Assembly (NCBI RefSeq): GCF_004217185.1
Contig: NZ_SHKL01000001.1
Location: forward strand, 2,192,001-2,256,000
DNA: 64,000 nt
Source: Pseudonocardia sediminis
GTDB lineage: Bacteria; Actinomycetota; Actinomycetes; Mycobacteriales; Pseudonocardiaceae
Direction: 5' to 3'
Shown: one piece after another, positions 1 through 64,000 of the stretch
Layout of the letters: every line of letters begins with the position of its first letter
Position numbering within the stretch: position 1 is the first letter of the stretch
Notes under the pieces: generated by a model
Told to the model about the DNA's origin: nothing
The model's input: the letters and a program-made list of their open reading frames with translations, nothing else
The model's database searches: none
Position numbers and translations under genes: made by a program

Positions 1-2
1 CC

Positions 3-419
3 GTCCCGGGCCGCGGGTGGCCGCGGGCGGTGGCCGTCCTGTTGTCGGCCTGGTGCGTCGCCCTGGTGCTCGTCGCGGTGTTCCCGACGAACGCGCCCGG
101 CTCGGCGCCGGACCTGGCCGCCGCGGTGCACCGCTGGGCCGGGGCCGGTGTCTTCGCCCTCCCGCCGGTCGCCGGGCTGCTGGTCCTGCGGCGGACCGGG
201 GCGCCGGTGACGGCGTGGGCCCCGACGGTCGCCGCCGGCGCCGGGGCGCTGGTGTTCCTGCTCTGCCACGCGCCGGCCGTCCTCTCCGGCGCCCCGCCGT
301 TCCCGCTGCTCGGTGTCGTCGAACGGGTGGCCCATCTCCTGCTGTGCGGCCAGGTCCTGGCGCTCGGGCGTCGTGCCGGCTCGCCGGCGACGCCCCGGGT
401 CGCGGCGGTGTCGCGATGA
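3..419 (+). CDS. Membrane protein, DUF998-like, 5' truncated by window edge
   Basis: The frame is open to the first base of the window, so the true start lies upstream; a GTG at 30 is the first start codon inside the window. About 135 codons are visible, with four hydrophobic segments and a short motif Phe-Pro-Thr-Asn after the first segment that resembles the DUF998 membrane family. The function is unknown. Its stop codon overlaps the ATG of the next gene (ATGA at 416-419), so the two are probably translated from one message. The family call rests on general pattern and is moderate. Confidence 0.6.
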   Translation, partial: VPGRGWPRAVAVLLSAWCVALVLVAVFPTNAPGSAPDLAAAVHRWAGAGVFALPPVAGLLVLRRTGAPVTAWAPTVAAGAGALVFLLCHAPAVLSGAPPFPLLGVVERVAHLLLCGQVLALGRRAGSPATPRVAAVSR

Positions 420-1357
420 CCACGGTCGCGGTCGTCCTGGCCGTCCTCGCCGCGGCGTCGTTCGCCGTCGCCGCGGTGGCCCAGCACCGCGCCGCCCGTG
501 GTCCCGGGGACACGGGCACGGCCCCGCTGCGGGCCCTCGTCCGGCGCCCGCTGTGGCTGCTCGGCACCGGGGCCGCGGTGGCCGGAGCCGGCCTGCACGC
601 GGTCGCGCTCGGGCTCGCGCCGGTGGCGCTGGTGCAGCCCGTCGGCGTCCTCGCGGTGCCGCTGGGGGTACTGGCCGAGCACCGCCTCGCCGCCCGCGAG
701 GGGCTCCCGCCCGGTGCCGGGGCCGGGACGACGGCCGGGGTGGCGCTCGCGGTGGCCGGGGTGGCGGTGTTCGTCCTCGTCTCCGCCGGGAGCCCGTCCG
801 GCGTCCGGTTCGACCCGGGCACCGTGCTGACGACCGCCGCGGTGCTCGCCGCCGCGGGCGCGCTCACCCTCCTGCTGTCGCGACGGGTGCACGGCACTGC
901 CCGCTGCCTGGCCCGCTCGGTCGCCGCCGCGGTCGCGTTCGGACTGGTCTCGGCCCTGCTGCGGGCCGGGCTCGCCCACCTGACCGGGCCCGGTGCGTCC
1001 GCGGCGGTGCTCGCCGCGATCGGGGTGCTGCTGGTCGCGGCGCTGCTCGTCGGCGGCGTCGCGGTGCAGCTCGCCTACCGCAGCGGCCCGCCGTCGCTGG
1101 TGCTCGCCTGCCTGACCGTGCTGGATCCGATGGTCGCGGTCGGGTTCGGCGTCACGGCGCTGGGTGAGCGGATCGGCACCTCGACCCTCGACGCCGTGCT
1201 CGCCGGCGGGGGAGCGCTCCTCGCCGTCGCCGGGGTCGTCGCGCTCGCCCGCCACCACCCCGACGCCCGCGCGCGGGACACCGCTCGCGCCCCCGGGCCC
1301 GCCCGCCTTACCGATCCCGCCCGCCTCACCGATCCCGTCCGTCCGACCCGTCCCTGA
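416..1357 (+). CDS. DMT-superfamily (EamA/NIPA-like) membrane transporter
   Basis: This is a 313-residue protein with about nine or ten hydrophobic segments, small loops and the Ala/Gly/Val-rich helices of drug/metabolite transporters. A Leu-Ala-Pro-Val-Ala-Leu-Val-Gln-Pro stretch near residues 65-75 and a late Leu-Asp-Pro-Met segment near 240 are typical of actinobacterial DMT-like proteins that precede a GT4 gene. The substrate cannot be predicted. The start is set by the ATGA overlap with the gene before. The C-terminal tail is polar and contains a near-duplicated Ala-Arg-Leu-Thr-Asp-Pro unit, so it is probably a disordered cytoplasmic tail. The glycosyltransferase follows after 11 nt and is likely in the same operon. 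Confidence 0.7.
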   Translation: MTTVAVVLAVLAAASFAVAAVAQHRAARGPGDTGTAPLRALVRRPLWLLGTGAAVAGAGLHAVALGLAPVALVQPVGVLAVPLGVLAEHRLAAREGLPPGAGAGTTAGVALAVAGVAVFVLVSAGSPSGVRFDPGTVLTTAAVLAAAGALTLLLSRRVHGTARCLARSVAAAVAFGLVSALLRAGLAHLTGPGASAAVLAAIGVLLVAALLVGGVAVQLAYRSGPPSLVLACLTVLDPMVAVGFGVTALGERIGTSTLDAVLAGGGALLAVAGVVALARHHPDARARDTARAPGPARLTDPARLTDPVRPTRP

Positions 1358-1368
1358 AGGAGTGTCCC

Positions 1369-2556
1369 GTGAGCTCACCGCTGCGCGTCCTGATCGGCGC
1401 CGACACCTACCCGCCCGACGTCAACGGCGCCGCCCGCTTCACCGAGCGGCTCGCCGGCGGCCTGGCCGGCCGCGGCCACGAGGTGCACGTCGTCGCGCCG
1501 TCGCCGACCGGCCCGCCGGGCCGCGGCGGGGGAGCGCCCGGGCATCCGGTCGTGCACCGGGTGCGCTCGCACGCCTACCCGTCGCAGGAGCGGTTCCGGG
1601 TGAGCCTGCCCTGGCGGGCCGCCGCGGCGACGGCCGAGCTTCTGGGCGAGCTGCGCCCGGACGTCGTGCACGTGCAGTCGCACTTCTCGGTGGGGCGCGG
1701 GCTGGCCGTGGCCGCGCACGCCCGGGGCGTCCCCCTGGTCGCGACGAACCACTTCATGCCGGAGAACCTGCTCGACCACGCCCCGGTGCCGGCCTCGGCG
1801 GCCGGGTGGGTGAGCCGGTGGGCGTGGCGGGACCTGGCCCGGGTCTACGGCCGGGCGGACGCGCTGACCGCGCCCACCCCGTGCGCGGTGCGGATGCTCG
1901 ACGAGCGCGCCGGGCTGCCCGGCGGACGGGCCGTGTCCTGCGGGATCGACGTCGCGCGCTTCGCCGGCGGGGCCGAGGACCCGGTGCCCACCGTGCTGTT
2001 CGTCGGCCGGCTGGAGCAGGAGAAGCGGGTCGGGGAGCTGGTCGCCGCGTTCGCCCGGGTCCCCGGGGACGTGCGGCTGGAGATCGTCGGGGACGGGAGC
2101 CGCCGGGCGGAGTGGACGGCGCTGGCCCGACGCCTCGGCGTCGAGAGCCGGGTCCGATTCCGCGGCTTCGTCGACGACGACGAGCTCGTGGCCGCCTACC
2201 GGCGCGCGGCCGTGTTCGCCATCCCCGGCGTCGCCGAGCTGCAGAGCCTGGTCACGCTCGAGGCGATGGCCGCCGGACGGCCGGTGGTCGCCGCGGACGC
2301 GGTCGCGCTGCCGCACCTCGTCCGCCCGGGCCGGACCGGGTGGCTGTACCCGCCCGGTGACGTGGACGCGCTCGCCGCGGCGCTGAGCGCCCTGCTGGCC
2401 GACCCGGCGGCCCGGGCCCGGATGGGCGCCGCCGCCCGCGAGACGGCCGGCACGCACGCCCTGGACGCCACCCTGGACGCGTTCACCGACCTCTACGCCC
2501 GGGTGTGCGGCACCCGGGTGACCCGCCGCGCGCGGGAACGGACGGCGGCCGCATGA
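1369..2556 (+). CDS. Glycosyltransferase family 4 (GT-B fold)
   Basis: This 395-residue protein has the two Rossmann domains of GT4 enzymes. The N-terminal acceptor domain begins with Asp-Thr-Tyr-Pro-Pro-Asp-Val-Asn-Gly-Ala near residues 10-20. The C-terminal donor domain has Phe-Val-Gly-Arg-Leu-Glu-x-Glu-Lys near 205 and a Glu-x7-Glu motif within the segment around 295-310. The family uses nucleotide or GDP-activated sugars, and actinobacterial relatives include mannosyltransferases of cell-envelope lipids; the donor and acceptor here are not known. The GTG start is chosen because AAGGAG lies at 1357-1362, seven bases upstream. It probably shares an operon with the two membrane proteins before it. 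Confidence 0.82.
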   Translation: MSSPLRVLIGADTYPPDVNGAARFTERLAGGLAGRGHEVHVVAPSPTGPPGRGGGAPGHPVVHRVRSHAYPSQERFRVSLPWRAAAATAELLGELRPDVVHVQSHFSVGRGLAVAAHARGVPLVATNHFMPENLLDHAPVPASAAGWVSRWAWRDLARVYGRADALTAPTPCAVRMLDERAGLPGGRAVSCGIDVARFAGGAEDPVPTVLFVGRLEQEKRVGELVAAFARVPGDVRLEIVGDGSRRAEWTALARRLGVESRVRFRGFVDDDELVAAYRRAAVFAIPGVAELQSLVTLEAMAAGRPVVAADAVALPHLVRPGRTGWLYPPGDVDALAAALSALLADPAARARMGAAARETAGTHALDATLDAFTDLYARVCGTRVTRRARERTAAA

Positions 2557-2895
2557 CGGGCTGCCCCGACGGTGCCCGGAGGCGGGCCCGCGACGGGTCC
2601 CGGGACGGGGCCCGAGGCGGGTCGGGGGACCCGCCCGGAGGCGGGTCCGACACGCCCCGGCGCGGTGAGCTGGGGGTTCACCTCCCCGGTGCCCGGGTAG
2701 GCGGAACTGTCGGTGCCCGGAGCTAGTCTGGTCCTCACGTCGACCCCGTGGACGCTGCGGAGGGAATCCCACCGTGACCGGTCCGGCGCGGACCCCACCG
2801 CGCCGACGCCGGACACGTTCCCTCCCAGGTCACGGGGTCGCGGGAGTTGTCGTACCGCGTCTTCCCAGGGCGCGTGAAGGGAGCCTGGAACACAC
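2557..2895. other. Intergenic region with hairpin and probable dnaE leader
   Basis: No convincing gene is seen in these 339 bases. The first part is rich in repeated GGCGGG/GACCCG words and holds a perfect hairpin at 2616-2635. A TAGTCT hexamer at 2724-2729 is a plausible -10 element, which would give dnaE a leader of roughly 160 nt. A GTG at 2774 with a GGAGGGA upstream opens a frame that runs out of frame into dnaE to 3037; it has the codon pattern of a shadow and is not called. Confidence 0.5.
2616..2635. terminator. GC hairpin after glycosyltransferase operon
   Basis: GGCGGGTC at 2616-2623 pairs perfectly with GACCCGCC at 2628-2635 around a four-base loop. It lies 60 bases after the stop of the glycosyltransferase. 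There is no T-run after it, as is usual in high-GC actinobacteria, so a terminator role is an inference from position and structure. Confidence 0.45.
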
Positions 2896-5800
2896 ATGGC
2901 AGCGGTCAGCGGTACCTCGAACGACGGGTTCGTCCACCTGCACACCCACACCGAGTTCTCGATGCTCGACGGGGCCGCGCGACTGGACGACCTGTTCTCC
3001 GAGGCCCAGAAGATGGGCCAGTCCGCGATCGCGATGACCGACCACGGCAACGTCTACGGCGCCTACGAGTTCTGGCGCAAGGCGAAGGCGGCCGGGGTCA
3101 AGCCGATCATCGGCATGGAGGGCTACCTCGCGCCCGGGTCGCGGCACGAGCGCAAGCGCGTCTCGCTCGACGGCAGCCTCGGGCGCAACAGCGACAACCC
3201 CGACCTCATGTACACCCACATGACGCTGCTGGCCGAGAACACCGAGGGGATGCACAACCTCTTCCGGCTCTCCTCGCTGGCCAGCCTCGAGGGGTACTAC
3301 TACAAGCCCCGTATGGACCGTGAGCTGCTCGAGCGCTACGGCAAGGGGATCATCGCGACCACCGGCTGCCCGTCCGGCGAGGTCGCGCGCCTGCTCCAGC
3401 AGAACGACTTCGACGGTGCCTGCCAGGCCGCGAGCGACTACCGCGACATCTTCGGCAAGGACAACTTCTTCTGCGAGCTGATGGACCACGGCATCGAGAT
3501 CGAGAAGCGGGTCCAGGAGGACCTCTTCGCGCTGAAGAAGAAGCTCGACCTGCCGGGCCTGGCCACGAACGACCTGCACTACACCTACCCGGACGACACC
3601 AAGGCGCACGAGGTGCTCCTCTGCGTGCAGACCGGCAAGACCATGAACGACCCGAACCGCTTCAAGTTCGACGCGCAGGACTTCTACCTCAAGTCCGCCG
3701 CCGAGATGCGCGGTCTGTGGGACCCGATCCACCCGGAGGCCTGCGACAACACGCTGCTCGTCGCCGAGCGCGTCCAGGTCGACTTCACCGAGGGCCAGGA
3801 CCTGCAGCCCCAGGCCCCGGTGCCCGAGGGCGAGACCGAGGAGTCCTGGCTGGTCAAGGAGGTCGAGCGGGGGATGCACCAGCGTTTCCCGAACGGCATC
3901 ACCGAGCAGTACCGCCAGCAGGCGACCTACGAGCTCGGCGTCATCATGAAGATGGGCTACCCCGGCTACTTCCTGGTCACCGCGGACCTCATCCAGCACG
4001 CCAAGTCGGTCGGCATCCGGTGCGGCCCCGGCCGCGGGTCGGCGGCCGGCTCGCTGGTCGCCTACGCGCTGGGCATCACCGACCTCGACCCGATCCGGCA
4101 CAAGCTGATCTTCGAGCGGTTCCTGAACCCGGACCGCATCTCCATGCCCGACATCGACATGGACTTCGACGAGCGCCGGCGCGGCGAGATGATCCGCTAC
4201 ACCACCGAGAAGTACGGCGAGGACCGGATCGCCCAGATCATCACCTACTCCACGATCAAGGCGAAGGCCGCGATCAAGGACTCGGCGCGGGTGCTGTTCG
4301 GCCAGCCCGGCTACTCGGTGGCCGACCGGATCACCAAGGCGATGCCGCCCGCGGTGATGGGCAAGGACATCCCGCTGTCGGGGGTGTTCGACCCGTCGCA
4401 CAAGCGGTACTCCGAGGCGACCGAGGTGCGCGCGCTCTACGAGGCGGACCCGCAGGTCAAGGAGATCATCGACACCGCGCGCGGCCTGGAGGGCCTCAAG
4501 CGCCAGTGGGGCGTGCACGCGGCCGGTGTGATCATGTCGGCGAAGCCGCTGCTCGACGTCATCCCGATCCAGCGCCGCGAGGCCGACGGCGCGATCATCA
4601 CGCAGTTCGACATGGGCGCCTGCGAGACGCTCGGGCTGCTCAAGATGGACTTCCTGGGCCTGCGCAACCTGACGATCATCGACGACGCGCTGGAGAACAT
4701 CGAGCTCAACGGCAAGCCGACGCTCGACCTCGACCACCTCGAGCTCGACGACACCACCACCTACGAGCTGCTCTCCCGCGGGGACACGCTCGGGGTGTTC
4801 CAGCTCGACGGCGGCCCGATGCGCGACCTGCTGCGCCGGATGGCCCCGACCGAGTTCGAGCACATCTCCGCGGTCGGCGCGCTCTACCGGCCGGGCCCGA
4901 TGGGCGCGAACGCACACAACGACTACGCCGACCGCAAGAACGGCCGTCAGGAGATCACGCCGATCCACCCGGAGCTGGCCGAGCCGCTCAAGGAGGTCCT
5001 CGGCGAGACGTTCGGCCTGATCGTCTACCAGGAACAGGTCATGTCGATCGCCCAGGTGCTCGCCGGGTACTCCCTCGGCAAGGCGGACCTGCTGCGCCGG
5101 GCGATGGGCAAGAAGAAGAAGGAGATCCTGGACAAGGAGTACGACGGCTTCGCCCAGGGCATGAAGGACAACGGCTACTCCGCGGCCGCGGTCAAGACGC
5201 TCTGGGACATCCTGCTCCCGTTCTCCGACTACGCGTTCAACCGCGCGCACTCGGCGGCCTACGGTGTCGTGTCCTACTGGACGGCCTACCTCAAGGCCAA
5301 CTACCCGGCCGAGTACATGGCCGCGGTGCTCACCTCGGTGCGCGACGACAAGGACAAGGCCGCGATCTACCTCGCCGAGTGCCGGCGGATGGGGATCACC
5401 GTCATGCCGCCCGACGTCAACGAGTCGGTGCGCAACTTCGCCCCGGTCGGCACGGACATCCGGTTCGGCCTCGGCGCGATCCGCAACGTCGGGTTCAACG
5501 TCGTCGACGCGATCGTGGCCGCGCGCCGGGAGAAGGGGGAGTTCGCCGACTTCTCCGACTTCCTGCGCAAGGTCGACGCGGTGGTCTGCAACAAGAAGGT
5601 CATCGAGTCGCTGATCAAGGCCGGCGCGTTCGACTCGCTCGGGCACACCCGCAAGGGCCTGCTGCTCGTGCACGCCGACGCGATCGACGCCGTCATGAGC
5701 ACGAAGAAGGCCGCCTCGATGGGGCAGTTCGACCTGTTCGGCTCCATGGACGGCACCTCGGACGGCGGCGACGAGCTCGGCGGGATCTTCGACGTCAAGG

Positions 5801-6453
5801 TCCCGACCGAGGAGTGGGACTCCAAGCACCGTCTCGCGGTCGAGCGGGAGATGCTCGGGCTCTACGTCTCCGGGCACCCGCTGCAGGGGTTCGAGCAGTC
5901 CCTCGCGGCGAAGGCCGACACCCCGATCTCCGCCATCATCGACGGGACGGTCCCCGAGGGTGCGCAGGTCACCGTCGGCGGCATCCTGGCCAACGTCAAC
6001 CGCCGGGTGAACAAGAACGGCGAGCCGTGGGCGTCGGCGCAGATCGAGGACCTGGTCGGCGGCGTCGAGGTGCTGTTCTTCCCGCGCGCCTACCAGGTGG
6101 TCGGCGTGGACGTGGCCGAGGACGCGATCGTGCTGGTCAAGGGCCGGGTCAACAAGCGCGACGACCGGGTGTCGCTGATCGCGAACGACCTCGCCGTGCC
6201 GGAGCTGCAGGGTGCGGGGGAGGCGGGCCTGCCGTTCCGGGTCAGCCTGCGCACCGAGCTGTGCACCCCGGAGCGGGTCGCCGCGCTCAAGGAGGTGCTG
6301 ACCCACCACCCGGGCACCTCCGAGGTGCACCTGGCGCTGGTCTACGGCACCAAGACCACGATGCTCAAGCTCGACGACCGGCTCAAGGTCACCAACACCT
6401 CGGCGCTGATGGGCGACCTGAAGGCCCTGCTCGGCCCGGGCTGCCTGGGCTGA
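2896..6453 (+). CDS. dnaE: DNA polymerase III subunit alpha (replicative DnaE1)
   Basis: This is the catalytic subunit of the replicative polymerase, which extends primers at the fork. The 1185 residues match the usual length of actinobacterial DnaE1. The PHP domain begins at once with [10 protein letters not shown] (residues 12-22). The polymerase core has the glycine-rich Gly-Pro-Gly-Arg-Gly-Ser near 377, the catalytic pair Asp419 and Asp421 in Pro-Asp-Ile-Asp-Met-Asp-Phe, and a third acidic site in Lys-Met-Asp-Phe-Leu-Gly near 585. Helix-hairpin-helix and OB-fold segments follow, with the OB fold from about 1020. The ATG is preceded by GAAGGGA about 15 nt upstream. A gene of this length and class is the housekeeping copy rather than mutagenic DnaE2. 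Confidence 0.98.
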
Positions 6454-6523
6454 GCCCGCGGGTCCGCCGGCCTGCCCGTCCGCTGCCGGCGCCGGGGGAG
6501 CGGGCGGCGCCGGGGGACCGGCG

Positions 6524-7510
6524 TCAGAGGTCCCGGTCGGGCCCGGCGGCGATCGTCGCGGCCGCGTCGAGCATCTGCGCCCCGACCGGTTGCAGGCCGA
6601 TCGCGGTGGCGACCAGGCCGGTCGCGACCCGCTCGGCCACACCCCACTCCCAGACCGCCACCGGGTCGCACCCGGTGGCGCGGGCGAGGTCGTGGGCCCG
6701 CCGGTGCGGGCCCTGCGCCATCAGTTCCACGGGGTCCTCGCGCATCAGCACCCCGAGGTCGTACTCGGGTTCGGCGAACAGCCCGTCCGGGTCGACGAGG
6801 ACGAACCCGCCGGTCCGGCCGGGGCCGGTCCCGTCGGCGGACACAGCGGTCCCGTCGGCGGAGGTCTCACCAGGGGCGAGGCGGCGCAGGGCGTTCCAGG
6901 CGTGCACGTCGCCGTGCACCAGGACGGCGCGTTCGTCGTCGTGCGCCGCGGCCCGGCGTCCGGCGCAGGTCAGGGCGTGTTCCACGGCCGCCTCCGGGCA
7001 GGGACGGTCGAGCTCGTCCCAGATCCGCGTGACCGAGCCGGCGAGCCACCGCCCCTTCTCCGCGCCGGTCATCAGCCCGGCGTCCGGGGCCGGGGTCCAG
7101 AACCCGGCGGCCAGCGCGGTGAGGATCTCCAGCCTCCGCCCGAAGCCGACCCCGAGCGCGGCCAGCGACGGGCCGAGACGCTCCATCAGCAGCGCGCCCC
7201 GCGCGTCGTCGGAGCGCAGCAGCGTGACGCACGTCCCGCCGGAGGTCCGCCGGAGCACGGCGATCTCGTCGGCGACCGGGATGCCGTCGGAGCGCGGGAC
7301 CAGCAGCTTGAGCACGGACGGGCGACCGTGGTCGTCGAGGGCCTCGCAGACGACCGCGTCGGTGCCGTCGGGGTAGACGGTGCCGACGGTGACCGCCCAG
7401 TCGGCCTCCAGCCCGGCGACAAGGTCGGGGAGGTCCCGGAGCCAGTCCCGGGCGCCGAGAAGGGCGAGCTTCTCCCGGACGACGGCGGGGACCTGCGCGA
7501 TGTCGAACAC
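6524..7510 (-). CDS. APH(6)/hydroxyurea-type small-molecule kinase
   Basis: This 328-residue protein looks like the aminoglycoside 6-phosphotransferase/hydroxyurea resistance kinase family. Lys68 sits in an ATP-binding strand (Val-Leu-Lys-Leu-Leu). The catalytic loop His-Gly-Asp-Val-His-x2-Asn gives H199, D201 and N206, and Asp-Pro-Asp-Gly at 240-243 is the metal-binding equivalent of DFG. Family members phosphorylate streptomycin or related compounds, but chromosomal homologues often have unknown substrates, so resistance is not established. Between the catalytic loop and the DPDG motif there is a low-complexity stretch with a duplicated Ser-Ala-Asp-Gly-Thr. It is convergent with dnaE, 70 nt away. 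Confidence 0.8.
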   Translation of the reverse strand: MFDIAQVPAVVREKLALLGARDWLRDLPDLVAGLEADWAVTVGTVYPDGTDAVVCEALDDHGRPSVLKLLVPRSDGIPVADEIAVLRRTSGGTCVTLLRSDDARGALLMERLGPSLAALGVGFGRRLEILTALAAGFWTPAPDAGLMTGAEKGRWLAGSVTRIWDELDRPCPEAAVEHALTCAGRRAAAHDDERAVLVHGDVHAWNALRRLAPGETSADGTAVSADGTGPGRTGGFVLVDPDGLFAEPEYDLGVLMREDPVELMAQGPHRRAHDLARATGCDPVAVWEWGVAERVATGLVATAIGLQPVGAQMLDAAATIAAGPDRDL

Positions 7511-7551
7511 GACCTCAGCCGACCACGGGGTGCAACCGGGTTACGCGTGCG

Positions 7552-8427
7552 TCAGCCGGCCCGGCCGACGAGGTCGTGCCAGCACGTCCGGGCGGGTTCG
7601 TCCCAGCGTGCGTGCAGCGCGGCGAACAGTGTCGCGGCCCGGGTGCCGGCCCAGTGGTCGGGCAGCAGGGCCGAGGGCAGCTCCGGGTCCAGGAACGGGA
7701 ACCGGCGCCAGGCGTGCACCAGCAGCACCTGCCGGGTCAGCACGTCCGCCGGCGGCGGGGCGTCGGCGTAGGGGGTGAACCCGGCGAGGAACTCCTCGTA
7801 GGCGTGCTCGACGCGGTCGAGGTCCCAGGCCTGCGCGACGACGTCGGAGGGCCGCCCGATCGCGCCGAAGTGCCCGACGAACGAGCTGGTCACCCCGCCG
7901 AGGTCGAGGTCGTCGAGGACCCGGGTCACCTCGGTCTCCTTCGCCGGGTCGGGGGAGACCCATACCCCGGGGGCGGGCGAGCCGAGCCCGGCCCAGGCCA
8001 GGCGAGTGCGCAGCCGGTGCCGCAGCTGGCGGCGCGACTCCGGCACGCTGGCCAGCAGCACCAGCCAGCGGCCGTCCCACTCCGGGGCCGGGGTGCCGAA
8101 ACCGTAGATCCGCGCCGCGCCCTCGGAGAGCAGCCGCCGTCCGCGGGCGGTCAGCGACCAGCGCACGCGGCGTCCCGACCGGTCGGAGTCGAGCAGCCCC
8201 TCGGCGGCGGTCCGGGCCAGCGCCTGGCGGGCCGACTTCGGCTCGACCCCGAGGTCGCCGAGCACGTCGAGCAGCACCTGGGTCCAGACGGGCTCGCGCT
8301 CGGGCAGGACGAACTCGCCGAGCACGGTCAGCAGCAGCGAGCGGGCACTGGTCTGCCCGAGCTCGCGGCGCCGCAGCGCGGGGGTGTCCGGGTCCGCGCG
8401 GGTCGCCGGGGTGGTGTGCGGGGGCAT
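7552..8427 (-). CDS. PaaX-family transcriptional regulator
   Basis: This 291-residue protein has the PaaX layout. An N-terminal winged helix (about residues 15-85, with Ser-Ala-Arg-Gln-Ala-Leu-Ala-Arg as recognition helix) is followed by a central linker and a C-terminal PaaX-type domain with Trp-Asp-Gly-Arg-Trp near 110. PaaX of Escherichia coli represses phenylacetate catabolism using phenylacetyl-CoA as effector; no paa genes are visible here, so the target is unknown. The frame is open further upstream to 8787, but the ATG at 8427 is preferred. It precedes the conserved domain by a short tail and has TACGCT nine bases upstream. It is divergent from bioA. Confidence 0.8.
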   Translation of the reverse strand: MPPHTTPATRADPDTPALRRRELGQTSARSLLLTVLGEFVLPEREPVWTQVLLDVLGDLGVEPKSARQALARTAAEGLLDSDRSGRRVRWSLTARGRRLLSEGAARIYGFGTPAPEWDGRWLVLLASVPESRRQLRHRLRTRLAWAGLGSPAPGVWVSPDPAKETEVTRVLDDLDLGGVTSSFVGHFGAIGRPSDVVAQAWDLDRVEHAYEEFLAGFTPYADAPPPADVLTRQVLLVHAWRRFPFLDPELPSALLPDHWAGTRAATLFAALHARWDEPARTCWHDLVGRAG

Positions 8428-8436
8428 GGCCGGATC

Positions 8437-8442
8437 AGCGTA
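8437..8442 (-). promoter_or_regulatory. Probable -10 element of the paaX-like gene
   Basis: Read on the minus strand this is TACGCT, nine bases before the ATG at 8427. The distance fits transcription starting at or very near the start codon. Confidence 0.4.
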
Positions 8443-8540
8443 GAGGCTTGCGGCCCGTGCGCGCCCCGGCGCGCCCGGGGCGGGGACGTGCGCGTCCCTC
8501 CGATCGGTCCCTCTCGGTGCACCACCTCCGCGGTGACCAC

Positions 8541-8546
8541 TACTGT
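8541..8546 (+). promoter_or_regulatory. Probable -10 element of bioA
   Basis: TACTGT lies eight bases before the GTG start of bioA at 8555. No Shine-Dalgarno sequence is present in between, which suggests a leaderless message. Confidence 0.4.
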
Positions 8547-8554
8547 GAGTACCC

Positions 8555-9907
8555 GTGGACACCCGGGATCCCTCCGAGCGGTCCGGTCCGGCCCGGGTTC
8601 CTGCGGTGCAGGCGGAATCGCCGGCCGGATCGGCGTCGGACCGCACCCGCGAGGTGCTGGCCGTCGACCGCGACCACGTCTGGCACCCGTACGCGCCGAT
8701 GCCCGGGACCTCGCGCCCGATCGTCGTCGAGTCCGCGTCCGGGGTCCGGCTGCGCACCGCGGACGGCCGCGAGCTCGTCGACGGCATGTCGTCGTGGTGG
8801 TCGGCAATCCACGGCTACCAGCACCCGGTCCTCGACGCGGCCGTGCGCGGCCAGCTCGGCCGGATGAGCCACGTGATGTTCGGCGGGCTGACCCACGGGC
8901 CGGCGGTGGACCTCGCGCAGCTGCTGGTCGAGGTCACCCCCGAGGAGCTGCAGCACGTCTTCCTGGCCGACTCCGGGTCGGTGTCGGTCGAGGTCGCGAT
9001 CAAGATGTGCCTGCAGTACTGGCGCTCGCGCGGGCGGCCGGGCAAGCACCGGCTGATGACCTGGCGCGGCGGCTACCACGGGGACACGTTCGGTGCGATG
9101 AGCGTCTGCGACCCCGACGGCGGCATGCACTCGCTGTGGAGCGACGTGCTGCCGCAGCAGGTCTTCGCCGACCCGCCGCCGAACTGCTTCGAGCACGACT
9201 ACGTCGCGCACCTGGCCGAGCTCGTGGAGACCCACGCCGACGAGCTGGCCGCGGTGATCGTCGAACCGGTCGTGCAGGGCGCCGGGGGCATGCGCTTCCA
9301 CGACCCGCGCTACCTGCACGTGCTCCGCGAGCTCTGCCACGCCCACGACGTGCTGCTGGTCTTCGACGAGATCGCCACCGGCTTCGGCCGCACCGGCGAG
9401 CTGTTCGGCGCCGACCACGCCGGGATCAGCCCGGACGTGATGTGCGTGGGCAAGGCGCTGACCGGCGGCTACCTGACGATGGCCGCGACGCTGTGCAGCT
9501 CCCGGGTGGCCGCGGGCATCACCGACGGGCAGGCGGGCGTCCTCATGCACGGGCCCACGTTCATGGGCAACCCGATGGCCGCGGCCGTGGCGCACTCGTC
9601 GGTGTCGCTGCTGCTCGAACGGGACTGGCAGCGCGAGGTGAAGCAGATCGCGGCCGCCCTGCGGGCGGGGCTGACCCCGGCCCGTGCGCTGCCCGGCGTG
9701 CGCGAGGTCCGGATCCTCGGGGCGATCGGCGTGATCGAGCTCGACCACGAGGTGGACATCGCCGCGGCGACGTCGGCGGCCGTCGTGGCGGGGGTGTGGC
9801 TGCGCCCGTTCCGCAACCTCGTCTACGCGATGCCGCCGTTCGTGTGCACGCGCGAGGACGTCGCGATGATCACCGCGGGTATGCGGGCGGCTGCCCTCGC
9901 CGGGTGA
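8555..9907 (+). CDS. bioA: Adenosylmethionine-8-amino-7-oxononanoate aminotransferase
   Basis: BioA uses S-adenosylmethionine as amino donor to make 7,8-diaminopelargonate in biotin synthesis, with PLP as cofactor in the cytoplasm. The 450-residue sequence shows the BioA hallmark Trp-His-Pro-Tyr near residue 47. It also has [10 protein letters not shown] near 80-90, the PLP aspartate in Val-Phe-Asp-Glu-Ile, and the Schiff-base lysine K300 in Val-Gly-Lys-Ala-Leu-Thr-Gly-Gly. It is slightly longer than typical because of an N-terminal extension of about 30 polar residues. In M. tuberculosis bioA is directly followed by bioF; here bioF lies 7.6 kb further on. Confidence 0.95.
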
Positions 9908-10124
9908 TCCGGGGCGGTCCCGCGTGACCCTCTGCACTCGGACGTGTGATCGGCAACGTGACGTCGATCACGTTTCCGGTGGGTGAACGACGCTGACCGG
10001 CGGTTACCGCGCAGGCGGGCCGAACGATGAGAAGCGCTCTCATCCTTATCGGGTTCCGTGAAGATCAACGACCGCACTGTCGCGTTCGACCCCCCACGAC
10101 CGTCCGTCACGGAGGACACCCCCA
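9908..10124 (+). promoter_or_regulatory. SulP upstream region with two inverted repeats
   Basis: No gene is seen. GTGATC at 9946-9951 and GATCAC at 9966-9971 form an inverted repeat with a 14-base spacer. The word TGAGAAGCGCTCTCA at 10028-10042 is a near-palindrome built on AGCGCT, like LacI-type operators but with one extra A in the left arm. GGAGGA at 10111-10116 is the ribosome binding site for the next gene. Which protein binds is not known. Confidence 0.4.
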
Positions 10125-12488
10125 GTGCATCCCTCGAGAAAATCGATTACCGGGACCTCGGCGCAGACCCCCGCGTCGACCCGGACCCACCAGGACGAGC
10201 ACTCTCCGACCGAGTCGGGCCGGGGTGAGCACTCGCCGCCCCCGACCGGCCTGCGCTCCTGGTTCCCGCACGCCCGGGCGGACCTGTCCGCCTCGCTCGT
10301 CGTCTTCCTCGTCGCCGTCCCGCTCTCGCTCGGCATCGCCGTCGCCTCGGGCGCCCCCATCCTCGCCGGGCTCGTCGCCGCCGTCGTCGGCGCGATCGTC
10401 GCCGGCCTCCTCGGCGGATCCCCGCTGCAGGTCAGCGGCCCGGCCGCCGGTCTCACGGTCGTGGTCGCCGAGATGATCAACCGGTTCGGCTGGCAGGTCA
10501 CCTGCCTGATCACCGCCGGTGCGGGTCTCATCCAGATCGTCTTCGGCCTGACCCGGCTGGCCCGCTTCGCCCAGGCGATCCCGCCCTCGGTCGTACACGG
10601 GATGCTCGGCGGCATCGGTCTCACGATCGCCCTCGCCCAGCTCAACGTCGTCTTCGGTGGCCAGTCGCAGACCGCCGCCCTGGACAGCCTCACCGCCCTG
10701 CCCGGCAGCATCGCCGGTCTGGCCTGGCCCACCCTGCTGGTCGGCGCGCTGGTGATCGCCGTGATGCTCACGTGGCCGAAGCTGCCCGCCCGCGCCCGGG
10801 TCGTCCCCGGTGCGCTGGTCGCCGTGGTGCTCGCCACCGTCGTCGCGCTCGCGTTCCCCGAGGTCCCCCGGGTCGAGCTCGGCGGCTCGCTGCTCGACGC
10901 CATCGCGCTCCCGGTCCTGCCGGAGGGCAACTGGGCCGGCGTGATCGGCGGCATGCTGACCATCGCGCTGATCGCCAGCGTGGAGAGCCTGCTCTCGGCC
11001 GTGGCCGTGGAGCGGATGAAGCCGGGTACCCGTACCGACGCCGACCGCGAGCTCCTCGGCCAGGGCGCGGCCAACACCGTGTCCGGCCTGGTCGGCGGGC
11101 TGCCGATCACCGGTGTGATCGTGCGCAGCTCGGCCAACGTCCGGGCCGGTGCCCGGACGCGGGCCTCGGCCGTCCTGCACGGGGTGTGGATCGCGGTGTT
11201 CGCGATCCTGCTCGTCGGGGTCGTCGAGATGATCCCGATGGCGGGCCTGGCCGGTCTGCTGGTCGTGGTCGGCCTGCAGCTGGTGAAGCCGGCCGACATC
11301 CGCACCGCGCGCAACCACGGCGAGCTGGCGATCTACGTCGTCACCGTCCTCGGTGTCCTGATGCTGAACCTGCTCGAGGGCGTCGCCCTGGGCCTGGTCC
11401 TGGCCGGGGTGCTGCTGCTGGTCAAGGCCGTCCGCTCGCGCCCGCACTTCGACGGCGCCGACGGCGAGAACGCCGACGGCCCGATGGTGCTGCGCGTCGA
11501 GGGCTCGCTGAGCTTCCTCGCGGTGCCGCGCCTGTCGCGCCAGCTCGGGGAGATCCCGGCCGGTCGCGACGTGCGGATCGACCTGGTCACCGACTACCTC
11601 GACCACGCCGCCTACGACCACCTGCAGGCCTGGACCGAGCGTCACCGCTCGACCGGCGCGACCGTGGAGGTCCTCGAGCCCGAGACCACCACCCGCACCA
11701 CGAGCAACAGCCTCGACGGCACGCCGCGGTTCGCGTCGTGGTCGCACTGGCAGGCCACCGGCGCCGAGGGCCGCACGGCCGAGTCGCCGATGCTGGCCGG
11801 TCTCGCCGCCTACCACGAGCGGACCGCCGAGGAGATCCGTCCGACGATGTCGGAGCTGGCCTCGGGCCAGTCGCCCTCGGCGATGATGGTCACCTGCGCC
11901 GACTCCCGGGTGATGCCGCACATGATCACCCACAGCGGGCCCGGCGACGTGTTCACGGTGCAGAACGTCGGGAACCTGGCCGGCGGCCAGGGGACGATGG
12001 CCGCCGTCGAGTACGCCACCGGAGTCCTCGGCGTGCCGCTGATCGCGGTCTGCGGGCACTCCGGCTGCGGGGCCATGAACGGCCTGAGCCAGGGCGTGGC
12101 AGGCCAGGAGGGGGAACTGGGCACGTGGCTGCTGGACGCGCGGCCGGTGCTGCGCGCCTGGGAGCAGGGTCACCCGGTGGGTGCCGCCGCGGCCGCGGAC
12201 GGGTTCTCCCCGGTCGACCAGCTGGCGATGGTGAACGTGGCGATGCAGCTGGAGATGCTGCGCGCCAAGGACACCGGGGCCGAGCTGATGGGCCTGTTCT
12301 ACGACATCGCGACGGCACGGGTGCTCGTCCTCGACGGCGAGACCCTGCGTTTCGTGCCGCCGCGCGTCGAGGACGCGACGTCGTCGGAGGTCGCGACCCT
12401 GGGCCGGCTCGCGGCCGGGCACGGGCACGGCGCCGCCGGGGAGCAGCCCGCGGCGGCCCGGGAACATGTCGCGCCCACGGTGCGTTGA
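10125..12488 (+). CDS. SulP anion transporter fused to beta-carbonic anhydrase
   Basis: This 787-residue protein joins two activities. Residues about 40-440 form a SulP-type membrane domain of ten or more helices. A STAS-like segment follows (about 460-540, with Leu-Arg-Val-Glu-Gly-Ser-Leu). From about 560 to the end there is a beta-class carbonic anhydrase with its zinc and catalytic set intact: C591, D593 and R595 in Cys-Ala-Asp-Ser-Arg, and H645 and C648 in His-Ser-Gly-Cys-Gly. Such fusions are known in bacteria and are thought to couple bicarbonate transport to CO2 hydration. The GTG start has GGAGGA eight bases upstream. Thioredoxin follows after seven bases and is probably co-transcribed. 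Confidence 0.92.
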   Translation: MHPSRKSITGTSAQTPASTRTHQDEHSPTESGRGEHSPPPTGLRSWFPHARADLSASLVVFLVAVPLSLGIAVASGAPILAGLVAAVVGAIVAGLLGGSPLQVSGPAAGLTVVVAEMINRFGWQVTCLITAGAGLIQIVFGLTRLARFAQAIPPSVVHGMLGGIGLTIALAQLNVVFGGQSQTAALDSLTALPGSIAGLAWPTLLVGALVIAVMLTWPKLPARARVVPGALVAVVLATVVALAFPEVPRVELGGSLLDAIALPVLPEGNWAGVIGGMLTIALIASVESLLSAVAVERMKPGTRTDADRELLGQGAANTVSGLVGGLPITGVIVRSSANVRAGARTRASAVLHGVWIAVFAILLVGVVEMIPMAGLAGLLVVVGLQLVKPADIRTARNHGELAIYVVTVLGVLMLNLLEGVALGLVLAGVLLLVKAVRSRPHFDGADGENADGPMVLRVEGSLSFLAVPRLSRQLGEIPAGRDVRIDLVTDYLDHAAYDHLQAWTERHRSTGATVEVLEPETTTRTTSNSLDGTPRFASWSHWQATGAEGRTAESPMLAGLAAYHERTAEEIRPTMSELASGQSPSAMMVTCADSRVMPHMITHSGPGDVFTVQNVGNLAGGQGTMAAVEYATGVLGVPLIAVCGHSGCGAMNGLSQGVAGQEGELGTWLLDARPVLRAWEQGHPVGAAAAADGFSPVDQLAMVNVAMQLEMLRAKDTGAELMGLFYDIATARVLVLDGETLRFVPPRVEDATSSEVATLGRLAAGHGHGAAGEQPAAAREHVAPTVR

Positions 12489-12495
12489 GGGACCC

Positions 12496-12891
12496 ATGGC
12501 CACCGTGGAACTGACCACCGACAACTTCAACGACGTCGTCGGCGCTCCCGGCGCGACCGTCCTCGTGGACTTCTGGGCGTCCTGGTGCGGCCCCTGCAAG
12601 CAGTTCGCACCGGTGTACGACGCGGCGTCGGAGAAGCACTCCGACGTGACCTTCGCGAAGGTCGACACCGAGGCGCAGCAGGAGCTGGCCGGAGCGTTCG
12701 GGATCTCCTCGATCCCGACCGTGATGGCGGTCCGGGACGGCGTCGTCGTCTACTCGCAGCCCGGCGCACTCCCGGCCGAGGCCCTGGAGGACCTGATCGG
12801 CCAGGTGAAGGCCGTCGACATGGACGAGGTCAAGGCCGCCGTCGCCGAGCAGGAGCGCCAGCAGGAGGCCGGGGAGAACCCGACCGCCTGA
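12496..12891 (+). CDS. Thioredoxin
   Basis: This small redox protein reduces disulfides in the cytoplasm. The active site Trp-Cys-Gly-Pro-Cys gives C31 and C34, and the cis-proline motif Ile-Pro-Thr follows near 75. A C-terminal extension of about 25 residues after the fold is polar and probably disordered, making the protein 131 residues against about 105-110 for a minimal thioredoxin. The ribosome binding site GAGGGA overlaps the stop codon of the SulP-carbonic anhydrase gene, so translation is likely coupled. A redox role for the transporter or carbonic anhydrase cysteines is possible but is only inferred from this neighbourhood. Confidence 0.93.
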   Translation: MATVELTTDNFNDVVGAPGATVLVDFWASWCGPCKQFAPVYDAASEKHSDVTFAKVDTEAQQELAGAFGISSIPTVMAVRDGVVVYSQPGALPAEALEDLIGQVKAVDMDEVKAAVAEQERQQEAGENPTA

Positions 12892-12906
12892 TCGCAGCAC
12901 GACCCA

Positions 12907-12943
12907 CGGCCCCGCCTCCCCCGCATCGGGGGTGGCGGGGCCG
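12907..12943 (+). terminator. Strong hairpin after thioredoxin
   Basis: CGGCCCCGCC at 12907-12916 pairs with GGCGGGGCCG at 12934-12943, and an inner CCCCCG/CGGGGG stem lies inside it, separated by one T:T mismatch, around a three-base loop. No clear T-run follows. It should end the SulP-thioredoxin message before the synthetase gene. Confidence 0.7.
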
Positions 12944-13215
12944 TCGTCGTGTCCGGGTACATCGTTCGCCGTTGATCTCCCCCTGCTTTCACAGCACAAT
13001 GCCGCGCGAAATTCGCTAGTCCTTTCGAGTGGTGTCCGTCATCCTTCGAAACGGAGGGCTTCCGAAGGACGAGAAAGCTTGCACGGCAATGCTGCCGATC
13101 GGGGTGGGGTGCACATGGACGCGGTGTCATATCGTGATTCGCGACGATCTTATTCGCTGATCGCCGCCTGGTCCCGTGCCGTCCGTGATCGGTATCACCA
13201 CACCCGTACCGCGCT
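12944..13215 (+). promoter_or_regulatory. Lower-GC region upstream of the Pls-like gene
   Basis: This stretch is visibly richer in A and T than the rest of the window. It has no gene that I can support. CCTTCG at 13043-13048 and CGAAGG at 13063-13068 form an inverted repeat. The composition and position fit a promoter and control region for the synthetase gene, and also fit recent acquisition. Confidence 0.4.
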
Positions 13216-16200
13216 GTGGCCGAACGGATCGGGCGGATGAGTGCGCCTCCCGTTCCGCGTCCGGAGATCGATCGGGACGTCGGTGCCGACACCGGGTCGG
13301 AAACGGAACGCGCGCTCGGCGCGGTGCTCGCCGAGATCCTCGATCTCGACCACGTCCCCGCCGACGCGCACTTCTTCGACGACCTGGGCGCCGACTCGAT
13401 GGTGCTGGCCCGGTTCTGTGCTCGCCTGCGCAAGCGCGAGGACCTGCCGTCGCCGTCGATGCGCGACGTCTACGCCCATCCCACGGTGCGCGGGCTGGCC
13501 GGAGCCGTCGCCCCGGCTTTACCCGCCCCGGACGCCCCTCCTTCGGAGATCGATGGGCCCGCCCCGGACGGCCCTGCCCCGGAGGGGGCCGCCCCGGACG
13601 CGTCGCCGGTCCCGGATGCCGGCGGGCCGGAGCCCGCGGCGACGGTGCCCACCGCCGGGCGCGCCCGCTACGTGCTCTGCGGGGCCGCCCAGTTGCTGAT
13701 CTTTCTCGGGTACCTCTGCGGCGTCGCCGTGGTCACGACCCGGGTGTACGGGTGGGTCGCCGCCGGCGCCGGCATGCTCGACCTCTACCTGCGTGCCGTC
13801 GCCGCCGGAGGGGTAGGGCTGCTCGCGCTGTGCCTGCTGCCGATCGTGGCGAAGTGGGTGCTGATCGGACGGTGGAAAGCCCGCAGCTTCCCGGTGTGGG
13901 GCCTGACATACCTGCGGTTCTGGCTGGTCAAGACGCTCGTACGGGCCAACCCGCTGGTGCTGGTGGCCGGTGGTTCGGCGCTGCAGGTGCTCTACCTGCG
14001 TGCTCTCGGTGCGCGGATCGGTCCCGGGGTCACCCTGCTCACCCGCAGCGTCCCGGTGGCCACCGACCTGCTGACGATCGGCGCCGGCACCGTCATCCGT
14101 AAGAGCGTCCTGCTCAGCGGCTACCGGGCGCACGTCGGCCGGATCGAGATCGGCCCGGTCACGCTCGGGCGGGACGTGTTCATCGGCGAGACCACCGTCG
14201 TCGACATCGGGACGTCGATGGGCGACGGCGCCGCGCTCGGGCACTCCTCGTCGCTGCACACCGGTCAGGACGTGCCGGCCGGGCAGACGTGGCACGGCTC
14301 CCCGGCCCGCCGTGCCGACGTCGACTACCGGACGGTGGCTCCGGTGCGGTGCGGATCGCTGCGGCGCGGCCTCTACGCCGCCGGGCAGATGCTGTGGGCG
14401 CTGCTGTTCTTCGTCCCGCTGCTGACCGGCGGCCTGGACCTGCTGCTGGCGGACCTGCCGCGGACCGGCATCCCGCTGTTCAACGCCGCCCCGGACCCGA
14501 CCGGCTGGGTGTTCTGGGCCGAGGCGGCGGCGACCACGTCCGGCCTGCTGTTCGGCGGCCTGCTGGTCGGGCTCGTCGTCGTCAAGGTCGTCCCGGCGAT
14601 GCTGAATCGGCTGATCACACCGGAAAAGATCTATCCGCTCTACGGATTCCATTTCTCGGTCCACCGGTGGGTCGTCCGGCTGACGAACGTCAAGTTCTTC
14701 ACCTTTCTCTTCGGTGACAGTTCATACATCGTCGGCTACCTGAAGTACATCGGTTACGATCTCGGCCGGGTCGAGCAGACAGGGTCGAATTTCGGCACCG
14801 CCGTCGTCCACGAGACACCGTTCCTGGCGTCGGTCGGAAGCGGCACGATGGTCGCCGACGGTCTGTCGTTGATGAATGCGGAGTACTCGAGTTCGTCCTT
14901 TCGCCTGCGCCGTACGTCCATCGGCGGGGCGAACTTCCTGGGCAACCGCATCACCTATCCGGCGGGCGGCCGGACGGGGGACGACTGCCTGCTGGCGACG
15001 AAAGTCATGATCCCGGTGGACGGGCCCGTGCGGTCCGGTGTCGGGCTGCTCGGATCGCCCCCGTTCGAGATCCCCCGCACGGTCGCCCGCGACGCCGACG
15101 TGGACACCCCGTCCGGGGACGGCCTCGCCCGCCGCCTGGCCGCGAAGAACCGGCACAACCGGCGCACGATCGCCCTGGCCCTGGGCGTCCGGTGGCTGCA
15201 CCTGTTCGGGGTGGTGATGCTGGCGATGGCCGCGGCCGACCTCTTCCGCTCCTTCGGCGTCCTGGCCGTCGCGGCGCAGATGCTCGCCCTGGTGCTGTTC
15301 AGCCTCGTGTTCTTCGTGCTGGTGGAGCGCGCCTCGACCGGCTTCCGGCCGCTGCAGCCGCTGTTCTGCTCGATCTACGACGAGCGGTTCTGGCGGCACG
15401 AACGCTTCTGGAAGCTGGTGCTGCAGGGACTGGACCGGACGCTGGTCGGGACGCCGTTCAAGAACGTGCTCTCCCGTGCGCTCGGCACCCGGGTCGGTGC
15501 CCGGGTGTTCGACGACGGCTGCGCGGTGCCCGAGCGCACGCTGGTCTCGATCGGTGACGGCGCCACCCTGAACGCGGGCACGGTCATCCAGTGCCACTCC
15601 CAGGAGGACGGAGCCTTCAAGTCCGACCGCACCGTCCTCGGCGACGACGTCACGCTGGGGGTCGGGGCGTTCGTGCACTACGGCGTCACGATCGGCGACG
15701 GCGTGCTCCTCGAGGCCGACTCGTTCCTGATGAAGGGCGAGGAGATCCCGGCCGGCGCGCACTGGGCGGGGAACCCGGCCCAGGAGCACACCGCGGAGCC
15801 GGTCGCGGCGACGACCACCGCCGCCGCCACGCTCACCGCCGCCGCCCTCACCGCCACCGCGGCCCCCGCCACGACCCTGCGACCGCCGCCGGTGCCCGTT
15901 CCGGTCCCGCCGTCCCCGCTCGTCCCGCGGCCCGTGCCCGTCCGCCCGCTCCGGCCGGGGCCCGCGGCGCCCGCCCTCCGGCCGGCTCCCGTGCGGGTGC
16001 CCCGGCCGAGCCCGTTCCCGCGGACCGCGACGGTCACCGACCCGCCGACGGCGCCGGTCCGGCGCGTCGGCGCGGCGTGGCCGGACCCCCGGACGACGCG
16101 GATGCCCGTCGTCTCGGTGCCGAGGGGCGACCCGGCGACGGCGCGACTGCCGGTCGTCACCCGGCCCGGGACGCTCCGCCCGGGCCCGCCCCGTCCCGAG

Positions 16201-16401
16201 CCCACCCGTCCCGAGCCCACCCGTCCCGAGCCCACCCGTCCCGAGCCCACGCATCACGGTCCCGACCGGCCGGACCGTCCCTGGCCACCGGTGCCCTACC
16301 CCCGGGCCGGTCGCCGGCACCCGGAGACGCCCACACCCACCACCACCGAGCCCTGCGGCGGCGACTGCTTCTGGCTCGCCGACGTCGAGGGGGAGCCATG
16401 A
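13216..16401 (+). CDS. Pls/PosA-type NRPS terminal module without adenylation domain
   Basis: This 1061-residue protein starts with a peptidyl-carrier domain (residues about 30-95) whose Asp-Asp-Leu-Gly-Ala-Asp-Ser-Met motif places the phosphopantetheine on S61. After a Pro/Ala linker come three membrane plus left-handed beta-helix modules, roughly at 150-380, 395-640 and 655-865. The first and third have clear hexapeptide repeats (Ile-Gly-Asp-Gly and similar). This is the C-terminal half of epsilon-polylysine synthetase-like enzymes, which make isopeptide-linked amino-acid chains at the membrane; the usual adenylation domain is missing. A Pro-rich tail of about 190 residues ends in Cys-Gly-Gly-Asp-Cys-Phe-Trp. 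An alternative ATG start lies at 13237. The next gene overlaps by ATGA. The product is unknown. Confidence 0.8.
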   Translation: MAERIGRMSAPPVPRPEIDRDVGADTGSETERALGAVLAEILDLDHVPADAHFFDDLGADSMVLARFCARLRKREDLPSPSMRDVYAHPTVRGLAGAVAPALPAPDAPPSEIDGPAPDGPAPEGAAPDASPVPDAGGPEPAATVPTAGRARYVLCGAAQLLIFLGYLCGVAVVTTRVYGWVAAGAGMLDLYLRAVAAGGVGLLALCLLPIVAKWVLIGRWKARSFPVWGLTYLRFWLVKTLVRANPLVLVAGGSALQVLYLRALGARIGPGVTLLTRSVPVATDLLTIGAGTVIRKSVLLSGYRAHVGRIEIGPVTLGRDVFIGETTVVDIGTSMGDGAALGHSSSLHTGQDVPAGQTWHGSPARRADVDYRTVAPVRCGSLRRGLYAAGQMLWALLFFVPLLTGGLDLLLADLPRTGIPLFNAAPDPTGWVFWAEAAATTSGLLFGGLLVGLVVVKVVPAMLNRLITPEKIYPLYGFHFSVHRWVVRLTNVKFFTFLFGDSSYIVGYLKYIGYDLGRVEQTGSNFGTAVVHETPFLASVGSGTMVADGLSLMNAEYSSSSFRLRRTSIGGANFLGNRITYPAGGRTGDDCLLATKVMIPVDGPVRSGVGLLGSPPFEIPRTVARDADVDTPSGDGLARRLAAKNRHNRRTIALALGVRWLHLFGVVMLAMAAADLFRSFGVLAVAAQMLALVLFSLVFFVLVERASTGFRPLQPLFCSIYDERFWRHERFWKLVLQGLDRTLVGTPFKNVLSRALGTRVGARVFDDGCAVPERTLVSIGDGATLNAGTVIQCHSQEDGAFKSDRTVLGDDVTLGVGAFVHYGVTIGDGVLLEADSFLMKGEEIPAGAHWAGNPAQEHTAEPVAATTTAAATLTAAALTATAAPATTLRPPPVPVPVPPSPLVPRPVPVRPLRPGPAAPALRPAPVRVPRPSPFPRTATVTDPPTAPVRRVGAAWPDPRTTRMPVVSVPRGDPATARLPVVTRPGTLRPGPPRPEPTRPEPTRPEPTRPEPTHHGPDRPDRPWPPVPYPRAGRRHPETPTPTTTEPCGGDCFWLADVEGEP
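16191..16250 (+). repeat. Tandem repeat, four perfect 15-bp units
   Basis: The unit CCGTCCCGAGCCCAC is present four times without mismatch inside the Pro-rich tail of the Pls-like gene. It encodes repeated Arg-Pro-Glu-Pro-Thr. Perfect identity at DNA level suggests recent expansion and possible length variation between strains. Confidence 0.95.
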
Positions 16402-17477
16402 CCACGGCGACCCCCGGGAACCGCGCACCACGCGACACCGAGGAGGCGCAAGTGCCTGTCATCACCGATCCCCAGGACTTCAACGAGGACTCCCTGTTCG
16501 TCGACCTGCAGCCGGTCCTCGGCCACCGCCTCGCCCTGAAGTGCGAGGGGTTCAACTTCGCCGGTTCGATCAAGCTCAAAGCCGCCACCGAGATGGTGGA
16601 GGCCGCCGAGCGGGAGGGGGTGCTGCGCCCGGGCTCGATCCTGGTCGAGTCCTCCTCGGGCAACCTCGGTGTCGCGCTGAGCATGCTCGCGGCGAACAAG
16701 GGCTACGGGTTCCTCTGCGTCACCGACCACCGCTGCAACCTCTCCACCCGCCGGATGATGGAGGCGCTGGGCAGCCGGGTGCACGTGGTGTCCGAGCCGA
16801 CCCCCGACGGCGGTCTGCTCGGTGCGCGGATCAGCTACGTGCGTGCGCTGTGCGCCTCCGACGACCGTTACGTCTGGCTCGACCAGTACGCCAACCACGG
16901 GAACCAGCGCGCCCACTACCGCCGGACGGCGCCGGTCGTCGCCGCGCAGTTCCCCGACCTCGACGTGCTGTTCGTCGGGGCCGGGACGACCGGCACGTTG
17001 ATGGGCTGCGCGCGATGGTTCCGCGACCAGGGCCACCCGGCGCGGATCGTGGCCGTCGACAGCGTGGGTTCGGTGAGCTTCGGCGGTGAGCCGTCGCGGC
17101 GGATGATCCCGGGTCTGGGCAGCGGGTTCCGCCCGGCGATGCTCGACGAGTCCTACCTCGACGAGGTCGTCATGGTCGACGAGGCGGACACGGTGCGGTC
17201 GTGCCACCGGCTGGCGCGGCGCGGTTTCCTGTTCGGCGGGTCCACCGGGACCGTCGTCAGCGGGGCGCAGGCATGGCTCGACCACCACGACGACGGGAGC
17301 CTGACCGCCGTCGCGATCGCCCCCGACCTCGGTGAGCGCTACCTCGACACCGTCTACCAGACGAACTGGGTGGAGGCGCTCTACGGACCGGGGGTGCTCG
17401 GCCCGGACACGGTGCCCGGGGGCATCCCCGTCGTGGACATGGAGCTCACCGAGCGGCAGCGGGCGGACATGCTCTGA
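16398..17477 (+). CDS. SbnA-like PLP enzyme (cysteine synthase fold)
   Basis: This 359-residue protein belongs to the fold-type II PLP enzymes. K59 in Gly-Ser-Ile-Lys-Leu-Lys is the Schiff-base lysine, Ser-Ser-Ser-Gly-Asn-Leu-Gly near 92 is the substrate loop, and Gly-Ala-Gly-Thr-Thr-Gly-Thr near 195 binds the PLP phosphate. The loop and the Cys-Asn-Leu-Ser-Thr-Arg segment fit SbnA, which in siderophore synthesis condenses O-phosphoserine with glutamate on the way to 2,3-diaminopropionate, better than a true cysteine synthase. Its partner SbnB is not in the window. The ATG overlaps the previous stop (ATGA). A GTG at 16452 has a better ribosome site (GAGGAGG at 16439-16445) and may be the real start. 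Confidence 0.75.
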   Translation: MTTATPGNRAPRDTEEAQVPVITDPQDFNEDSLFVDLQPVLGHRLALKCEGFNFAGSIKLKAATEMVEAAEREGVLRPGSILVESSSGNLGVALSMLAANKGYGFLCVTDHRCNLSTRRMMEALGSRVHVVSEPTPDGGLLGARISYVRALCASDDRYVWLDQYANHGNQRAHYRRTAPVVAAQFPDLDVLFVGAGTTGTLMGCARWFRDQGHPARIVAVDSVGSVSFGGEPSRRMIPGLGSGFRPAMLDESYLDEVVMVDEADTVRSCHRLARRGFLFGGSTGTVVSGAQAWLDHHDDGSLTAVAIAPDLGERYLDTVYQTNWVEALYGPGVLGPDTVPGGIPVVDMELTERQRADML

Positions 17478-17532
17478 GGCTCCCCGCCGGGCCCGGCGGA
17501 GACGGCCGGCGGGGGTGACGGTCCGCGACGGA

Positions 17533-17538
17533 TAGGCT
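17533..17538 (+). promoter_or_regulatory. Probable -10 element of bioF
   Basis: TAGGCT lies eight bases before the ATG of bioF with no ribosome site between. It indicates that bioFDB-bsaP has its own promoter, separate from the inserted genes before it. Confidence 0.5.
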
Positions 17539-17546
17539 CCGCTGCG

Positions 17547-18731
17547 ATGACCCACCCCCTCGCCTGGCTCGACGACCGGGCTGACGCACGCCGCGAGGCC
17601 GGACTCCGCCGGGAGCTGCGGCCGCGCGCACCCGGCGCCGGACCGATCGACCTGGCCGGCAACGACTACCTGGGCCTGTCCACCGACCCGCGGGTGGTCG
17701 CGGGCGGCGTCGACGCGCTGCACGTCTGGGGCGCCGGGTCCACCGGTTCCCGGCTGGTCACCGGCAGCACCACGCTGCACGCCGACCTCGAGCGTGAGCT
17801 CGCCGCGTTCTGCGGGTTCGGCGACGCGCTGGTCTTCTCCTCCGGCTACACCGCGAACCTCGGTGCGGTGACGGCGCTGTCCGGGCCGGGGGCTCTCGTC
17901 GTCTCCGACGCGGCGGCGCACGCCTCCCTGGTCGACGCCTGCCGGCTGTCCCGGGCGCGGGTGCAGGTGGTGGCGCACAACGACCCCGCCGCCGTCGGCG
18001 CGGCGCTCGCGGCCCGGTCCGAGGAGCGCGCGCTGGTCGTCACCGACTCCGTCGGCAGCGCCGACGGCGACCTCGCCCCGCTGGCTGAGCTGCACCGGGT
18101 CTGCCGGGCGCACGGCGCGGTCCTGCTCGTCGACGAGGCGCACGGTCTCGGCGTCCGCGGGCCGGGCGGGCGCGGCCTGCTCGCCGAGCACGGCCTGGCC
18201 GGGGCGGACGACGTGCTGGCCACGGTCACGCTGTCCAAGGCGCTGGGCAGCCAGGGTGGTGCCGTGCTGGCCCCGCCCGGCGTCACCGCGCACCTGGTCG
18301 ACGCGGCGCGCTCGTTCATCTTCGACACCGGCCTGAACCCGGCCGCCACCGGCTCCGCGCTGGCCGCGCTGCGGGTGCTGGCCGCCGAGCCGTGGCGGGC
18401 CGCCGAGGTGCTGCGGGTGGCCGGCGTGCTCGCCGCCGCGACCGGGGTCCCGACGCCGGAGTCGGCTGTGGTGCCGGTCGTGCTCGGCGACGCGGGCGTC
18501 GCCGTCGCGGCCGCGGCACGCTGCCTGGAGGCGGGGCTGCGGGTCGGCTGCTTCCGGCCGCCGTCGGTGCCGGCGGGCACGTCGCGACTGCGCCTGACCG
18601 CCCGCGCCGACCTGCGCGACGACGAGCTGGAACGGGCCTGCGACGCCCTGCGCCGGGTGCTGTCCGAGGTGGGAGGACCCGCCGTGCCTCCCGCCGCTTC
18701 CGCTACACGGCCGAGAGGGACCGTCCGATGA
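17547..18731 (+). CDS. bioF: 8-amino-7-oxononanoate synthase
   Basis: BioF condenses pimeloyl-thioester with alanine to give 8-amino-7-oxononanoate, the first committed ring-building step of biotin. The 394-residue protein has Asn-Asp-Tyr-Leu-Gly-Leu near residue 39, Gly-Ser-Thr-Gly-Ser-Arg near 67 and the PLP aspartate motif Val-Asp-Glu-Ala-His-Gly near 198. The PLP lysine is K231 in Leu-Ser-Lys-Ala-Leu-Gly. It opens the bioF-bioD-bioB-bsaP operon; its stop overlaps the bioD start by ATGA. Confidence 0.95.
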
Positions 18732-19423
18732 GCCGCCTCCTGGTCGTGACCGGCACCGGAACCGGGGTCGGCAAGACCGTCGTCACCGCGGCGCTCGCCG
18801 CGCTGGCTCTGGCCTCGGGGGAGCGGGTCGCGGTGCTCAAGCCGGCCCAGACCGGCGTCGCGCCCGGCGAGCCCGGTGACGTCGACGAGATCGCTCGCCT
18901 CGCGCCCGGCGTGACCGTCCAGGAGCTGGCCCGTTACCCGGACCCGCTCGCGCCGGCCACCGCCGCGCGCCGTGCCGGGACGGCGACCGTCTCCCCGGCG
19001 GCCGTCGTCGACGCGGTCCGCGAGCTGTCGGCGACGCACGAGCTGGTGCTGATCGAGGGCGCGGGCGGTCTGCTGGTGCACTTCGACGAGGGCGGCGGCG
19101 GTCTCGCCGACGTCGCCGCGCAGCTCCCGGCGCCGGTCCTGGTGGTGGCCGCGGCCGGGCTGGGCACCCTGAACCACACGGCGCTCACCGTCGAGGCGCT
19201 GCGCGCCCGCGGCCTGCGCTCGCCCGGCGTCGTCATCGGGTCCTGGCCGGACACGCCCGACCTGGCCGCCCGCTGCAATCTCGAGGACCTGCCCGCGGCG
19301 ACGGGTGCCCGGCTGGTCGGCGCGCTGCCGGAGGGCGCCGGAGGGCTGGGTCCGGAGGCGTTCGACGATGTCGCACGTCACGGTCTGGGCCCCGCTCTCG
19401 GCGGGCGATGGCACACTCCCTGA
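18728..19423 (+). CDS. bioD: Dethiobiotin synthetase
   Basis: BioD closes the ureido ring of dethiobiotin from diaminopelargonate, CO2 and ATP. The 231-residue protein starts with the P-loop Gly-Thr-Gly-Thr-Gly-Val-Gly-Lys-Thr at residues 9-17. Lys-Pro-Ala-Gln-Thr-Gly near 38 and Glu-Gly-Ala-Gly-Gly-Leu near 111 are the substrate and magnesium motifs. The start is fixed by the ATGA overlap with bioF. A nearby carbonic anhydrase (10125-12488) could in principle raise its bicarbonate supply, but this is only a thought from proximity. Confidence 0.95.
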
Positions 19424-20433
19424 TCATGACGACCGCCCGGACCGACGTCCTCGCCCACGCCCGCGACCAGGTTCTCGAGAAGGGGATCGGCCTCGACCGG
19501 GAGCAGACGCGCGAGATCCTCGACCTGCCCGACGACGCCCTGGACGACCTGCTCGAGCTCGCGCACGAGGTGCGGATGCGCTGGTGCGGCCCGGACGTCG
19601 AGGTCGAGGGGATCATCTCGCTCAAGACCGGCGGCTGCCCCGAGGACTGCCACTTCTGCTCCCAGTCCGGCCTGTTCGCCTCGCCGGTGCGCTCGGCGTG
19701 GCTCGACATCCCGATGCTGGTCGAGGCCGCGAAGCAGACCGCGAAGACCGGGGCGACCGAGTTCTGCATCGTCGCGGCCGTCCGCGGGCCGGACGCGCGG
19801 CTGATGAGCCAGGTCAAGGCCGGCATCACCGCGATCCGCGACGCCGTCGACATCAACATTGCCTGCTCGCTCGGCATGCTGACCCAGGAGCAGGTCGACG
19901 AGCTGTCCGAGATGGGCGTGCACCGCTACAACCACAACCTCGAGACCGCCCGCTCGCATTTCCCGAACGTGGTCACCACCCACACCTGGGAGGAGCGCTG
20001 GGAGACGCTGTCGATGGTGCGCAAGGCCGGCATGGAGGTCTGCTGCGGCGGCATCGTCGGGATGGGGGAGTCGCTCGACCAGCGCGCCGAGTTCGCCTCC
20101 GAGCTGGCCTCGCTGGAGCCCGACGAGGTCCCGCTGAACTTCCTCAACCCGCGCCCCGGCACCCCGTTCGGCGACCTGGAGCCGCTGTCCGGCCCGGACG
20201 CGCTGCGCACGGTGGCCGCGTTCCGGCTGGCCCTGCCGCGCACGATCCTGCGCTTCGCCGGCGGCCGCGAGATCACCCTGGGCGACCTGGGTGCGCGCCG
20301 CGGCCTGCTCGGCGGCATCAACGCGGTGATCGTCGGCAACTACCTGACGACGCTGGGCCGCCCCGCCGAGTCCGACATCGACCTGCTCGGCGAGCTGCAG
20401 ATGCCGATCAAGGCCCTGAACGAGACCCTGTGA
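19408..20433 (+). CDS. bioB: Biotin synthase (radical SAM)
   Basis: BioB inserts sulfur into dethiobiotin using a radical-SAM [4Fe-4S] cluster and a second sacrificial cluster. The 341 residues contain Cys-Pro-Glu-Asp-Cys-His-Phe-Cys (C77, C81, C84), the Tyr-Asn-His-Asn-Leu-Glu-Thr segment near 173, and Cys-Cys-Gly-Gly-Ile near 213. The ATG at 19408 overlaps bioD by 16 bases. A second ATG at 19426, two bases after the bioD stop, gives a protein shorter by six residues and is equally possible. The sequence is very close to mycobacterial BioB, which depends on the small protein encoded next. Confidence 0.97.
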
Positions 20434-20666
20434 GCGAGACGGTGGGCGCGGTCGACGTGCCGACGGACTCCTCCCGCGAGTCCGGCGGCCCGTACTGCGA
20501 CCAGTGCGGGAGACCCGACGCCGATCCGGATCACCCCCGCTGCACCGCCCGCCGGGAGCTCGAACCCCCGAGGTTCTGCCCCGACTGCGCACGCAGGATG
20601 GTCGTGCAGGTCGACCCGGTCGGCTGGACCGCACGGTGCAGCCGCCACGGAGAACGCACGAGCTGA
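20430..20666 (+). CDS. bsaP: Biotin synthase auxiliary protein BsaP-like
   Basis: This 78-residue protein has six cysteines (C23, C26, C38, C50, C53, C70), arranged as two Cys-x2-Cys pairs with two single cysteines, and a conserved Pro-Pro-Arg-Phe-Cys-Pro segment. Its GTG start overlaps the bioB stop by four bases. A small cysteine-rich protein directly after bioB in actinobacteria corresponds to BsaP, reported in mycobacteria to be needed for biotin synthase turnover and to bind an iron-sulfur cluster. That role is known from mycobacteria and is inferred here from position, size and cysteine pattern. Confidence 0.8.
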
Positions 20667-20687
20667 GGCCCGCCACAGACAGGACGA

Positions 20688-20726
20688 GCGCGGCTTCCGT
20701 CGCGTCGTACGCAACGGAAGCCGCGC
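20688..20726. terminator. Bidirectional hairpin between bsaP and alcohol dehydrogenase
   Basis: GCGCGGCTTCCGT at 20688-20700 pairs perfectly with ACGGAAGCCGCGC at 20714-20726 around a 13-base loop. It lies between two convergent genes, so it can stop transcription from both sides. Confidence 0.75.
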
Positions 20727-20760
20727 CCGTTCGGCGGGGTCTCGCCCGCGGAAGCACCGA

Positions 20761-21795
20761 TCAGGGCGCGATGAGCACCTTGAGGGCCTCGCGGTCCATC
20801 ATCGCGCGGTAGCCGTCGGGGATCTCGTCCATGCCGATGGTGCGGTCGAAGACCTTGCCCGGCTGGATCTTCCCCTCGAGCACGTCGGGGAGGAGGTCCT
20901 CGATGTAGTTCCGGGCCGGGGCGACGCCACCGGCCATCTTGATGTTGCGCATGAACGTGCCGGCGTCGAGCGGGACGCTCTCGTACTGCGAGACGCCGAC
21001 CCGGCCGACGGTTCCGCCGTCGCGGGTGACGCCGATCGCAGTGTGCACGGCCTGCTCGTAGCCGACGCACTCCAGCGCCGCGTGCACGCCGTCGCCGCCG
21101 GTCAGCTCGCGGACCTTCTCGATCGCCTCGTCGCCGCGCTCGGCAACGACGTCGGTGGCCCCGAACTCGCGGCCGAGGTCGGTGCGGTCGGTGTGGCGGC
21201 CGAGCAGGATGACCCGCTCGGCGCCCAGGCGGGTCGCGGCGAGCACGGCGGACAGGCCGACCGCGCCGTCACCGACGACGGCGACCGTGTCGCCCTTGCT
21301 CACGCCCGCGCTGACCGCGGCGTGGTGCCCGGTCGGGAACACGTCGGACAGCGTCAGCAGCGAGGCGAGCAGCTTGTCGTCCGGCTCACCGGGCAGGCCG
21401 ACGAGCGTGCCGTCGGCGAACGGCACCCGGACGTACTCGCCCTGGCCGCCGTCGGTCTCGTCGGAGCCCCAGCCGCCGCCGTGACGGCAGGAGGTCTGCA
21501 GGCCCTGCCGGCAGAAGTCGCAGGTGTTGTCAGCCCAGACGAACGGGGCGACGACGAGGTCGCCCTTCTTCGTCGTCTCGACGCCCGAGCCGACCTCCTC
21601 GACGACGCCGAGGAACTCGTGGCCGATCCGGCTGCCAACGTCGGACTTCTCGGCGCTCTGGTAGGGCCACAGGTCGCTGCCGCAGATGCAGGAGCGCACG
21701 ACGCGCACGATGGCGTCGGTCGCGTCGCGGAGCTTGGGGTCGGGCACCTCGGAGACGCGGATGTCGCCGGGTCCGTGGATCAGGGTGGCGCGCAT
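20761..21795 (-). CDS. Zinc-dependent alcohol dehydrogenase (MDR family)
   Basis: This 344-residue protein is a medium-chain dehydrogenase. Cys-Gly-Ser-Asp near residue 38 and Gly-His-Glu-Phe near 59 supply catalytic zinc ligands. A structural-zinc lobe near 93-105 has Cys-x2-Cys-x7-Cys, one cysteine fewer than the classic four, as in some relatives of this subgroup. The cofactor motif Gly-Asp-Gly-Ala-Val-Gly-Leu lies near 173. The natural alcohol or aldehyde is unknown. GGAGGA lies 11 bases before the ATG. It stands alone on the minus strand between hairpin-bounded operons. Confidence 0.85.
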   Translation of the reverse strand: MRATLIHGPGDIRVSEVPDPKLRDATDAIVRVVRSCICGSDLWPYQSAEKSDVGSRIGHEFLGVVEEVGSGVETTKKGDLVVAPFVWADNTCDFCRQGLQTSCRHGGGWGSDETDGGQGEYVRVPFADGTLVGLPGEPDDKLLASLLTLSDVFPTGHHAAVSAGVSKGDTVAVVGDGAVGLSAVLAATRLGAERVILLGRHTDRTDLGREFGATDVVAERGDEAIEKVRELTGGDGVHAALECVGYEQAVHTAIGVTRDGGTVGRVGVSQYESVPLDAGTFMRNIKMAGGVAPARNYIEDLLPDVLEGKIQPGKVFDRTIGMDEIPDGYRAMMDREALKVLIAP

Positions 21796-21980
21796 GATGA
21801 GCGGTCCTCCGTAGTCGTTGAATACTCACGGACCGATTACCCGGCGCCACGTCGTCGTATGCGCACACGGTGGTGTGAGAGCGATCGCCCGCCGGGGTCA
21901 CGGGCCGCGTCTATGGGTTCGGGGTTCCCCGCGCGGGGCCGTCCCAACCGGCGCGGGGCACGACCGGCATGCTGTCCCCC

Positions 21981-22526
21981 ATGGCGAACTGGGGCGCGAT
22001 CCTGCGCAGGGCCGCGGACGTCGTGATGACGCTGCTGGACGACTCGAAGAAGAACGACCGTGCTCCCCAGGGGCAGGGACAGGGCCAGGGGAGGCCCTCG
22101 GGTGGTGCTCCGGCACCCGCCGGGCACTCCGGGGTGCGGACCGCACCGTCCGGTGACCGGGCCCGCGAGATCGTCTACGCACCCGACATGGACGGCAACG
22201 CCGACCCCGGCGAGATCGTCTGGACCTGGGTGCCGTTCGAGGAGGACGCCTCCCAGGGCAAGGACCGTCCGCTGCTGGTGGTCGGACGGGCCGGGCAGGA
22301 CCTGCTCGGCCTGATGCTGTCGAGCCAGGGCCACCGCGCCGACGACGCGAACTGGGTCGGCATCGGCTCCGGGTCGTGGGACCGCGAGGGACGGCCGTCC
22401 TACATCCGCCTGGACCGGGTGCTCGAGGTCGAGGAGAACGGCATCCGCCGCGAGGGCGCGATCCTGGCGCGGGACAAGTTCGACGTCGTCGCGGGTGAGC
22501 TGCGCGGACGGTACGGCTGGCGCTGA
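21981..22526 (+). CDS. PemK/MazF-like protein without visible antitoxin
   Basis: This 181-residue protein has a helical N-terminus, a Gln/Gly-rich low-complexity linker (residues about 30-55), and a C-terminal domain. That domain contains Gly-Glu-Ile-Val-Trp-Thr-Trp-Val-Pro-Phe and Asp-Arg-Pro-Leu-Leu-Val-Val-Gly, the usual PemK/MazF barrel pattern. MazF proteins cut RNA, but this one is longer and has no antitoxin gene next to it, so toxin function is doubtful. An alternative ATG lies 12 bases upstream at 21969. The ATG at 21981 is seven bases after CATGCT, which may be a weak -10. Confidence 0.65.
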   Translation: MANWGAILRRAADVVMTLLDDSKKNDRAPQGQGQGQGRPSGGAPAPAGHSGVRTAPSGDRAREIVYAPDMDGNADPGEIVWTWVPFEEDASQGKDRPLLVVGRAGQDLLGLMLSSQGHRADDANWVGIGSGSWDREGRPSYIRLDRVLEVEENGIRREGAILARDKFDVVAGELRGRYGWR

Positions 22527-22554
22527 GCCCACCGGACGGCCGGCGCCGGGCGTC

Positions 22555-23244
22555 CTAGTTGGAGCTGTGCTCGTCGGAGAACGTGCCCAGCGGGGCCGGG
22601 ACGGCGTGCAGCCGCTGCAGCAGGCCGGTCTCGCGGGCGAGCAGCATGCGGATCGCGCGCACGCGCTGCACCGGGCTGGTCTGCTCCAGCAGCGCCTGCC
22701 GGTCGTCCATCGGCAGCAGGCAGTCCGCGGCCAGCAGGTGGGCGAGCTGGTCGAACGGGGTGTCGTCCTTCGGCTCGGTCCAGTCGTCGTTGCGCCAGGC
22801 CGTGCCGCAGTAGCGGCGGTGCGCGGCGCGGGCCGCGGCGTCGAGCATCGCGACCAGACGGTCGTCCGGCTCGTCCACGGTGACGTCGGGCAGGAACTCC
22901 ACCGACCCGGTCAGGTACGGCTTGGAGTCGGTGTCGAGGTCGATCAGCCGGAAACGCCGGGCGCCGCGGGTGACGACGTCGTAGCGCCCGTCCGGGAGCC
23001 GGCGGGCGTCGAGCAGCGCGGCGGTGCAGCCGACGGGGTAGAGGCCGTCGATGCCGTCGGCGTCGGGGGAGTGGCCCTCGCGGACCGCGATCACGCCGAA
23101 CTCCTTGTCCAGCACCTCGCCGGTGATCAGGTCGACGGTGAGCTGCCGGTACCGCGGTTCGAAGATGTGCAGGGGCAGAGCCGCCCCCGGCATCAGCACC
23201 GTTCCCAGCGGGAACAGCGGAATCGTCGCGGCCACGCCGGTCAC
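22555..23244 (-). CDS. LON substrate-binding-domain protein
   Basis: This 229-residue protein matches the N-terminal (substrate-binding) domain of Lon protease standing alone: Ile-Pro-Leu-Phe-Pro-Leu-Gly at the start, Leu-His-Ile-Phe-Glu-Pro-Arg-Tyr near 30 and a helical C-terminal half. There is no ATPase or protease domain. The function of stand-alone copies is not well defined. The GTG start is set by a GTGA overlap with the stop codon of the nrtR-like gene, which shows the two genes are translated together. It is convergent with the PemK-like gene, 28 bases away. Confidence 0.88.
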   Translation of the reverse strand: MTGVAATIPLFPLGTVLMPGAALPLHIFEPRYRQLTVDLITGEVLDKEFGVIAVREGHSPDADGIDGLYPVGCTAALLDARRLPDGRYDVVTRGARRFRLIDLDTDSKPYLTGSVEFLPDVTVDEPDDRLVAMLDAAARAAHRRYCGTAWRNDDWTEPKDDTPFDQLAHLLAADCLLPMDDRQALLEQTSPVQRVRAIRMLLARETGLLQRLHAVPAPLGTFSDEHSSN

Positions 23245-23945
23245 GGTAGTACGGGGCGGGCCGCGACGCCCGGCGGTCTGAGCACGGCGAACGCGTCGGT
23301 GACCCGCAGCGTGCGGTCGGTGAACCGGAACAGCGCCGCCGGGCGGCCCCCGGCCCGTCCCGGGGGAGCCACCGCCCCGGTCGGGGACAGCAGGTCGCGC
23401 CGGGTCAGCACCCGTTGCAGGTTGGTCGCCGACACCGGGTGTCCCAGCGCCGTCGCGTAGAGCTCGCGCAGCGCCGAGATGCTGAACTCCGCCGGGGCCA
23501 GGGCGAACCCCAGGTTGGTGTAGGAGAGCTTCGCGCGCAGACGGTCCCGGGCGACGTCGACGATCCCGGCGTGGTCGAACGCGGTCCGCGGCAGGTCGTC
23601 GACGTCGTGCCAGGCGGTGTCGGGCGGCACGGCCGGGTCGGCGTCGGAGGGCACCAGCCCCAGGAACGCGGTCGCGATCAGGCGTGCCCCGGTGCCGGTG
23701 CGCAGCGGGTCGGAGAACACCGAGAGCTGCTCGACGTGGGCGACCTCGCGGACGTCGACCTTCTCCGCGAGCTGGCGGCGCACCGAGGACTCGACGTCCT
23801 CGTCGTCGCCCAGCCGCCCGCCCGGCAGCGCCCACCGTCCCGCGTCCGGCTCCATCGCCCGCTGCCAGGCCAGCACGCGCAGCCGCTCGGAGCGGATCTG
23901 CAGGACGGCCGCGAGCACCTCGTGCTCGGTCGGGCGGGTGGGCAT
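23241..23945 (-). CDS. nrtR: NrtR-type Nudix-related regulator of NAD synthesis
   Basis: This 234-residue protein has an N-terminal Nudix fold (about 10-150) and a C-terminal winged helix (about 160-230, starting Phe-Ser-Ile-Ser-Ala-Leu-Arg-Glu-Leu-Tyr). The Nudix box near residues 42-64 is degenerate: the catalytic Arg-Glu is Arg-Gln and the Glu-Glu pair is Glu-Lys. This is expected for NrtR, which senses ADP-ribose rather than acting as an enzyme. NrtR represses NAD genes in many bacteria. It is divergent from nadABC, with a 23-base palindrome between them at 24076-24098. TACGCT lies six bases before the ATG. Confidence 0.88.
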   Translation of the reverse strand: MPTRPTEHEVLAAVLQIRSERLRVLAWQRAMEPDAGRWALPGGRLGDDEDVESSVRRQLAEKVDVREVAHVEQLSVFSDPLRTGTGARLIATAFLGLVPSDADPAVPPDTAWHDVDDLPRTAFDHAGIVDVARDRLRAKLSYTNLGFALAPAEFSISALRELYATALGHPVSATNLQRVLTRRDLLSPTGAVAPPGRAGGRPAALFRFTDRTLRVTDAFAVLRPPGVAARPVLP

Positions 23946-23951
23946 GGCGCG

Positions 23952-23957
23952 AGCGTA
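23952..23957 (-). promoter_or_regulatory. Probable -10 element of nrtR
   Basis: On the minus strand this is TACGCT, six bases before the ATG at 23945. A leaderless transcript is likely. Confidence 0.45.
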
Positions 23958-24075
23958 GAGGCGCCGCGGCCGGGGCCCGCCGCCGCCGGGCGGGTGTCGT
24001 CCGGGTTACGCCGAAGTGAGGCGCGGAACACGCGAACGGTGTCGGCAGCCGTTCGCCGGTGCTACGATCCGACTA

Positions 24076-24098
24076 GTTTCCGCTCAGTAGGCGAAAAC
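24076..24098. promoter_or_regulatory. Candidate NrtR operator upstream of nadA
   Basis: This 23-base near-palindrome has outer arms GTTT and AAAC and inner arms CGC and GCG. It lies 25 bases before the nadA start codon in the nrtR-nadA intergenic region. Its position suits repression of nadABC by the divergently encoded regulator. The binding itself is inferred. Confidence 0.65.
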
Positions 24099-24123
24099 CC
24101 GACGACGTCCCGGGAGGACGACG

Positions 24124-25152
24124 ATGAGCGCGAGCACGCTGACGACGCAGGCCACGGTGGACATTCCGGACACGGGGCTCCACGGACCGGATTCGGAGTG
24201 GGCGGAGGAGGTGCGCGCCCTGGCCCGGAAGCGCGACGCCGTGATCCTGGCGCACAACTACCAGGTGCCCGAGGTGCAGGACGTCGCCGACCACGTCGGG
24301 GACTCGCTGGCCCTGTCCCGGATCGCGGCCTCGTCGGACGCGTCGACGATCGTGTTCTGCGGCGTGCACTTCATGGCCGAGACCGCGAAGATCCTCGCCC
24401 CGGAGAAGACGGTGCTGATCCCGGACGAGCGCGCCGGCTGTTCGCTGGCCGACTCGATCACCGCCGACCAGCTGCGTGAGTGGAAGGCCGAGCACCCCGG
24501 CGCCGTCGTCGTGTCCTACGTGAACACCACCGCCGCGGTGAAGGCCGAGACCGACATCTGCTGCACCTCCTCGAACGCGGTGGAGGTCGTCGACTCGATC
24601 CCGCGCGAGAAGGAGGTCCTGTTCCTGCCCGACCAGTTCCTCGGCGCGCACGTCCGCCGGGAGCTCGGCCGCGAGAACATGCAGGTCTGGGCCGGTGAGT
24701 GCCACGTGCACGCCGGCATCAGCGGCACGCAGCTCACCGCGCAGGCCGAGGCCGACCCGGACGCCGAGCTGTTCGTGCACCCGGAGTGCGGCTGCGCCAC
24801 CTCGGCGCTCTACCTGGCCGGGACCGGCGCGGTGCCCGCGGACCGGGTCAAGATCCTCTCCACCGGCGGCATGCTGGACGCCGCCCGCGCGACCGGCGCC
24901 AAGTCGGTCCTGGTGGCCACCGAGATCGGGATGCTGCACCAGCTCCGCAAGGCCGCACCGGACGTCGACTTCCGCGCGGTGAACGAGCGCGCGTCCTGCA
25001 CTTACATGAAGATGATCACCCCGGAGGCGCTGCTGCGGTCGGTGCGTGACGGCACCGACGAGGTGCACGTGGCGCCCGAGCTGGCCGAGCGCGGACGGGC
25101 CGCCGTGCAGCGCATGATCGAGATCGGTCAGCCCGGAGGTGGTGGGGAATGA
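24124..25152 (+). CDS. nadA: Quinolinate synthase A
   Basis: NadA condenses iminoaspartate with dihydroxyacetone phosphate to make quinolinate, using a [4Fe-4S] cluster. The 342-residue sequence has His-Asn-Tyr-Gln-Val-Pro-Glu-Val near residue 43. Its candidate cluster cysteines are C79 in Phe-Cys-Gly-Val, C146/C147 in Ile-Cys-Cys-Thr-Ser, and C222/C224 in His-Pro-Glu-Cys-Gly-Cys. The start ATG follows CGGGAGGACG, a clear ribosome site. It opens the nadABC operon and is probably under NrtR control. Its stop overlaps nadB by ATGA. Confidence 0.96.
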
Positions 25153-26741
25153 GTACGACCGTCTGGGAGGCGAGCGCGGACCTCGTGGTCGTCGGGTCCG
25201 GTGTGGCCGGGCTGACCGCGGCGCTCGACGGAGTGCGGGCGGGGCTGCGGGTCGTCGTGGTCACCAAGGACGCGATCGACGCCGGCAGCACCCGGTGGGC
25301 GCAGGGTGGCGTCGCCGTCGTCCTCGGTGACATCGCCGGCGACTCGGTGGGCGCGCACGTCGCGGACACGATGGCCGCCGGCGGCGGGCTGAACGACGAG
25401 ACCGCCGTCGCCGAGATCATCGGTGCCGGGCCGGGTGCGGTCCGGCGGCTGCGCGAGCGCGGCACCCTCTTCGACGCGCGCGGCACGAGGCTGGAGAGGA
25501 CCCGCGAGGGCGGGCACTCGGCGTTCCGGGTCGTGCACGCCGGCGGTGACGCGACCGGCGCGGAGATCGAGCGCGCCCTGGTCGCCGCCGCGGTGAACTC
25601 GGAGATCACCGTCCTGACCGGGTGCGTCGCCGTCGACGCCCTGCGGGACGCGAGCGGGCGGGTCGGGGGACTGTCGGTGCTCGACGACGCCGGTCGTCCC
25701 GGCCTGCTGCGCGCGCCGGCGGTGCTGCTGGCCAGCGGCGGGTACGGGCAGCTCTACTCCAGCACCACGAACCCGGAGACCTCCACCGGCGACGGGGTCG
25801 CGCTCGCGCTGCGGGCCGGGGCGTCGGCGTCGGACCTGGAGTTCGTCCAGTTCCACCCGACGGTCCTCTACACCGGACCCGCGGTGGGCCGCCGTCCGCT
25901 CGTCACCGAGGCGGTGCGCGGCGAGGGCGCGATCCTGCGCGACCGGACCGGGCACGCGTTCATGACCGGCGTGCACCCGCTCGCCGACCTGGCCCCGCGC
26001 GACGTCGTCGCGGCCGCGATCACGCGGCGGATGGCCGAGACCGGTGCGGACTGCATGTACCTCGACGCGACCGGCCTGGAGGGTTTCGCCGCGCGCTTCC
26101 CGACGGTGTCCGCCTCGTGCGCCGAGGTGGGGATCGACCCGCGCACCGACCCGATCCCGGTGACCCCGGCCGCGCACTACGCGTGCGGCGGCGTCGTCGC
26201 CGGCACCGACGGCCGGACCCGGGTGCCGGGGCTCTACGCCGCCGGTGAGGTGGCCCGCACCGGCCTGCACGGGGCCAACCGCCTCGCGTCGAACAGCTTG
26301 CTCGAAGGGCTCGTCGTGGGGGAGCGGGTGGTCCGCGCGGTGCTGGAGGACCGCGCGCTGCCGCGTCCGGCGTCGCCGCAGTTGATCTCGCCTGCCCCGG
26401 CCGTCGCGATCGCCGACCGCGGTGTGGTGCAGCGTGCGATGAGCACCTGCGCCGCGATCGGGCGCGACGCCACCGGGCTCGCCGCCGCCTCGGACGCGGT
26501 GGAGCAGGCCACGTCGACGGCCGTCCCGATCGACCGGGCCGGCGTCGAGGACGCGGCGCTGACGCTGCTCGCGCAAGGAGTCCTCGCCGCCGCCGGGACA
26601 CGCCGGGAGAGCCGGGGCTGCCACGTCCGCACCGACTTCCCCGGCCGCGACGACGTGTGGCAGCGGGAGAGCCTGGTGATCACCCTGGACGAGGCCGGGC
26701 TGCCGGTCGTCGGCCGCGACGCGATGGCGGGTGTGGCGTGA
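25149..26741 (+). CDS. nadB: L-aspartate oxidase
   Basis: NadB oxidises aspartate to iminoaspartate for NadA, with FAD and oxygen or fumarate as acceptor. The 530-residue flavoprotein has Gly-Ser-Gly-Val-Ala-Gly-Leu near residue 17, Gly-Gly-Val-Ala near 55 and Gln-Phe-His-Pro-Thr near 235. Later it has Gly-Gly-Val near 350 and [10 protein letters not shown] near 375. The C-terminal helical domain is a little short and divergent but present. It overlaps nadA by four bases and precedes nadC by 34 bases. Confidence 0.95.
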
Positions 26742-26775
26742 GTACCGACGACGCACTCGGTCCCGCGGAGGAGAC

Positions 26776-27672
26776 ATGAGTACCGCTCGGGTTGCGGCCG
26801 GGGTGGGCGGCGTCTCCGAGATCGGCGTCCCCGACCCCGACGACCTGGCCCGCGTCGTGCGCACCGCGCTGGACGAGGACCTGCGTTACGGGCCGGACGC
26901 GACGACCGCGGCCACCGTGCCCGCCGACGCGGTCGCGGTCGGCGAGTTCACCCCGCGCGCCGCGGGCGTCCTGGCCGGCATCCCGGTCGCGACGGCGGTG
27001 CTCGACGAGGTGCTCGGCGCCGGCGGTTACGAGGTCCTGACCGCACTCTCCGACGGGTCCGCGCTGGTCCCGGGTGCGCCTGCGCTGGCGGTGCGGGCCC
27101 CGGTCCGCGGGCTGCTGACCGCCGAGCGGACCGCGCTGAACCTGCTGTGCCACCTCTCCGGCGTCGCCACCGCGACCCGGGCCTGGGTGGACGCCGTCGC
27201 CGGGACGCCCGCGGCCATCCGTGACACCCGCAAGACGCTGCCGGGGCTGCGGCTGCTGGAGAAGTACGCGGTGCGCTGCGGCGGCGGGGTCAACCACCGG
27301 CTCGGGCTCGGCGACGCCGTGCTGATCAAGGACAACCACGTCGCGGCCGCCGGGTCGGTGTCCGCGGCGCTGGCCGCGGCCCGGGAGCTGGCCCCGGACC
27401 TGCCGTGCGAGGTCGAGGTCGACTCGCTGGACCAGCTCGACGAGGTGCTGGCGCTCGACGCGGAGCTGGTGCTGCTGGACAACTTCAGCCCGGCCGACAC
27501 CGCGGAGGCGGTGCGCCGCCGGGGCAGTGCCCGGACGTTGCTGGAGTCCTCCGGCGGGCTGGTCCTCGGCAACGCCGCCGAGTACGCCGCGACCGGGGTG
27601 GACTTCATCTCGGTCGGCGGGCTGACGCACTCGGTGACGGCGCTGGACCTGGGGCTGGACCTGCGTCCGTGA
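26776..27672 (+). CDS. nadC: Nicotinate-nucleotide pyrophosphorylase (carboxylating)
   Basis: NadC (quinolinate phosphoribosyltransferase) converts quinolinate and PRPP to nicotinate mononucleotide. The 298 residues show Glu-Asp-Leu-Arg-Tyr-Gly-Pro-Asp near 33 and Glu-Arg-Thr-Ala-Leu-Asn near 117. They also show Asp-Thr-Arg-Lys-Thr-Leu-Pro-Gly-Leu-Arg near 150 and Ile-Lys-Asp-Asn-His near 185, the conserved substrate-contact motifs. The frame is open further upstream, but the ATG at 26776 has GGAGGAGA just before it and removes an arginine-rich non-conserved start. It ends the nad operon before a strong hairpin. Confidence 0.96.
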   Translation: MSTARVAAGVGGVSEIGVPDPDDLARVVRTALDEDLRYGPDATTAATVPADAVAVGEFTPRAAGVLAGIPVATAVLDEVLGAGGYEVLTALSDGSALVPGAPALAVRAPVRGLLTAERTALNLLCHLSGVATATRAWVDAVAGTPAAIRDTRKTLPGLRLLEKYAVRCGGGVNHRLGLGDAVLIKDNHVAAAGSVSAALAAARELAPDLPCEVEVDSLDQLDEVLALDAELVLLDNFSPADTAEAVRRRGSARTLLESSGGLVLGNAAEYAATGVDFISVGGLTHSVTALDLGLDLRP

Positions 27673-27678
27673 TCGTCA

Positions 27679-27722
27679 CGACCGGCGGGAACGCGACACA
27701 TCTGTCGCGTTCCCGCCGGTCG
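27679..27722. terminator. Perfect 20-bp hairpin between nadC and the MmyB-like gene
   Basis: The 20 bases at 27679-27698 pair without mismatch with 27703-27722 around a CATC loop. The hairpin begins seven bases after the nadC stop and ends seven bases before the stop of the convergent gene, so it can serve both. Confidence 0.85.
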
Positions 27723-27728
27723 CGGTGA

Positions 27729-28505
27729 TCACCCCACGGGCACCAGGACGAGGATCGACGCGTCCGGCCCGCCCGTCGGGCGCAGCAGGTGCGCCCGGAC
27801 GGGGCGGCCCTGCAGCGTCAGCGCCGGGGCGTCGAACGCACCGACGCCCCGGCAGTCCCAGACCGGGCCCAGCTCGGGCGCGTCCTCGCGGAGCATGTCG
27901 CGCACCTCGGCGATCCGCCGGTCCCCGGCGTGCAGGTCCGACGCCATCCGGAGCTGCCGCGCCACGGACATGACCAGCCGTGTCGGGTCCCCGACCGCGG
28001 GGCCCGGTTCGACGGCGAGCTGCCGGACCACGTTGCGGTGGCTCGGTGCGCGCTCGCCGGGGTGCCCCCAGATCCGGGCCCACGCGTCGTTGGCGTCGAC
28101 CATGTCGAGACGGTGGTCGAGCAGCACCGCGGGGCTCGAGGGCCAGCTGTCGAGCAACGGACGCAGCGACGCGGGCGCGTCCGGGTCCGGCTCGTCGAAC
28201 CGGGGCCGTGAGAGCGCCCGCAGGTGCCCGCGGCCGACGTCGTCGAGGCCGAGTACCCGCCCCACCGAGTCCAGGACGTGGTCGGACGCGCTCACCCGGC
28301 CCTGCTCGAGCCACGTGTACCAGGACAGGCCGACGCCGGACAGCGCCGCGACCTCCTCGCGCCGCAGGCCCGGCGTGCGCCGCCGCGACGTCGACGGCAG
28401 GCCGACCGACTCGGGCCCGAGGAGGCGACGGTAGGAGCGCAGGCACGCCCCGAGCTCGCGCCGCCGGGCCGCCCCGAGCGAGCCTGTCACCTCTGACACC
28501 ACCAT
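27729..28505 (-). CDS. MmyB-like helix-turn-helix regulator
   Basis: This 258-residue protein has an N-terminal XRE-type helix-turn-helix. The signature [36 protein letters not shown] near residues 40-52 is followed by Gly-Leu-Ser-Trp-Tyr-Thr-Trp-Leu-Glu-Gln-Gly. The C-terminal half is the MmyB-type ligand domain with Trp-Ala near 145 and Asn-Val-Val-Arg near 160. Family members sit next to and control oxidoreductase genes, as here with the divergent LLM gene. The ATG at 28505 is chosen over upstream in-frame starts because AGGAG precedes it at the right distance. Ligand unknown. Confidence 0.88.
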   Translation of the reverse strand: MVVSEVTGSLGAARRRELGACLRSYRRLLGPESVGLPSTSRRRTPGLRREEVAALSGVGLSWYTWLEQGRVSASDHVLDSVGRVLGLDDVGRGHLRALSRPRFDEPDPDAPASLRPLLDSWPSSPAVLLDHRLDMVDANDAWARIWGHPGERAPSHRNVVRQLAVEPGPAVGDPTRLVMSVARQLRMASDLHAGDRRIAEVRDMLREDAPELGPVWDCRGVGAFDAPALTLQGRPVRAHLLRPTGGPDASILVLVPVG

Positions 28506-28539
28506 GAACACGCTCCTGGTCCGGTGCGGGGCGATCCCG

Positions 28540-28545
28540 CAGTCT
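28540..28545 (+). promoter_or_regulatory. Probable -10 element of LLM oxidoreductase
   Basis: CAGTCT lies six bases before the ATG at 28552. Together with the divergent regulator start at 28505 it leaves a control region of only 46 bases. Confidence 0.4.
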
Positions 28546-28551
28546 GGCTCC

Positions 28552-29505
28552 ATGATCGGTATCGGAGTCAACATCGCCGCGGGGCTGCCGGATTCCCCGG
28601 GTCCCGGTTCTCAGGGGCACGGGTACAACGTGGTCGACGAGCTCGTGACGCGGGCGCAGGCCGTCGCCGCGGCGGGCCTGCCGACGGTCTGGATGCCGCA
28701 GAACTACGGCCTCGACACCCTCACCGCCTACGCCACGATCGGCCGCGAGGTGCCCGGCATCGAGCTCGGCGCGTCGGTCGTCGTGGTGCAGCCGCGGCAC
28801 CCGCGGGTGCTCGCCGCGCAGGCCCAGACCGTGCAGGCCGCGACGCACGGGCGTCTCACGCTGGGTCTGGGCGTCAGCCACCCCGGGCTGATCGAGGTCT
28901 ACGACATCCCGTTCTCGAAGCCGGTCGCCGCCCTGCGCGCGCACCTCGACGTCCTGCTGCCGATCCTGGAGGGACGGTCCGTGCCGGGCTCGCACGGGGT
29001 CGGCTCGGACGCGGCGTCGACGACCGTTCCGGGCGCGACGCTCCCGGTACCGACGATCCTCGGCGCGCTCGGGCCGGTGATGCTGCGCCTGGCCGGGGAG
29101 CGGTCCGGGGGCACGATCACGTTCCTGGCCGGCCCGCGGACGATCGGTGACCACGTCGTCCCGGCGCTGACCGCGGCGGCGACCGGCGCCGGTCGCCCCG
29201 CGCCCCGGGTCGTCGTCGGGATCCCGGTCGCGGTCAGCGACGACCCCGGCCGGGTCCGCCGCGACATCGCGGCCGAGTACGCGGCCCTGGCGGCACTGCC
29301 GTCGTACCGCGCCACCCTCGACCGTGACGGCTTCGACGACGCCGGCGGCATGGCCGTGACCGGCGACGAGCAGGCGATCGCCGACGGCCTGGCCCGCTAC
29401 GCGGAGATCGGCGCGACCGACGTCAACGTCAGCCTCGTGGGCACCGCGGCCGAGCGGGAGCGAACCCTGCGACTGCTGGGGGAGCTCACCGCGTCCGGGG
29501 TGTGA
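28552..29505 (+). CDS. LLM-class F420-dependent oxidoreductase
   Basis: This 317-residue protein has the luciferase-like TIM barrel. An N-terminal Ile-Gly-Ile-Gly-Val strand, Gln-Pro-Arg-His-Pro near 82 and Gly-Arg-Leu-Thr-Leu-Gly-Leu-Gly-Val-Ser near 102-112 are typical of actinobacterial F420-linked members. The substrate is unknown. The ATG at 28552 fits the barrel start; the frame is open upstream to 28504 but that would overlap the divergent regulator's start. The regulator at 27729-28505 is the obvious candidate to control it. Confidence 0.85.
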   Translation: MIGIGVNIAAGLPDSPGPGSQGHGYNVVDELVTRAQAVAAAGLPTVWMPQNYGLDTLTAYATIGREVPGIELGASVVVVQPRHPRVLAAQAQTVQAATHGRLTLGLGVSHPGLIEVYDIPFSKPVAALRAHLDVLLPILEGRSVPGSHGVGSDAASTTVPGATLPVPTILGALGPVMLRLAGERSGGTITFLAGPRTIGDHVVPALTAAATGAGRPAPRVVVGIPVAVSDDPGRVRRDIAAEYAALAALPSYRATLDRDGFDDAGGMAVTGDEQAIADGLARYAEIGATDVNVSLVGTAAERERTLRLLGELTASGV

Positions 29506-29603
29506 CCGTGCCCCGCGCGTGAGGTGCGCCGCGATGACGGGTGGGCCGGCACCGGAGCGGGTAGTGCCGCGGGGTCCGTATCCAGCCAGCCCCGGGAGTC
29601 CCC

Positions 29604-29996
29604 GTGCCCCTCATCCGCATCGACGCCGTCGCCGGTCGTCGCACCCCCGAGCAGCTCACGACGCTGCTCGACACCGTGCACGCCGAGATGGTGTCGGCGT
29701 TCGGTACGCCGCAGCGCGACCGCTACCAGGTGGTGCACGAGCACCCGCGTGAGCACCTCGTCGTGCAGGACACCGGTCTCGGGTTCGAGCGGACCGACGA
29801 CGTGCTCGTCGTGCAGGTGACGTCGCGCCCCCGCGGCCGGGAGGCGAAGGAGACGTTCTACAGCGGGCTCGCCGCGTCCCTGCAGCGCGAGTGCGGCCTG
29901 CGGCCCGAGGACCTGCTGGTCACGATCACCGAGAACACCGACGAGGACTGGTCGTTCGGCCACGGCCGCGCCCAGTTCCTGACCGGCGAGCTCTGA
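29604..29996 (+). CDS. Tautomerase-family protein
   Basis: This 130-residue protein begins Met-Pro-Leu-Ile-Arg-Ile, so after methionine removal it has the N-terminal proline that acts as base in 4-oxalocrotonate tautomerase-type enzymes. The size and a second beta-alpha-beta unit fit the larger single-chain tautomerase group. The Glu-Asn-Thr-Asp-Glu-Asp-Trp-Ser-Phe-Gly motif near 110-120 is common in that group. The reaction is not known. It lies 98 bases after the LLM oxidoreductase in the same direction and may act with it. The GTG start follows GGGAG about six bases upstream. Confidence 0.85.
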   Translation: MPLIRIDAVAGRRTPEQLTTLLDTVHAEMVSAFGTPQRDRYQVVHEHPREHLVVQDTGLGFERTDDVLVVQVTSRPRGREAKETFYSGLAASLQRECGLRPEDLLVTITENTDEDWSFGHGRAQFLTGEL

Positions 29997-30008
29997 GCCC
30001 GGTACCCC

Positions 30009-35377
<5,369 letters not shown>

Positions 35378-35390
35378 AACGGACCCGCGC

Positions 35391-36350
35391 TCAGACCGTG
35401 ACGTGGATCCGGACGTGGGTGCCCGCCTCGTCCAGCCAGACCCGCAGGTAGTCGCTGGCCTGGCGGGCGACCCACAGGCCCCAGCCGCGGTCCTGGCCGG
35501 GGCCCGGCGCGACGAGCCCGAGCAGCGGGTCGTCGAGCTCGCCCCGGTCGTGCACCTCGGCCACGCAGCCCTCCGGCTCGGCCCAGAGCGTGAGCCGCGC
35601 CGGCCCGCGCCCGTGCTCGACGGCGTTCGTGGCGACCTCGTTGATCGCCAGGATCGCGTCGTCGAGCCGGTCGTCGGGGCAGTCCCGCTCGCGCAGCACG
35701 GTCTCGACCAGGGTCCGGATGCGCGGCAGCTCGTCGACCCCGAGCTCCATCTCGTGGTGCGGTGCGCCGAGCAGCTCGGGCGCCGGGGCCGGGATGGCGC
35801 TGAGCACCTCCCGCACCGGGCGGTGCTCGGGGTTGGGCTCCAACCGGCCGTCCACGCACACCAGCGGGTGCAGCCAGTACGCGCCGTCCAGGACGACCTG
35901 GTGCAGCGGCATCCGCGGGTAGAAGCAGACCAGCCGGATCGGCAGGTGCGCCATCGACACGTGCACCGCGGCGTCGAGGTCGGTCCAGAAGCGCCCGTCC
36001 GGGCCGTCGTAGTCGGGGTCGTGCTGGCCGATCACGGTCACCGGGCCGTCCGCGGAGAGCACCTCGAGCCGCCGCGACCACCGCACGGCGAGCGACTGGC
36101 CGCACAGTCCCGCGGGACCCTCCGGCCGGTCGAGACAGATGGCGATGTCCTCGGCCGCGTCCAGCCGCTCCCGCACCGTGGCGGTGGTCGCCGGGGCGAG
36201 GGCGAGCACCACGGCGTCGCCCCGCATGCGGCTCTCGCGCACCAGCGCCAGGATCTGTCCGACCAGGTCGTCCGGCGAGTCGTGGAAACCGACGGCGTGC
36301 TGCAGGAGATCGCCGGCCGGCGGGGTGCCCGTGGCGTCCGGGGCGCTCAT
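35391..36350 (-). CDS. MEDS sensor plus HATPase (anti-sigma kinase-like)
   Basis: This 319-residue protein has an N-terminal MEDS (DcmR-type sensory) domain, about residues 15-180, with Tyr-Pro-Arg-Met-Pro near 165. A C-terminal GHKL ATPase domain covers about 200-318. The N box is Asn-Glu-Val-Ala-Thr-Asn-Ala-Val-Glu-His near 247, and a Trp-Gly-Leu segment follows near 290. Such single-domain ATPases act as anti-sigma factor kinases in partner-switching systems. It overlaps the MEDS-STAS gene before it by ATGA, so the two are made together. No sigma factor is nearby, so the target is unknown. Confidence 0.82.
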   Translation of the reverse strand: MSAPDATGTPPAGDLLQHAVGFHDSPDDLVGQILALVRESRMRGDAVVLALAPATTATVRERLDAAEDIAICLDRPEGPAGLCGQSLAVRWSRRLEVLSADGPVTVIGQHDPDYDGPDGRFWTDLDAAVHVSMAHLPIRLVCFYPRMPLHQVVLDGAYWLHPLVCVDGRLEPNPEHRPVREVLSAIPAPAPELLGAPHHEMELGVDELPRIRTLVETVLRERDCPDDRLDDAILAINEVATNAVEHGRGPARLTLWAEPEGCVAEVHDRGELDDPLLGLVAPGPGQDRGWGLWVARQASDYLRVWLDEAGTHVRIHVTV

Positions 36351-37243
36351 CGGTGCGAACCCGCGTCGGTCTGCGTCCGCGGCTCGACGACCAGCTGCGC
36401 GATCGACTCGGCGCCGCACCGTCTCAGTGCCCGCATCACCCTCGCGCGGGGCCCGCGCAGGACGACCCGCTGCTCGGCGGGGAACTGCTGGGCGCCGCGG
36501 AGCAGCTCGACGGCCCCCGCGACGTCGAGGAACCGCAGCGACGCCAGGTCCAGCGTCACGTCGACCGGGACGTCGACCTCGCGCAGCGTCTGCTCGAGCG
36601 CGCCGTCGATCATCCGGCGCAGGACGCTGCGGTTGCTGTGGTCGATCTCGCCGGCCAGGCGCAGGGTCGAGGCGACCGGCCGGGTGACGCGCAGCAGCCC
36701 GTCGTCGTAGGAGGGCGGGGCCGCGTACTCCGTGCCGTGCACCGAGCGCATCGCGGCGACGGCCTCGTCGTCGAACTGCTGACGGTCGTAGAGGCACAGC
36801 AGCCGCGCGGTCGGGTTCCTGCTCAGGACGTTGTCGATCCCCGTCTCGTAGGCGACGAGCTCGTCGAGACCCATGCCCATCCGGCCGCGCGCGGCCTCGC
36901 CGATGAGCCGCATCCCCGGCCATCCCTGCGCGGTGGTCTCGCCGATGACCTGTTCGGTCACCGTCTCGACCTGGTCCATCGGCACGGACACCATCGCGCG
37001 GGTCTGCTCGGTGGGCACGATCTGGAACTGCCCGTCCGCGATCGCCGACTCGACCGGGACGCGGTCGTCGTCGAGACGTTCGAGGAGCCGGTCGGCCGTG
37101 CAGTCCTCGAAGTAGACCACCCGCTCGCCCGCGACCAGACCGCCCGCGATCCACGCGGCGGTGGCCTCCCAGGCGTGCTCGTCGCTGTCCGGCATGAGAC
37201 AGGTGTGCCCGACCAGATCGAGGTCGGAGATCGTGCGTGGCAT
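36347..37243 (-). CDS. MEDS sensor plus STAS domain (anti-anti-sigma-like)
   Basis: This 298-residue protein has an N-terminal MEDS sensory domain (about 8-180) and a C-terminal STAS domain (about 190-285). The usual STAS phosphorylation site, Asp-Ser-Ser-Gly, is replaced by Asp-Val-Ala-Gly in the strand-helix segment near 248-258, so the classic serine is missing. A STAS partner and an ATPase with the same sensor type in one operon suggests a partner switch with two sensory inputs. A GGAGGGGC ribosome site precedes the ATG, and GGTATA near 37319-37324 on the minus strand may be its -10. It is divergent from hisH. Confidence 0.82.
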   Translation of the reverse strand: MPRTISDLDLVGHTCLMPDSDEHAWEATAAWIAGGLVAGERVVYFEDCTADRLLERLDDDRVPVESAIADGQFQIVPTEQTRAMVSVPMDQVETVTEQVIGETTAQGWPGMRLIGEAARGRMGMGLDELVAYETGIDNVLSRNPTARLLCLYDRQQFDDEAVAAMRSVHGTEYAAPPSYDDGLLRVTRPVASTLRLAGEIDHSNRSVLRRMIDGALEQTLREVDVPVDVTLDLASLRFLDVAGAVELLRGAQQFPAEQRVVLRGPRARVMRALRRCGAESIAQLVVEPRTQTDAGSHR

Positions 37244-37438
37244 CGTTCGCCCCTCCGGTGCCGCGGCGTGTCACACCCCGTGCCCACCGGCGCGAAGCGC
37301 TGTAAAGGTATACCGACGGTGTTCGTCCCGCTCCATGGCGTGGTTCGACCGTTCATCGCACGGGTGATGTGCCGCAGGGAGTGTGACGCTCCGGGCGAGG
37401 CGCCGGGGCGAGGTCCGGTCCCGGTCCGGGGCGGCCCG

Positions 37439-37444
37439 TACTCT
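37439..37444 (+). promoter_or_regulatory. Probable -10 element of hisH
   Basis: TACTCT lies seven bases before the GTG of hisH. It gives hisH its own promoter, as expected after its separation from hisDCB. Confidence 0.45.
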
Positions 37445-37451
37445 GGTCCCG

Positions 37452-38087
37452 GTGACACGGATCGTCGTACTGGACTACGGATCGGGAAACCTCCGCTCCG
37501 CGGAGCGGGCGCTGGAGCGGGTGGGCGCGGACGTCACCGTCACCTCCGACTTCGACACCGCACTGAACGCCGACGGGCTCGTCGTTCCCGGCGTGGGCGC
37601 GTTCGCCGCCTGCATGAAGGGGCTCAACGAGGTCCGCGGGCCGCGCATCATCGGGCGCCGTCTCGCCGGGGGACGCCCGGTGCTCGGCATCTGCGTGGGG
37701 ATGCAGGTGCTCTTCGACCGGGGCGTCGAGTTCGACGAGGACACCCGGGGCTGCGGCGAGTGGCCGGGCACCGTCGAGCGGATCAAGGCCGACGTGCTCC
37801 CGCACATGGGCTGGAACACCGTCACGACGCCCCCCGGGAGCACGCTGTTCGCGGGTCTGGACGCCGACACCCGCTTCTACTTCGTGCACTCCTTCGGCGT
37901 GCGGCGCTGGGAGCTCGAGGACTCGCACGCGATCCGCCCACCGCTGGTCACCTGGACCCACCACGGCGAGGACGTCGTCGCCGCGGTGGAGAACGGTGCG
38001 CTGGCCGCGACCCAGTTCCATCCGGAGAAGTCCGGCGACGCCGGTGCGGCGGTGCTGCAGAACTGGTTGCGCGACGTCGTCGCGTAG
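37452..38087 (+). CDS. hisH: Imidazole glycerol phosphate synthase, glutaminase subunit
   Basis: HisH releases ammonia from glutamine and channels it to HisF. The 211-residue class I amidotransferase has its catalytic triad intact: C81 in Gly-Ile-Cys-Val-Gly-Met-Gln, and H190 and E192 in Gln-Phe-His-Pro-Glu-Lys-Ser. The oxyanion-strand motif is present as Pro-Gly-Val-Gly-Ala-Phe near 46. The GTG start is at the beginning of the conserved first strand. Its partner hisF lies 3.5 kb away beyond hisA, so it is transcribed alone here. Confidence 0.96.
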
Positions 38088-38107
38088 AGCTGGTAGTTGC
38101 CGTGGGC

Positions 38108-38113
38108 TAACGT
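38108..38113 (+). promoter_or_regulatory. Probable -10 element of MFS gene
   Basis: TAACGT lies seven bases before the GTG at 38121 and 20 bases after hisH ends. This suggests a separate leaderless transcript. Confidence 0.4.
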
Positions 38114-38120
38114 CTTCGGC

Positions 38121-39350
38121 GTGACGGGGCACGGACTCTGGCGGGTGCTGGTGGTCCTGTGCATCACCGAGATCACCAGCTGGGGCGTCCTGTACTACGC
38201 GTTCCCGGTGCTCGCGCCGTCGATCGCGGCCGACACCGGCTGGCCGGTCAGCACCGTCACCGCGGCGTTCTCGGGCGGTCTGATCGTGTCCGCGGTGGCC
38301 GGTATCGGCGTCGGGCGGGTACTGGACCGCCACGGGCCGCGCTGGGTGATGACGGCCGGGTCGGTGCTCGCCGTCCCCGCCGTCGTGCTGGTCGCGACGG
38401 CGCGCACGCTGCCGGTGTTCGTCGCCGGGTGGCTGCTGGCCGGGCTGGCGCAGTCGGCGACGCTCTACCCGCCTGCGTTCGCCGCCCTGACCCGCTGGTG
38501 GGGCACCGACCGGGTCCGGGCACTGACCGTGCTGACGATGGTCGCCGGCCTGGCCAGCACCGTGTTCGCACCCACCGCCGCGGCCCTGCTCGGGGTGACG
38601 GACTGGCGCGGGACCTACCTGGTGCTGGCCGTGGTGCTGGCGGTGGTGACGATCCCGCTGCACCTGGTCGGCCTGCGCGGGGCGTGGCCGGAGCCCGAGC
38701 CCGCGCCGCCGGCCGACGACGGCACGGCCGACGACCGCACGGCCGCCCAGGTGGCGCGCAGCCGGGCGTTCGTGCTGGTCGTGGCCATGGTCAGCCTGGG
38801 CGCGTTCGTCTCGTTCGCGGTGCCGGTGAACCAGGTCCCGCTGCTGATCGAGCGCGGGCTGTCGACGGACGCCGCGGCGTGGGCGCTGGGGCTCAGCGGC
38901 ATCGGGCAGGTGCTGGGACGGCTCGGCTACGCCCGTCTGGCCTCCCGCACCGGACCGCGCGGGCGCGCCGGGATCGTCCTCGGCCTGCTGGCGGCGACGA
39001 CCGGACTGCTCGGGGTGCTGCCCGGGCCCGCGTTCCTGCTCGTCGTCGTCGCGATGGCGACCGGCGCCGCGCGCGGGGTGATGACGCTGCTGCAGGCCAC
39101 CGTGCTGTCCGACCGCTGGCCCACCGGGTTCTACGGCCGCCTCGGCGGGGTGCTCTCGGCGCCGGTGATGATCGCGATCGCGGTCGGGCCGTGGGCCGGC
39201 AGCGCCCTGGCCGGGCTGCTCGGCGGGTACCCGCCGGTGTTCGCGGTGCTGGCCGGGATCGCGGTCGTCGCCGCCGTGCTGAGCGCCGGCACGGCGCCGC
39301 GGCCGGTCGTTCCCGGCGGGATCAGCGCAGCGCGAACTCCGCGGTCTTGA
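38121..39350 (+). CDS. MFS transporter
   Basis: This 409-residue protein has about twelve hydrophobic segments and the loop 2-3 motif Gly-Val-Gly-Arg-Val-Leu-Asp-Arg-His-Gly-Pro-Arg near residues 57-68, typical of the major facilitator superfamily. A hydrophilic loop near 195-215 separates the two halves. The substrate is unknown. The GTG at 38121 is preferred over an in-frame ATG 24 bases upstream because of the -10-like TAACGT. Its 3' end overlaps the convergent SDR gene by 29 bases. Confidence 0.85.
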   Translation: MTGHGLWRVLVVLCITEITSWGVLYYAFPVLAPSIAADTGWPVSTVTAAFSGGLIVSAVAGIGVGRVLDRHGPRWVMTAGSVLAVPAVVLVATARTLPVFVAGWLLAGLAQSATLYPPAFAALTRWWGTDRVRALTVLTMVAGLASTVFAPTAAALLGVTDWRGTYLVLAVVLAVVTIPLHLVGLRGAWPEPEPAPPADDGTADDRTAAQVARSRAFVLVVAMVSLGAFVSFAVPVNQVPLLIERGLSTDAAAWALGLSGIGQVLGRLGYARLASRTGPRGRAGIVLGLLAATTGLLGVLPGPAFLLVVVAMATGAARGVMTLLQATVLSDRWPTGFYGRLGGVLSAPVMIAIAVGPWAGSALAGLLGGYPPVFAVLAGIAVVAAVLSAGTAPRPVVPGGISAARTPRS

Positions 39351-40011
39351 GGTCGAAGGACAGGGAGCGCTTGTTCTCCGTGATCCCCTGCAGCACGAGC
39401 GGCACCAGGTCGTCGACGGTCGCGGCGGCCTTCATCTCCAGGGCCTTCCCGGCGACCGGACGGTCGGCGAGGCCGGTGTCGATGTGCGGCGGGCGGATGT
39501 CGAACACCGTCACGCCCTTCTTGCGCTGCTCGCCGCGCACCGCCGTCAGCCACGCCGAGAGGCCCGCCTTGCTGGCCGAGTAGGTGGCCATCCCCGGCGT
39601 CGGCACGTCGGCCAGGATCGCCGAGATCACCGCGATCGTGCCCTCGCCCTCCAGGCGGGGCAGGGCGGCGCGGGCGAACGCCATCGGGGCCATCGTGTTG
39701 ATCGTGAAGAGCTGCTCGGTGATGACGTCGTTCTCCGACTCCTCGCCGAACCCGGCCACCCCGACGGCGACGACGAGCAGGTCGAGCCCGCCGAGCGCGT
39801 CCGCGGCCTCGCCCACGAGGTTCGCGCAGCGCTCCAGGTCAAGGGCGTCGAAGGTGAACGTCGGGGTGTCGGTCCCGGCGAGGTCGCCGAAGTCGCCGGA
39901 GCGCCCGGCCAGCGCCAGCTTCGCCCCCTCGGACTGCAGGGCCGTCGCGATCGCGCTGCCGAGCACCCCCGTCGCGCCGACGACCAGTGTGCGGGCTCCG
40001 GAGATGTCCAT
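39322..40011 (-). CDS. Short-chain dehydrogenase/reductase
   Basis: This 229-residue SDR has the cofactor motif near residues 11-18 (Gly-Ala-Thr-Gly-Val-Leu-Gly), a Asn-Thr-Met-Ala segment near 107, a serine before the catalytic pair, and Tyr-Ser-Ala-Ser-Lys near 148, the Tyr-x3-Lys of the family. It may also have the Pro-Pro-His-Ile-Asp-Thr-Gly tail motif of actinobacterial members. The substrate is unknown. TAGCGT on the minus strand seven bases upstream supports the ATG at 40011; the frame is open further upstream. It ends within the 3' end of the convergent MFS gene. Confidence 0.85.
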   Translation of the reverse strand: MDISGARTLVVGATGVLGSAIATALQSEGAKLALAGRSGDFGDLAGTDTPTFTFDALDLERCANLVGEAADALGGLDLLVVAVGVAGFGEESENDVITEQLFTINTMAPMAFARAALPRLEGEGTIAVISAILADVPTPGMATYSASKAGLSAWLTAVRGEQRKKGVTVFDIRPPHIDTGLADRPVAGKALEMKAAATVDDLVPLVLQGITENKRSLSFDLKTAEFALR

Positions 40012-40018
40012 GTGTCCG

Positions 40019-40024
40019 ACGCTA
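40019..40024 (-). promoter_or_regulatory. Probable -10 element of SDR gene
   Basis: On the minus strand this is TAGCGT, seven bases before the ATG at 40011. It overlaps the last codons of the Nei-like gene. Confidence 0.4.
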
Positions 40025-40837
40025 GGTCGCACGCTCCGGTCCCGCGCGGTGAGCACCGGCCGGCTGGCACCGGGGGCACCACCAGGTCTCGCGGCCGTGC
40101 GGGGTCCGCTCGGGAGGGGCGAAGGCGACGGAGGTGGTGCAGCGCAGGCAGGGCCGTCCCTTGCGGCCGTAGACCCAATGCGGCGGGCGGGCCCGCCCGG
40201 TCGTGTTCTGCCCCGGGTTCGAGGTCACGGCGTTGCGCAGCAGGGTCCGGGCGCGGTCGAGCAGCGGGAGCGGGTCGACCTCCCCGACCGGACGCCACGG
40301 GTTCACGTGGCCCAGGAACAGCAGCTCCTGGGCCCACATGTTGCCCAGCCCGGCCACGCAGCGCTGGTCGAGCAGGGCGGGCAGCACCGCCCGCTCCGCC
40401 GACGCCTGCAGCCGCGCCGCGGCCGCGGAGGCGTCGAAGGTCTCCCCGAGCAGGTCCGGGCCGAGGTGCCCGACGACGCGGTGCTCGTCGCGGGTGGCCA
40501 GCACGGCCAGAACCGGGAGACCGATGCCGGCCAGCGTGCGGCCGTCGCCGAGGTGCAGGGCGATCCGCAGGTCCGCGGCGACCGTACGGGGCAGGCGCTT
40601 CCCGGCCCCGAGCACCGACCAGCGCCCGGACATCCGCAGGTGCGAGTGCACCGTCACGCCGGCGTCGGTGCGCATCAGCAGATGCTTGCCCCGGGGGTGC
40701 CAGCCGGTGATCGTCTGCCCGGCGAGGTCGACGAGGGCGAACCGGGGATGCCGCACGTCACTGCGCACGATCGGTGCCCCGGCGCTCCGCTCGTGCAGAC
40801 GCGCGGCGAGCCGGGCGATGCTGTCGCCCTCGGCCAT
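40022..40837 (-). CDS. Fpg/Nei-family DNA glycosylase homologue lacking the proline nucleophile
   Basis: Fpg/Nei enzymes remove oxidised bases and cut the strand with the N-terminal proline (residue 2) as nucleophile. This 271-residue protein keeps the fold landmarks: Glu3-Gly-Asp at the start, His-Leu-Arg-Met-Ser-Gly near 66-71, the Gly-Asn-Met-Trp-Ala-Gln-Glu helix near 164, and a Cys-x2-Cys...Cys-x2-Cys zinc finger near 230-257. Residue 2 is alanine (codon GCC) instead of proline, so the normal lyase chemistry should fail. It may be a binding-only or altered enzyme. It is divergent from hisA with 32 bases between them. Confidence 0.85.
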   Translation of the reverse strand: MAEGDSIARLAARLHERSAGAPIVRSDVRHPRFALVDLAGQTITGWHPRGKHLLMRTDAGVTVHSHLRMSGRWSVLGAGKRLPRTVAADLRIALHLGDGRTLAGIGLPVLAVLATRDEHRVVGHLGPDLLGETFDASAAAARLQASAERAVLPALLDQRCVAGLGNMWAQELLFLGHVNPWRPVGEVDPLPLLDRARTLLRNAVTSNPGQNTTGRARPPHWVYGRKGRPCLRCTTSVAFAPPERTPHGRETWWCPRCQPAGAHRAGPERAT

Positions 40838-40845
40838 GGACGCCG

Positions 40846-40851
40846 AGGCTA
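40846..40851 (-). promoter_or_regulatory. Probable -10 element of the Nei-like gene
   Basis: On the minus strand this is TAGCCT, eight bases before the ATG at 40837. It lies six bases from the hisA -10 on the other strand. Confidence 0.45.
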
Positions 40852-40857
40852 CGTCGG

Positions 40858-40863
40858 TAGGCT
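40858..40863 (+). promoter_or_regulatory. Probable -10 element of hisA/priA
   Basis: TAGGCT lies six bases before the GTG start of priA. It is back to back with the -10 of the divergent Nei-like gene. Confidence 0.5.
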
Positions 40864-40869
40864 CGTCCG

Positions 40870-41616
40870 GTGAGTTTCACGCTGCTACCCGCCGTTGACG
40901 TCGCCGACGGCCAGGCCGTCCGCCTGGTCCAGGGTGAGGCCGGCACCGAGACCGGCTACGGCGAGCCCCTCGAGGCCGCCCTGACCTGGCAGCGTGACGG
41001 CGCCGAGTGGATCCATCTGGTGGACCTCGACGCCGCGTTCGGGCGGGGCTCGAACGCCGAGCTGCTGGCGGAGGTCGTGGGCAAGCTCGACGTCGACGTC
41101 GAGCTGTCGGGGGGCATCCGCGACGACGCGTCGCTGGAGCGCGCCCTGGCCACCGGCTGCCGCCGCGTCAACCTGGGCACCGCCGCGCTGGAGAACCCGC
41201 AGTGGTGCGCCGCGGCGGTGGCGAGGTACGGCGACCGGATCGCGGTCGGGCTCGACGTCAAGATCATCGACGGGCAGCACCGGCTGGCCGCGCGCGGCTG
41301 GACCACCGACGGCGGCGATCTCTGGGAGACCCTCGCCCGGATGGACCGCGACGGCGTCTCGCGCTACGTCGTCACCGACGTCAGCAAGGACGGCACGCTG
41401 CAGGGCCCGAACGTCGAGCTGCTGCGGCGGGTGTCCGAGGCGACGCCCGCGCCGGTGATCGCGTCCGGCGGCATCGCCGAGGTGTCCGACCTGGTCTCGC
41501 TCGCCCGGGCGGCCGCGGACGGCGCGAACATCGAGGGCTCGATCGTCGGCAAGGCGCTCTACGCGCAGCGCTTCACGCTGCCCGAGGCGCTCGCCGCCGT
41601 CCGTGAGGTCTCCTGA
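40870..41616 (+). CDS. priA: Phosphoribosyl isomerase A (dual HisA/TrpF)
   Basis: PriA isomerises both the histidine intermediate ProFAR and the tryptophan intermediate phosphoribosyl anthranilate, replacing TrpF in most actinobacteria. The 248-residue TIM barrel has catalytic D10 and D174 and the PriA-specific R142 and W144 in Arg-Gly-Trp, one residue less than the M. tuberculosis numbering (D11, D175, R143, W145). No trpF is seen near the trp genes in this window, in line with a dual role. The GTG start is followed at once by the first barrel strand. hisF overlaps its stop by one base. Confidence 0.95.
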
Positions 41617-42389
41617 TGGGTGTGGCGGTCCGTGTCATCCCGTGCCTGGACGTCGACGCCGGGCGCGTGGTCAAGGGCGTCAACTTCCGCGAGCTGCGCG
41701 ACGCCGGCGACCCGGTCGAGATGGCCCGGGTCTACGACGCCGAGGGCGCCGACGAGCTGACGTTCCTCGACGTCACGGCGTCGTCGTCGGAGCGCGGCAC
41801 CATGATGGACGTGGTCCGCCGCACCGCCGAGCAGGTGTTCATCCCGCTCACCGTCGGCGGCGGCATCCGCACCCCCGACGACGTGGACGCGATGCTGCGC
41901 GCCGGCGCGGACAAGGTCAGCGTGAACACCGCCGCGATCGCCCGCCCCGAGCTGCTGCACGAGATGTCGCGCCGTTTCGGGTCGCAGTGCATCGTGCTCT
42001 CGGTCGACGCCCGCCGGGTGCCCGAGGGGGAGAAGCCGCAGCCCTCGGGCTACGAGGTGACCACGCACGGCGGGCGCCGCAGCGCCGGCGTCGACGCGGT
42101 CGAGTGGGCCCGTCGCGGCCAGGAGCTCGGTGTCGGGGAGATCCTGCTCAACTCCATGGACGCCGACGGCACCCGCGCCGGTTTCGACCTGGAGATGATC
42201 GAGCAGGTGCGCGCCGTCGTCGACGTGCCGGTGATCGCCTCCGGCGGCGCCGGTTCGGTGGACCACTTCCCGCCGGCGGTGGCCGCGGGCGCGGACGCGG
42301 TGCTCGCGGCCAGCGTCTTCCACTTCGGCACGTTGCGGATCTCCGAGGTGAAGGACGCCCTGCGCGGGGCCGCGGTGGAGGTCCGATGA
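41616..42389 (+). CDS. hisF: Imidazole glycerol phosphate synthase, cyclase subunit
   Basis: HisF uses ammonia from HisH to form imidazoleglycerol phosphate and AICAR. The 257-residue barrel shows Ile-Pro-Cys-Leu-Asp-Val-Asp near 8, Phe-Leu-Asp-Val-Thr-Ala-Ser near 48, Gly-Gly-Gly-Ile-Arg near 80 and Leu-Ser-Val-Asp-Ala near 128. Ala-Ser-Gly-Gly-Ala-Gly lies near 208. The ATG shares a base with the hisA stop (TGATG). hisI follows with an ATGA overlap. Confidence 0.97.
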
Positions 42390-42748
42390 GCACGCGCGTG
42401 CAGAACTCGGAGCTCGACCCGACGATCGCCGCCCGCCTCAAGCGCGACGCCGACGGTCTGGTCTGCGCCGTCGTCCAGTCGCGGGCGGGCGAGGTGCTGA
42501 TGGTCGGCTGGATGGACGACGAGGCGCTGCACCGCACCCTGACCACCGGCCGCGGGACCTACTGGTCGCGCTCGCGCCGCGAGTACTGGGTCAAGGGCGA
42601 CACGTCCGGGCACGTCCAGCACGTGCACGAGGTGCGCCTGGACTGCGACGGCGACGCGATTCTCCTCACCGTCGACCAGGAGGGCCCGGCGTGCCACACG
42701 GGCACCCGGACCTGCTTCGACGCCGACGTACTGCTGGCCGACTCCTAG
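42386..42748 (+). CDS. hisI: Phosphoribosyl-AMP cyclohydrolase
   Basis: HisI opens the adenine ring of phosphoribosyl-AMP. The 120-residue protein has Gly-Trp-Met-Asp near 36, Tyr-Trp-Ser-Arg-Ser-Arg near 55 and the metal-ligand segment Asp-Cys-Asp-Gly-Asp near 84. The late cysteines lie in Ala-Cys-His-Thr-Gly near 102. No hisE domain is fused. The stop codon TAG at 42746-42748 lies inside the six-base target duplication of the IS481 element, so the insertion left the protein intact. Confidence 0.97.
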
Positions 42749-42749
42749 T
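42744..42749. repeat. Target site duplication, left copy
   Basis: CCTAGT flanks the IS481 element directly on the left and is repeated at 43832-43837. It contains the hisI stop codon. Confidence 0.9.
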
Positions 42750-42774
42750 TGTACTGCCCACGGAGGTTGAGTAC
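42750..42774 (+). repeat. IS481 left terminal inverted repeat
   Basis: The 25 bases starting TGTACTGCCCA match the reverse complement of 43807-43831 at 20 of 25 positions. Confidence 0.88.
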
Positions 42775-42864
42775 ATCCGGACTGGCGGTTTGATGTTGAC
42801 GTGAGGGAGGGCCTCCGGGTCCGGTGTGGATTGCGACATCTACACCTCGACCCAGGAGGCCCTC

Positions 42865-43836
42865 GTGGTCCACGGTAACGCCCCGCTGTCCCCGACCGGC
42901 CGGCTACGTCTGGCCCGTTGTGTGGTCGATGAGGGCTGGCCGCTGCGCCGGGCCGCGGAGCGGTTCCAGGTCGCTGTGAACACCGCCGCCCGCTGGTCAC
43001 AGCGTTACCGCATCGGCGGTGCGGCGGCGATGGCGGACCGGTCGAGCCGCCCGCATTACAGCCCGTCGCGGACCGCGACGCGGCGGGAACGGCGGATCGT
43101 GTCGATGCGGGTGAGCAGGCGGTGGGGCCCGGCCCGGATCGGCTACCGGCTCGGGATCGCCCCGTCGACGGTGCATCGGGTCCTGGCCCGCTACCGGGTC
43201 CCGCGCCTGGCCGATCTCGATCGCGCCACCGGGCGCCCGATCCGCACCCGCCGGCCCCGCCGCTACGAGCACGACGCGCCCGGGGACCTGGTGCACGTCG
43301 ACATCAAGAAGCTGGGCAACATCCCCGACGGCGGCGGGCACCGGGTTCTGGGCCGAGCCCGCGGCAAACGGATCCGGACCCGCGGGGTCGGCTACAGCTA
43401 CCTGCACAACGCCGTTGACGACCACTCCCGCCTGGCCTACACCGAGGTCCTGCCCGACGAACGGGCCGAGACCGCGGTTGCGTTCTGGGCCCGCGCCCAG
43501 GCGTTCTTCACCGCCTCAGGGATCAGCGTGTCCCGGGTGCTGACCGACAACGGCGCCTGCTACCGGTCCCACCCGTGGCGCGATCTATTGCGCGACAACG
43601 ACATCGTCCACAAACGGACCCGGCCCTACCGTCCTCAGACGAACGGGAAGGTGGAGCGGTTCAACCGGACCCTGCTCGACGAATGGGCCTACGCCCGCCC
43701 CTACCAGCGCGAATCCGACCGGCGAGCAGACCTCGCCGGCTGGCTGCATCACTACAATCACCACCGCGGACACACCGCCCTCCAGGGCCTCCCACCCGCC
43801 AGCCGCGTCCCCAACCTCACTGGGCAGAACACCTAG
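42865..43836 (+). CDS. IS481-family transposase
   Basis: This 323-residue DDE transposase has an N-terminal helix-turn-helix region (about 10-60, with Ala-Ala-Glu-Arg-Phe). The rve-type catalytic core has D146 in Val-His-Val-Asp-Ile, D228 in Leu-Thr-Asp-Asn-Gly and E264 in Lys-Val-Glu-Arg-Phe-Asn, giving the DD(35)E spacing of the family. The GTG at 42865 is chosen because AGGAGG lies five bases upstream; an earlier in-frame GTG at 42826 lacks this. The frame crosses the right inverted repeat, and its TAG stop (43834-43836) is supplied by the duplicated target DNA. Confidence 0.95.
   Translation: MVHGNAPLSPTGRLRLARCVVDEGWPLRRAAERFQVAVNTAARWSQRYRIGGAAAMADRSSRPHYSPSRTATRRERRIVSMRVSRRWGPARIGYRLGIAPSTVHRVLARYRVPRLADLDRATGRPIRTRRPRRYEHDAPGDLVHVDIKKLGNIPDGGGHRVLGRARGKRIRTRGVGYSYLHNAVDDHSRLAYTEVLPDERAETAVAFWARAQAFFTASGISVSRVLTDNGACYRSHPWRDLLRDNDIVHKRTRPYRPQTNGKVERFNRTLLDEWAYARPYQRESDRRADLAGWLHHYNHHRGHTALQGLPPASRVPNLTGQNT
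43807..43831 (-). repeat. IS481 right terminal inverted repeat
   Basis: Read on the minus strand it begins TGTTCTGCCCA and mirrors the left end. It overlaps the last codons of the transposase gene. Confidence 0.88.
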
Positions 43837-43837
43837 T
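43832..43837. repeat. Target site duplication, right copy
   Basis: CCTAGT directly follows the right end of the element. It holds the transposase stop codon on the plus strand and the LysR gene stop codon on the minus strand. Confidence 0.9.
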
Positions 43838-44771
43838 CCTCCACACCGCTGGGCACGACGGCGGGGGACAGGGCGGCCGCCCGGGCCCGGACGGCGGCGA
43901 GCCCGGCGGCGACGGTGGGCTGGGTGCCCGATCCGGCGCGGACGGCGGTGATCACCCGGCGGGTCGGGACCGGCGCCGTCGTGATCGGGATCCGGCGGGT
44001 GTCGTGCCGGTAGGGCAGCTCGGCCAGGCGCGGGACGAGCGCGACCCCGAACCCGCGGGCGACCAGCGCGGCGCCGGTGTCCCACTCGTCGGCGTAGTGG
44101 GCGACGTCGGGGGCGAAGCCGGCGCTGGCGCAGGCGAGCGCGACGAGCTGGAAGTAGGCGCGCCCGGGGTTGCTGCCGACCCACGGGTCGGAGGCGAACT
44201 CGGCCAGCCCGACGCCGTCGCGTCCGGCCAGCGGGTGGTCGGGCCCGACGAGCATGTCCAGCGGCTCGTCGTAGAGGGCCTGCTGGGTGAAGGCGACGTC
44301 GGTCGCCGGCGGGATGCTCGGCGTCGCGACGACGACGGCGATGTCGGAGTCGTCCGCGGCAAGCAGGTCGAACGAGCGGGCCGGCTCGGTCTCGCGCAGG
44401 TGCAGGCGCAGCGTGGGGTGGTCGCGGCGCAGCTCGGCCAGGGCCTGCGGCACCACGGCCGCGGCGGCGGTGGAGAACGCGCAGAAGCGCAGGGTCCCGC
44501 CCACGCCACCGGTCCGTAGCGCGGCGAGGTCGGCCCGGGCCTGCTCCCACTGGGCGGTGAGGATCTCGCCGTGGGCGAGCAGCGTCCGCGCGGCCGGGGT
44601 GAGGCGCACCCCGCGCCCGACCGGTTCGATCAGCGCTGTGTCGAGCTCGCGGGCCAGCGCCTGGATCTGGTGCGAGGCCGCGGACGGGGTCATCCGGCAG
44701 ACCTCGGCGGCGGCGGTCACGGTGCCGTGCCGCGCGAGCGCGGCGAGCACCTTCAGGCGCCGGTCGATCAT
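43833..44771 (-). CDS. LysR-family transcriptional regulator
   Basis: This 312-residue protein has the N-terminal LysR winged helix (residues 1-60, with Thr-Val-Thr-Ala-Ala-Ala-Glu and Ser-Ala-Ala-Ser-His-Gln-Ile). A periplasmic-binding-type effector domain of two lobes follows from about 90. It is divergent from the amine oxidase-Rieske-reductase operon and probably controls it; the inducer is not known. The ATG at 44771 overlaps a perfect palindrome (TGTACG-AAC-CGTACA), which may serve for self-regulation. Its stop codon lies in the right copy of the IS481 target duplication, so it was convergent with hisI before the insertion. Confidence 0.9.
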   Translation of the reverse strand: MIDRRLKVLAALARHGTVTAAAEVCRMTPSAASHQIQALARELDTALIEPVGRGVRLTPAARTLLAHGEILTAQWEQARADLAALRTGGVGGTLRFCAFSTAAAAVVPQALAELRRDHPTLRLHLRETEPARSFDLLAADDSDIAVVVATPSIPPATDVAFTQQALYDEPLDMLVGPDHPLAGRDGVGLAEFASDPWVGSNPGRAYFQLVALACASAGFAPDVAHYADEWDTGAALVARGFGVALVPRLAELPYRHDTRRIPITTAPVPTRRVITAVRAGSGTQPTVAAGLAAVRARAAALSPAVVPSGVED

Positions 44772-44785
44772 GTACGAACCGTACA
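44771..44785. promoter_or_regulatory. Perfect palindrome at the LysR start, probable operator
   Basis: TGTACG and CGTACA flank AAC. The site overlaps the first base of the LysR start codon and lies 136 bases before the amine oxidase gene. Dyad symmetry of this size fits a LysR-type operator, but no binding data are available. Confidence 0.5.
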
Positions 44786-44921
44786 AGATCCCTGGTCGGA
44801 TTCTTCGATGGACGCGAACGGTCCCGGGAGTCGACACTTCCCCCGACGCCCCGTGACACCGCCGCAAGGCGGTTCCACCACCGGTCCCGGCGTCTCCCAC
44901 CCATGCTCAGGAGCAGCGAAG

Positions 44922-46106
44922 ATGACGTCCTACCGCGCGATCGTCGTCGGCCTCGGCGGGCTGGGCTCGGCGGCCCTGTACCGGCTCGCCGCCGACCTCG
45001 GCCCGGGCGTGCTGGGGATCGAGCAGTTCGAGCTCGGCCACCACCGCGGCGCGTCCCAGGACCACTCCCGGATCATCCGCCTCGCCCAGCACCAGTCCGA
45101 GTACGCGGCCCTCGCCGCGCCGGCCTACAAGGCGTGGGACGAGGTCGAGTCCGAGTCCGGCCAGCAGATCGTCACCCGCACCGGGGGACTGGTGATCGAG
45201 GACCGGGTCGCGCGCCGGGGCGCCGCGACCGGCACCCGCAACATCGAGGGCTACACCGACGTGTTCGACCGCCACGGCGTCGCCTACGAGCTGCTCGACG
45301 CCGACGAGCTCACCGCCCGCTGGCCGCAGTTCCGCCTCGACGGCGGCGAGCAGGCCCTCTACCAGGCCGAGTCCGGCATCGTCGACGCCGCGCGAGCGAA
45401 CGCCGTGCACGTCGCGCTGGCCCGTGCCCACGGCGCCGAGGTCCGGACCTCCACCCCGGTGCGGGCGGTGCGCCCCGACGGCGACGGCGTCGCGGTGGTC
45501 ACCGACGACGGCGTCCTGCATGCCGACCGCGTCGTGGTGGCCGCCGACGCCTGGACCAACCGGGTCCTCGCCGGGACGGGGACGACGCTGCCGCTGACCG
45601 TCCTGCGCGAGCAGGTCACCTACTACGCCACCCCGCACCTCGCGGAGTTCGCGCCGTCGCGGTTCCCGGTGTTCATGTGGCACGGGCGGCACAACTTCTA
45701 CGGCTTCCCCGTCTACGGCGAGGTCGCCACGAAGCTCGGCCAGCACATGGGCGGCGAGGAGACCACCGCCGACGAGCGGACGTTCGACCCGGACCCGGTG
45801 CGCCGCGACCGCTACGCCGCGTTCGTCGACGAGCACCTCCCGCGCTTCGGCGGTCCGGAGCTCTACTCGAAGACCTGCCTCTACACCGTGCCGCCGGACC
45901 AGAACTTCGTGCTCGACACCCTGCCCGGGCACCCGCAGATCTCCGTCGCGATCGGCGCCGGGCACGCCTACAAGTTCGCGGCGCTGATCGGGGGACTGCT
46001 GGCCGACCTGGCGCAGGACCGCGCGCCGGCGCACCCGATCGACGCCTTCTCGATCACCCGCCCGGCCCTGACCGACCCGTCGTTCCCGCGCAGCTTCCAC
46101 ACCTGA
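44922..46106 (+). CDS. N-methyl amino acid oxidase (sarcosine/N-methyltryptophan oxidase type)
   Basis: This 394-residue flavoprotein has Gly-Leu-Gly-Gly-Leu-Gly-Ser near residue 10. It also has Arg-Ile-Ile-Arg near 50 and C319 in Thr-Cys-Leu-Tyr-Thr-Val-Pro-Pro-Asp, the cysteine that holds FAD covalently in monomeric sarcosine oxidase and N-methyltryptophan oxidase. Such enzymes oxidise N-methyl groups to formaldehyde and peroxide. Followed by a Rieske oxygenase and its reductase, it probably removes the last methyl group from a methylated amine made by the oxygenase. AGGAG at 44909-44913 sets the ATG. Confidence 0.88.
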   Translation: MTSYRAIVVGLGGLGSAALYRLAADLGPGVLGIEQFELGHHRGASQDHSRIIRLAQHQSEYAALAAPAYKAWDEVESESGQQIVTRTGGLVIEDRVARRGAATGTRNIEGYTDVFDRHGVAYELLDADELTARWPQFRLDGGEQALYQAESGIVDAARANAVHVALARAHGAEVRTSTPVRAVRPDGDGVAVVTDDGVLHADRVVVAADAWTNRVLAGTGTTLPLTVLREQVTYYATPHLAEFAPSRFPVFMWHGRHNFYGFPVYGEVATKLGQHMGGEETTADERTFDPDPVRRDRYAAFVDEHLPRFGGPELYSKTCLYTVPPDQNFVLDTLPGHPQISVAIGAGHAYKFAALIGGLLADLAQDRAPAHPIDAFSITRPALTDPSFPRSFHT

Positions 46107-46141
46107 GCACCCGCCCCACTCTTCGAGAGGAGAACCGAGCC

Positions 46142-47488
46142 ATGACGATCGACGTCCCCGCGGTGCGCACCGAAGCCCTCCCGGCCGCGCTCACCGGCGA
46201 CCCCCACCCCGCCCTGCCGGCGCGTCCCCTGGATCCGGCCCGGTTCACCGAGCCCGGCACCTACCGGCGCACCCGGCTGCCGGTCGACCTGGCCTCGACC
46301 CTGATCCCGGACGCCTACACCTCGCCGGAGTTCTTCGCCCTGGAGCGGGAGAAGGTGTTCACCACCGGCTGGGTCGCGGTCGGGTTCGCCGGCGACGTCG
46401 ACCGGCCGGGCCGGTGCGTGGTGGTCGAGGTCGCCGGACGGTCGATCATCGTCACCCGCAACCGGCTCGGTGAGCTGCGCGGGTTCCACAACGTCTGCCG
46501 TCACCGCGCCACGAAGCTGCTCGACGCCGACGCCCGCGAGGTCGGGCACCGCGGACGCATCCGCTGCCCGTACCACAACTGGACCTACGACACCGACGGC
46601 GCGTGCCTGGGCACCCCGCTGTTCGAGGGCTCCGACGTGCCCGCCGGCCAGGAGGCGATCTTCGACACCTCCGGTGCGCGGGGCTTCGACCGCGCCGATC
46701 ACGGCCTTCTCCCGGTGTCGGTCGACACCTGGGGCTTCCTCCTGTTCGTCAACCTCGCCCGCGACCCCGCTCCACTGGCGGCGCAGCTCGGTGACCTGCC
46801 GCAGCGCTTCGCCGGGCACCGGCTCGAGGAGTGGGCCCCGCAGCGGCGCAGCACCTACGACGTCGCCGCGAACTACAAGCTCGTCGGCGAGAACTTCATG
46901 GAGTACTACCACCTGCCCTGGGTGCACCCCGAGCTCAACCAGGTCTCCAAGTTCTCCGACCACTACCGATGGCAGGGACCCGGGATGTACACGGGCATGT
47001 GCACGACGCCGGTGTCGCGCAACACCGACGCGGGCGGCTGGGACGGGCTGAAGGCCCTGAGCACGCTCGGCTCCGACGACGCCGACAGCGGACGGTTCGT
47101 CTGGCTGTTCCCGAACACCGCGCTGGTCGTGCTGCCCAACCACGCGTTCGTCCTGCTCAACCGCCCGGTCGCGGCGAACCGCACGGTCGAGACCGCCGTC
47201 CTGCTCGCCCACCCGGAGTCCCTCGAGGATCCGGGCGCGGAGTCCGGCCTCGAGCAGCTGGCGGCGTTCTGGGACCTGGTCAACCGCCAGGACCTCGAGA
47301 TCGTCGAGCGGGTGCAGGAGGGCATCGAGAACCCGGCGTACGAGGGCGGCCGGATGTGCTTCCGGTTCGAGGAGCCGCTGCACCGGTTCCAGAACATGAT
47401 CGCCGACAAGATGGTCGGTATCGAGCGCGTTCCCGCAGGGGATGAGGACACACTGGTGCGCATGTTCCCGGACCCGTCATGCGCATGA
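46142..47488 (+). CDS. Rieske oxygenase, quaternary-amine demethylase type
   Basis: This 448-residue oxygenase component has a Rieske [2Fe-2S] site with C119, H121, C142 and H145. The mononuclear iron site has H257 and H262, with E254 in the position that bridges electrons from the Rieske centre. Most ring-hydroxylating relatives have aspartate there. Glutamate at this place with the spacing Glu-x2-His-x4-His is what I recall for carnitine oxygenase CntA, so a quaternary or methylated amine is the likely substrate (glycine betaine, proline betaine or carnitine cannot be told apart). AGAGGAGA precedes the ATG. The reductase gene overlaps its end by ten bases. Confidence 0.88.
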   Translation: MTIDVPAVRTEALPAALTGDPHPALPARPLDPARFTEPGTYRRTRLPVDLASTLIPDAYTSPEFFALEREKVFTTGWVAVGFAGDVDRPGRCVVVEVAGRSIIVTRNRLGELRGFHNVCRHRATKLLDADAREVGHRGRIRCPYHNWTYDTDGACLGTPLFEGSDVPAGQEAIFDTSGARGFDRADHGLLPVSVDTWGFLLFVNLARDPAPLAAQLGDLPQRFAGHRLEEWAPQRRSTYDVAANYKLVGENFMEYYHLPWVHPELNQVSKFSDHYRWQGPGMYTGMCTTPVSRNTDAGGWDGLKALSTLGSDDADSGRFVWLFPNTALVVLPNHAFVLLNRPVAANRTVETAVLLAHPESLEDPGAESGLEQLAAFWDLVNRQDLEIVERVQEGIENPAYEGGRMCFRFEEPLHRFQNMIADKMVGIERVPAGDEDTLVRMFPDPSCA

Positions 47489-48417
47489 TCATCGAGGAGC
47501 GCCGCGACGCCGCCGACGGCGTCGTCACCCTGACCCTCGCGCGCGCCGACGGCGCGACGCTGCCCGCCTGGGACCCGGGCGCCCACGTCGACGTCATGCT
47601 GGACAACGGGATCACCCGCCAGTACTCGCTGTGCTCGGACCCGCACGACCTGCGGACGTGGCGGATCGGGGTCCTGCGCGAGCCGGGCGGGCGCGGCGGG
47701 TCGGAGTACGTGTTCGGCAAGCTGCACGGCGGGGACACGGTCGAGGTCGGCGAGCCCCGCAACCACTTCGTGCTCGAGCCCGCACCGGCCTACGTCTTCG
47801 TCGCCGGCGGCATCGGGATCACCCCGATCCTGCCGATGGTCGCCGCGGCGGCACGGGCCGGCGCGTCGTGGTCCCTGCTCTACGGCGGTCGCACGCGGTC
47901 CTCGATGGCGTTCCTCGACGAGCTCGCCCGGTACGGCGACCGCGTCACGATCGCCCCCCAGGACGAGGTGGGCCTGCTCGACCTCGACGGTCCGCTGGGC
48001 ACGCCGCGTCCGGGCACGCTCGTCTACGCCTGCGGACCGGCGCCGATGCTCGACGCCGTCGCCGCCCGCACCGGGGGATGGCCGGCGGGCTCGCTCCGTG
48101 TCGAGCGCTTCACCCCGCTCGCGCCCGACCCGGCCGGGGCCGAGGAGGCGTTCGAGGTGGAGTTCGCGACCAGCGTCGTCACCGCGACCGTGCCCGCCGG
48201 GGTCTCCATCCTGTCCGTCGCCGAGAGCGCGGGGATCATGGCCGACTGGTCGTGCCGGGAGGGCACCTGCGGCAGCTGCGAGGTCTCGTTGCTCAGCGGC
48301 CGTGCCGAGCACCGGGACGCGGTCCTGACCGAGGAGGAGAAGCAGGAGCAGAGCACGATGATGGTCTGCGTCTCGCGCGCCGAGCGGGGCTGTCCGCGGC
48401 TGCGGATCGACCTCTGA
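47479..48417 (+). CDS. Rieske oxygenase reductase (FNR plus C-terminal 2Fe-2S)
   Basis: This 312-residue protein supplies electrons from NAD(P)H to the oxygenase. The N-terminal flavin domain has Arg-Gln-Tyr-Ser-Leu-Cys-Ser near 53. The nucleotide domain has Gly-Gly-Ile-Gly-Ile-Thr-Pro near 110 and Tyr-Ala-Cys-Gly-Pro near 183. The C-terminal plant-type ferredoxin domain has Cys-x4-Cys-x2-Cys near 256-264 and a late cysteine near 295. The order matches the VanB/CntB/GbcB class. The first ATG lies inside the oxygenase gene; a second ATG at 47485 is also possible. Confidence 0.9.
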   Translation: MRMIIEERRDAADGVVTLTLARADGATLPAWDPGAHVDVMLDNGITRQYSLCSDPHDLRTWRIGVLREPGGRGGSEYVFGKLHGGDTVEVGEPRNHFVLEPAPAYVFVAGGIGITPILPMVAAAARAGASWSLLYGGRTRSSMAFLDELARYGDRVTIAPQDEVGLLDLDGPLGTPRPGTLVYACGPAPMLDAVAARTGGWPAGSLRVERFTPLAPDPAGAEEAFEVEFATSVVTATVPAGVSILSVAESAGIMADWSCREGTCGSCEVSLLSGRAEHRDAVLTEEEKQEQSTMMVCVSRAERGCPRLRIDL

Positions 48418-48441
48418 CCCGCGTCGAGCGGGCCCGGGGCC

Positions 48442-49314
48442 TCAGGCCTCGTTCGGCATCGGCGGGGACGGGGTGGACATGGCCCACCGGATGCCGGTGG
48501 TGACCAGCTGCCCGCCGGCCCGCACGACCGTCGACTCCGCCACCGGCAGGTAGGGCAGCCGCAGCGGCAGCCTTGCCCAGCGCGGCAGCATCTCCACCGA
48601 CGCCGCCCCGAGGACCGCGTACGGGATCCTCGCCGGGATCGGCAGCGGCGGGTTGAACAGCAGGAACCGGGCGGTGGCGCGGGCCTCCGGGCTGCCGGTC
48701 AGCTCCGGGCGGTACTCCTCGATCTGCGCGGCGAGCTCGGCCTCGGTCTCCGGCGGGTCGACGACGTCGAGCTCGCGGGCGACGCGGGCGGTGTCGGCGA
48801 CGTAGCCGTCGCGCCCGGCCTGGTCGAGCGGCTCGCGCCCGTAGCGCTGGTGCGAGCGCAGGAAGCTGTCGATCTCGGCGATGTGCACCCAGCGCAGCAG
48901 GTGCGGGTCCGACGCCGAGTACGGACGCCCGTCGGGGGCGGTGCCGTTGACGTGGGTGTGCACCTTCTTGATCTTCGCGATGGTCTCGTCGGCGAGCTCG
49001 GCGGGCCCGAACGTGGTGACGGCCAGGAAGTAGCTGGTGCGCTGCAGACGGCCCCACGGGTCGCCGCGGAACCCGGAGTGCCCGGCCACCCCGGCCATGG
49101 CCAGCGGGTGCAGCGACTGCAGCAGCAGGGCGCGCAGCCCGCCGACGAACATCGACGCGTCGCCGTGCACGCGGCGGATCGGGCGGTCCTCGCCGAACCA
49201 GCGCGGGCCCGGGGTGGAGTGGATGCGGTCGCGCCGTCCCGAGCCCTCCGGCCCGGCGACCTTCGTGAACACCGCCGACCCGATCCGTGTGCGCAGCTCG
49301 GCCACGCCGTTCAT
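48442..49314 (-). CDS. Oxygenase MpaB family protein
   Basis: This 290-residue protein resembles the MpaB/latex-clearing (DUF2236) oxygenases, haem proteins that cut isoprenoid chains or act on unknown substrates. Landmarks are Ala-Leu-Leu-Leu-Gln-Ser-Leu-His-Pro near 63, Arg-Gly-Asp-Pro-Trp-Gly-Arg near 85 and His-Ile-Ala-Glu near 145, which supply likely haem or metal ligands. The C-terminal segment is hydrophobic and Pro-rich. The frame is open well upstream, but the ATG at 49314 starts the conserved region. It is convergent with the Rieske operon. Confidence 0.75.
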   Translation of the reverse strand: MNGVAELRTRIGSAVFTKVAGPEGSGRRDRIHSTPGPRWFGEDRPIRRVHGDASMFVGGLRALLLQSLHPLAMAGVAGHSGFRGDPWGRLQRTSYFLAVTTFGPAELADETIAKIKKVHTHVNGTAPDGRPYSASDPHLLRWVHIAEIDSFLRSHQRYGREPLDQAGRDGYVADTARVARELDVVDPPETEAELAAQIEEYRPELTGSPEARATARFLLFNPPLPIPARIPYAVLGAASVEMLPRWARLPLRLPYLPVAESTVVRAGGQLVTTGIRWAMSTPSPPMPNEA

Positions 49315-49484
49315 CAGCCCCGATCCCGACACACCCACCACATCTCCATCATGCGTCGGTCCGACCGGCCCGGCCACCCGACCCCGGGGCGTCGAGGGCG
49401 GTGATCGTCGTGATGGCAGCGGAACGCACCACATCCGATGCGTTCCGCTGCCAGGACCCCGATCATGGCCGACGGCCCGGACGA

Positions 49485-50426
49485 TCAGACCCGGCCGGCG
49501 CCCCGGGGCCGCTCGTGGGCCGCGGTCGTCCGGCCGGACAGGGCCAGGAGTCCCGCGACGGCCAGGGCGAACCCGCCGAGCAGCCCGGTGAGCTGGGCCA
49601 GGCCGTAGGCCGGGTGCCCGGCGGCGCTCAGGTCCGAGGCGCCCATCGTGGTGGCCGCGCTCCACAGCCCCCAGGCGAACATCGCCGCGCTGCCCGACCA
49701 GCCCGCGACGACCGTCGCCGTCGTCCGGGTGCCGCGGGACAGGGCGAGGACACCGGCCGCCCCGGCGGCGGCGAACGCCGCGCCTCCGACGGCGACGATC
49801 ATCCCGGCCGCGCCGCCACCGGACGTCGCGCCGTACAGGACCTGCAGCACCGCGCTCAGCGCGGCCATCACGGTGCCACCGGCGACGGTGGCCGCCATCA
49901 GTGGCCGCACGGCCTCCGGTGCCGGGCCGGCGTCGCGCAGGGTCTCCGACCAGCGCTGCCGGGCGTAGAACGCGAACGCGACCAGCAGGAACGCCCCCTG
50001 CCAGGCGAACCCGCCGTAGACCAGCGGCCGCACCCAGCCCGCGAGCCCGTCCCCGTCGCCGCCGCTGCCGGTCAGCAGCGTCGCCGGCAGCACGGACACC
50101 GCGATCGGGAGCAGCAGCCCGCTGGCCACCCAGCCGGGCAGCAGGACCGCGGCCGCGGGCAGCCGCCGTCCCCACGCGGCGGTCAGCGCCACCGCCAGCG
50201 CGATCACACAGAGGTCCATCGCGACGGTGACGCCGTTGAGGACGGTCATCGACGTCGACTCCATGACCGCCGGATCGATGACCCCGACCGGATGCCCGGA
50301 CAGCCACACGGCCTTGAGACCCAGGTAGGGCAGCGTGCCGGCGATCGCGGCTCCGGCCACCAGACGGCGCACCACCGGCAGCCGGGAGGTCGTGGGAGAG
50401 GGGAGGGGGAGGCTCGTCGTCGTCAT
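49485..50426 (-). CDS. Polytopic membrane protein of unknown function
   Basis: This 313-residue protein has about eight hydrophobic segments and no family that I recognise. It begins with a short polar Ser/Pro-rich N-terminus. On the minus strand CAGGCT lies six bases before the ATG at 50426. It is divergent from a histidine kinase gene with about 108 bases between, so it may be controlled by that two-component system, though this is inferred only from position. The run of long Ala/Gly/Val helices is typical of actinobacterial membrane proteins. Confidence 0.65.
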   Translation of the reverse strand: MTTTSLPLPSPTTSRLPVVRRLVAGAAIAGTLPYLGLKAVWLSGHPVGVIDPAVMESTSMTVLNGVTVAMDLCVIALAVALTAAWGRRLPAAAVLLPGWVASGLLLPIAVSVLPATLLTGSGGDGDGLAGWVRPLVYGGFAWQGAFLLVAFAFYARQRWSETLRDAGPAPEAVRPLMAATVAGGTVMAALSAVLQVLYGATSGGGAAGMIVAVGGAAFAAAGAAGVLALSRGTRTTATVVAGWSGSAAMFAWGLWSAATTMGASDLSAAGHPAYGLAQLTGLLGGFALAVAGLLALSGRTTAAHERPRGAGRV

Positions 50427-50534
50427 GGGAGAAGCCTGTCGCCGGGTGGGCGGCGAACCCTCCCGCGCCAGCGTGGAGCGTGTCCCCCGCGCGAGGGAGC
50501 CGGAGTGCCGGTCCGATCTGCCACGATCGGCTCC

Positions 50535-51650
50535 GTGACCGTGTTGCGGCAGCTGCCCCGGATGTCGTACCGGGCCCTGCGTGACGGTCGGACCTACCGC
50601 CGTGTCGTGCACCTTCTGCTCGGCGCGGTGGTGCTGCTGGCCTACCTCGCGGTGGTGGCGCTGATCGTCTCCGCGGCCGGCGGCGGGCCGGACCTCGCGA
50701 TCGTCGCGCTCGCGCTCGTGGCCGCCGCGGCGGGGACGGCGATCGCCCTGATGCCGGGGGTGCGGGCACTGGAGATCACCGCGGCGCGGGCGCTGCTCGA
50801 CGTCGTGCTGCCCGATCCGGCGCCGGGGGCCGGGCAGGCGTGGCCCGCCCGCCGCCGGGGCGCGGCGTGGTGGACGGTGCCGCTCGGGCTGGTGCTCCCG
50901 GTCGTCGCGCTGCTGCTGCTCGCGGCGGCGGGGGGGGGGCTGGCCCGGCTCGCGCCGCGGCTGCTCGGGCCGGCGCCCGCCGAACGCCTGGCCGCCGAGC
51001 TCGCCGCCGCCGAACGCCGCGCCGCCGCGCTGGCCGAACGGGCTCGTCTCGCCCGCGAGCTGCACGACTCGGTGGGTCACGCGCTCACCGTCACCACGCT
51101 GCAGGCCGGCGCCGCCGCGCAGGTGCTCGACACCGACCGCGAGTTCGCCCGCCGCGCGCTGGACGCGATCGCGGAGACCGGCCGCGCCGCCCTGGACGAC
51201 CTCGACCACGTCCTCGGCCTGCTGCGCGAGGACGGCGGAGCCGCCGGCACCCGGGCCCCCGTCCGGGACCTGCGCTCGCTGGAGACGCTGGTGACGGGGG
51301 CGCGCTCGGCCGGCGTCGAGGTCGCGGTCGACGTGGACGGGGACCCGGAGGCCCTGCCGTCCGCGGTGTCGCGGGAGGCCTACCGGCTCGTGCAGGAGGC
51401 ACTGACGAACGCGCTGCGCCACGCCGGGCCGGTCCCGGTGTCGGTGCGGCTGAGCGTCGACGGCGCGGGGGTCGCCCTGGCCGTCGACAACCCGCTGCCC
51501 GCGCGGCGCTCCCGCTCCCGCGACGGCGGCGGGACCGGCCTGCGCGGGATGACCGAACGTGCGGCACTGCTCGGCGGCGAGCTCACCGCCGGCCCGCGCG
51601 GCGACGTCTGGCACCTGGCCGCGCGCCTGCCGGGGGCGGCGGTGTCGTGA
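50535..51650 (+). CDS. Sensor histidine kinase (HisKA_3 type)
   Basis: This 371-residue kinase has membrane helices near 25-75 and 110-135. A short coiled linker follows, then the phosphoacceptor H177 in Arg-Glu-Leu-His-Asp-Ser-Val-Gly-His, and a C-terminal ATPase domain with Gln-Glu-Ala-Leu-Thr-Asn-Ala-Leu-Arg-His near 290 and Gly-Thr-Gly-Leu-Arg-Gly-Met near 335. It belongs to the NarX/DesK-like group and pairs with the response regulator that overlaps it by GTGA. The signal is unknown. A run of ten G at 50930-50939 lies in the codons for a Gly-Gly-Gly stretch. GTG at 50535 is chosen; later starts at 50541 and 50562 exist. Confidence 0.88.
   Translation: MTVLRQLPRMSYRALRDGRTYRRVVHLLLGAVVLLAYLAVVALIVSAAGGGPDLAIVALALVAAAAGTAIALMPGVRALEITAARALLDVVLPDPAPGAGQAWPARRRGAAWWTVPLGLVLPVVALLLLAAAGGGLARLAPRLLGPAPAERLAAELAAAERRAAALAERARLARELHDSVGHALTVTTLQAGAAAQVLDTDREFARRALDAIAETGRAALDDLDHVLGLLREDGGAAGTRAPVRDLRSLETLVTGARSAGVEVAVDVDGDPEALPSAVSREAYRLVQEALTNALRHAGPVPVSVRLSVDGAGVALAVDNPLPARRSRSRDGGGTGLRGMTERAALLGGELTAGPRGDVWHLAARLPGAAVS
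50930..50939 (+). repeat. Homopolymeric G tract (10 nt) in kinase gene
   Basis: Ten consecutive G lie between the second membrane helix pair and the catalytic part of the histidine kinase. A gain or loss of one base would shift the frame and remove the kinase domain. Confidence 0.9.
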
Positions 51651-52306
51651 GTACCGGCCTCCTGATCGTCGACGACGAGGAGCTCGTCCGCGCCGGGCTG
51701 CGCGCCGTGCTCGACGCCGCCCCCGACCTGCACGTCCTCGGCGAGGCCGCGGACGGCGCGGAGGTCCCCGGCCTGGTCGCGCGGCTGCGCCCGGACGTCG
51801 TGCTGATGGACGTCCGGATGCCGGCCGTCGACGGCATCACCGCCACCCGGGACCTGGTGCGCCGACCGGACCCGCCAGGGGTCCTGGTGCTGACGACGTT
51901 CGGCAACGACGGCCACGTCTACGACGCCCTGCGCGCCGGGGCGAACGGCTTCCTCCTCAAGCGCACCCCTCCGGCCGAGATCGTGCGGGCCGTGCGGACC
52001 GTCGCCCAGGGGGAGTCGCTGCTGTTCCCGGCCGCGGTCCGCGAGCTCGTCGCCGGGTTCGGCGCGCACACCGGCGACGGGCTGGCCTCGGCCGGGCTCA
52101 CCGACCGGGAGGCCGGGGTGCTGCGCCTCGTCGCGCGCGGGCTGTCCAACGCCGAGATCGCCGCGGAGCTGGTGCTCGGGGTGGAGACGGTGAAGACCCA
52201 CGTGGGGAACGTGCTGGCCAAGCTCGGCGCGCGGGACCGGACGCAGGCGGTGGTGCGGGCCTACGAGTCCGGGTTCATCGACCCGCGTCGTCCGCCGGAG
52301 GACTGA
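51647..52306 (+). CDS. NarL/FixJ-family response regulator
   Basis: This 219-residue regulator has a receiver domain with Asp-Asp-Glu near 10, phosphoacceptor D55 in Leu-Met-Asp-Val-Arg-Met-Pro, and a conserved lysine in Leu-Lys-Arg-Thr near 105. A LuxR-type helix-turn-helix from about 150 has Leu-Thr-Asp-Arg-Glu, Gly-Leu-Ser-Asn-Ala-Glu-Ile-Ala and Val-Lys-Thr-His-Val. It overlaps the kinase gene by GTGA. Its last 32 bases overlap the 3' end of the convergent TetR gene. Confidence 0.92.
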   Translation: MSTGLLIVDDEELVRAGLRAVLDAAPDLHVLGEAADGAEVPGLVARLRPDVVLMDVRMPAVDGITATRDLVRRPDPPGVLVLTTFGNDGHVYDALRAGANGFLLKRTPPAEIVRAVRTVAQGESLLFPAAVRELVAGFGAHTGDGLASAGLTDREAGVLRLVARGLSNAEIAAELVLGVETVKTHVGNVLAKLGARDRTQAVVRAYESGFIDPRRPPED

Positions 52307-52979
52307 GCGCCGCCCCGGTCGCGTCGCCGGAGCCGCCGTCGGGACCGATGTCGCCGGTCAGGTAGCGCTGCAGGGTCGGGGCCAGCGCGGTGGCGACCTC
52401 GTCGTGGCTCGCCGAGGCCAGCGGCTCCAGGCGCACCACGTAGCGGACCATGGCCAGCCCGACCAGCTGCGAGGCCACCAGCGACCCGCGCTCGGCGTGG
52501 CGGTCCGGCGCGGCCCGGGACACGACCGGGCCGATGATCGCCCGGGTGACGAACTCGCGCAGCATCCGGGCCGCCGCGGGATGCGCGGTGACGCTGCGCA
52601 GCAACGCGAGCAGCGGGCCGGCACCGGTTCCGTCGGCGCCGTCCCAGATCGTCAGGAACCGGTGCACGATCCGGTGACCGAGCTGCCCGGGGTCGCCGGG
52701 GACCACCTCGTCGCGGATCATCGCCGGGTCCAGCGGGATGTCCAGCGACGCCGTGAACAGCGACTCCTTGCCGCCGAACCAGTGGTTGACCATCGCCGCG
52801 TCGACGCCGGCCCGCTCGGCGATCCGGCGCACGGTCGCCCCCTCGAACCCGCGCTCGGCGAACTCGGAGCGGGCGGCGTCGAGCAGCACCGCGCGGGTGT
52901 CCTGCCCGCCGGCGCGCCGTCCGCGCCGGCGCGGAGCTGCGTCCGCCCTGCGGGAACCCGGGTCCGCGCGCTCGCTCAC
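52275..52979 (-). CDS. TetR-family transcriptional regulator
   Basis: This 234-residue protein has an arginine-rich N-terminal tail of about 25 residues. A TetR helix-turn-helix follows (about 28-75, with [10 protein letters not shown] and Val-Asn-His-Trp-Phe-Gly-Gly-Lys) and then a helical ligand domain. The GTG at 52979 is the last start before the conserved region; the frame is open to 53384. It is divergent from trpE with only 55 bases between, so it could influence trpE, but there is no direct sign of this. The ligand is unknown. Confidence 0.85.
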
Positions 52980-53022
52980 GACCCCATCTTCCCCCGGGCC
53001 GGTCCCGTCCGGGGCGGGCGGG

Positions 53023-53028
53023 GACAAT
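53023..53028 (+). promoter_or_regulatory. Probable -10 element of trpE
   Basis: GACAAT lies six bases before the ATG of trpE. The spacing implies a leaderless message and leaves no room for a leader peptide attenuator. Confidence 0.5.
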
Positions 53029-53034
53029 GGAGCG

Positions 53035-54609
53035 ATGACCGTGATCAGCACCGCGACGTCGGCGACGCTGGGGGCGGTCACCCCGACCCGCGAGGAGTTC
53101 CGCGAGCTGGCGAAGGCGCACCGGGTGATCCCGGTGACCCGGCGCCTGCTCGCCGACGACGAGACGCCGGTCGGGGTGTACCGCAAACTGGCCGGAGACC
53201 AGACCGGGACCTTCCTGCTCGAGTCCGCCGAGAACGGGCGCTCCTGGTCACGATGGTCGTTCGTCGGGGCCCGCAGCGCCGCCGCGCTGACGGCCGTCGA
53301 CTCAGAGCTGCGCTGGACCGGCGACGTCCCCGAGGGGCTCCCGACGAGCGGCGACCCGCTGGAGGCGCTGCGCACCGTCGTCACCGAGCTGGCCTCCGAG
53401 CCGCTGCCCGGCCTGCCCCCGCTGACCGGCGGGATGGTCGGCTACCTCGGCTACGACGTCGTGCGCCGGGTCGAGCGCATCGCCGACCCGGACGACCCGG
53501 CCGTCGACGACCTGGCCATCCCCGAGCTGGTGATGCTGCTGGCCACCGACCTGGCCGCGCTCGACCACCACGAGGGCACCGTCACCCTCATCGCGAACGC
53601 GATCAACTGGGACGCCTCCGACGCCCGGGTCGAGGAGGCCTACGACGACGCCGTGGCGCGGCTGGACCGGATGACCGGGGAGCTGGCCGTCGACTCGCCG
53701 TCCTCGGTGGCGGTCTACCGGCCCGGCAGCCCGGAGTTCGTGCGCCGGCGCAGCCCGGCCGAGCACCACGCGGCGATCGAGGCGGCCAAGGAGGAGATCC
53801 GGGCCGGCGAGGCGTTCCAGATCGTCGTCTCGCAGCGCTTCGAGATGGAGTGCGACGCCGACCCGCTCGAGGTCTACCGGGTGCTGCGCGCGACGAACCC
53901 GAGCCCGTACATGTACCTGCTGCACCTGGCCGACGCCTCCGGCGGCGAGCCGTTCTCGATCGTCGGCTCCAGCCCCGAGGCGCTGGTCACGGTGCAGGAC
54001 GGGCGCGCGACGACGCACCCGATCGCCGGGACCCGCTGGCGCGGGGTCACCGACGAGGAGGACCGCCAGCTCGAGAAGGACCTGCGCTCCGACGAGAAGG
54101 AGCGCGCCGAGCACCTGATGCTCGTCGACCTCGGCCGCAACGACCTGGGCCGGGTCTGCGCGCCGGGCACGGTGAAGGTGCACAACTTCTTCGCCGTCGA
54201 GCGCTACAGCCACGTGATGCACCTGGTGTCGACGGTGACCGGGCTGCTGCGCGGGGACCGCTCCGCGTTCGACGCCGTCGTCGCCTGCTTCCCGGCCGGC
54301 ACCCTGTCCGGGGCGCCGAAGGTGCGGGCGATGCAGGTGATCGACCGCCTGGAGCCGACCCGGCGCGGGCTCTACGGCGGGATCGTCGGCTACCTCGACT
54401 TCGCCGGCAACGCCGACACCGCGATCGCGATCCGGACCGGGCTGATCCGCTCCGGGAGGGCGTACGTGCAGGCCGGCGGCGGGATCGTCGCCGACTCCGA
54501 TCCGGAGGCCGAGGACACCGAGACGCTGAACAAGGCCCGCGCGGTGCTGTCCGCGATCGCCGCGGCGTCCTCGCTGCGCGCCCCGGACGTCGGCGGGGAC
54601 CGTCCATGA
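53035..54609 (+). CDS. trpE: Anthranilate synthase component I
   Basis: TrpE makes anthranilate from chorismate with ammonia from TrpG. The 524 residues have the tryptophan feedback segment Leu-Leu-Glu-Ser near 62 and the chorismate-binding core. Core landmarks are Ile-Val-Val-Ser-Gln-Arg near 263, Pro-Ser-Pro-Tyr-Met near 290, Gly-Thr-Arg near 330, Asp-Leu-Gly-Arg-Asn-Asp near 365, and [11 protein letters not shown] near 420. The start ATG follows GACAAT by six bases. The Trp-associated membrane protein overlaps its stop by ATGA. Confidence 0.97.
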
Positions 54610-55283
54610 GCGGTGACGGCGCCGCGGCGGACACGTCCGGCCCGCGTGACGCGTCGGGCGCAGCCGGGGCGGCGGCGACCGACCGTCCCCGCGACGACCG
54701 GCGCGGACTCGGCCTGGCCTGCCTGCTGCTGCTGGCCGGGGCCGGGATCCTCTACGTCTCCGGGTCGCTGACCTGGTTCTCGGTGACGGTGCCGACCGCC
54801 ACCCGCGGCGAGCTGACCACCACCGCGACGGGGGCGCAGCTGCAGCCGGCGATCACCGCCGTCGCCGCGCTGCTGCTCGCCGCGGTGGCCGCGACGGTGG
54901 CCCTGTCCGGGATCGCCCGCCGCCTGCTGGGGGTGCTGGTCGTCCTGGCCGGCGTCGCCGCGGCGTGGTCGACGATCGCCGAGGTGGTCACCCCGCCGAC
55001 GCCGGCGCAGCTCGTCTCGGCGCGCGAGGGTCTGTCCACCGGCGGCCAGCCGATCGGCACGTCGGCGGTGACGGCGTCGGTGTGGCCGTGGCTGGCCGTG
55101 CTCGGCGCCGTGGTGGCCGTCGTGGCCGGGGGACTGCTGGTCGTGCGGGAGCGCCGGATGGCCCGGCTGGGCGCCCGCTACGCCGCTCCCGGCACGCCGA
55201 CCGACACCCCGGCGGACCCGGACCGGGCCGCCTGGGAACAGCTCGACGACGGCCGTGATCCCACGATCGGGAAGGACCTCTAG
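54606..55283 (+). CDS. Trp biosynthesis-associated membrane protein
   Basis: This 225-residue protein has four hydrophobic segments (near 38-58, 80-100, 106-125 and 160-180), a Leu-Thr-Trp-Phe-Ser-Val motif after the first, and polar ends. It corresponds in size and position to the actinobacterial membrane protein that lies between trpE and trpC (Rv1610 in M. tuberculosis). Its biochemical function is unknown. It overlaps trpE by four bases and is followed by trpC. Confidence 0.88.
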
Positions 55284-55332
55284 CATGTCCGCAGGCGATC
55301 GGGAGCGCGGATCCGAAGGGGGAGGCGGCACG

Positions 55333-56175
55333 GTGGGCGAGCAGAACGGGACCAGCCGGAACGGGGCCAGTGTCCTCGAGTCCATCGTGGCCGGGGTGCG
55401 GGCCGACCTGGCGGTGCGCGAGGCCGCCGTCGACTTCACCGAGATCAAACGACGGGCCGCCGCGGCGGCGGGGCCGCGCGACGCGATGGCCGCGCTGCGC
55501 GAGCCGGGCGTCGGCCTGATCGCCGAGGTGAAGCGCGCGAGCCCCTCCAAGGGGGCGCTGGCCGACATCCCGGACCCGGCGGTGCTCGCCTCGGCCTACG
55601 CCGAGAACGGCGCCCGGGTGATCAGCGTGCTCACCGAGCAGCGGCGCTTCGGCGGCTCGCTGGCCGACCTCGACGCGGTGCGCGCCGCCGTCGACGTGCC
55701 GGTGCTGCGCAAGGACTTCGTCGTCACGCCCTACCAGGTGCACGAGGCGCGGGCGCACGGCGCGGACCTGGTGCTGCTGATCGTCGCGGCACTGGAGCAG
55801 AACGTCCTGGACTCGCTGCTGGACCGGGTGCAGTCGCTCGGGATGACGCCGCTGGTCGAGGTGCACACCGAGGAGGAGTGCGACCGGGCGCTCGAGGCCG
55901 GGGCGAAGCTGATCGGGGTGAACTCGCGCAACCTGCACACGCTCGAGGTGAACCGGTCGGTCTTCGGCGAGATCGCCCCCGGCCTGCCCAGCGACGTGCT
56001 GCGCGTCGCCGAGTCCGGCGTCCGCGGCCCGGGCGACCTGCTGACCTACGCCGGGTGGGGCGCGGACGCCGTGCTCGTCGGCGAGGGACTGGTGACCAGC
56101 GGTGACCCCGCCGGTGCCGTGCGGGGTCTGGTCGCGGCCGGTTTCCACCCGTCGTGCAGCCGCACCGCGCGCTAG
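55333..56175 (+). CDS. trpC: Indole-3-glycerol phosphate synthase
   Basis: TrpC closes the indole ring from CdRP. The 280-residue barrel has [11 protein letters not shown] near 62, Thr-Glu-Gln-Arg-Arg-Phe near 98, Leu-Arg-Lys-Asp-Phe near 124 and Glu-Val-His-Thr near 175. Gly-Val-Asn-Ser-Arg-Asn-Leu near 196 and Ala-Glu-Ser-Gly-Val near 225 follow. The GTG at 55333 is chosen because AAGGGGGAGG lies eight bases upstream; an in-frame ATG at 55285 directly after the membrane protein gene would add 16 residues. The C-terminus looks complete, yet the expected trpB does not follow. Confidence 0.95.
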
Positions 56176-56223
56176 ACGTGGTGTTCTAGCCGGGCAGGCC
56201 CCGCCGGGCGTGCGGGGCGTCGT

Positions 56224-56229
56224 TATACC
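56224..56229 (+). promoter_or_regulatory. Probable -10 element of lgt
   Basis: TATACC lies eight bases before the GTG of lgt. A promoter in this short trpC-lgt gap would let lgt be expressed independently of the trp genes. Confidence 0.45.
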
Positions 56230-56237
56230 GTGGCCGG

Positions 56238-57164
56238 GTGAGTGCTGCGCTGGACCTGGCCCCGACCGTGCTGGCCGCGATCCCGAGCCCGGACCGCGGC
56301 GTCTGGCACCTCGGCCCCGTCCCGATCCGGGCGTACGCGCTGTGCATCATCGCCGGCATCGCGGTGGCCCTGTGGTGGGGCGAGAAGCGCCTGGTCGCCC
56401 GCGGCGGTGAGCCCGGCACGGTGCTCGACGTCGCGGTGTGGGCCGTCCCGTTCGGTCTCGTCGGTGGGCGGCTCTACCACGTGGCGACCGACTGGCCGAC
56501 CTACTTCGGCCCCGGCGGACAGCCGCTGGACGCGCTGAAGATCTGGAACGGCGGGCTCGGCATCTGGGGCGCGATCGCGCTCGGCGGGGTCGGGGCCTGG
56601 ATCGCCTGCCGCCGTCGCGGGCTGCCGTTGCCGATCTTCGCCGACGCCGTCGCGCCCGGGATCGTGGCCGCGCAGGCGATCGGGCGGCTGGGCAACTGGT
56701 TCAACCAGGAGCTCTACGGCGCCCCGACGACGCTGCCGTGGGGCCTGGAGATCTACCGCCGGGTGGACCCGGCGACCGGCGCCGAGGACCCGCTCGGCGG
56801 TGTCGCGCTCGACCCGACGCCGATCGCGGTCGTCACGCCGACGTTCCTCTACGAGCTGCTGTGGAACCTCGTCGTGGCCGCGATCGTGGTCTGGGCCGAC
56901 CGCCGCTTCCGGCTCGGGCACGGCCGGGCGTTCGCCGTGTACGTGGCCGGCTACACGCTGGGCCGGTTCTTCATCGAGCTGATGCGCACCGACCCGGCGA
57001 CCCGGGTGTTCGGCGACATCCGGATCAACGTGGTCGTCTCGGGCGTGGTGTTCCTCGGTGCTGCGGCCTACGTCGCGTTCGCCAAGCGGGGCCGCGAGGA
57101 GATCGCGCCGCGCGAGACCGACCCCGACGAGGCCGATCCCGAACCGGCCGACCGCACGTCGTGA
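56238..57164 (+). CDS. lgt: Prolipoprotein diacylglyceryl transferase
   Basis: Lgt adds diacylglycerol to the lipobox cysteine of preprolipoproteins in the cytoplasmic membrane. The 308-residue protein has about seven membrane segments, Pro-Ile-Arg-Ala-Tyr-Ala near 30 and Gly-Gly-Arg-Leu-Tyr-His near 76. The signature [13 protein letters not shown] lies near 150-162. The acidic C-terminal tail is short. In M. tuberculosis trpB and trpA precede it; here it is 62 bases after trpC. Its stop overlaps the next gene by GTGA. Confidence 0.96.
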
Positions 57165-57799
57165 GCGCGTTCGCCGGGTTCGGCGAGTACGCCGTCGAGT
57201 TCTACGACGGGCTCGTCGCCGACAACTCGAAGGCCTACTGGACCGACCAGCGCGAGACCTACGAGCGCGACGTCCGCGGCCCGATGACCGCGCTGCTGGC
57301 CGACCTGGAACCGGAGTTCGGCGCCGGCAAGGTGTTCCGCCCGTACCGCGACGTGCGGTTCTCCCACGACAAGACGCCGTACAAGACCCACTGCGGCGGG
57401 TACGCCTCGCCGTTCTACGTGGAGGTCTCCACCGAGGGGCTGATGGCGGCCGGCGGCTACTACGGCATGGCCCCCGACCAGGTCGCCCGCTACCGCGCCG
57501 CCGTCGACGACGAGCGCCGCGGCGAGGACCTGCGCGCCCGCCTGCAGGAGGCGGAGGCGACGGGCCTGACCGTCGGCGGGGAGCGGCTCAAGACCCGTCC
57601 GCGCGGCGTCGACCCCGGCCACCCGCGCCTGGAGCTGATGCGGCACAAGGGCCTGCACGTCTCGCGCCGCTGGCCGCCGGACGACGTCCTGCACGGGCCC
57701 GGGGCCCGCGACCGGGTGCGGAAGGTCTGGCGCGCCGCGCGCCCGCTGTCGGAGTGGCTCGCCGACCACGTCGGACCGAGCGAGCAGCCCCGCCGCTGA
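57161..57799 (+). CDS. DUF2461 family protein
   Basis: This 212-residue soluble protein matches the DUF2461 family of unknown function. It has Phe-Tyr-x2-Leu near 15, Asn-Ser-Lys-Ala-Tyr-Trp near 22-27 and [10 protein letters not shown] near 59-68. Lys-Thr-Pro-Tyr-Lys-Thr follows near 71. The GTG start overlaps the lgt stop by four bases. No function can be given. Confidence 0.88.
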
Positions 57800-57841
57800 C
57801 CGGCCCGGCCCGGTGACCGGCCCCGCCGGGTGGCCGACCGT

Positions 57842-57907
57842 ATCCGCACCCCTCCCGTCGATCCGCACCCGCTGCAGGAGGTGCGGATGGCAGGCAGGGG
57901 TGCGGAT
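57842..57907. repeat. Long inverted repeat between convergent genes
   Basis: The 28 bases at 57842-57869 pair with 57880-57907 except for a central patch of about five mismatches; the loop is ten bases. The word ATCCGCACC or its complement occurs four times. It lies between the DUF2461 gene and the convergent VanZ-like gene and may act as a bidirectional terminator or a REP-like element. Confidence 0.75.
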
Positions 57908-57960
57908 GCGGCCCACGGAGCCGGCCCGGGCGGGAGGGGGCGGCCGGGTCGGTGGCGGGG

Positions 57961-58329
57961 TCAGCGTGTGCGGGGTGTGGTCGTCCGGCGGGTGCGGTGG
58001 ACGAGGTGGAACGCGAGCAGGCCGAGGAGTGCACCGGCCAGGTCGGTCAGAGCGTCCAGGACGTCGCCGTCGCGTCCGATCGGGAGCACGGACTGCAGCA
58101 CCTCCGACACCCCGGCGTAGAGCACGAGACCCGCGAGCAGCGGGCCGGCGCGCAGCCCGGCCCACCGGCCGGTCACCGCGAGCAGCGCGAACACCAGCAG
58201 GTGGATGACCTTGTCGGTGCCCGGCGGAGCGGTCGGGACCCCGGACGCCGGGGTGAAGAACACGACCAGGCTCAGCACGATCGCGGCGCCCAGCGGCGCG
58301 AACCGGCGCAATCCTCGTGTTCCGCCCAC
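57961..58329 (-). CDS. VanZ-like membrane protein
   Basis: This 122-residue protein has four hydrophobic segments. After the first it has the VanZ-family pattern Gly-Thr-Asp-Lys-Val-Ile-His-Leu, and it carries Glu-Val-Leu-Gln near 80 with a Gly-Arg-Asp-Gly-Asp-Val-Leu-Asp-Ala-Leu segment near 90-99. VanZ-like proteins are widespread and mostly of unknown role. The GTG at 58329 is chosen just before the conserved region; the frame is open upstream into the antisense of pyk. Confidence 0.82.
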   Translation of the reverse strand: MGGTRGLRRFAPLGAAIVLSLVVFFTPASGVPTAPPGTDKVIHLLVFALLAVTGRWAGLRAGPLLAGLVLYAGVSEVLQSVLPIGRDGDVLDALTDLAGALLGLLAFHLVHRTRRTTTPRTR

Positions 58330-58388
58330 CGCTCGACTCCGTCTCCTGCCGTCTTCCGTCCAGCAACCTGATCGTTTCAGACAGGCGT

Positions 58389-58394
58389 TAAGCT
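58389..58394 (+). promoter_or_regulatory. Probable -10 element of pyk
   Basis: TAAGCT lies seven bases before the GTG start of pyk, with no ribosome site between them. Confidence 0.5.
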
Positions 58395-58401
58395 GGGACG
58401 C

Positions 58402-59826
58402 GTGACTCGCCGTACGAAGATCGTCTGCACCATCGGACCGGCCACCGCGACGCCGGACCGTATCCGGGATCTGGTCGATGCCGGGATGGACGTCGCGCGG
58501 CTCAACTTCAGCCACGGCGACCGCGCCGACCACAAGAACGTCTACACGATGATCCGCCAGGCCGCGGACGACGCGGGCCGCGCCGTCGGCATCCTCGCCG
58601 ACCTGCAGGGCCCCAAGATCCGCCTCGGCCGGTTCGCCGACGGGCCCACCGAGTGGCAGACCGGTGAGGAGGTGCGGATCACCGTCGACGACGTGCCCGG
58701 CACCCACGACCGCGTCTCCACCACCTACAAGGGCCTGGCCACCGACGCCCGGGTGGACGACCGCCTGCTCGTCGACGACGGCAAGGTCGGCCTGCGCGTC
58801 GTTGCGATCGACGGCAACGACGTCGTCTGCCGCGTCACCGAGGGCGGACCGGTCAGCGACAACAAGGGCCTGAACCTGCCCGGCATGAACATCACGGTGC
58901 CGGCGATGTCGGAGAAGGACATCTCCGACCTGGAGTTCGCGCTCAAGCTGCGCGTCGACGTCGTCGCGCTGTCGTTCGTGCGCAGCCCGGCCGACGTCGA
59001 CCTCGTGCACAAGATCATGGACAACGCCGGGGGCGGACGCCTGCCGGTGGTGGCCAAGCTGGAGAAGCCCGAGGCCGTCGACAACCTCGAGGCCATCGTG
59101 CTGGCCTTCGACGGCGTGATGGTCGCCCGCGGCGACCTCGGCGTGGAGCTGCCGCTGGAGAACGTGCCGCTGGTGCAGAAGCGGGCGATCCAGATCGCCC
59201 GGGAGAACGCCAAGCCGGTGATCGTGGCCACCCAGATGCTCGACTCGATGATCACCAACTCGCGCCCGACCCGGGCCGAGGCCTCGGACGTCGCGAACGC
59301 GGTGCTCGACGGCAGCGACGCGGTGATGCTCTCCGGCGAGACGAGCGTCGGGCGCTACCCGATCAAGACGGTGCGCACGATGTCGCAGATCGTGGAGGCC
59401 GTCGAGGCCGGCCCGGCCGACGTGCCGCCGCTCAACCACGTCCCGCGCACCAAGCGCGGGGTGCTCTCCTACGCCGCCCGCGACATCGGCGAGCGGCTCT
59501 CCGCCCGCGCGCTGGTGGCGTTCTCGCAGTCCGGGGACACCGTGCGGCGCCTGTCGCGGCTGCACACCCGTCTCCCGCTGCTGGCGTTCACCCCGGAGCC
59601 CGCGGTGCGCAGCCAGCTCGCGATGACCTGGGGCGTGGAGACGTTCCTGGTCGACCGGGTCGAGTCGACCGACGCCATGGTCCGCCAGGTCGACCACGCG
59701 ATCCTCTCGATCGGCCGGTTCAAGCCGGGTGACCTGGTGGTCATCGTCGCCGGCTCGCCGCCCGCGACCGTCGGCTCGACGAACCTGATCCGCGTGCACC
59801 GCCTCGGCGAGGACGACCACGCCTGA
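58402..59826 (+). CDS. pyk: Pyruvate kinase
   Basis: Pyruvate kinase makes ATP and pyruvate from phosphoenolpyruvate at the end of glycolysis. The 474-residue sequence starts Thr-Lys-Ile-Val-Cys-Thr-Ile-Gly-Pro-Ala. It shows Leu-Asn-Phe-Ser-His-Gly near 35 and Leu-Gln-Gly-Pro-Lys-Ile-Arg near 71. The active-site segment Val-Ala-Lys-Leu-Glu-Lys-Pro-Glu-Ala lies near 217 and Met-Val-Ala-Arg-Gly-Asp-Leu-Gly near 240. Ser-Gly-Glu-Thr-Ser near 313 follows. The length and C-terminal allosteric domain are normal. In M. tuberculosis it lies between lgt and tesB1, as here. Confidence 0.97.
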   Translation: MTRRTKIVCTIGPATATPDRIRDLVDAGMDVARLNFSHGDRADHKNVYTMIRQAADDAGRAVGILADLQGPKIRLGRFADGPTEWQTGEEVRITVDDVPGTHDRVSTTYKGLATDARVDDRLLVDDGKVGLRVVAIDGNDVVCRVTEGGPVSDNKGLNLPGMNITVPAMSEKDISDLEFALKLRVDVVALSFVRSPADVDLVHKIMDNAGGGRLPVVAKLEKPEAVDNLEAIVLAFDGVMVARGDLGVELPLENVPLVQKRAIQIARENAKPVIVATQMLDSMITNSRPTRAEASDVANAVLDGSDAVMLSGETSVGRYPIKTVRTMSQIVEAVEAGPADVPPLNHVPRTKRGVLSYAARDIGERLSARALVAFSQSGDTVRRLSRLHTRLPLLAFTPEPAVRSQLAMTWGVETFLVDRVESTDAMVRQVDHAILSIGRFKPGDLVVIVAGSPPATVGSTNLIRVHRLGEDDHA

Positions 59827-59929
59827 CCCGACCCCGTGCGCGGCGGTGCCTCCTGGAGGACGGGGCACTGCCGGAGCGACGATGTCCGCGCACGAGGGCG
59901 ACACGACCGGCCTGGCAGACTCCCCGGAC

Positions 59930-60856
59930 GTGAGCATCCCCGACTCGGACACGTCCGGCCCCGCACCCGAGGTCGCCGCCGACGGCAGGCCCCGCGGCCA
60001 GGCCGTGCTCGACGACCTCGTCGGGCTCCTGGACCTGGAGCGGCTGGAGGAGAACCTCTTCCGCGGCGTCAGCCCGCCGCACTCGTTGCCGCGGGTGTTC
60101 GGCGGTCAGGTCGCGGGACAGGCGCTCGTCGCGGCGGGTCGTACGGTGCCCGACGACCGGCACGTCCACTCGTTGCACGCCTACTTCATCCGGCCGGGCG
60201 ACCCGAGCGTCCCGATCGTCTACGAGACCGAGCGGGTCCGCGACGGCCGGTCGTTCACCACGCGGCGGGTACTCGGCATCCAGCACGGCGAGGCGATCTT
60301 CTCGCTGTCCGCGTCGTTCCAGGTGCCCCAGCACGGTCTCGAGCACACCGAGCCGCTGGCGGTCGACGCCCCCGACCCGGAGTCGTTGCCCGACCTCGGG
60401 ACCCGGGCGAGCCAGGGCGACAGCAGCTGGCTGACCGACACCCCGCGGCCGCTGGACATCCGCCTGGTCGAGGAGCCGGTCTGGTCGGCGCGGCGCACCG
60501 GTGCCTCGGACGGCCCGATGCGGGTCTGGATGCGCGCCGACGGCCGGCTGCCCGACCACCAACTCCTGCACGTCTGCCTGCTCACCTACGCCAGCGACCT
60601 GACGCTGCTGGGCTCCGTCCTGGCCCGCCACGACGTGGCGTCCTCGCAGGTCCAGATGGCGAGCCTGGACCACGCGATGTGGTTCCACGAGCCGTTCCGC
60701 GCCGACGAGTGGCTGCTCTACACCTGCTACTCGCCGTCCGCGTCCGGCGGGCGTGGGCTGGCCACCGGCCGCTTCTACACCGCCGACGGTCGTCTGATCG
60801 CCAGCACGATGCAGGAGGGGCTGGTCCGCCTGCCCTCCGGAGAGAAGCCCTCATGA
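59930..60856 (+). CDS. tesB: Acyl-CoA thioesterase II (TesB type)
   Basis: TesB hydrolyses acyl-CoA to free acid and CoA. The double-hotdog protein has Phe-Arg-Gly near 45, Arg-Val-Phe-Gly-Gly-Gln-Val near 56 and Ser-Leu-His-Ala-Tyr-Phe near 80. In the second half Leu-Thr-Tyr-Ala-Ser-Asp near 215 and Ser-Leu-Asp-His-Ala-Met-Trp-Phe-His near 240 carry the Asp/Ser/Thr active-site type of the family. The GTG at 59930 (308 residues) is preferred, with CAGACT eight bases upstream; an ATG at 59882 would add 16 residues. The dienelactone hydrolase overlaps its stop by ATGA. Confidence 0.92.
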   Translation: MSIPDSDTSGPAPEVAADGRPRGQAVLDDLVGLLDLERLEENLFRGVSPPHSLPRVFGGQVAGQALVAAGRTVPDDRHVHSLHAYFIRPGDPSVPIVYETERVRDGRSFTTRRVLGIQHGEAIFSLSASFQVPQHGLEHTEPLAVDAPDPESLPDLGTRASQGDSSWLTDTPRPLDIRLVEEPVWSARRTGASDGPMRVWMRADGRLPDHQLLHVCLLTYASDLTLLGSVLARHDVASSQVQMASLDHAMWFHEPFRADEWLLYTCYSPSASGGRGLATGRFYTADGRLIASTMQEGLVRLPSGEKPS

Positions 60857-61569
60857 CCGTCGAGTCCGACGTCTCGATCCCCAGCCTCAACGGCGGGACG
60901 CTGCCCGGTTTCCTGGTCCGCCCGGAGGACACCGCGGGCAGCGCACCGCACCCGGCGCTGCTGATGATCTACGAGGCGTTCGGCATGACCGCCGAGATGC
61001 GCCGGATCGCCCGCGAGCTCGCCGCGGAGGGCTACACCGTCCTGGTGCCGGACCTGTTCGCCCGCGGGAAGATCCGGGCGCTGTGCGTGGCCGCGACGAT
61101 GAACGCCATGAACACCGGCAAGGGCGCGGCCCTCGGGGACCTGGAGTCCGCCCGCCGCTGGCTCGTCGGTCAGCCGACCGTCGACGGCGACCGGATCGGC
61201 ACGATCGGCTTCTGCATGGGCGGCGGGTTCGCGCTGCTGCTGGCCGACACCGGTCTCTACAAGGTCAGCGCCCCGTTCTACGGCCGCGCCCCGCTGCCGC
61301 TGGAGCGCGCCTGCCCGGTGGTCGGCAGCTACGGCGGCCGGGACGGGTTCATCGGGGACTACGGGGACGAGCTCGAAGCCGATCTGACGCGCAACGGCGT
61401 CCCGCACGACGTCAAGACCTACCCCGAGGCCGGCCACTCGTTCATGACCCGCACCGAGGGCGTCTCCGGCGCGATCGCGTCCCGGACGCCGATGCACGCC
61501 GAGTACCACGAGGCCAGCGCCACCGACGCCATGAACCGCGTCCTGACGTTCTTCCGCGAGCACCTCTGA
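60853..61569 (+). CDS. Dienelactone hydrolase family protein
   Basis: This 238-residue alpha/beta hydrolase has the nucleophile C121 in Gly-Phe-Cys-Met-Gly-Gly, typical of dienelactone hydrolase. It also has an aspartate in the Tyr-Gly-Gly-Arg-Asp segment near 163 and the histidine in Ala-Gly-His-Ser-Phe near 197. The N-terminal half has Tyr-Glu-Ala-Phe-Gly-Met near 40, including the conserved glutamate of the family. The substrate is unknown; no aromatic degradation genes are nearby. It is translationally coupled to tesB. Confidence 0.9.
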   Translation: MTVESDVSIPSLNGGTLPGFLVRPEDTAGSAPHPALLMIYEAFGMTAEMRRIARELAAEGYTVLVPDLFARGKIRALCVAATMNAMNTGKGAALGDLESARRWLVGQPTVDGDRIGTIGFCMGGGFALLLADTGLYKVSAPFYGRAPLPLERACPVVGSYGGRDGFIGDYGDELEADLTRNGVPHDVKTYPEAGHSFMTRTEGVSGAIASRTPMHAEYHEASATDAMNRVLTFFREHL

Positions 61570-61579
61570 GAGGTACTGG

Positions 61580-62584
61580 TCAGCGCATCGCCTCGACGAG
61601 GGCGGTGAAGCGGGACGGGGGAGGGGTGTCGCCGGGGATGTTGAACCGCAGGCGGTGCGCGACGTCGCCGAAGCGCGCCCGCAGCGTCGCCGCGATCTCG
61701 GTCTCGGATCCGACGGCGCACATCTCGTGCAGGATGTCATCGGTGACCAGCGGGACCATGTCGTCCCAGCGGCCCTGTTTGGACAGCCGGTTGAGCTCGT
61801 CCTGCAGGTCGCCCCAGCCGTGCAGCTCCAGCACCGGGCGGTAGGCGGGCGTGGAGCCGTAGAACGAGATCTGCTTGCGGACGGCCTCGACGTCACGCTC
61901 GTCGAGGGCGACGAACGGGGAGACCGACAGCTCGAACGCCCCGGCGCCGGCGGGCCGGTGGGCCTCGATCTCCGGGACGATCACCTCCCGCAGGTAGCGC
62001 TCGGTGAGGAACGGGTGCGCGAACAGCCCGTCCGCGACCTGCGCCGCCGTGCGCAGCATGTGCGGCCCGACGGCGGCCAGGAACACCTTCGGCGCGCCGT
62101 GCGGGTTCGGCGGCGGGCTGAAGTTCGGCGTCATCAGCGAGTGGTCGTAGAACTCGCCGCGGTGGGTGAGCTTCTCGCCGGTCTCCCAGGCGTGCCAGAT
62201 CGCGCGCAGTGCCGTCACGAACTCGTGCATCCGCGCCGCGGGCTTCGACCACGGCATCGAGAACCGGCGCTGGATGTGCGGGCGGACCTGGCTGCCCAGA
62301 CCGAGCACCAGCCGTCCACCGGAGTAGCGCTGCAGCTCCCAGGCCGCGTACGCGACCGTCATCGGGGTGCGGGCGAACGCGATCGCCACCGACGGGCCGA
62401 TCTCGATCCGCGACGAGTGTTCCGCGGCCAGGGCGAGGCCGGGGAACGGGTCGCCCACGCTGTTCTCGGCGTTCCAGGCGCCGTCGTAGCCGATCTCCTC
62501 GGCCGAGGCGGCGTCGCCGCCGCTGGTGCCGAGCCCGTCACGCAGCCGTGCGTCGATCTTCACCCCGGTGAGGTTGCCCTCCAC
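61580..62584 (-). CDS. LLM-class F420-dependent oxidoreductase
   Basis: This 334-residue protein has the luciferase-like barrel with Tyr-Asp-Gly-Ala-Trp near 33. It has [21 protein letters not shown] near 68, Gly-Arg-Leu-Val-Leu-Gly-Leu-Gly-Ser-Gln near 89-98 and His-Arg-Gly-Glu-Phe-Tyr-Asp near 140. These fit the actinobacterial F420-dependent group. The substrate is unknown. It starts with GTG, is convergent with the dienelactone hydrolase, and is divergent from metY with 34 bases between the starts. Confidence 0.87.
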   Translation of the reverse strand: MEGNLTGVKIDARLRDGLGTSGGDAASAEEIGYDGAWNAENSVGDPFPGLALAAEHSSRIEIGPSVAIAFARTPMTVAYAAWELQRYSGGRLVLGLGSQVRPHIQRRFSMPWSKPAARMHEFVTALRAIWHAWETGEKLTHRGEFYDHSLMTPNFSPPPNPHGAPKVFLAAVGPHMLRTAAQVADGLFAHPFLTERYLREVIVPEIEAHRPAGAGAFELSVSPFVALDERDVEAVRKQISFYGSTPAYRPVLELHGWGDLQDELNRLSKQGRWDDMVPLVTDDILHEMCAVGSETEIAATLRARFGDVAHRLRFNIPGDTPPPSRFTALVEAMR

Positions 62585-62605
62585 ACGGGCCGCCGGTCAA
62601 CGGGG

Positions 62606-62611
62606 CAGGAT
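62606..62611 (+). promoter_or_regulatory. Probable -10 element of metY
   Basis: CAGGAT lies seven bases before the ATG at 62619. It supports this start over the ATG at 62610. Confidence 0.35.
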
Positions 62612-62618
62612 GGAGACC

Positions 62619-63923
62619 ATGAGCGATCAGCAGCAGGACCGGTCCTGGGGTTTCCGGACCCGGGCCGTCCACGCCGGGGCGGTGCCCGACTCCGAGACCG
62701 GGTCGCGCGCGGTGCCGATCTACCAGACGACGAGCTACGTCTTCAACGACACCCAGGACGCGGCGAGCCTGTTCGCGCTGCAGAAGTACGGGCTGATCTA
62801 CAGCCGGATCGCGAACCCGACCGTCGCCGTGCTCGAGGAGCGCCTGGCGAGCCTCGACGGCGGCATCGGCGCGGTGGCGACGGCCAGCGGCCAGTCCGCG
62901 GAGTTCCTGACCTTCGCCGCGCTCGCCGGGGCCGGGGACCACATCGTGTCGGCGTCGGCGCTCTACGGCGGCACGATCACCCAGCTCGACGTGACGCTGC
63001 GCCGTTTCGGCATCGACACCACGTTCGTCCCCGGCACCGACCCGGCCGACTACGCCGCCGCGATCACCGAGAAGACGAAGCTGATCTTCGCCGAGGTCGT
63101 GTCCAACCCCGGCGGCGAGGTCTCCGACATCGCCGGTCTGGCCGAGGTCGCGCACGCCCGCGGCATCCCGCTCGTCATCGACAACACGCTCGGCACCCCG
63201 TACCTGTGCCGCCCGATCGAGCACGGCGCCGACATCGTGATCCACTCGGTGACGAAGTTCCTCGGCGGGCACGGCACCACGCTCGGCGGCGTCGTCGTCG
63301 AGGCCGGGACGTTCGACTGGGGCAACGGCAACTTCCCGGTCATGACCGAGCCGGTCCCGTCCTACGGCGGCCTGAGCTGGTGGGGCAACTTCCAGGAGCT
63401 CGGCTTCCTGACCAAGCTGCGGGCCGAGCAGCTGCGCGACGTCGGCGCGACGCTGTCGGCGCACTCGGCGTTCCTGCTGCTGCAGGGCGTGGAGACGCTG
63501 CCGCAGCGGATGGACCAGCACGTGGCGAACGCTCAGAAGGTCGCGGAGTGGCTCGAGGCCGACCCGCGGGTGGGCTACGTGCGCTACTCCGGCCTGCCGA
63601 GCCACCCCCACCACGAGCGGGCGAAGAAGTACCTCCCGCAGGGGCCCGGCGCGGTGTTCGCGTTCGGTGTGGCCGGTGGCCGTGCGGCCGGGGCGCGGTT
63701 CATCGAGTCGGTGCAGCTGTGCAGCCACCTGGCCAACGTCGGCGACGTGCGCACCCTCGTCCTGCACCCGGGCTCGACGACGCACCAGCAGCTGACGCAG
63801 TCCCAGCTCGACGAGGCCGGCGTCCCGGAAGATCTGATCCGGATCAGCGTTGGACTGGAGGACCCCGAGGACATCATCTGGGACCTGGACCAGGCCCTGA
63901 CCGCGGCGTCGAAGGAGGCGTGA
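62619..63923 (+). CDS. metY: O-acetylhomoserine sulfhydrylase (MetY)
   Basis: MetY uses PLP to replace the acetyl group of O-acetylhomoserine with sulfide, giving homocysteine. The 434-residue protein has Thr-Arg-Ala-Val-His-Ala-Gly near 13-19, Ile-Tyr-Gln-Thr-Thr-Ser-Tyr near 34 and Tyr-Ser-Arg-Ile-Ala-Asn-Pro-Thr near 60. K213 in Ser-Val-Thr-Lys-Phe-Leu-Gly-Gly-His-Gly is the PLP lysine. The length and the large Tyr-Gly-Gly-Leu-Ser-Trp-Trp loop near 250 are typical of MetY rather than MetB. An ATG at 62610 would add three residues. Confidence 0.94.
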   Translation: MSDQQQDRSWGFRTRAVHAGAVPDSETGSRAVPIYQTTSYVFNDTQDAASLFALQKYGLIYSRIANPTVAVLEERLASLDGGIGAVATASGQSAEFLTFAALAGAGDHIVSASALYGGTITQLDVTLRRFGIDTTFVPGTDPADYAAAITEKTKLIFAEVVSNPGGEVSDIAGLAEVAHARGIPLVIDNTLGTPYLCRPIEHGADIVIHSVTKFLGGHGTTLGGVVVEAGTFDWGNGNFPVMTEPVPSYGGLSWWGNFQELGFLTKLRAEQLRDVGATLSAHSAFLLLQGVETLPQRMDQHVANAQKVAEWLEADPRVGYVRYSGLPSHPHHERAKKYLPQGPGAVFAFGVAGGRAAGARFIESVQLCSHLANVGDVRTLVLHPGSTTHQQLTQSQLDEAGVPEDLIRISVGLEDPEDIIWDLDQALTAASKEA

Positions 63924-63924
63924 G

Positions 63925-64000
63925 ATGACCACGACCCAGGAGACGACACCGACCTGGACGAACCCGCCCGCGATCCGCCGCCAGCAGATCCTGCGTGACA
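63925..64000 (+). CDS. Truncated gene at window end
   Basis: An ATG lies one base after the metY stop, with GAAGGAGG at 63911-63918 as ribosome site, and the frame is open for 25 codons to the window edge. The visible start is Thr-rich, followed by Ala-Ile-Arg-Arg-Gln-Gln-Ile-Leu-Arg-Asp. In actinobacteria a CoA-binding (YccU-like) protein often follows metY and has a similar start, but too little is visible to assign it. Confidence 0.6.
   Translation, partial: MTTTQETTPTWTNPPAIRRQQILRD

Follow-up and report, generated by a model that had tools for sequence, protein, structure and literature searches.

The closest described relatives of the locus analysed here are the cationic-polymer (CHPA) synthetases Pls, which makes epsilon-poly-L-lysine, and PosA, which makes delta-poly-L-ornithine. 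In the available text of PMC10522769, these proteins have a carrier domain and a C-terminal region of ~730 residues with three pairs of transmembrane (TM) helices, six in all, and three soluble domains, and the Pls-type enzymes described there and in the available text of PMC4668381 load their own monomer. A second relative is the system of Streptomyces albulus PD-1 for poly(L-diaminopropionic acid), with NjxA, NjxB and a PDAP synthetase, for which L-serine and L-ornithine were found as substrates (PMC4668381, available text). Finally, stand-alone A-T proteins complement absent or dead adenylation (A) domains in the syringomycin, albicidin, ramoplanin and enduracidin assembly lines (PMC8949500, available text).

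The window that we analysed, a stretch of 64,000 nucleotides from Pseudonocardia sediminis, holds a gene pair that shares features with each of these systems (Table 1). Its first protein, here called the window Pls, has the carrier, the C-terminal region, the six TM helices in three pairs and the three soluble domains of Pls and PosA, but the A domain present there is absent. As the PD-1 system is described in the text available (PMC4668381), cysteine-synthase-like and ornithine-cyclodeaminase-like enzymes supply diaminopropionate (Dap) to a Pls-type synthetase, much as we propose here, except that the synthetase there has its own A domain and the A protein here is separate. Similarly, in the SyrB1/SyrE, Alb04, ramoplanin and enduracidin systems a separate A-T serves a line without a usable A domain (PMC8949500, available text), although the acceptor is a multimodular NRPS there and a membrane Pls-type synthase here. 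We consider it likely, with a probability of roughly 0.6, that the window pair represents a variant of the cationic-polymer synthetases whose loading occurs in trans, with diaminopropionate as the probable building block. The combination is new as a variant, while Pls, Dap supply and trans A-T are each already known, and among the listed titles and abstract openings of open-licence papers we found no description of an A-less Pls or of the gene set reported below. The similarity network of CHPA synthetases admitted only sequences of 1100-1800 residues (PMC10522769, available text), and most A-less proteins would therefore drop out of it.

An A-less synthase and an SbnA-family enzyme in the window

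The initial annotation had read the first gene as an A-less Pls/PosA protein with a carrier serine at position 61 and three membrane/beta-helix modules, and the second as an SbnA-like gene joined to it by an ATGA overlap. Pfam, TIGR02353 and the layout of an AlphaFold2 model bear out the first reading; the four-base overlap, the exact coordinates and the TIGR03945 score bear out the second.

Table 1. Features of the window pair and its borders (positions in the window).
Feature	Position	Strand	Remarks
Thioredoxin-like gene, left border	12466..12891	+	named from sequence
A-less Pls/PosA-type synthase ORF	13216..16401	+	GTG start; carrier, three TM-hairpin/beta-helix modules and Pro-rich C-tail
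Carrier (PP-binding) domain, aa 34-98	13315..13509	+	Pfam PF00550, E=1e-9; phosphopantetheine Ser61
TIGR02353 C-terminal synthase region, aa 155-855	13678..15780	+	706 bits (cut-off 423)
Pro-rich C-tail, 206 aa, ending EPCGGDCFWLADVEGEP	15781..16398	+	low-confidence in model
SbnA-family PLP enzyme, Pls-associated subfamily, 359 aa	16398..17477	+	TIGR03945, 371 bits (cut-off 350)
bioF-like gene, right border of insertion	17547..18731	+	named from sequence

The window Pls, for which an ATG at 13237 is an alternative in-frame start, is at most 61% identical to any of 101 other Pls sequences and keeps 120 of the 122 positions that are near-invariant (>=97% conserved) in those 101 proteins, and its Ser61 is invariant across an alignment of 24 Pls. 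The AlphaFold2 model places helix pairs at residues 149-216, 381-464 and 634-707, each followed by a beta-helix, and gives residues 853-1061 as a low-confidence Pro-rich tail; its mean pLDDT is 65.9, and we therefore trust it for the layout alone. This moderate-confidence model and hydropathy agree on six TM helices that form three pairs, together with three soluble domains. The C-tail is probably disordered in view of the model, and contains the string CGG, which occurs in none of the other Pls tails listed. The best structural matches of the model, all with weak scores, were hexapeptide acyltransferases and gamma-carbonic anhydrases, and a sequence search of solved structures up to E=0.01 returned only carrier domains and hexapeptide-repeat proteins.

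The N-terminal A domain of Pls and PosA was absent from the window Pls by Pfam, HMM sorting and tblastn. Pfam returned no AMP-binding domain for the protein at E values up to 1, and when 11 A-containing Pls and the A-T from the same genome (see below) were compared by tblastn with window positions 7001-22000, the significant matches fell on the carrier alone (within 13231-13497), with all others at E 0.099 or weaker. Since the matches were confined to the carrier, an A domain overlooked upstream through a frameshift is ruled out, in keeping with the initial reading.

The second gene is likewise distinct from ordinary cysteine synthases, as had been proposed: its product scored 195, 172 and 149 bits with the cysKM, cysK and cysM profiles, far under the cut-offs of 344, 351 and 394 bits. 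Alignment to SbnA of staphyloferrin B (5d84) pairs Lys59, Arg144, Tyr164 and Gly196 with SbnA Lys47, Arg132, Tyr152 and Ser185, such that the PLP lysine, the arginine and the tyrosine are retained. The likeness to staphyloferrin B extends to SbnB, as the SbnB proteins of locus L078 and of the host genome score above the TIGR03944 cut-off. In contrast, the Ser185 equivalent is Gly in every Pls-associated SbnA listed, the window enzyme included, and a KLKA-type sequence replaces KDRP after the PLP lysine. Ser185 is the OPS selection residue of SbnA (PMC12414870, available text), and use of OPS by the Pls-associated subfamily is therefore not assured. The closest SbnA relative is 76-77% identical, and searches of relatives with Pls and SbnA found no close orthologue of the window pair.

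A five-gene set with a stand-alone A-T

The initial annotation had proposed that loading must come from elsewhere or follow different chemistry, and a stand-alone A domain, an SbnB and a phosphopantetheinyl transferase were sought in the host genome (~6.6 Mb); all were found. At C1:5827119-5837187, 3.6 Mb along the contig, lie an SbnA gene and a Pls gene, followed by genes for an A-T, a TauD dioxygenase and an SbnB, of which the last two adjoin the A-T. This second Pls (1451 aa) has two carriers, and its A domain is truncated and degenerate (A3 YASVSGRPEG; no A10 match). The A-T (C1:5833351-5835192) stands alone with intact A3 (YFTSGSTGRPKG) and A10 (NGKI) motifs and a carrier motif, as a trans-acting A domain should. 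Two SbnB genes above cut-off lie away from the window pair and none was seen adjoining it; a PPTase-family gene is also present. Thus, the activities that the pair lacks are encoded in the host, though not alongside it. The distant set has its own SbnA and Pls, which counts against trans loading of the window pair.

We surveyed the neighbourhoods of Pls genes at 80 named loci, 20 loci from the genus and the own-genome loci, leaving out of the statistics five near-duplicates (L132, L152, L192, L236, L243) and six contig-edge rows. The named loci were retrieved as matches to the A-less window protein, and their counts are therefore not population frequencies; the genus loci were hand-picked, mostly for an SbnA match near an A-less Pls, so that counts including them lean towards SbnA. 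A domains were sorted by HMM, with 'intact' defined by the A3 motif YTSG[ST][TS]GxPKG; the HMM was built from the 11 intact domains, whose full-length match is therefore by construction, and the A10 pattern matched only 5 of these 11.

In this survey, A-less Pls genes of actinobacteria and of one Chloroflexota genome commonly occur in a five-gene set of Pls, stand-alone A-T(-TE), TauD dioxygenase, SbnB and SbnA. Among the 49 named A-less Pls, 29 had all four partners in the examined stretch, 34 had the A-T, 33 had SbnA and 10 had none. All four partners were likewise present with 7/12 named Pls whose A domain is degenerate or lacks Asub, whereas none of the 10 with an intact A domain had any partner, SbnA included (0/10). 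The A-T thus lay near 41/61 named non-intact Pls versus 0/10 intact ones. With the picked and own-genome loci added, the full set accompanied 40/70 A-less, 9/15 degenerate or Asub-less and 0/11 intact Pls; the A-T was found with 9/15 degenerate or Asub-less versus 0/11 intact Pls; SbnA was found with 53/70 A-less versus 1/11 intact Pls (L075); and 11/70 A-less loci had no partner in the stretch. The Chloroflexota locus (L163) had all four partners, while two short Rokubacteria contigs had one each (A-T in L172, SbnB in L191).

The coupling of A-less Pls to SbnA-like enzymes is therefore widespread (33/49 named loci versus 0/10 intact), but two points raised by the initial annotation did not survive the survey. 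An SbnA gene does not always follow an A-less Pls: it is missing from the stretch at 16/49 named loci (17/70 overall) and is often upstream or divergent. Moreover, the common unit is five genes, not two, and the host itself has such a set.

The specificity pocket of the A-T proteins, whose positions we presume to map on GrsA as usual, read DIWQSTADD in 50 of 58 rows, DIWQSTTDD in 7 and DIWQCTADD in the remaining one, so that DIWQST(A/T)DD accounts for 57/58 (near-duplicates included). We found no paper with these strings. We take the pocket to be Dab-like by the SyrE code. This near-invariant pocket suggests a diamino acid substrate; its two acidic residues, together with the linked SbnA and SbnB genes, point to Dap. 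The positions of the acidic residues that can bind the side amine vary (PMC10522769, available text). An N-terminal extension of ~215 residues was present in 59/59 A-T loci, near-duplicates included; ramoplanin A-T also has an N-terminal extension, reported as needed there (PMC8949500, available text). The A-T of L071 has a thioesterase (TE) domain, which may act in release or carrier-to-carrier transfer, and that of L078 has none.

Distribution of the A-T across genomes

If A-less Pls proteins are loaded in trans, their genomes should hold an A-T even when it is not nearby. We examined this in three ways, all devised after the pattern had already been seen, using as a proxy for A-less Pls, where needed, an open frame under 1100 or 1150 aa (short-frame Pls). 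Per-genome scoring covered the best 12 to 58 candidates, and absences are hence not certain.

In an even draw of 101 Streptomyces genomes (centre G062, chosen for its A-less Pls; the draws for the Pls and A-T searches were taken as the same genomes, since their labels agree wherever both are listed), we found 34 short (812-1118 aa) and 42 long (1172 aa or more) Pls frames. An A-T lay within 6 kb of 31/34 short-frame but 0/42 long-frame Pls, and was present in 30/30 genomes with a short-frame Pls, compared to 2/25 with only long frames and 7/46 with neither (Fisher p=5e-18, without kinship correction). Nine A-T-positive genomes, five with matches at 44-57% identity and four with matches at 65-71%, have no short Pls, which counts against trans loading.

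A-T genes were also present at a distance. All 15 genomes tested for an A-less or degenerate Pls locus without a nearby A-T carry one elsewhere, versus 1/7 control genomes for which only an intact-A Pls had been retrieved (p=9e-5). This test took 17 of the 30 non-intact loci without a nearby A-T and 8 of the 11 intact loci (L075, L167 and L179 were left out); seven controls resulted, as intact locus L187 lies in G069, which also has an A-less Pls. Two A-T-positive genomes with an intact-A locus (G069 with L187, G016 with L075) also hold an A-less Pls. Of the other 13 non-intact loci, the 12 searched (all but L191) are in A-T-positive genus genomes; three genomes of this test (G069, G075, G076) match genus genomes G008, G052 and G025 in contig coordinates.

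Among 62 Pseudonocardia genomes, a window-like SbnA was found in 39 and the A-T in 39, with both in 38, each alone in one (SbnA in G035, A-T in G057) and neither in 22. Furthermore, 22/22 genomes with a short-frame Pls among the matches listed (down to ~545 bits, leaving out the contig-edge match in G035) have an A-T. Thus, A-less Pls and the stand-alone A-T co-occur, as the notion of loading from elsewhere predicts.

A quick tree that covers 102 Pls puts the window protein in a starred clade of 15 rows, made up of Pseudonocardia proteins whose A domain is missing or degenerate, and the neighbouring clade (SH-aLRT 82) has full or reduced gene sets. The intact A domain changes three times on this tree and the A-T label 17 times. 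For intact A versus A-T it gives one independent contrast on starred branches and three on all; testing whether A loss goes with A-T gain independently of phylogeny was dropped because the contrasts were too few, and the co-occurrence p-values are therefore not kinship-corrected. Since degenerate A domains occur beside an A-T, we infer an order of events in which, as these sequences suggest, the A domain decayed after a separate loader took over.

Proposed trans loading and its alternatives

We propose that the window pair is one scattered part of a Dap isopeptide system with trans loading of the polymer synthase. L-Dap would be made by the SbnA-like enzyme with an SbnB encoded elsewhere, and a dedicated stand-alone A-T would activate it on its own carrier, where the tethered residue may be modified by an Fe/2-oxoglutarate enzyme of the TauD type. 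Ser61 of the A-less Pls would then receive the aminoacyl group, and the three membrane/beta-helix modules of this Pls would form isopeptide bonds; the product would be, by analogy of sequence, a homopolymer of a diamino acid.

The main rival, which we judge unlikely but worth serious weight, is a relic: the pair would be a partial copy of a five-gene set, moved or acquired horizontally, without its former partners and no longer in use. The pair sits in a biotin neighbourhood between two genes that we take to be a thioredoxin-like gene and bioF; it is missing from this spot in 6/6 relatives examined (G036, G057, G042, G041, G027, G002), where the two flanking genes are adjacent, within about 125 bases, so that the pair was either inserted in this lineage or lost from each of the six. 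Three genes of the set (A-T, TauD, SbnB) are absent from the window locus, a 206-aa Pro-rich tail is unusual for a Pls, and no sigma-70-like promoter match was found in 12850-17600, a weak test for high-GC actinomycetes. On the other hand, both frames are intact and tightly coupled, the Pls retains nearly all of its near-invariant positions and the PLP enzyme its lysine, Arg and Tyr, and the partner genes are available in trans in the host.

A less probable alternative, which we doubt, is that the A-less Pls does not polymerise: it would take over a single, possibly modified, Dap from the A-T, place it on a different acceptor and export it. The TauD gene and the TE domain on one scanned A-T (L071) fit such a line of tailoring and transfer, and the beta-helix modules resemble single-transfer acyltransferases, but all three synthase modules and the near-invariant residues are kept as in intact-A Pls. 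A self-contained two-gene system, with a carrier charged by other chemistry that needs no A domain, is very improbable: the four-base overlap would fit it, as would loci with SbnA and an A-less Pls but none of the other three genes in the stretch (L076 at a contig end, L079/L192, L176, L075, and L088 with the two ~8 kb apart), but the genomes of those loci (G031, G012, G016, G008, G071) have the trans A-T elsewhere, as do all the short-frame genomes of both genera among the matches listed.

Trans loading thus accounts best for the pair. A more tentative extension, which we hold to be somewhat less probable than its contrary, is that one Dap-activating A-T serves several scattered A-less Pls and that TauD-modified Dap is passed between carriers to give modified isopeptide polymers; genome G016, for example, has at least five short-frame Pls and two A-T. 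If trans loading is correct, the Pls family would have a split-loading logic that is absent from the available text of the PMC10522769 and PMC4668381 accounts. With short-frame Pls in 30 of 101 sampled Streptomyces genomes, tied to one A-T, this would be a large branch that has been overlooked. Splitting off the loader would allow the tethered monomer to be tailored ahead of polymerisation, and since the loader can be supplied apart from the synthase, the split system would offer a clean handle on how three membrane modules make isopeptide bonds.

Surroundings and C-terminal tail of the window synthase

To the left of the gene pair lies a gene that joins a sulfate-permease-family transporter and a carbonic anhydrase domain in one protein; this gene overlaps the thioredoxin-like gene within the biotin neighbourhood and, by site comparison, keeps its position in five of the six relatives. 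The window Pls (polylysine-synthetase-type synthase) ends in a Pro-rich tail, for which a docking function is possible; its terminal EPCGGDCFWLADVEGEP had no matching motif among the other Pls tails listed.

Coordinates of the features discussed
Feature	Location	Detail
Transporter/carbonic anhydrase fusion	window 10125-12488	Sulfate_transp + Pro_CA
Pro-rich C-tail of window Pls	window 15781-16398	206 aa; terminal EPCGGDCFWLADVEGEP
L234, locus with SbnA-like + SbnB pair	G000:C1:5905000-5924999	
AMP-binding stretch (internal TGA) at L234	5910283-5911326	
L235, Pls	G000:C1:2609275-2612396	

Further loci in the organism's own genome

The genome holds one more SbnA-like/SbnB pair (L234), whose SbnA-like protein scores 348 bits, slightly below the SbnA cut-off; the AMP-binding stretch next to the pair contains an internal TGA. 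An additional Pls (L235), with a degenerate, Asub-less adenylation (A) domain, adjoins a TauD-family gene 49% identical to the TauD of the own-genome five-gene set; similar Pls/TauD-family pairs occur at L185 and L194.

Recurrent partner genes

At five variant loci (L146, L151, L157, L183 and L189), the A-less Pls and TauD genes precede one for an AMP-binding ligase that replaces the usual stand-alone loader (A-T); this ligase is distant (~26% identity) and different from the usual A-T, and L073 carries both. Eight A-less Pls loci (L074, L075, L121, L126, L130, L134, L162 and L186) include an HGSNAT-like membrane acyltransferase gene; these genes form a single sequence cluster, with Pfam scanning confined to L074 and L130.

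A class-III aminotransferase cluster was found in ten loci, with an intact-A Pls in nine of these; the one member scanned, from L075, is of the diaminobutyrate type. Taken with the pocket DFECLSVVT, this points to poly-diaminobutyrate as the likely product.
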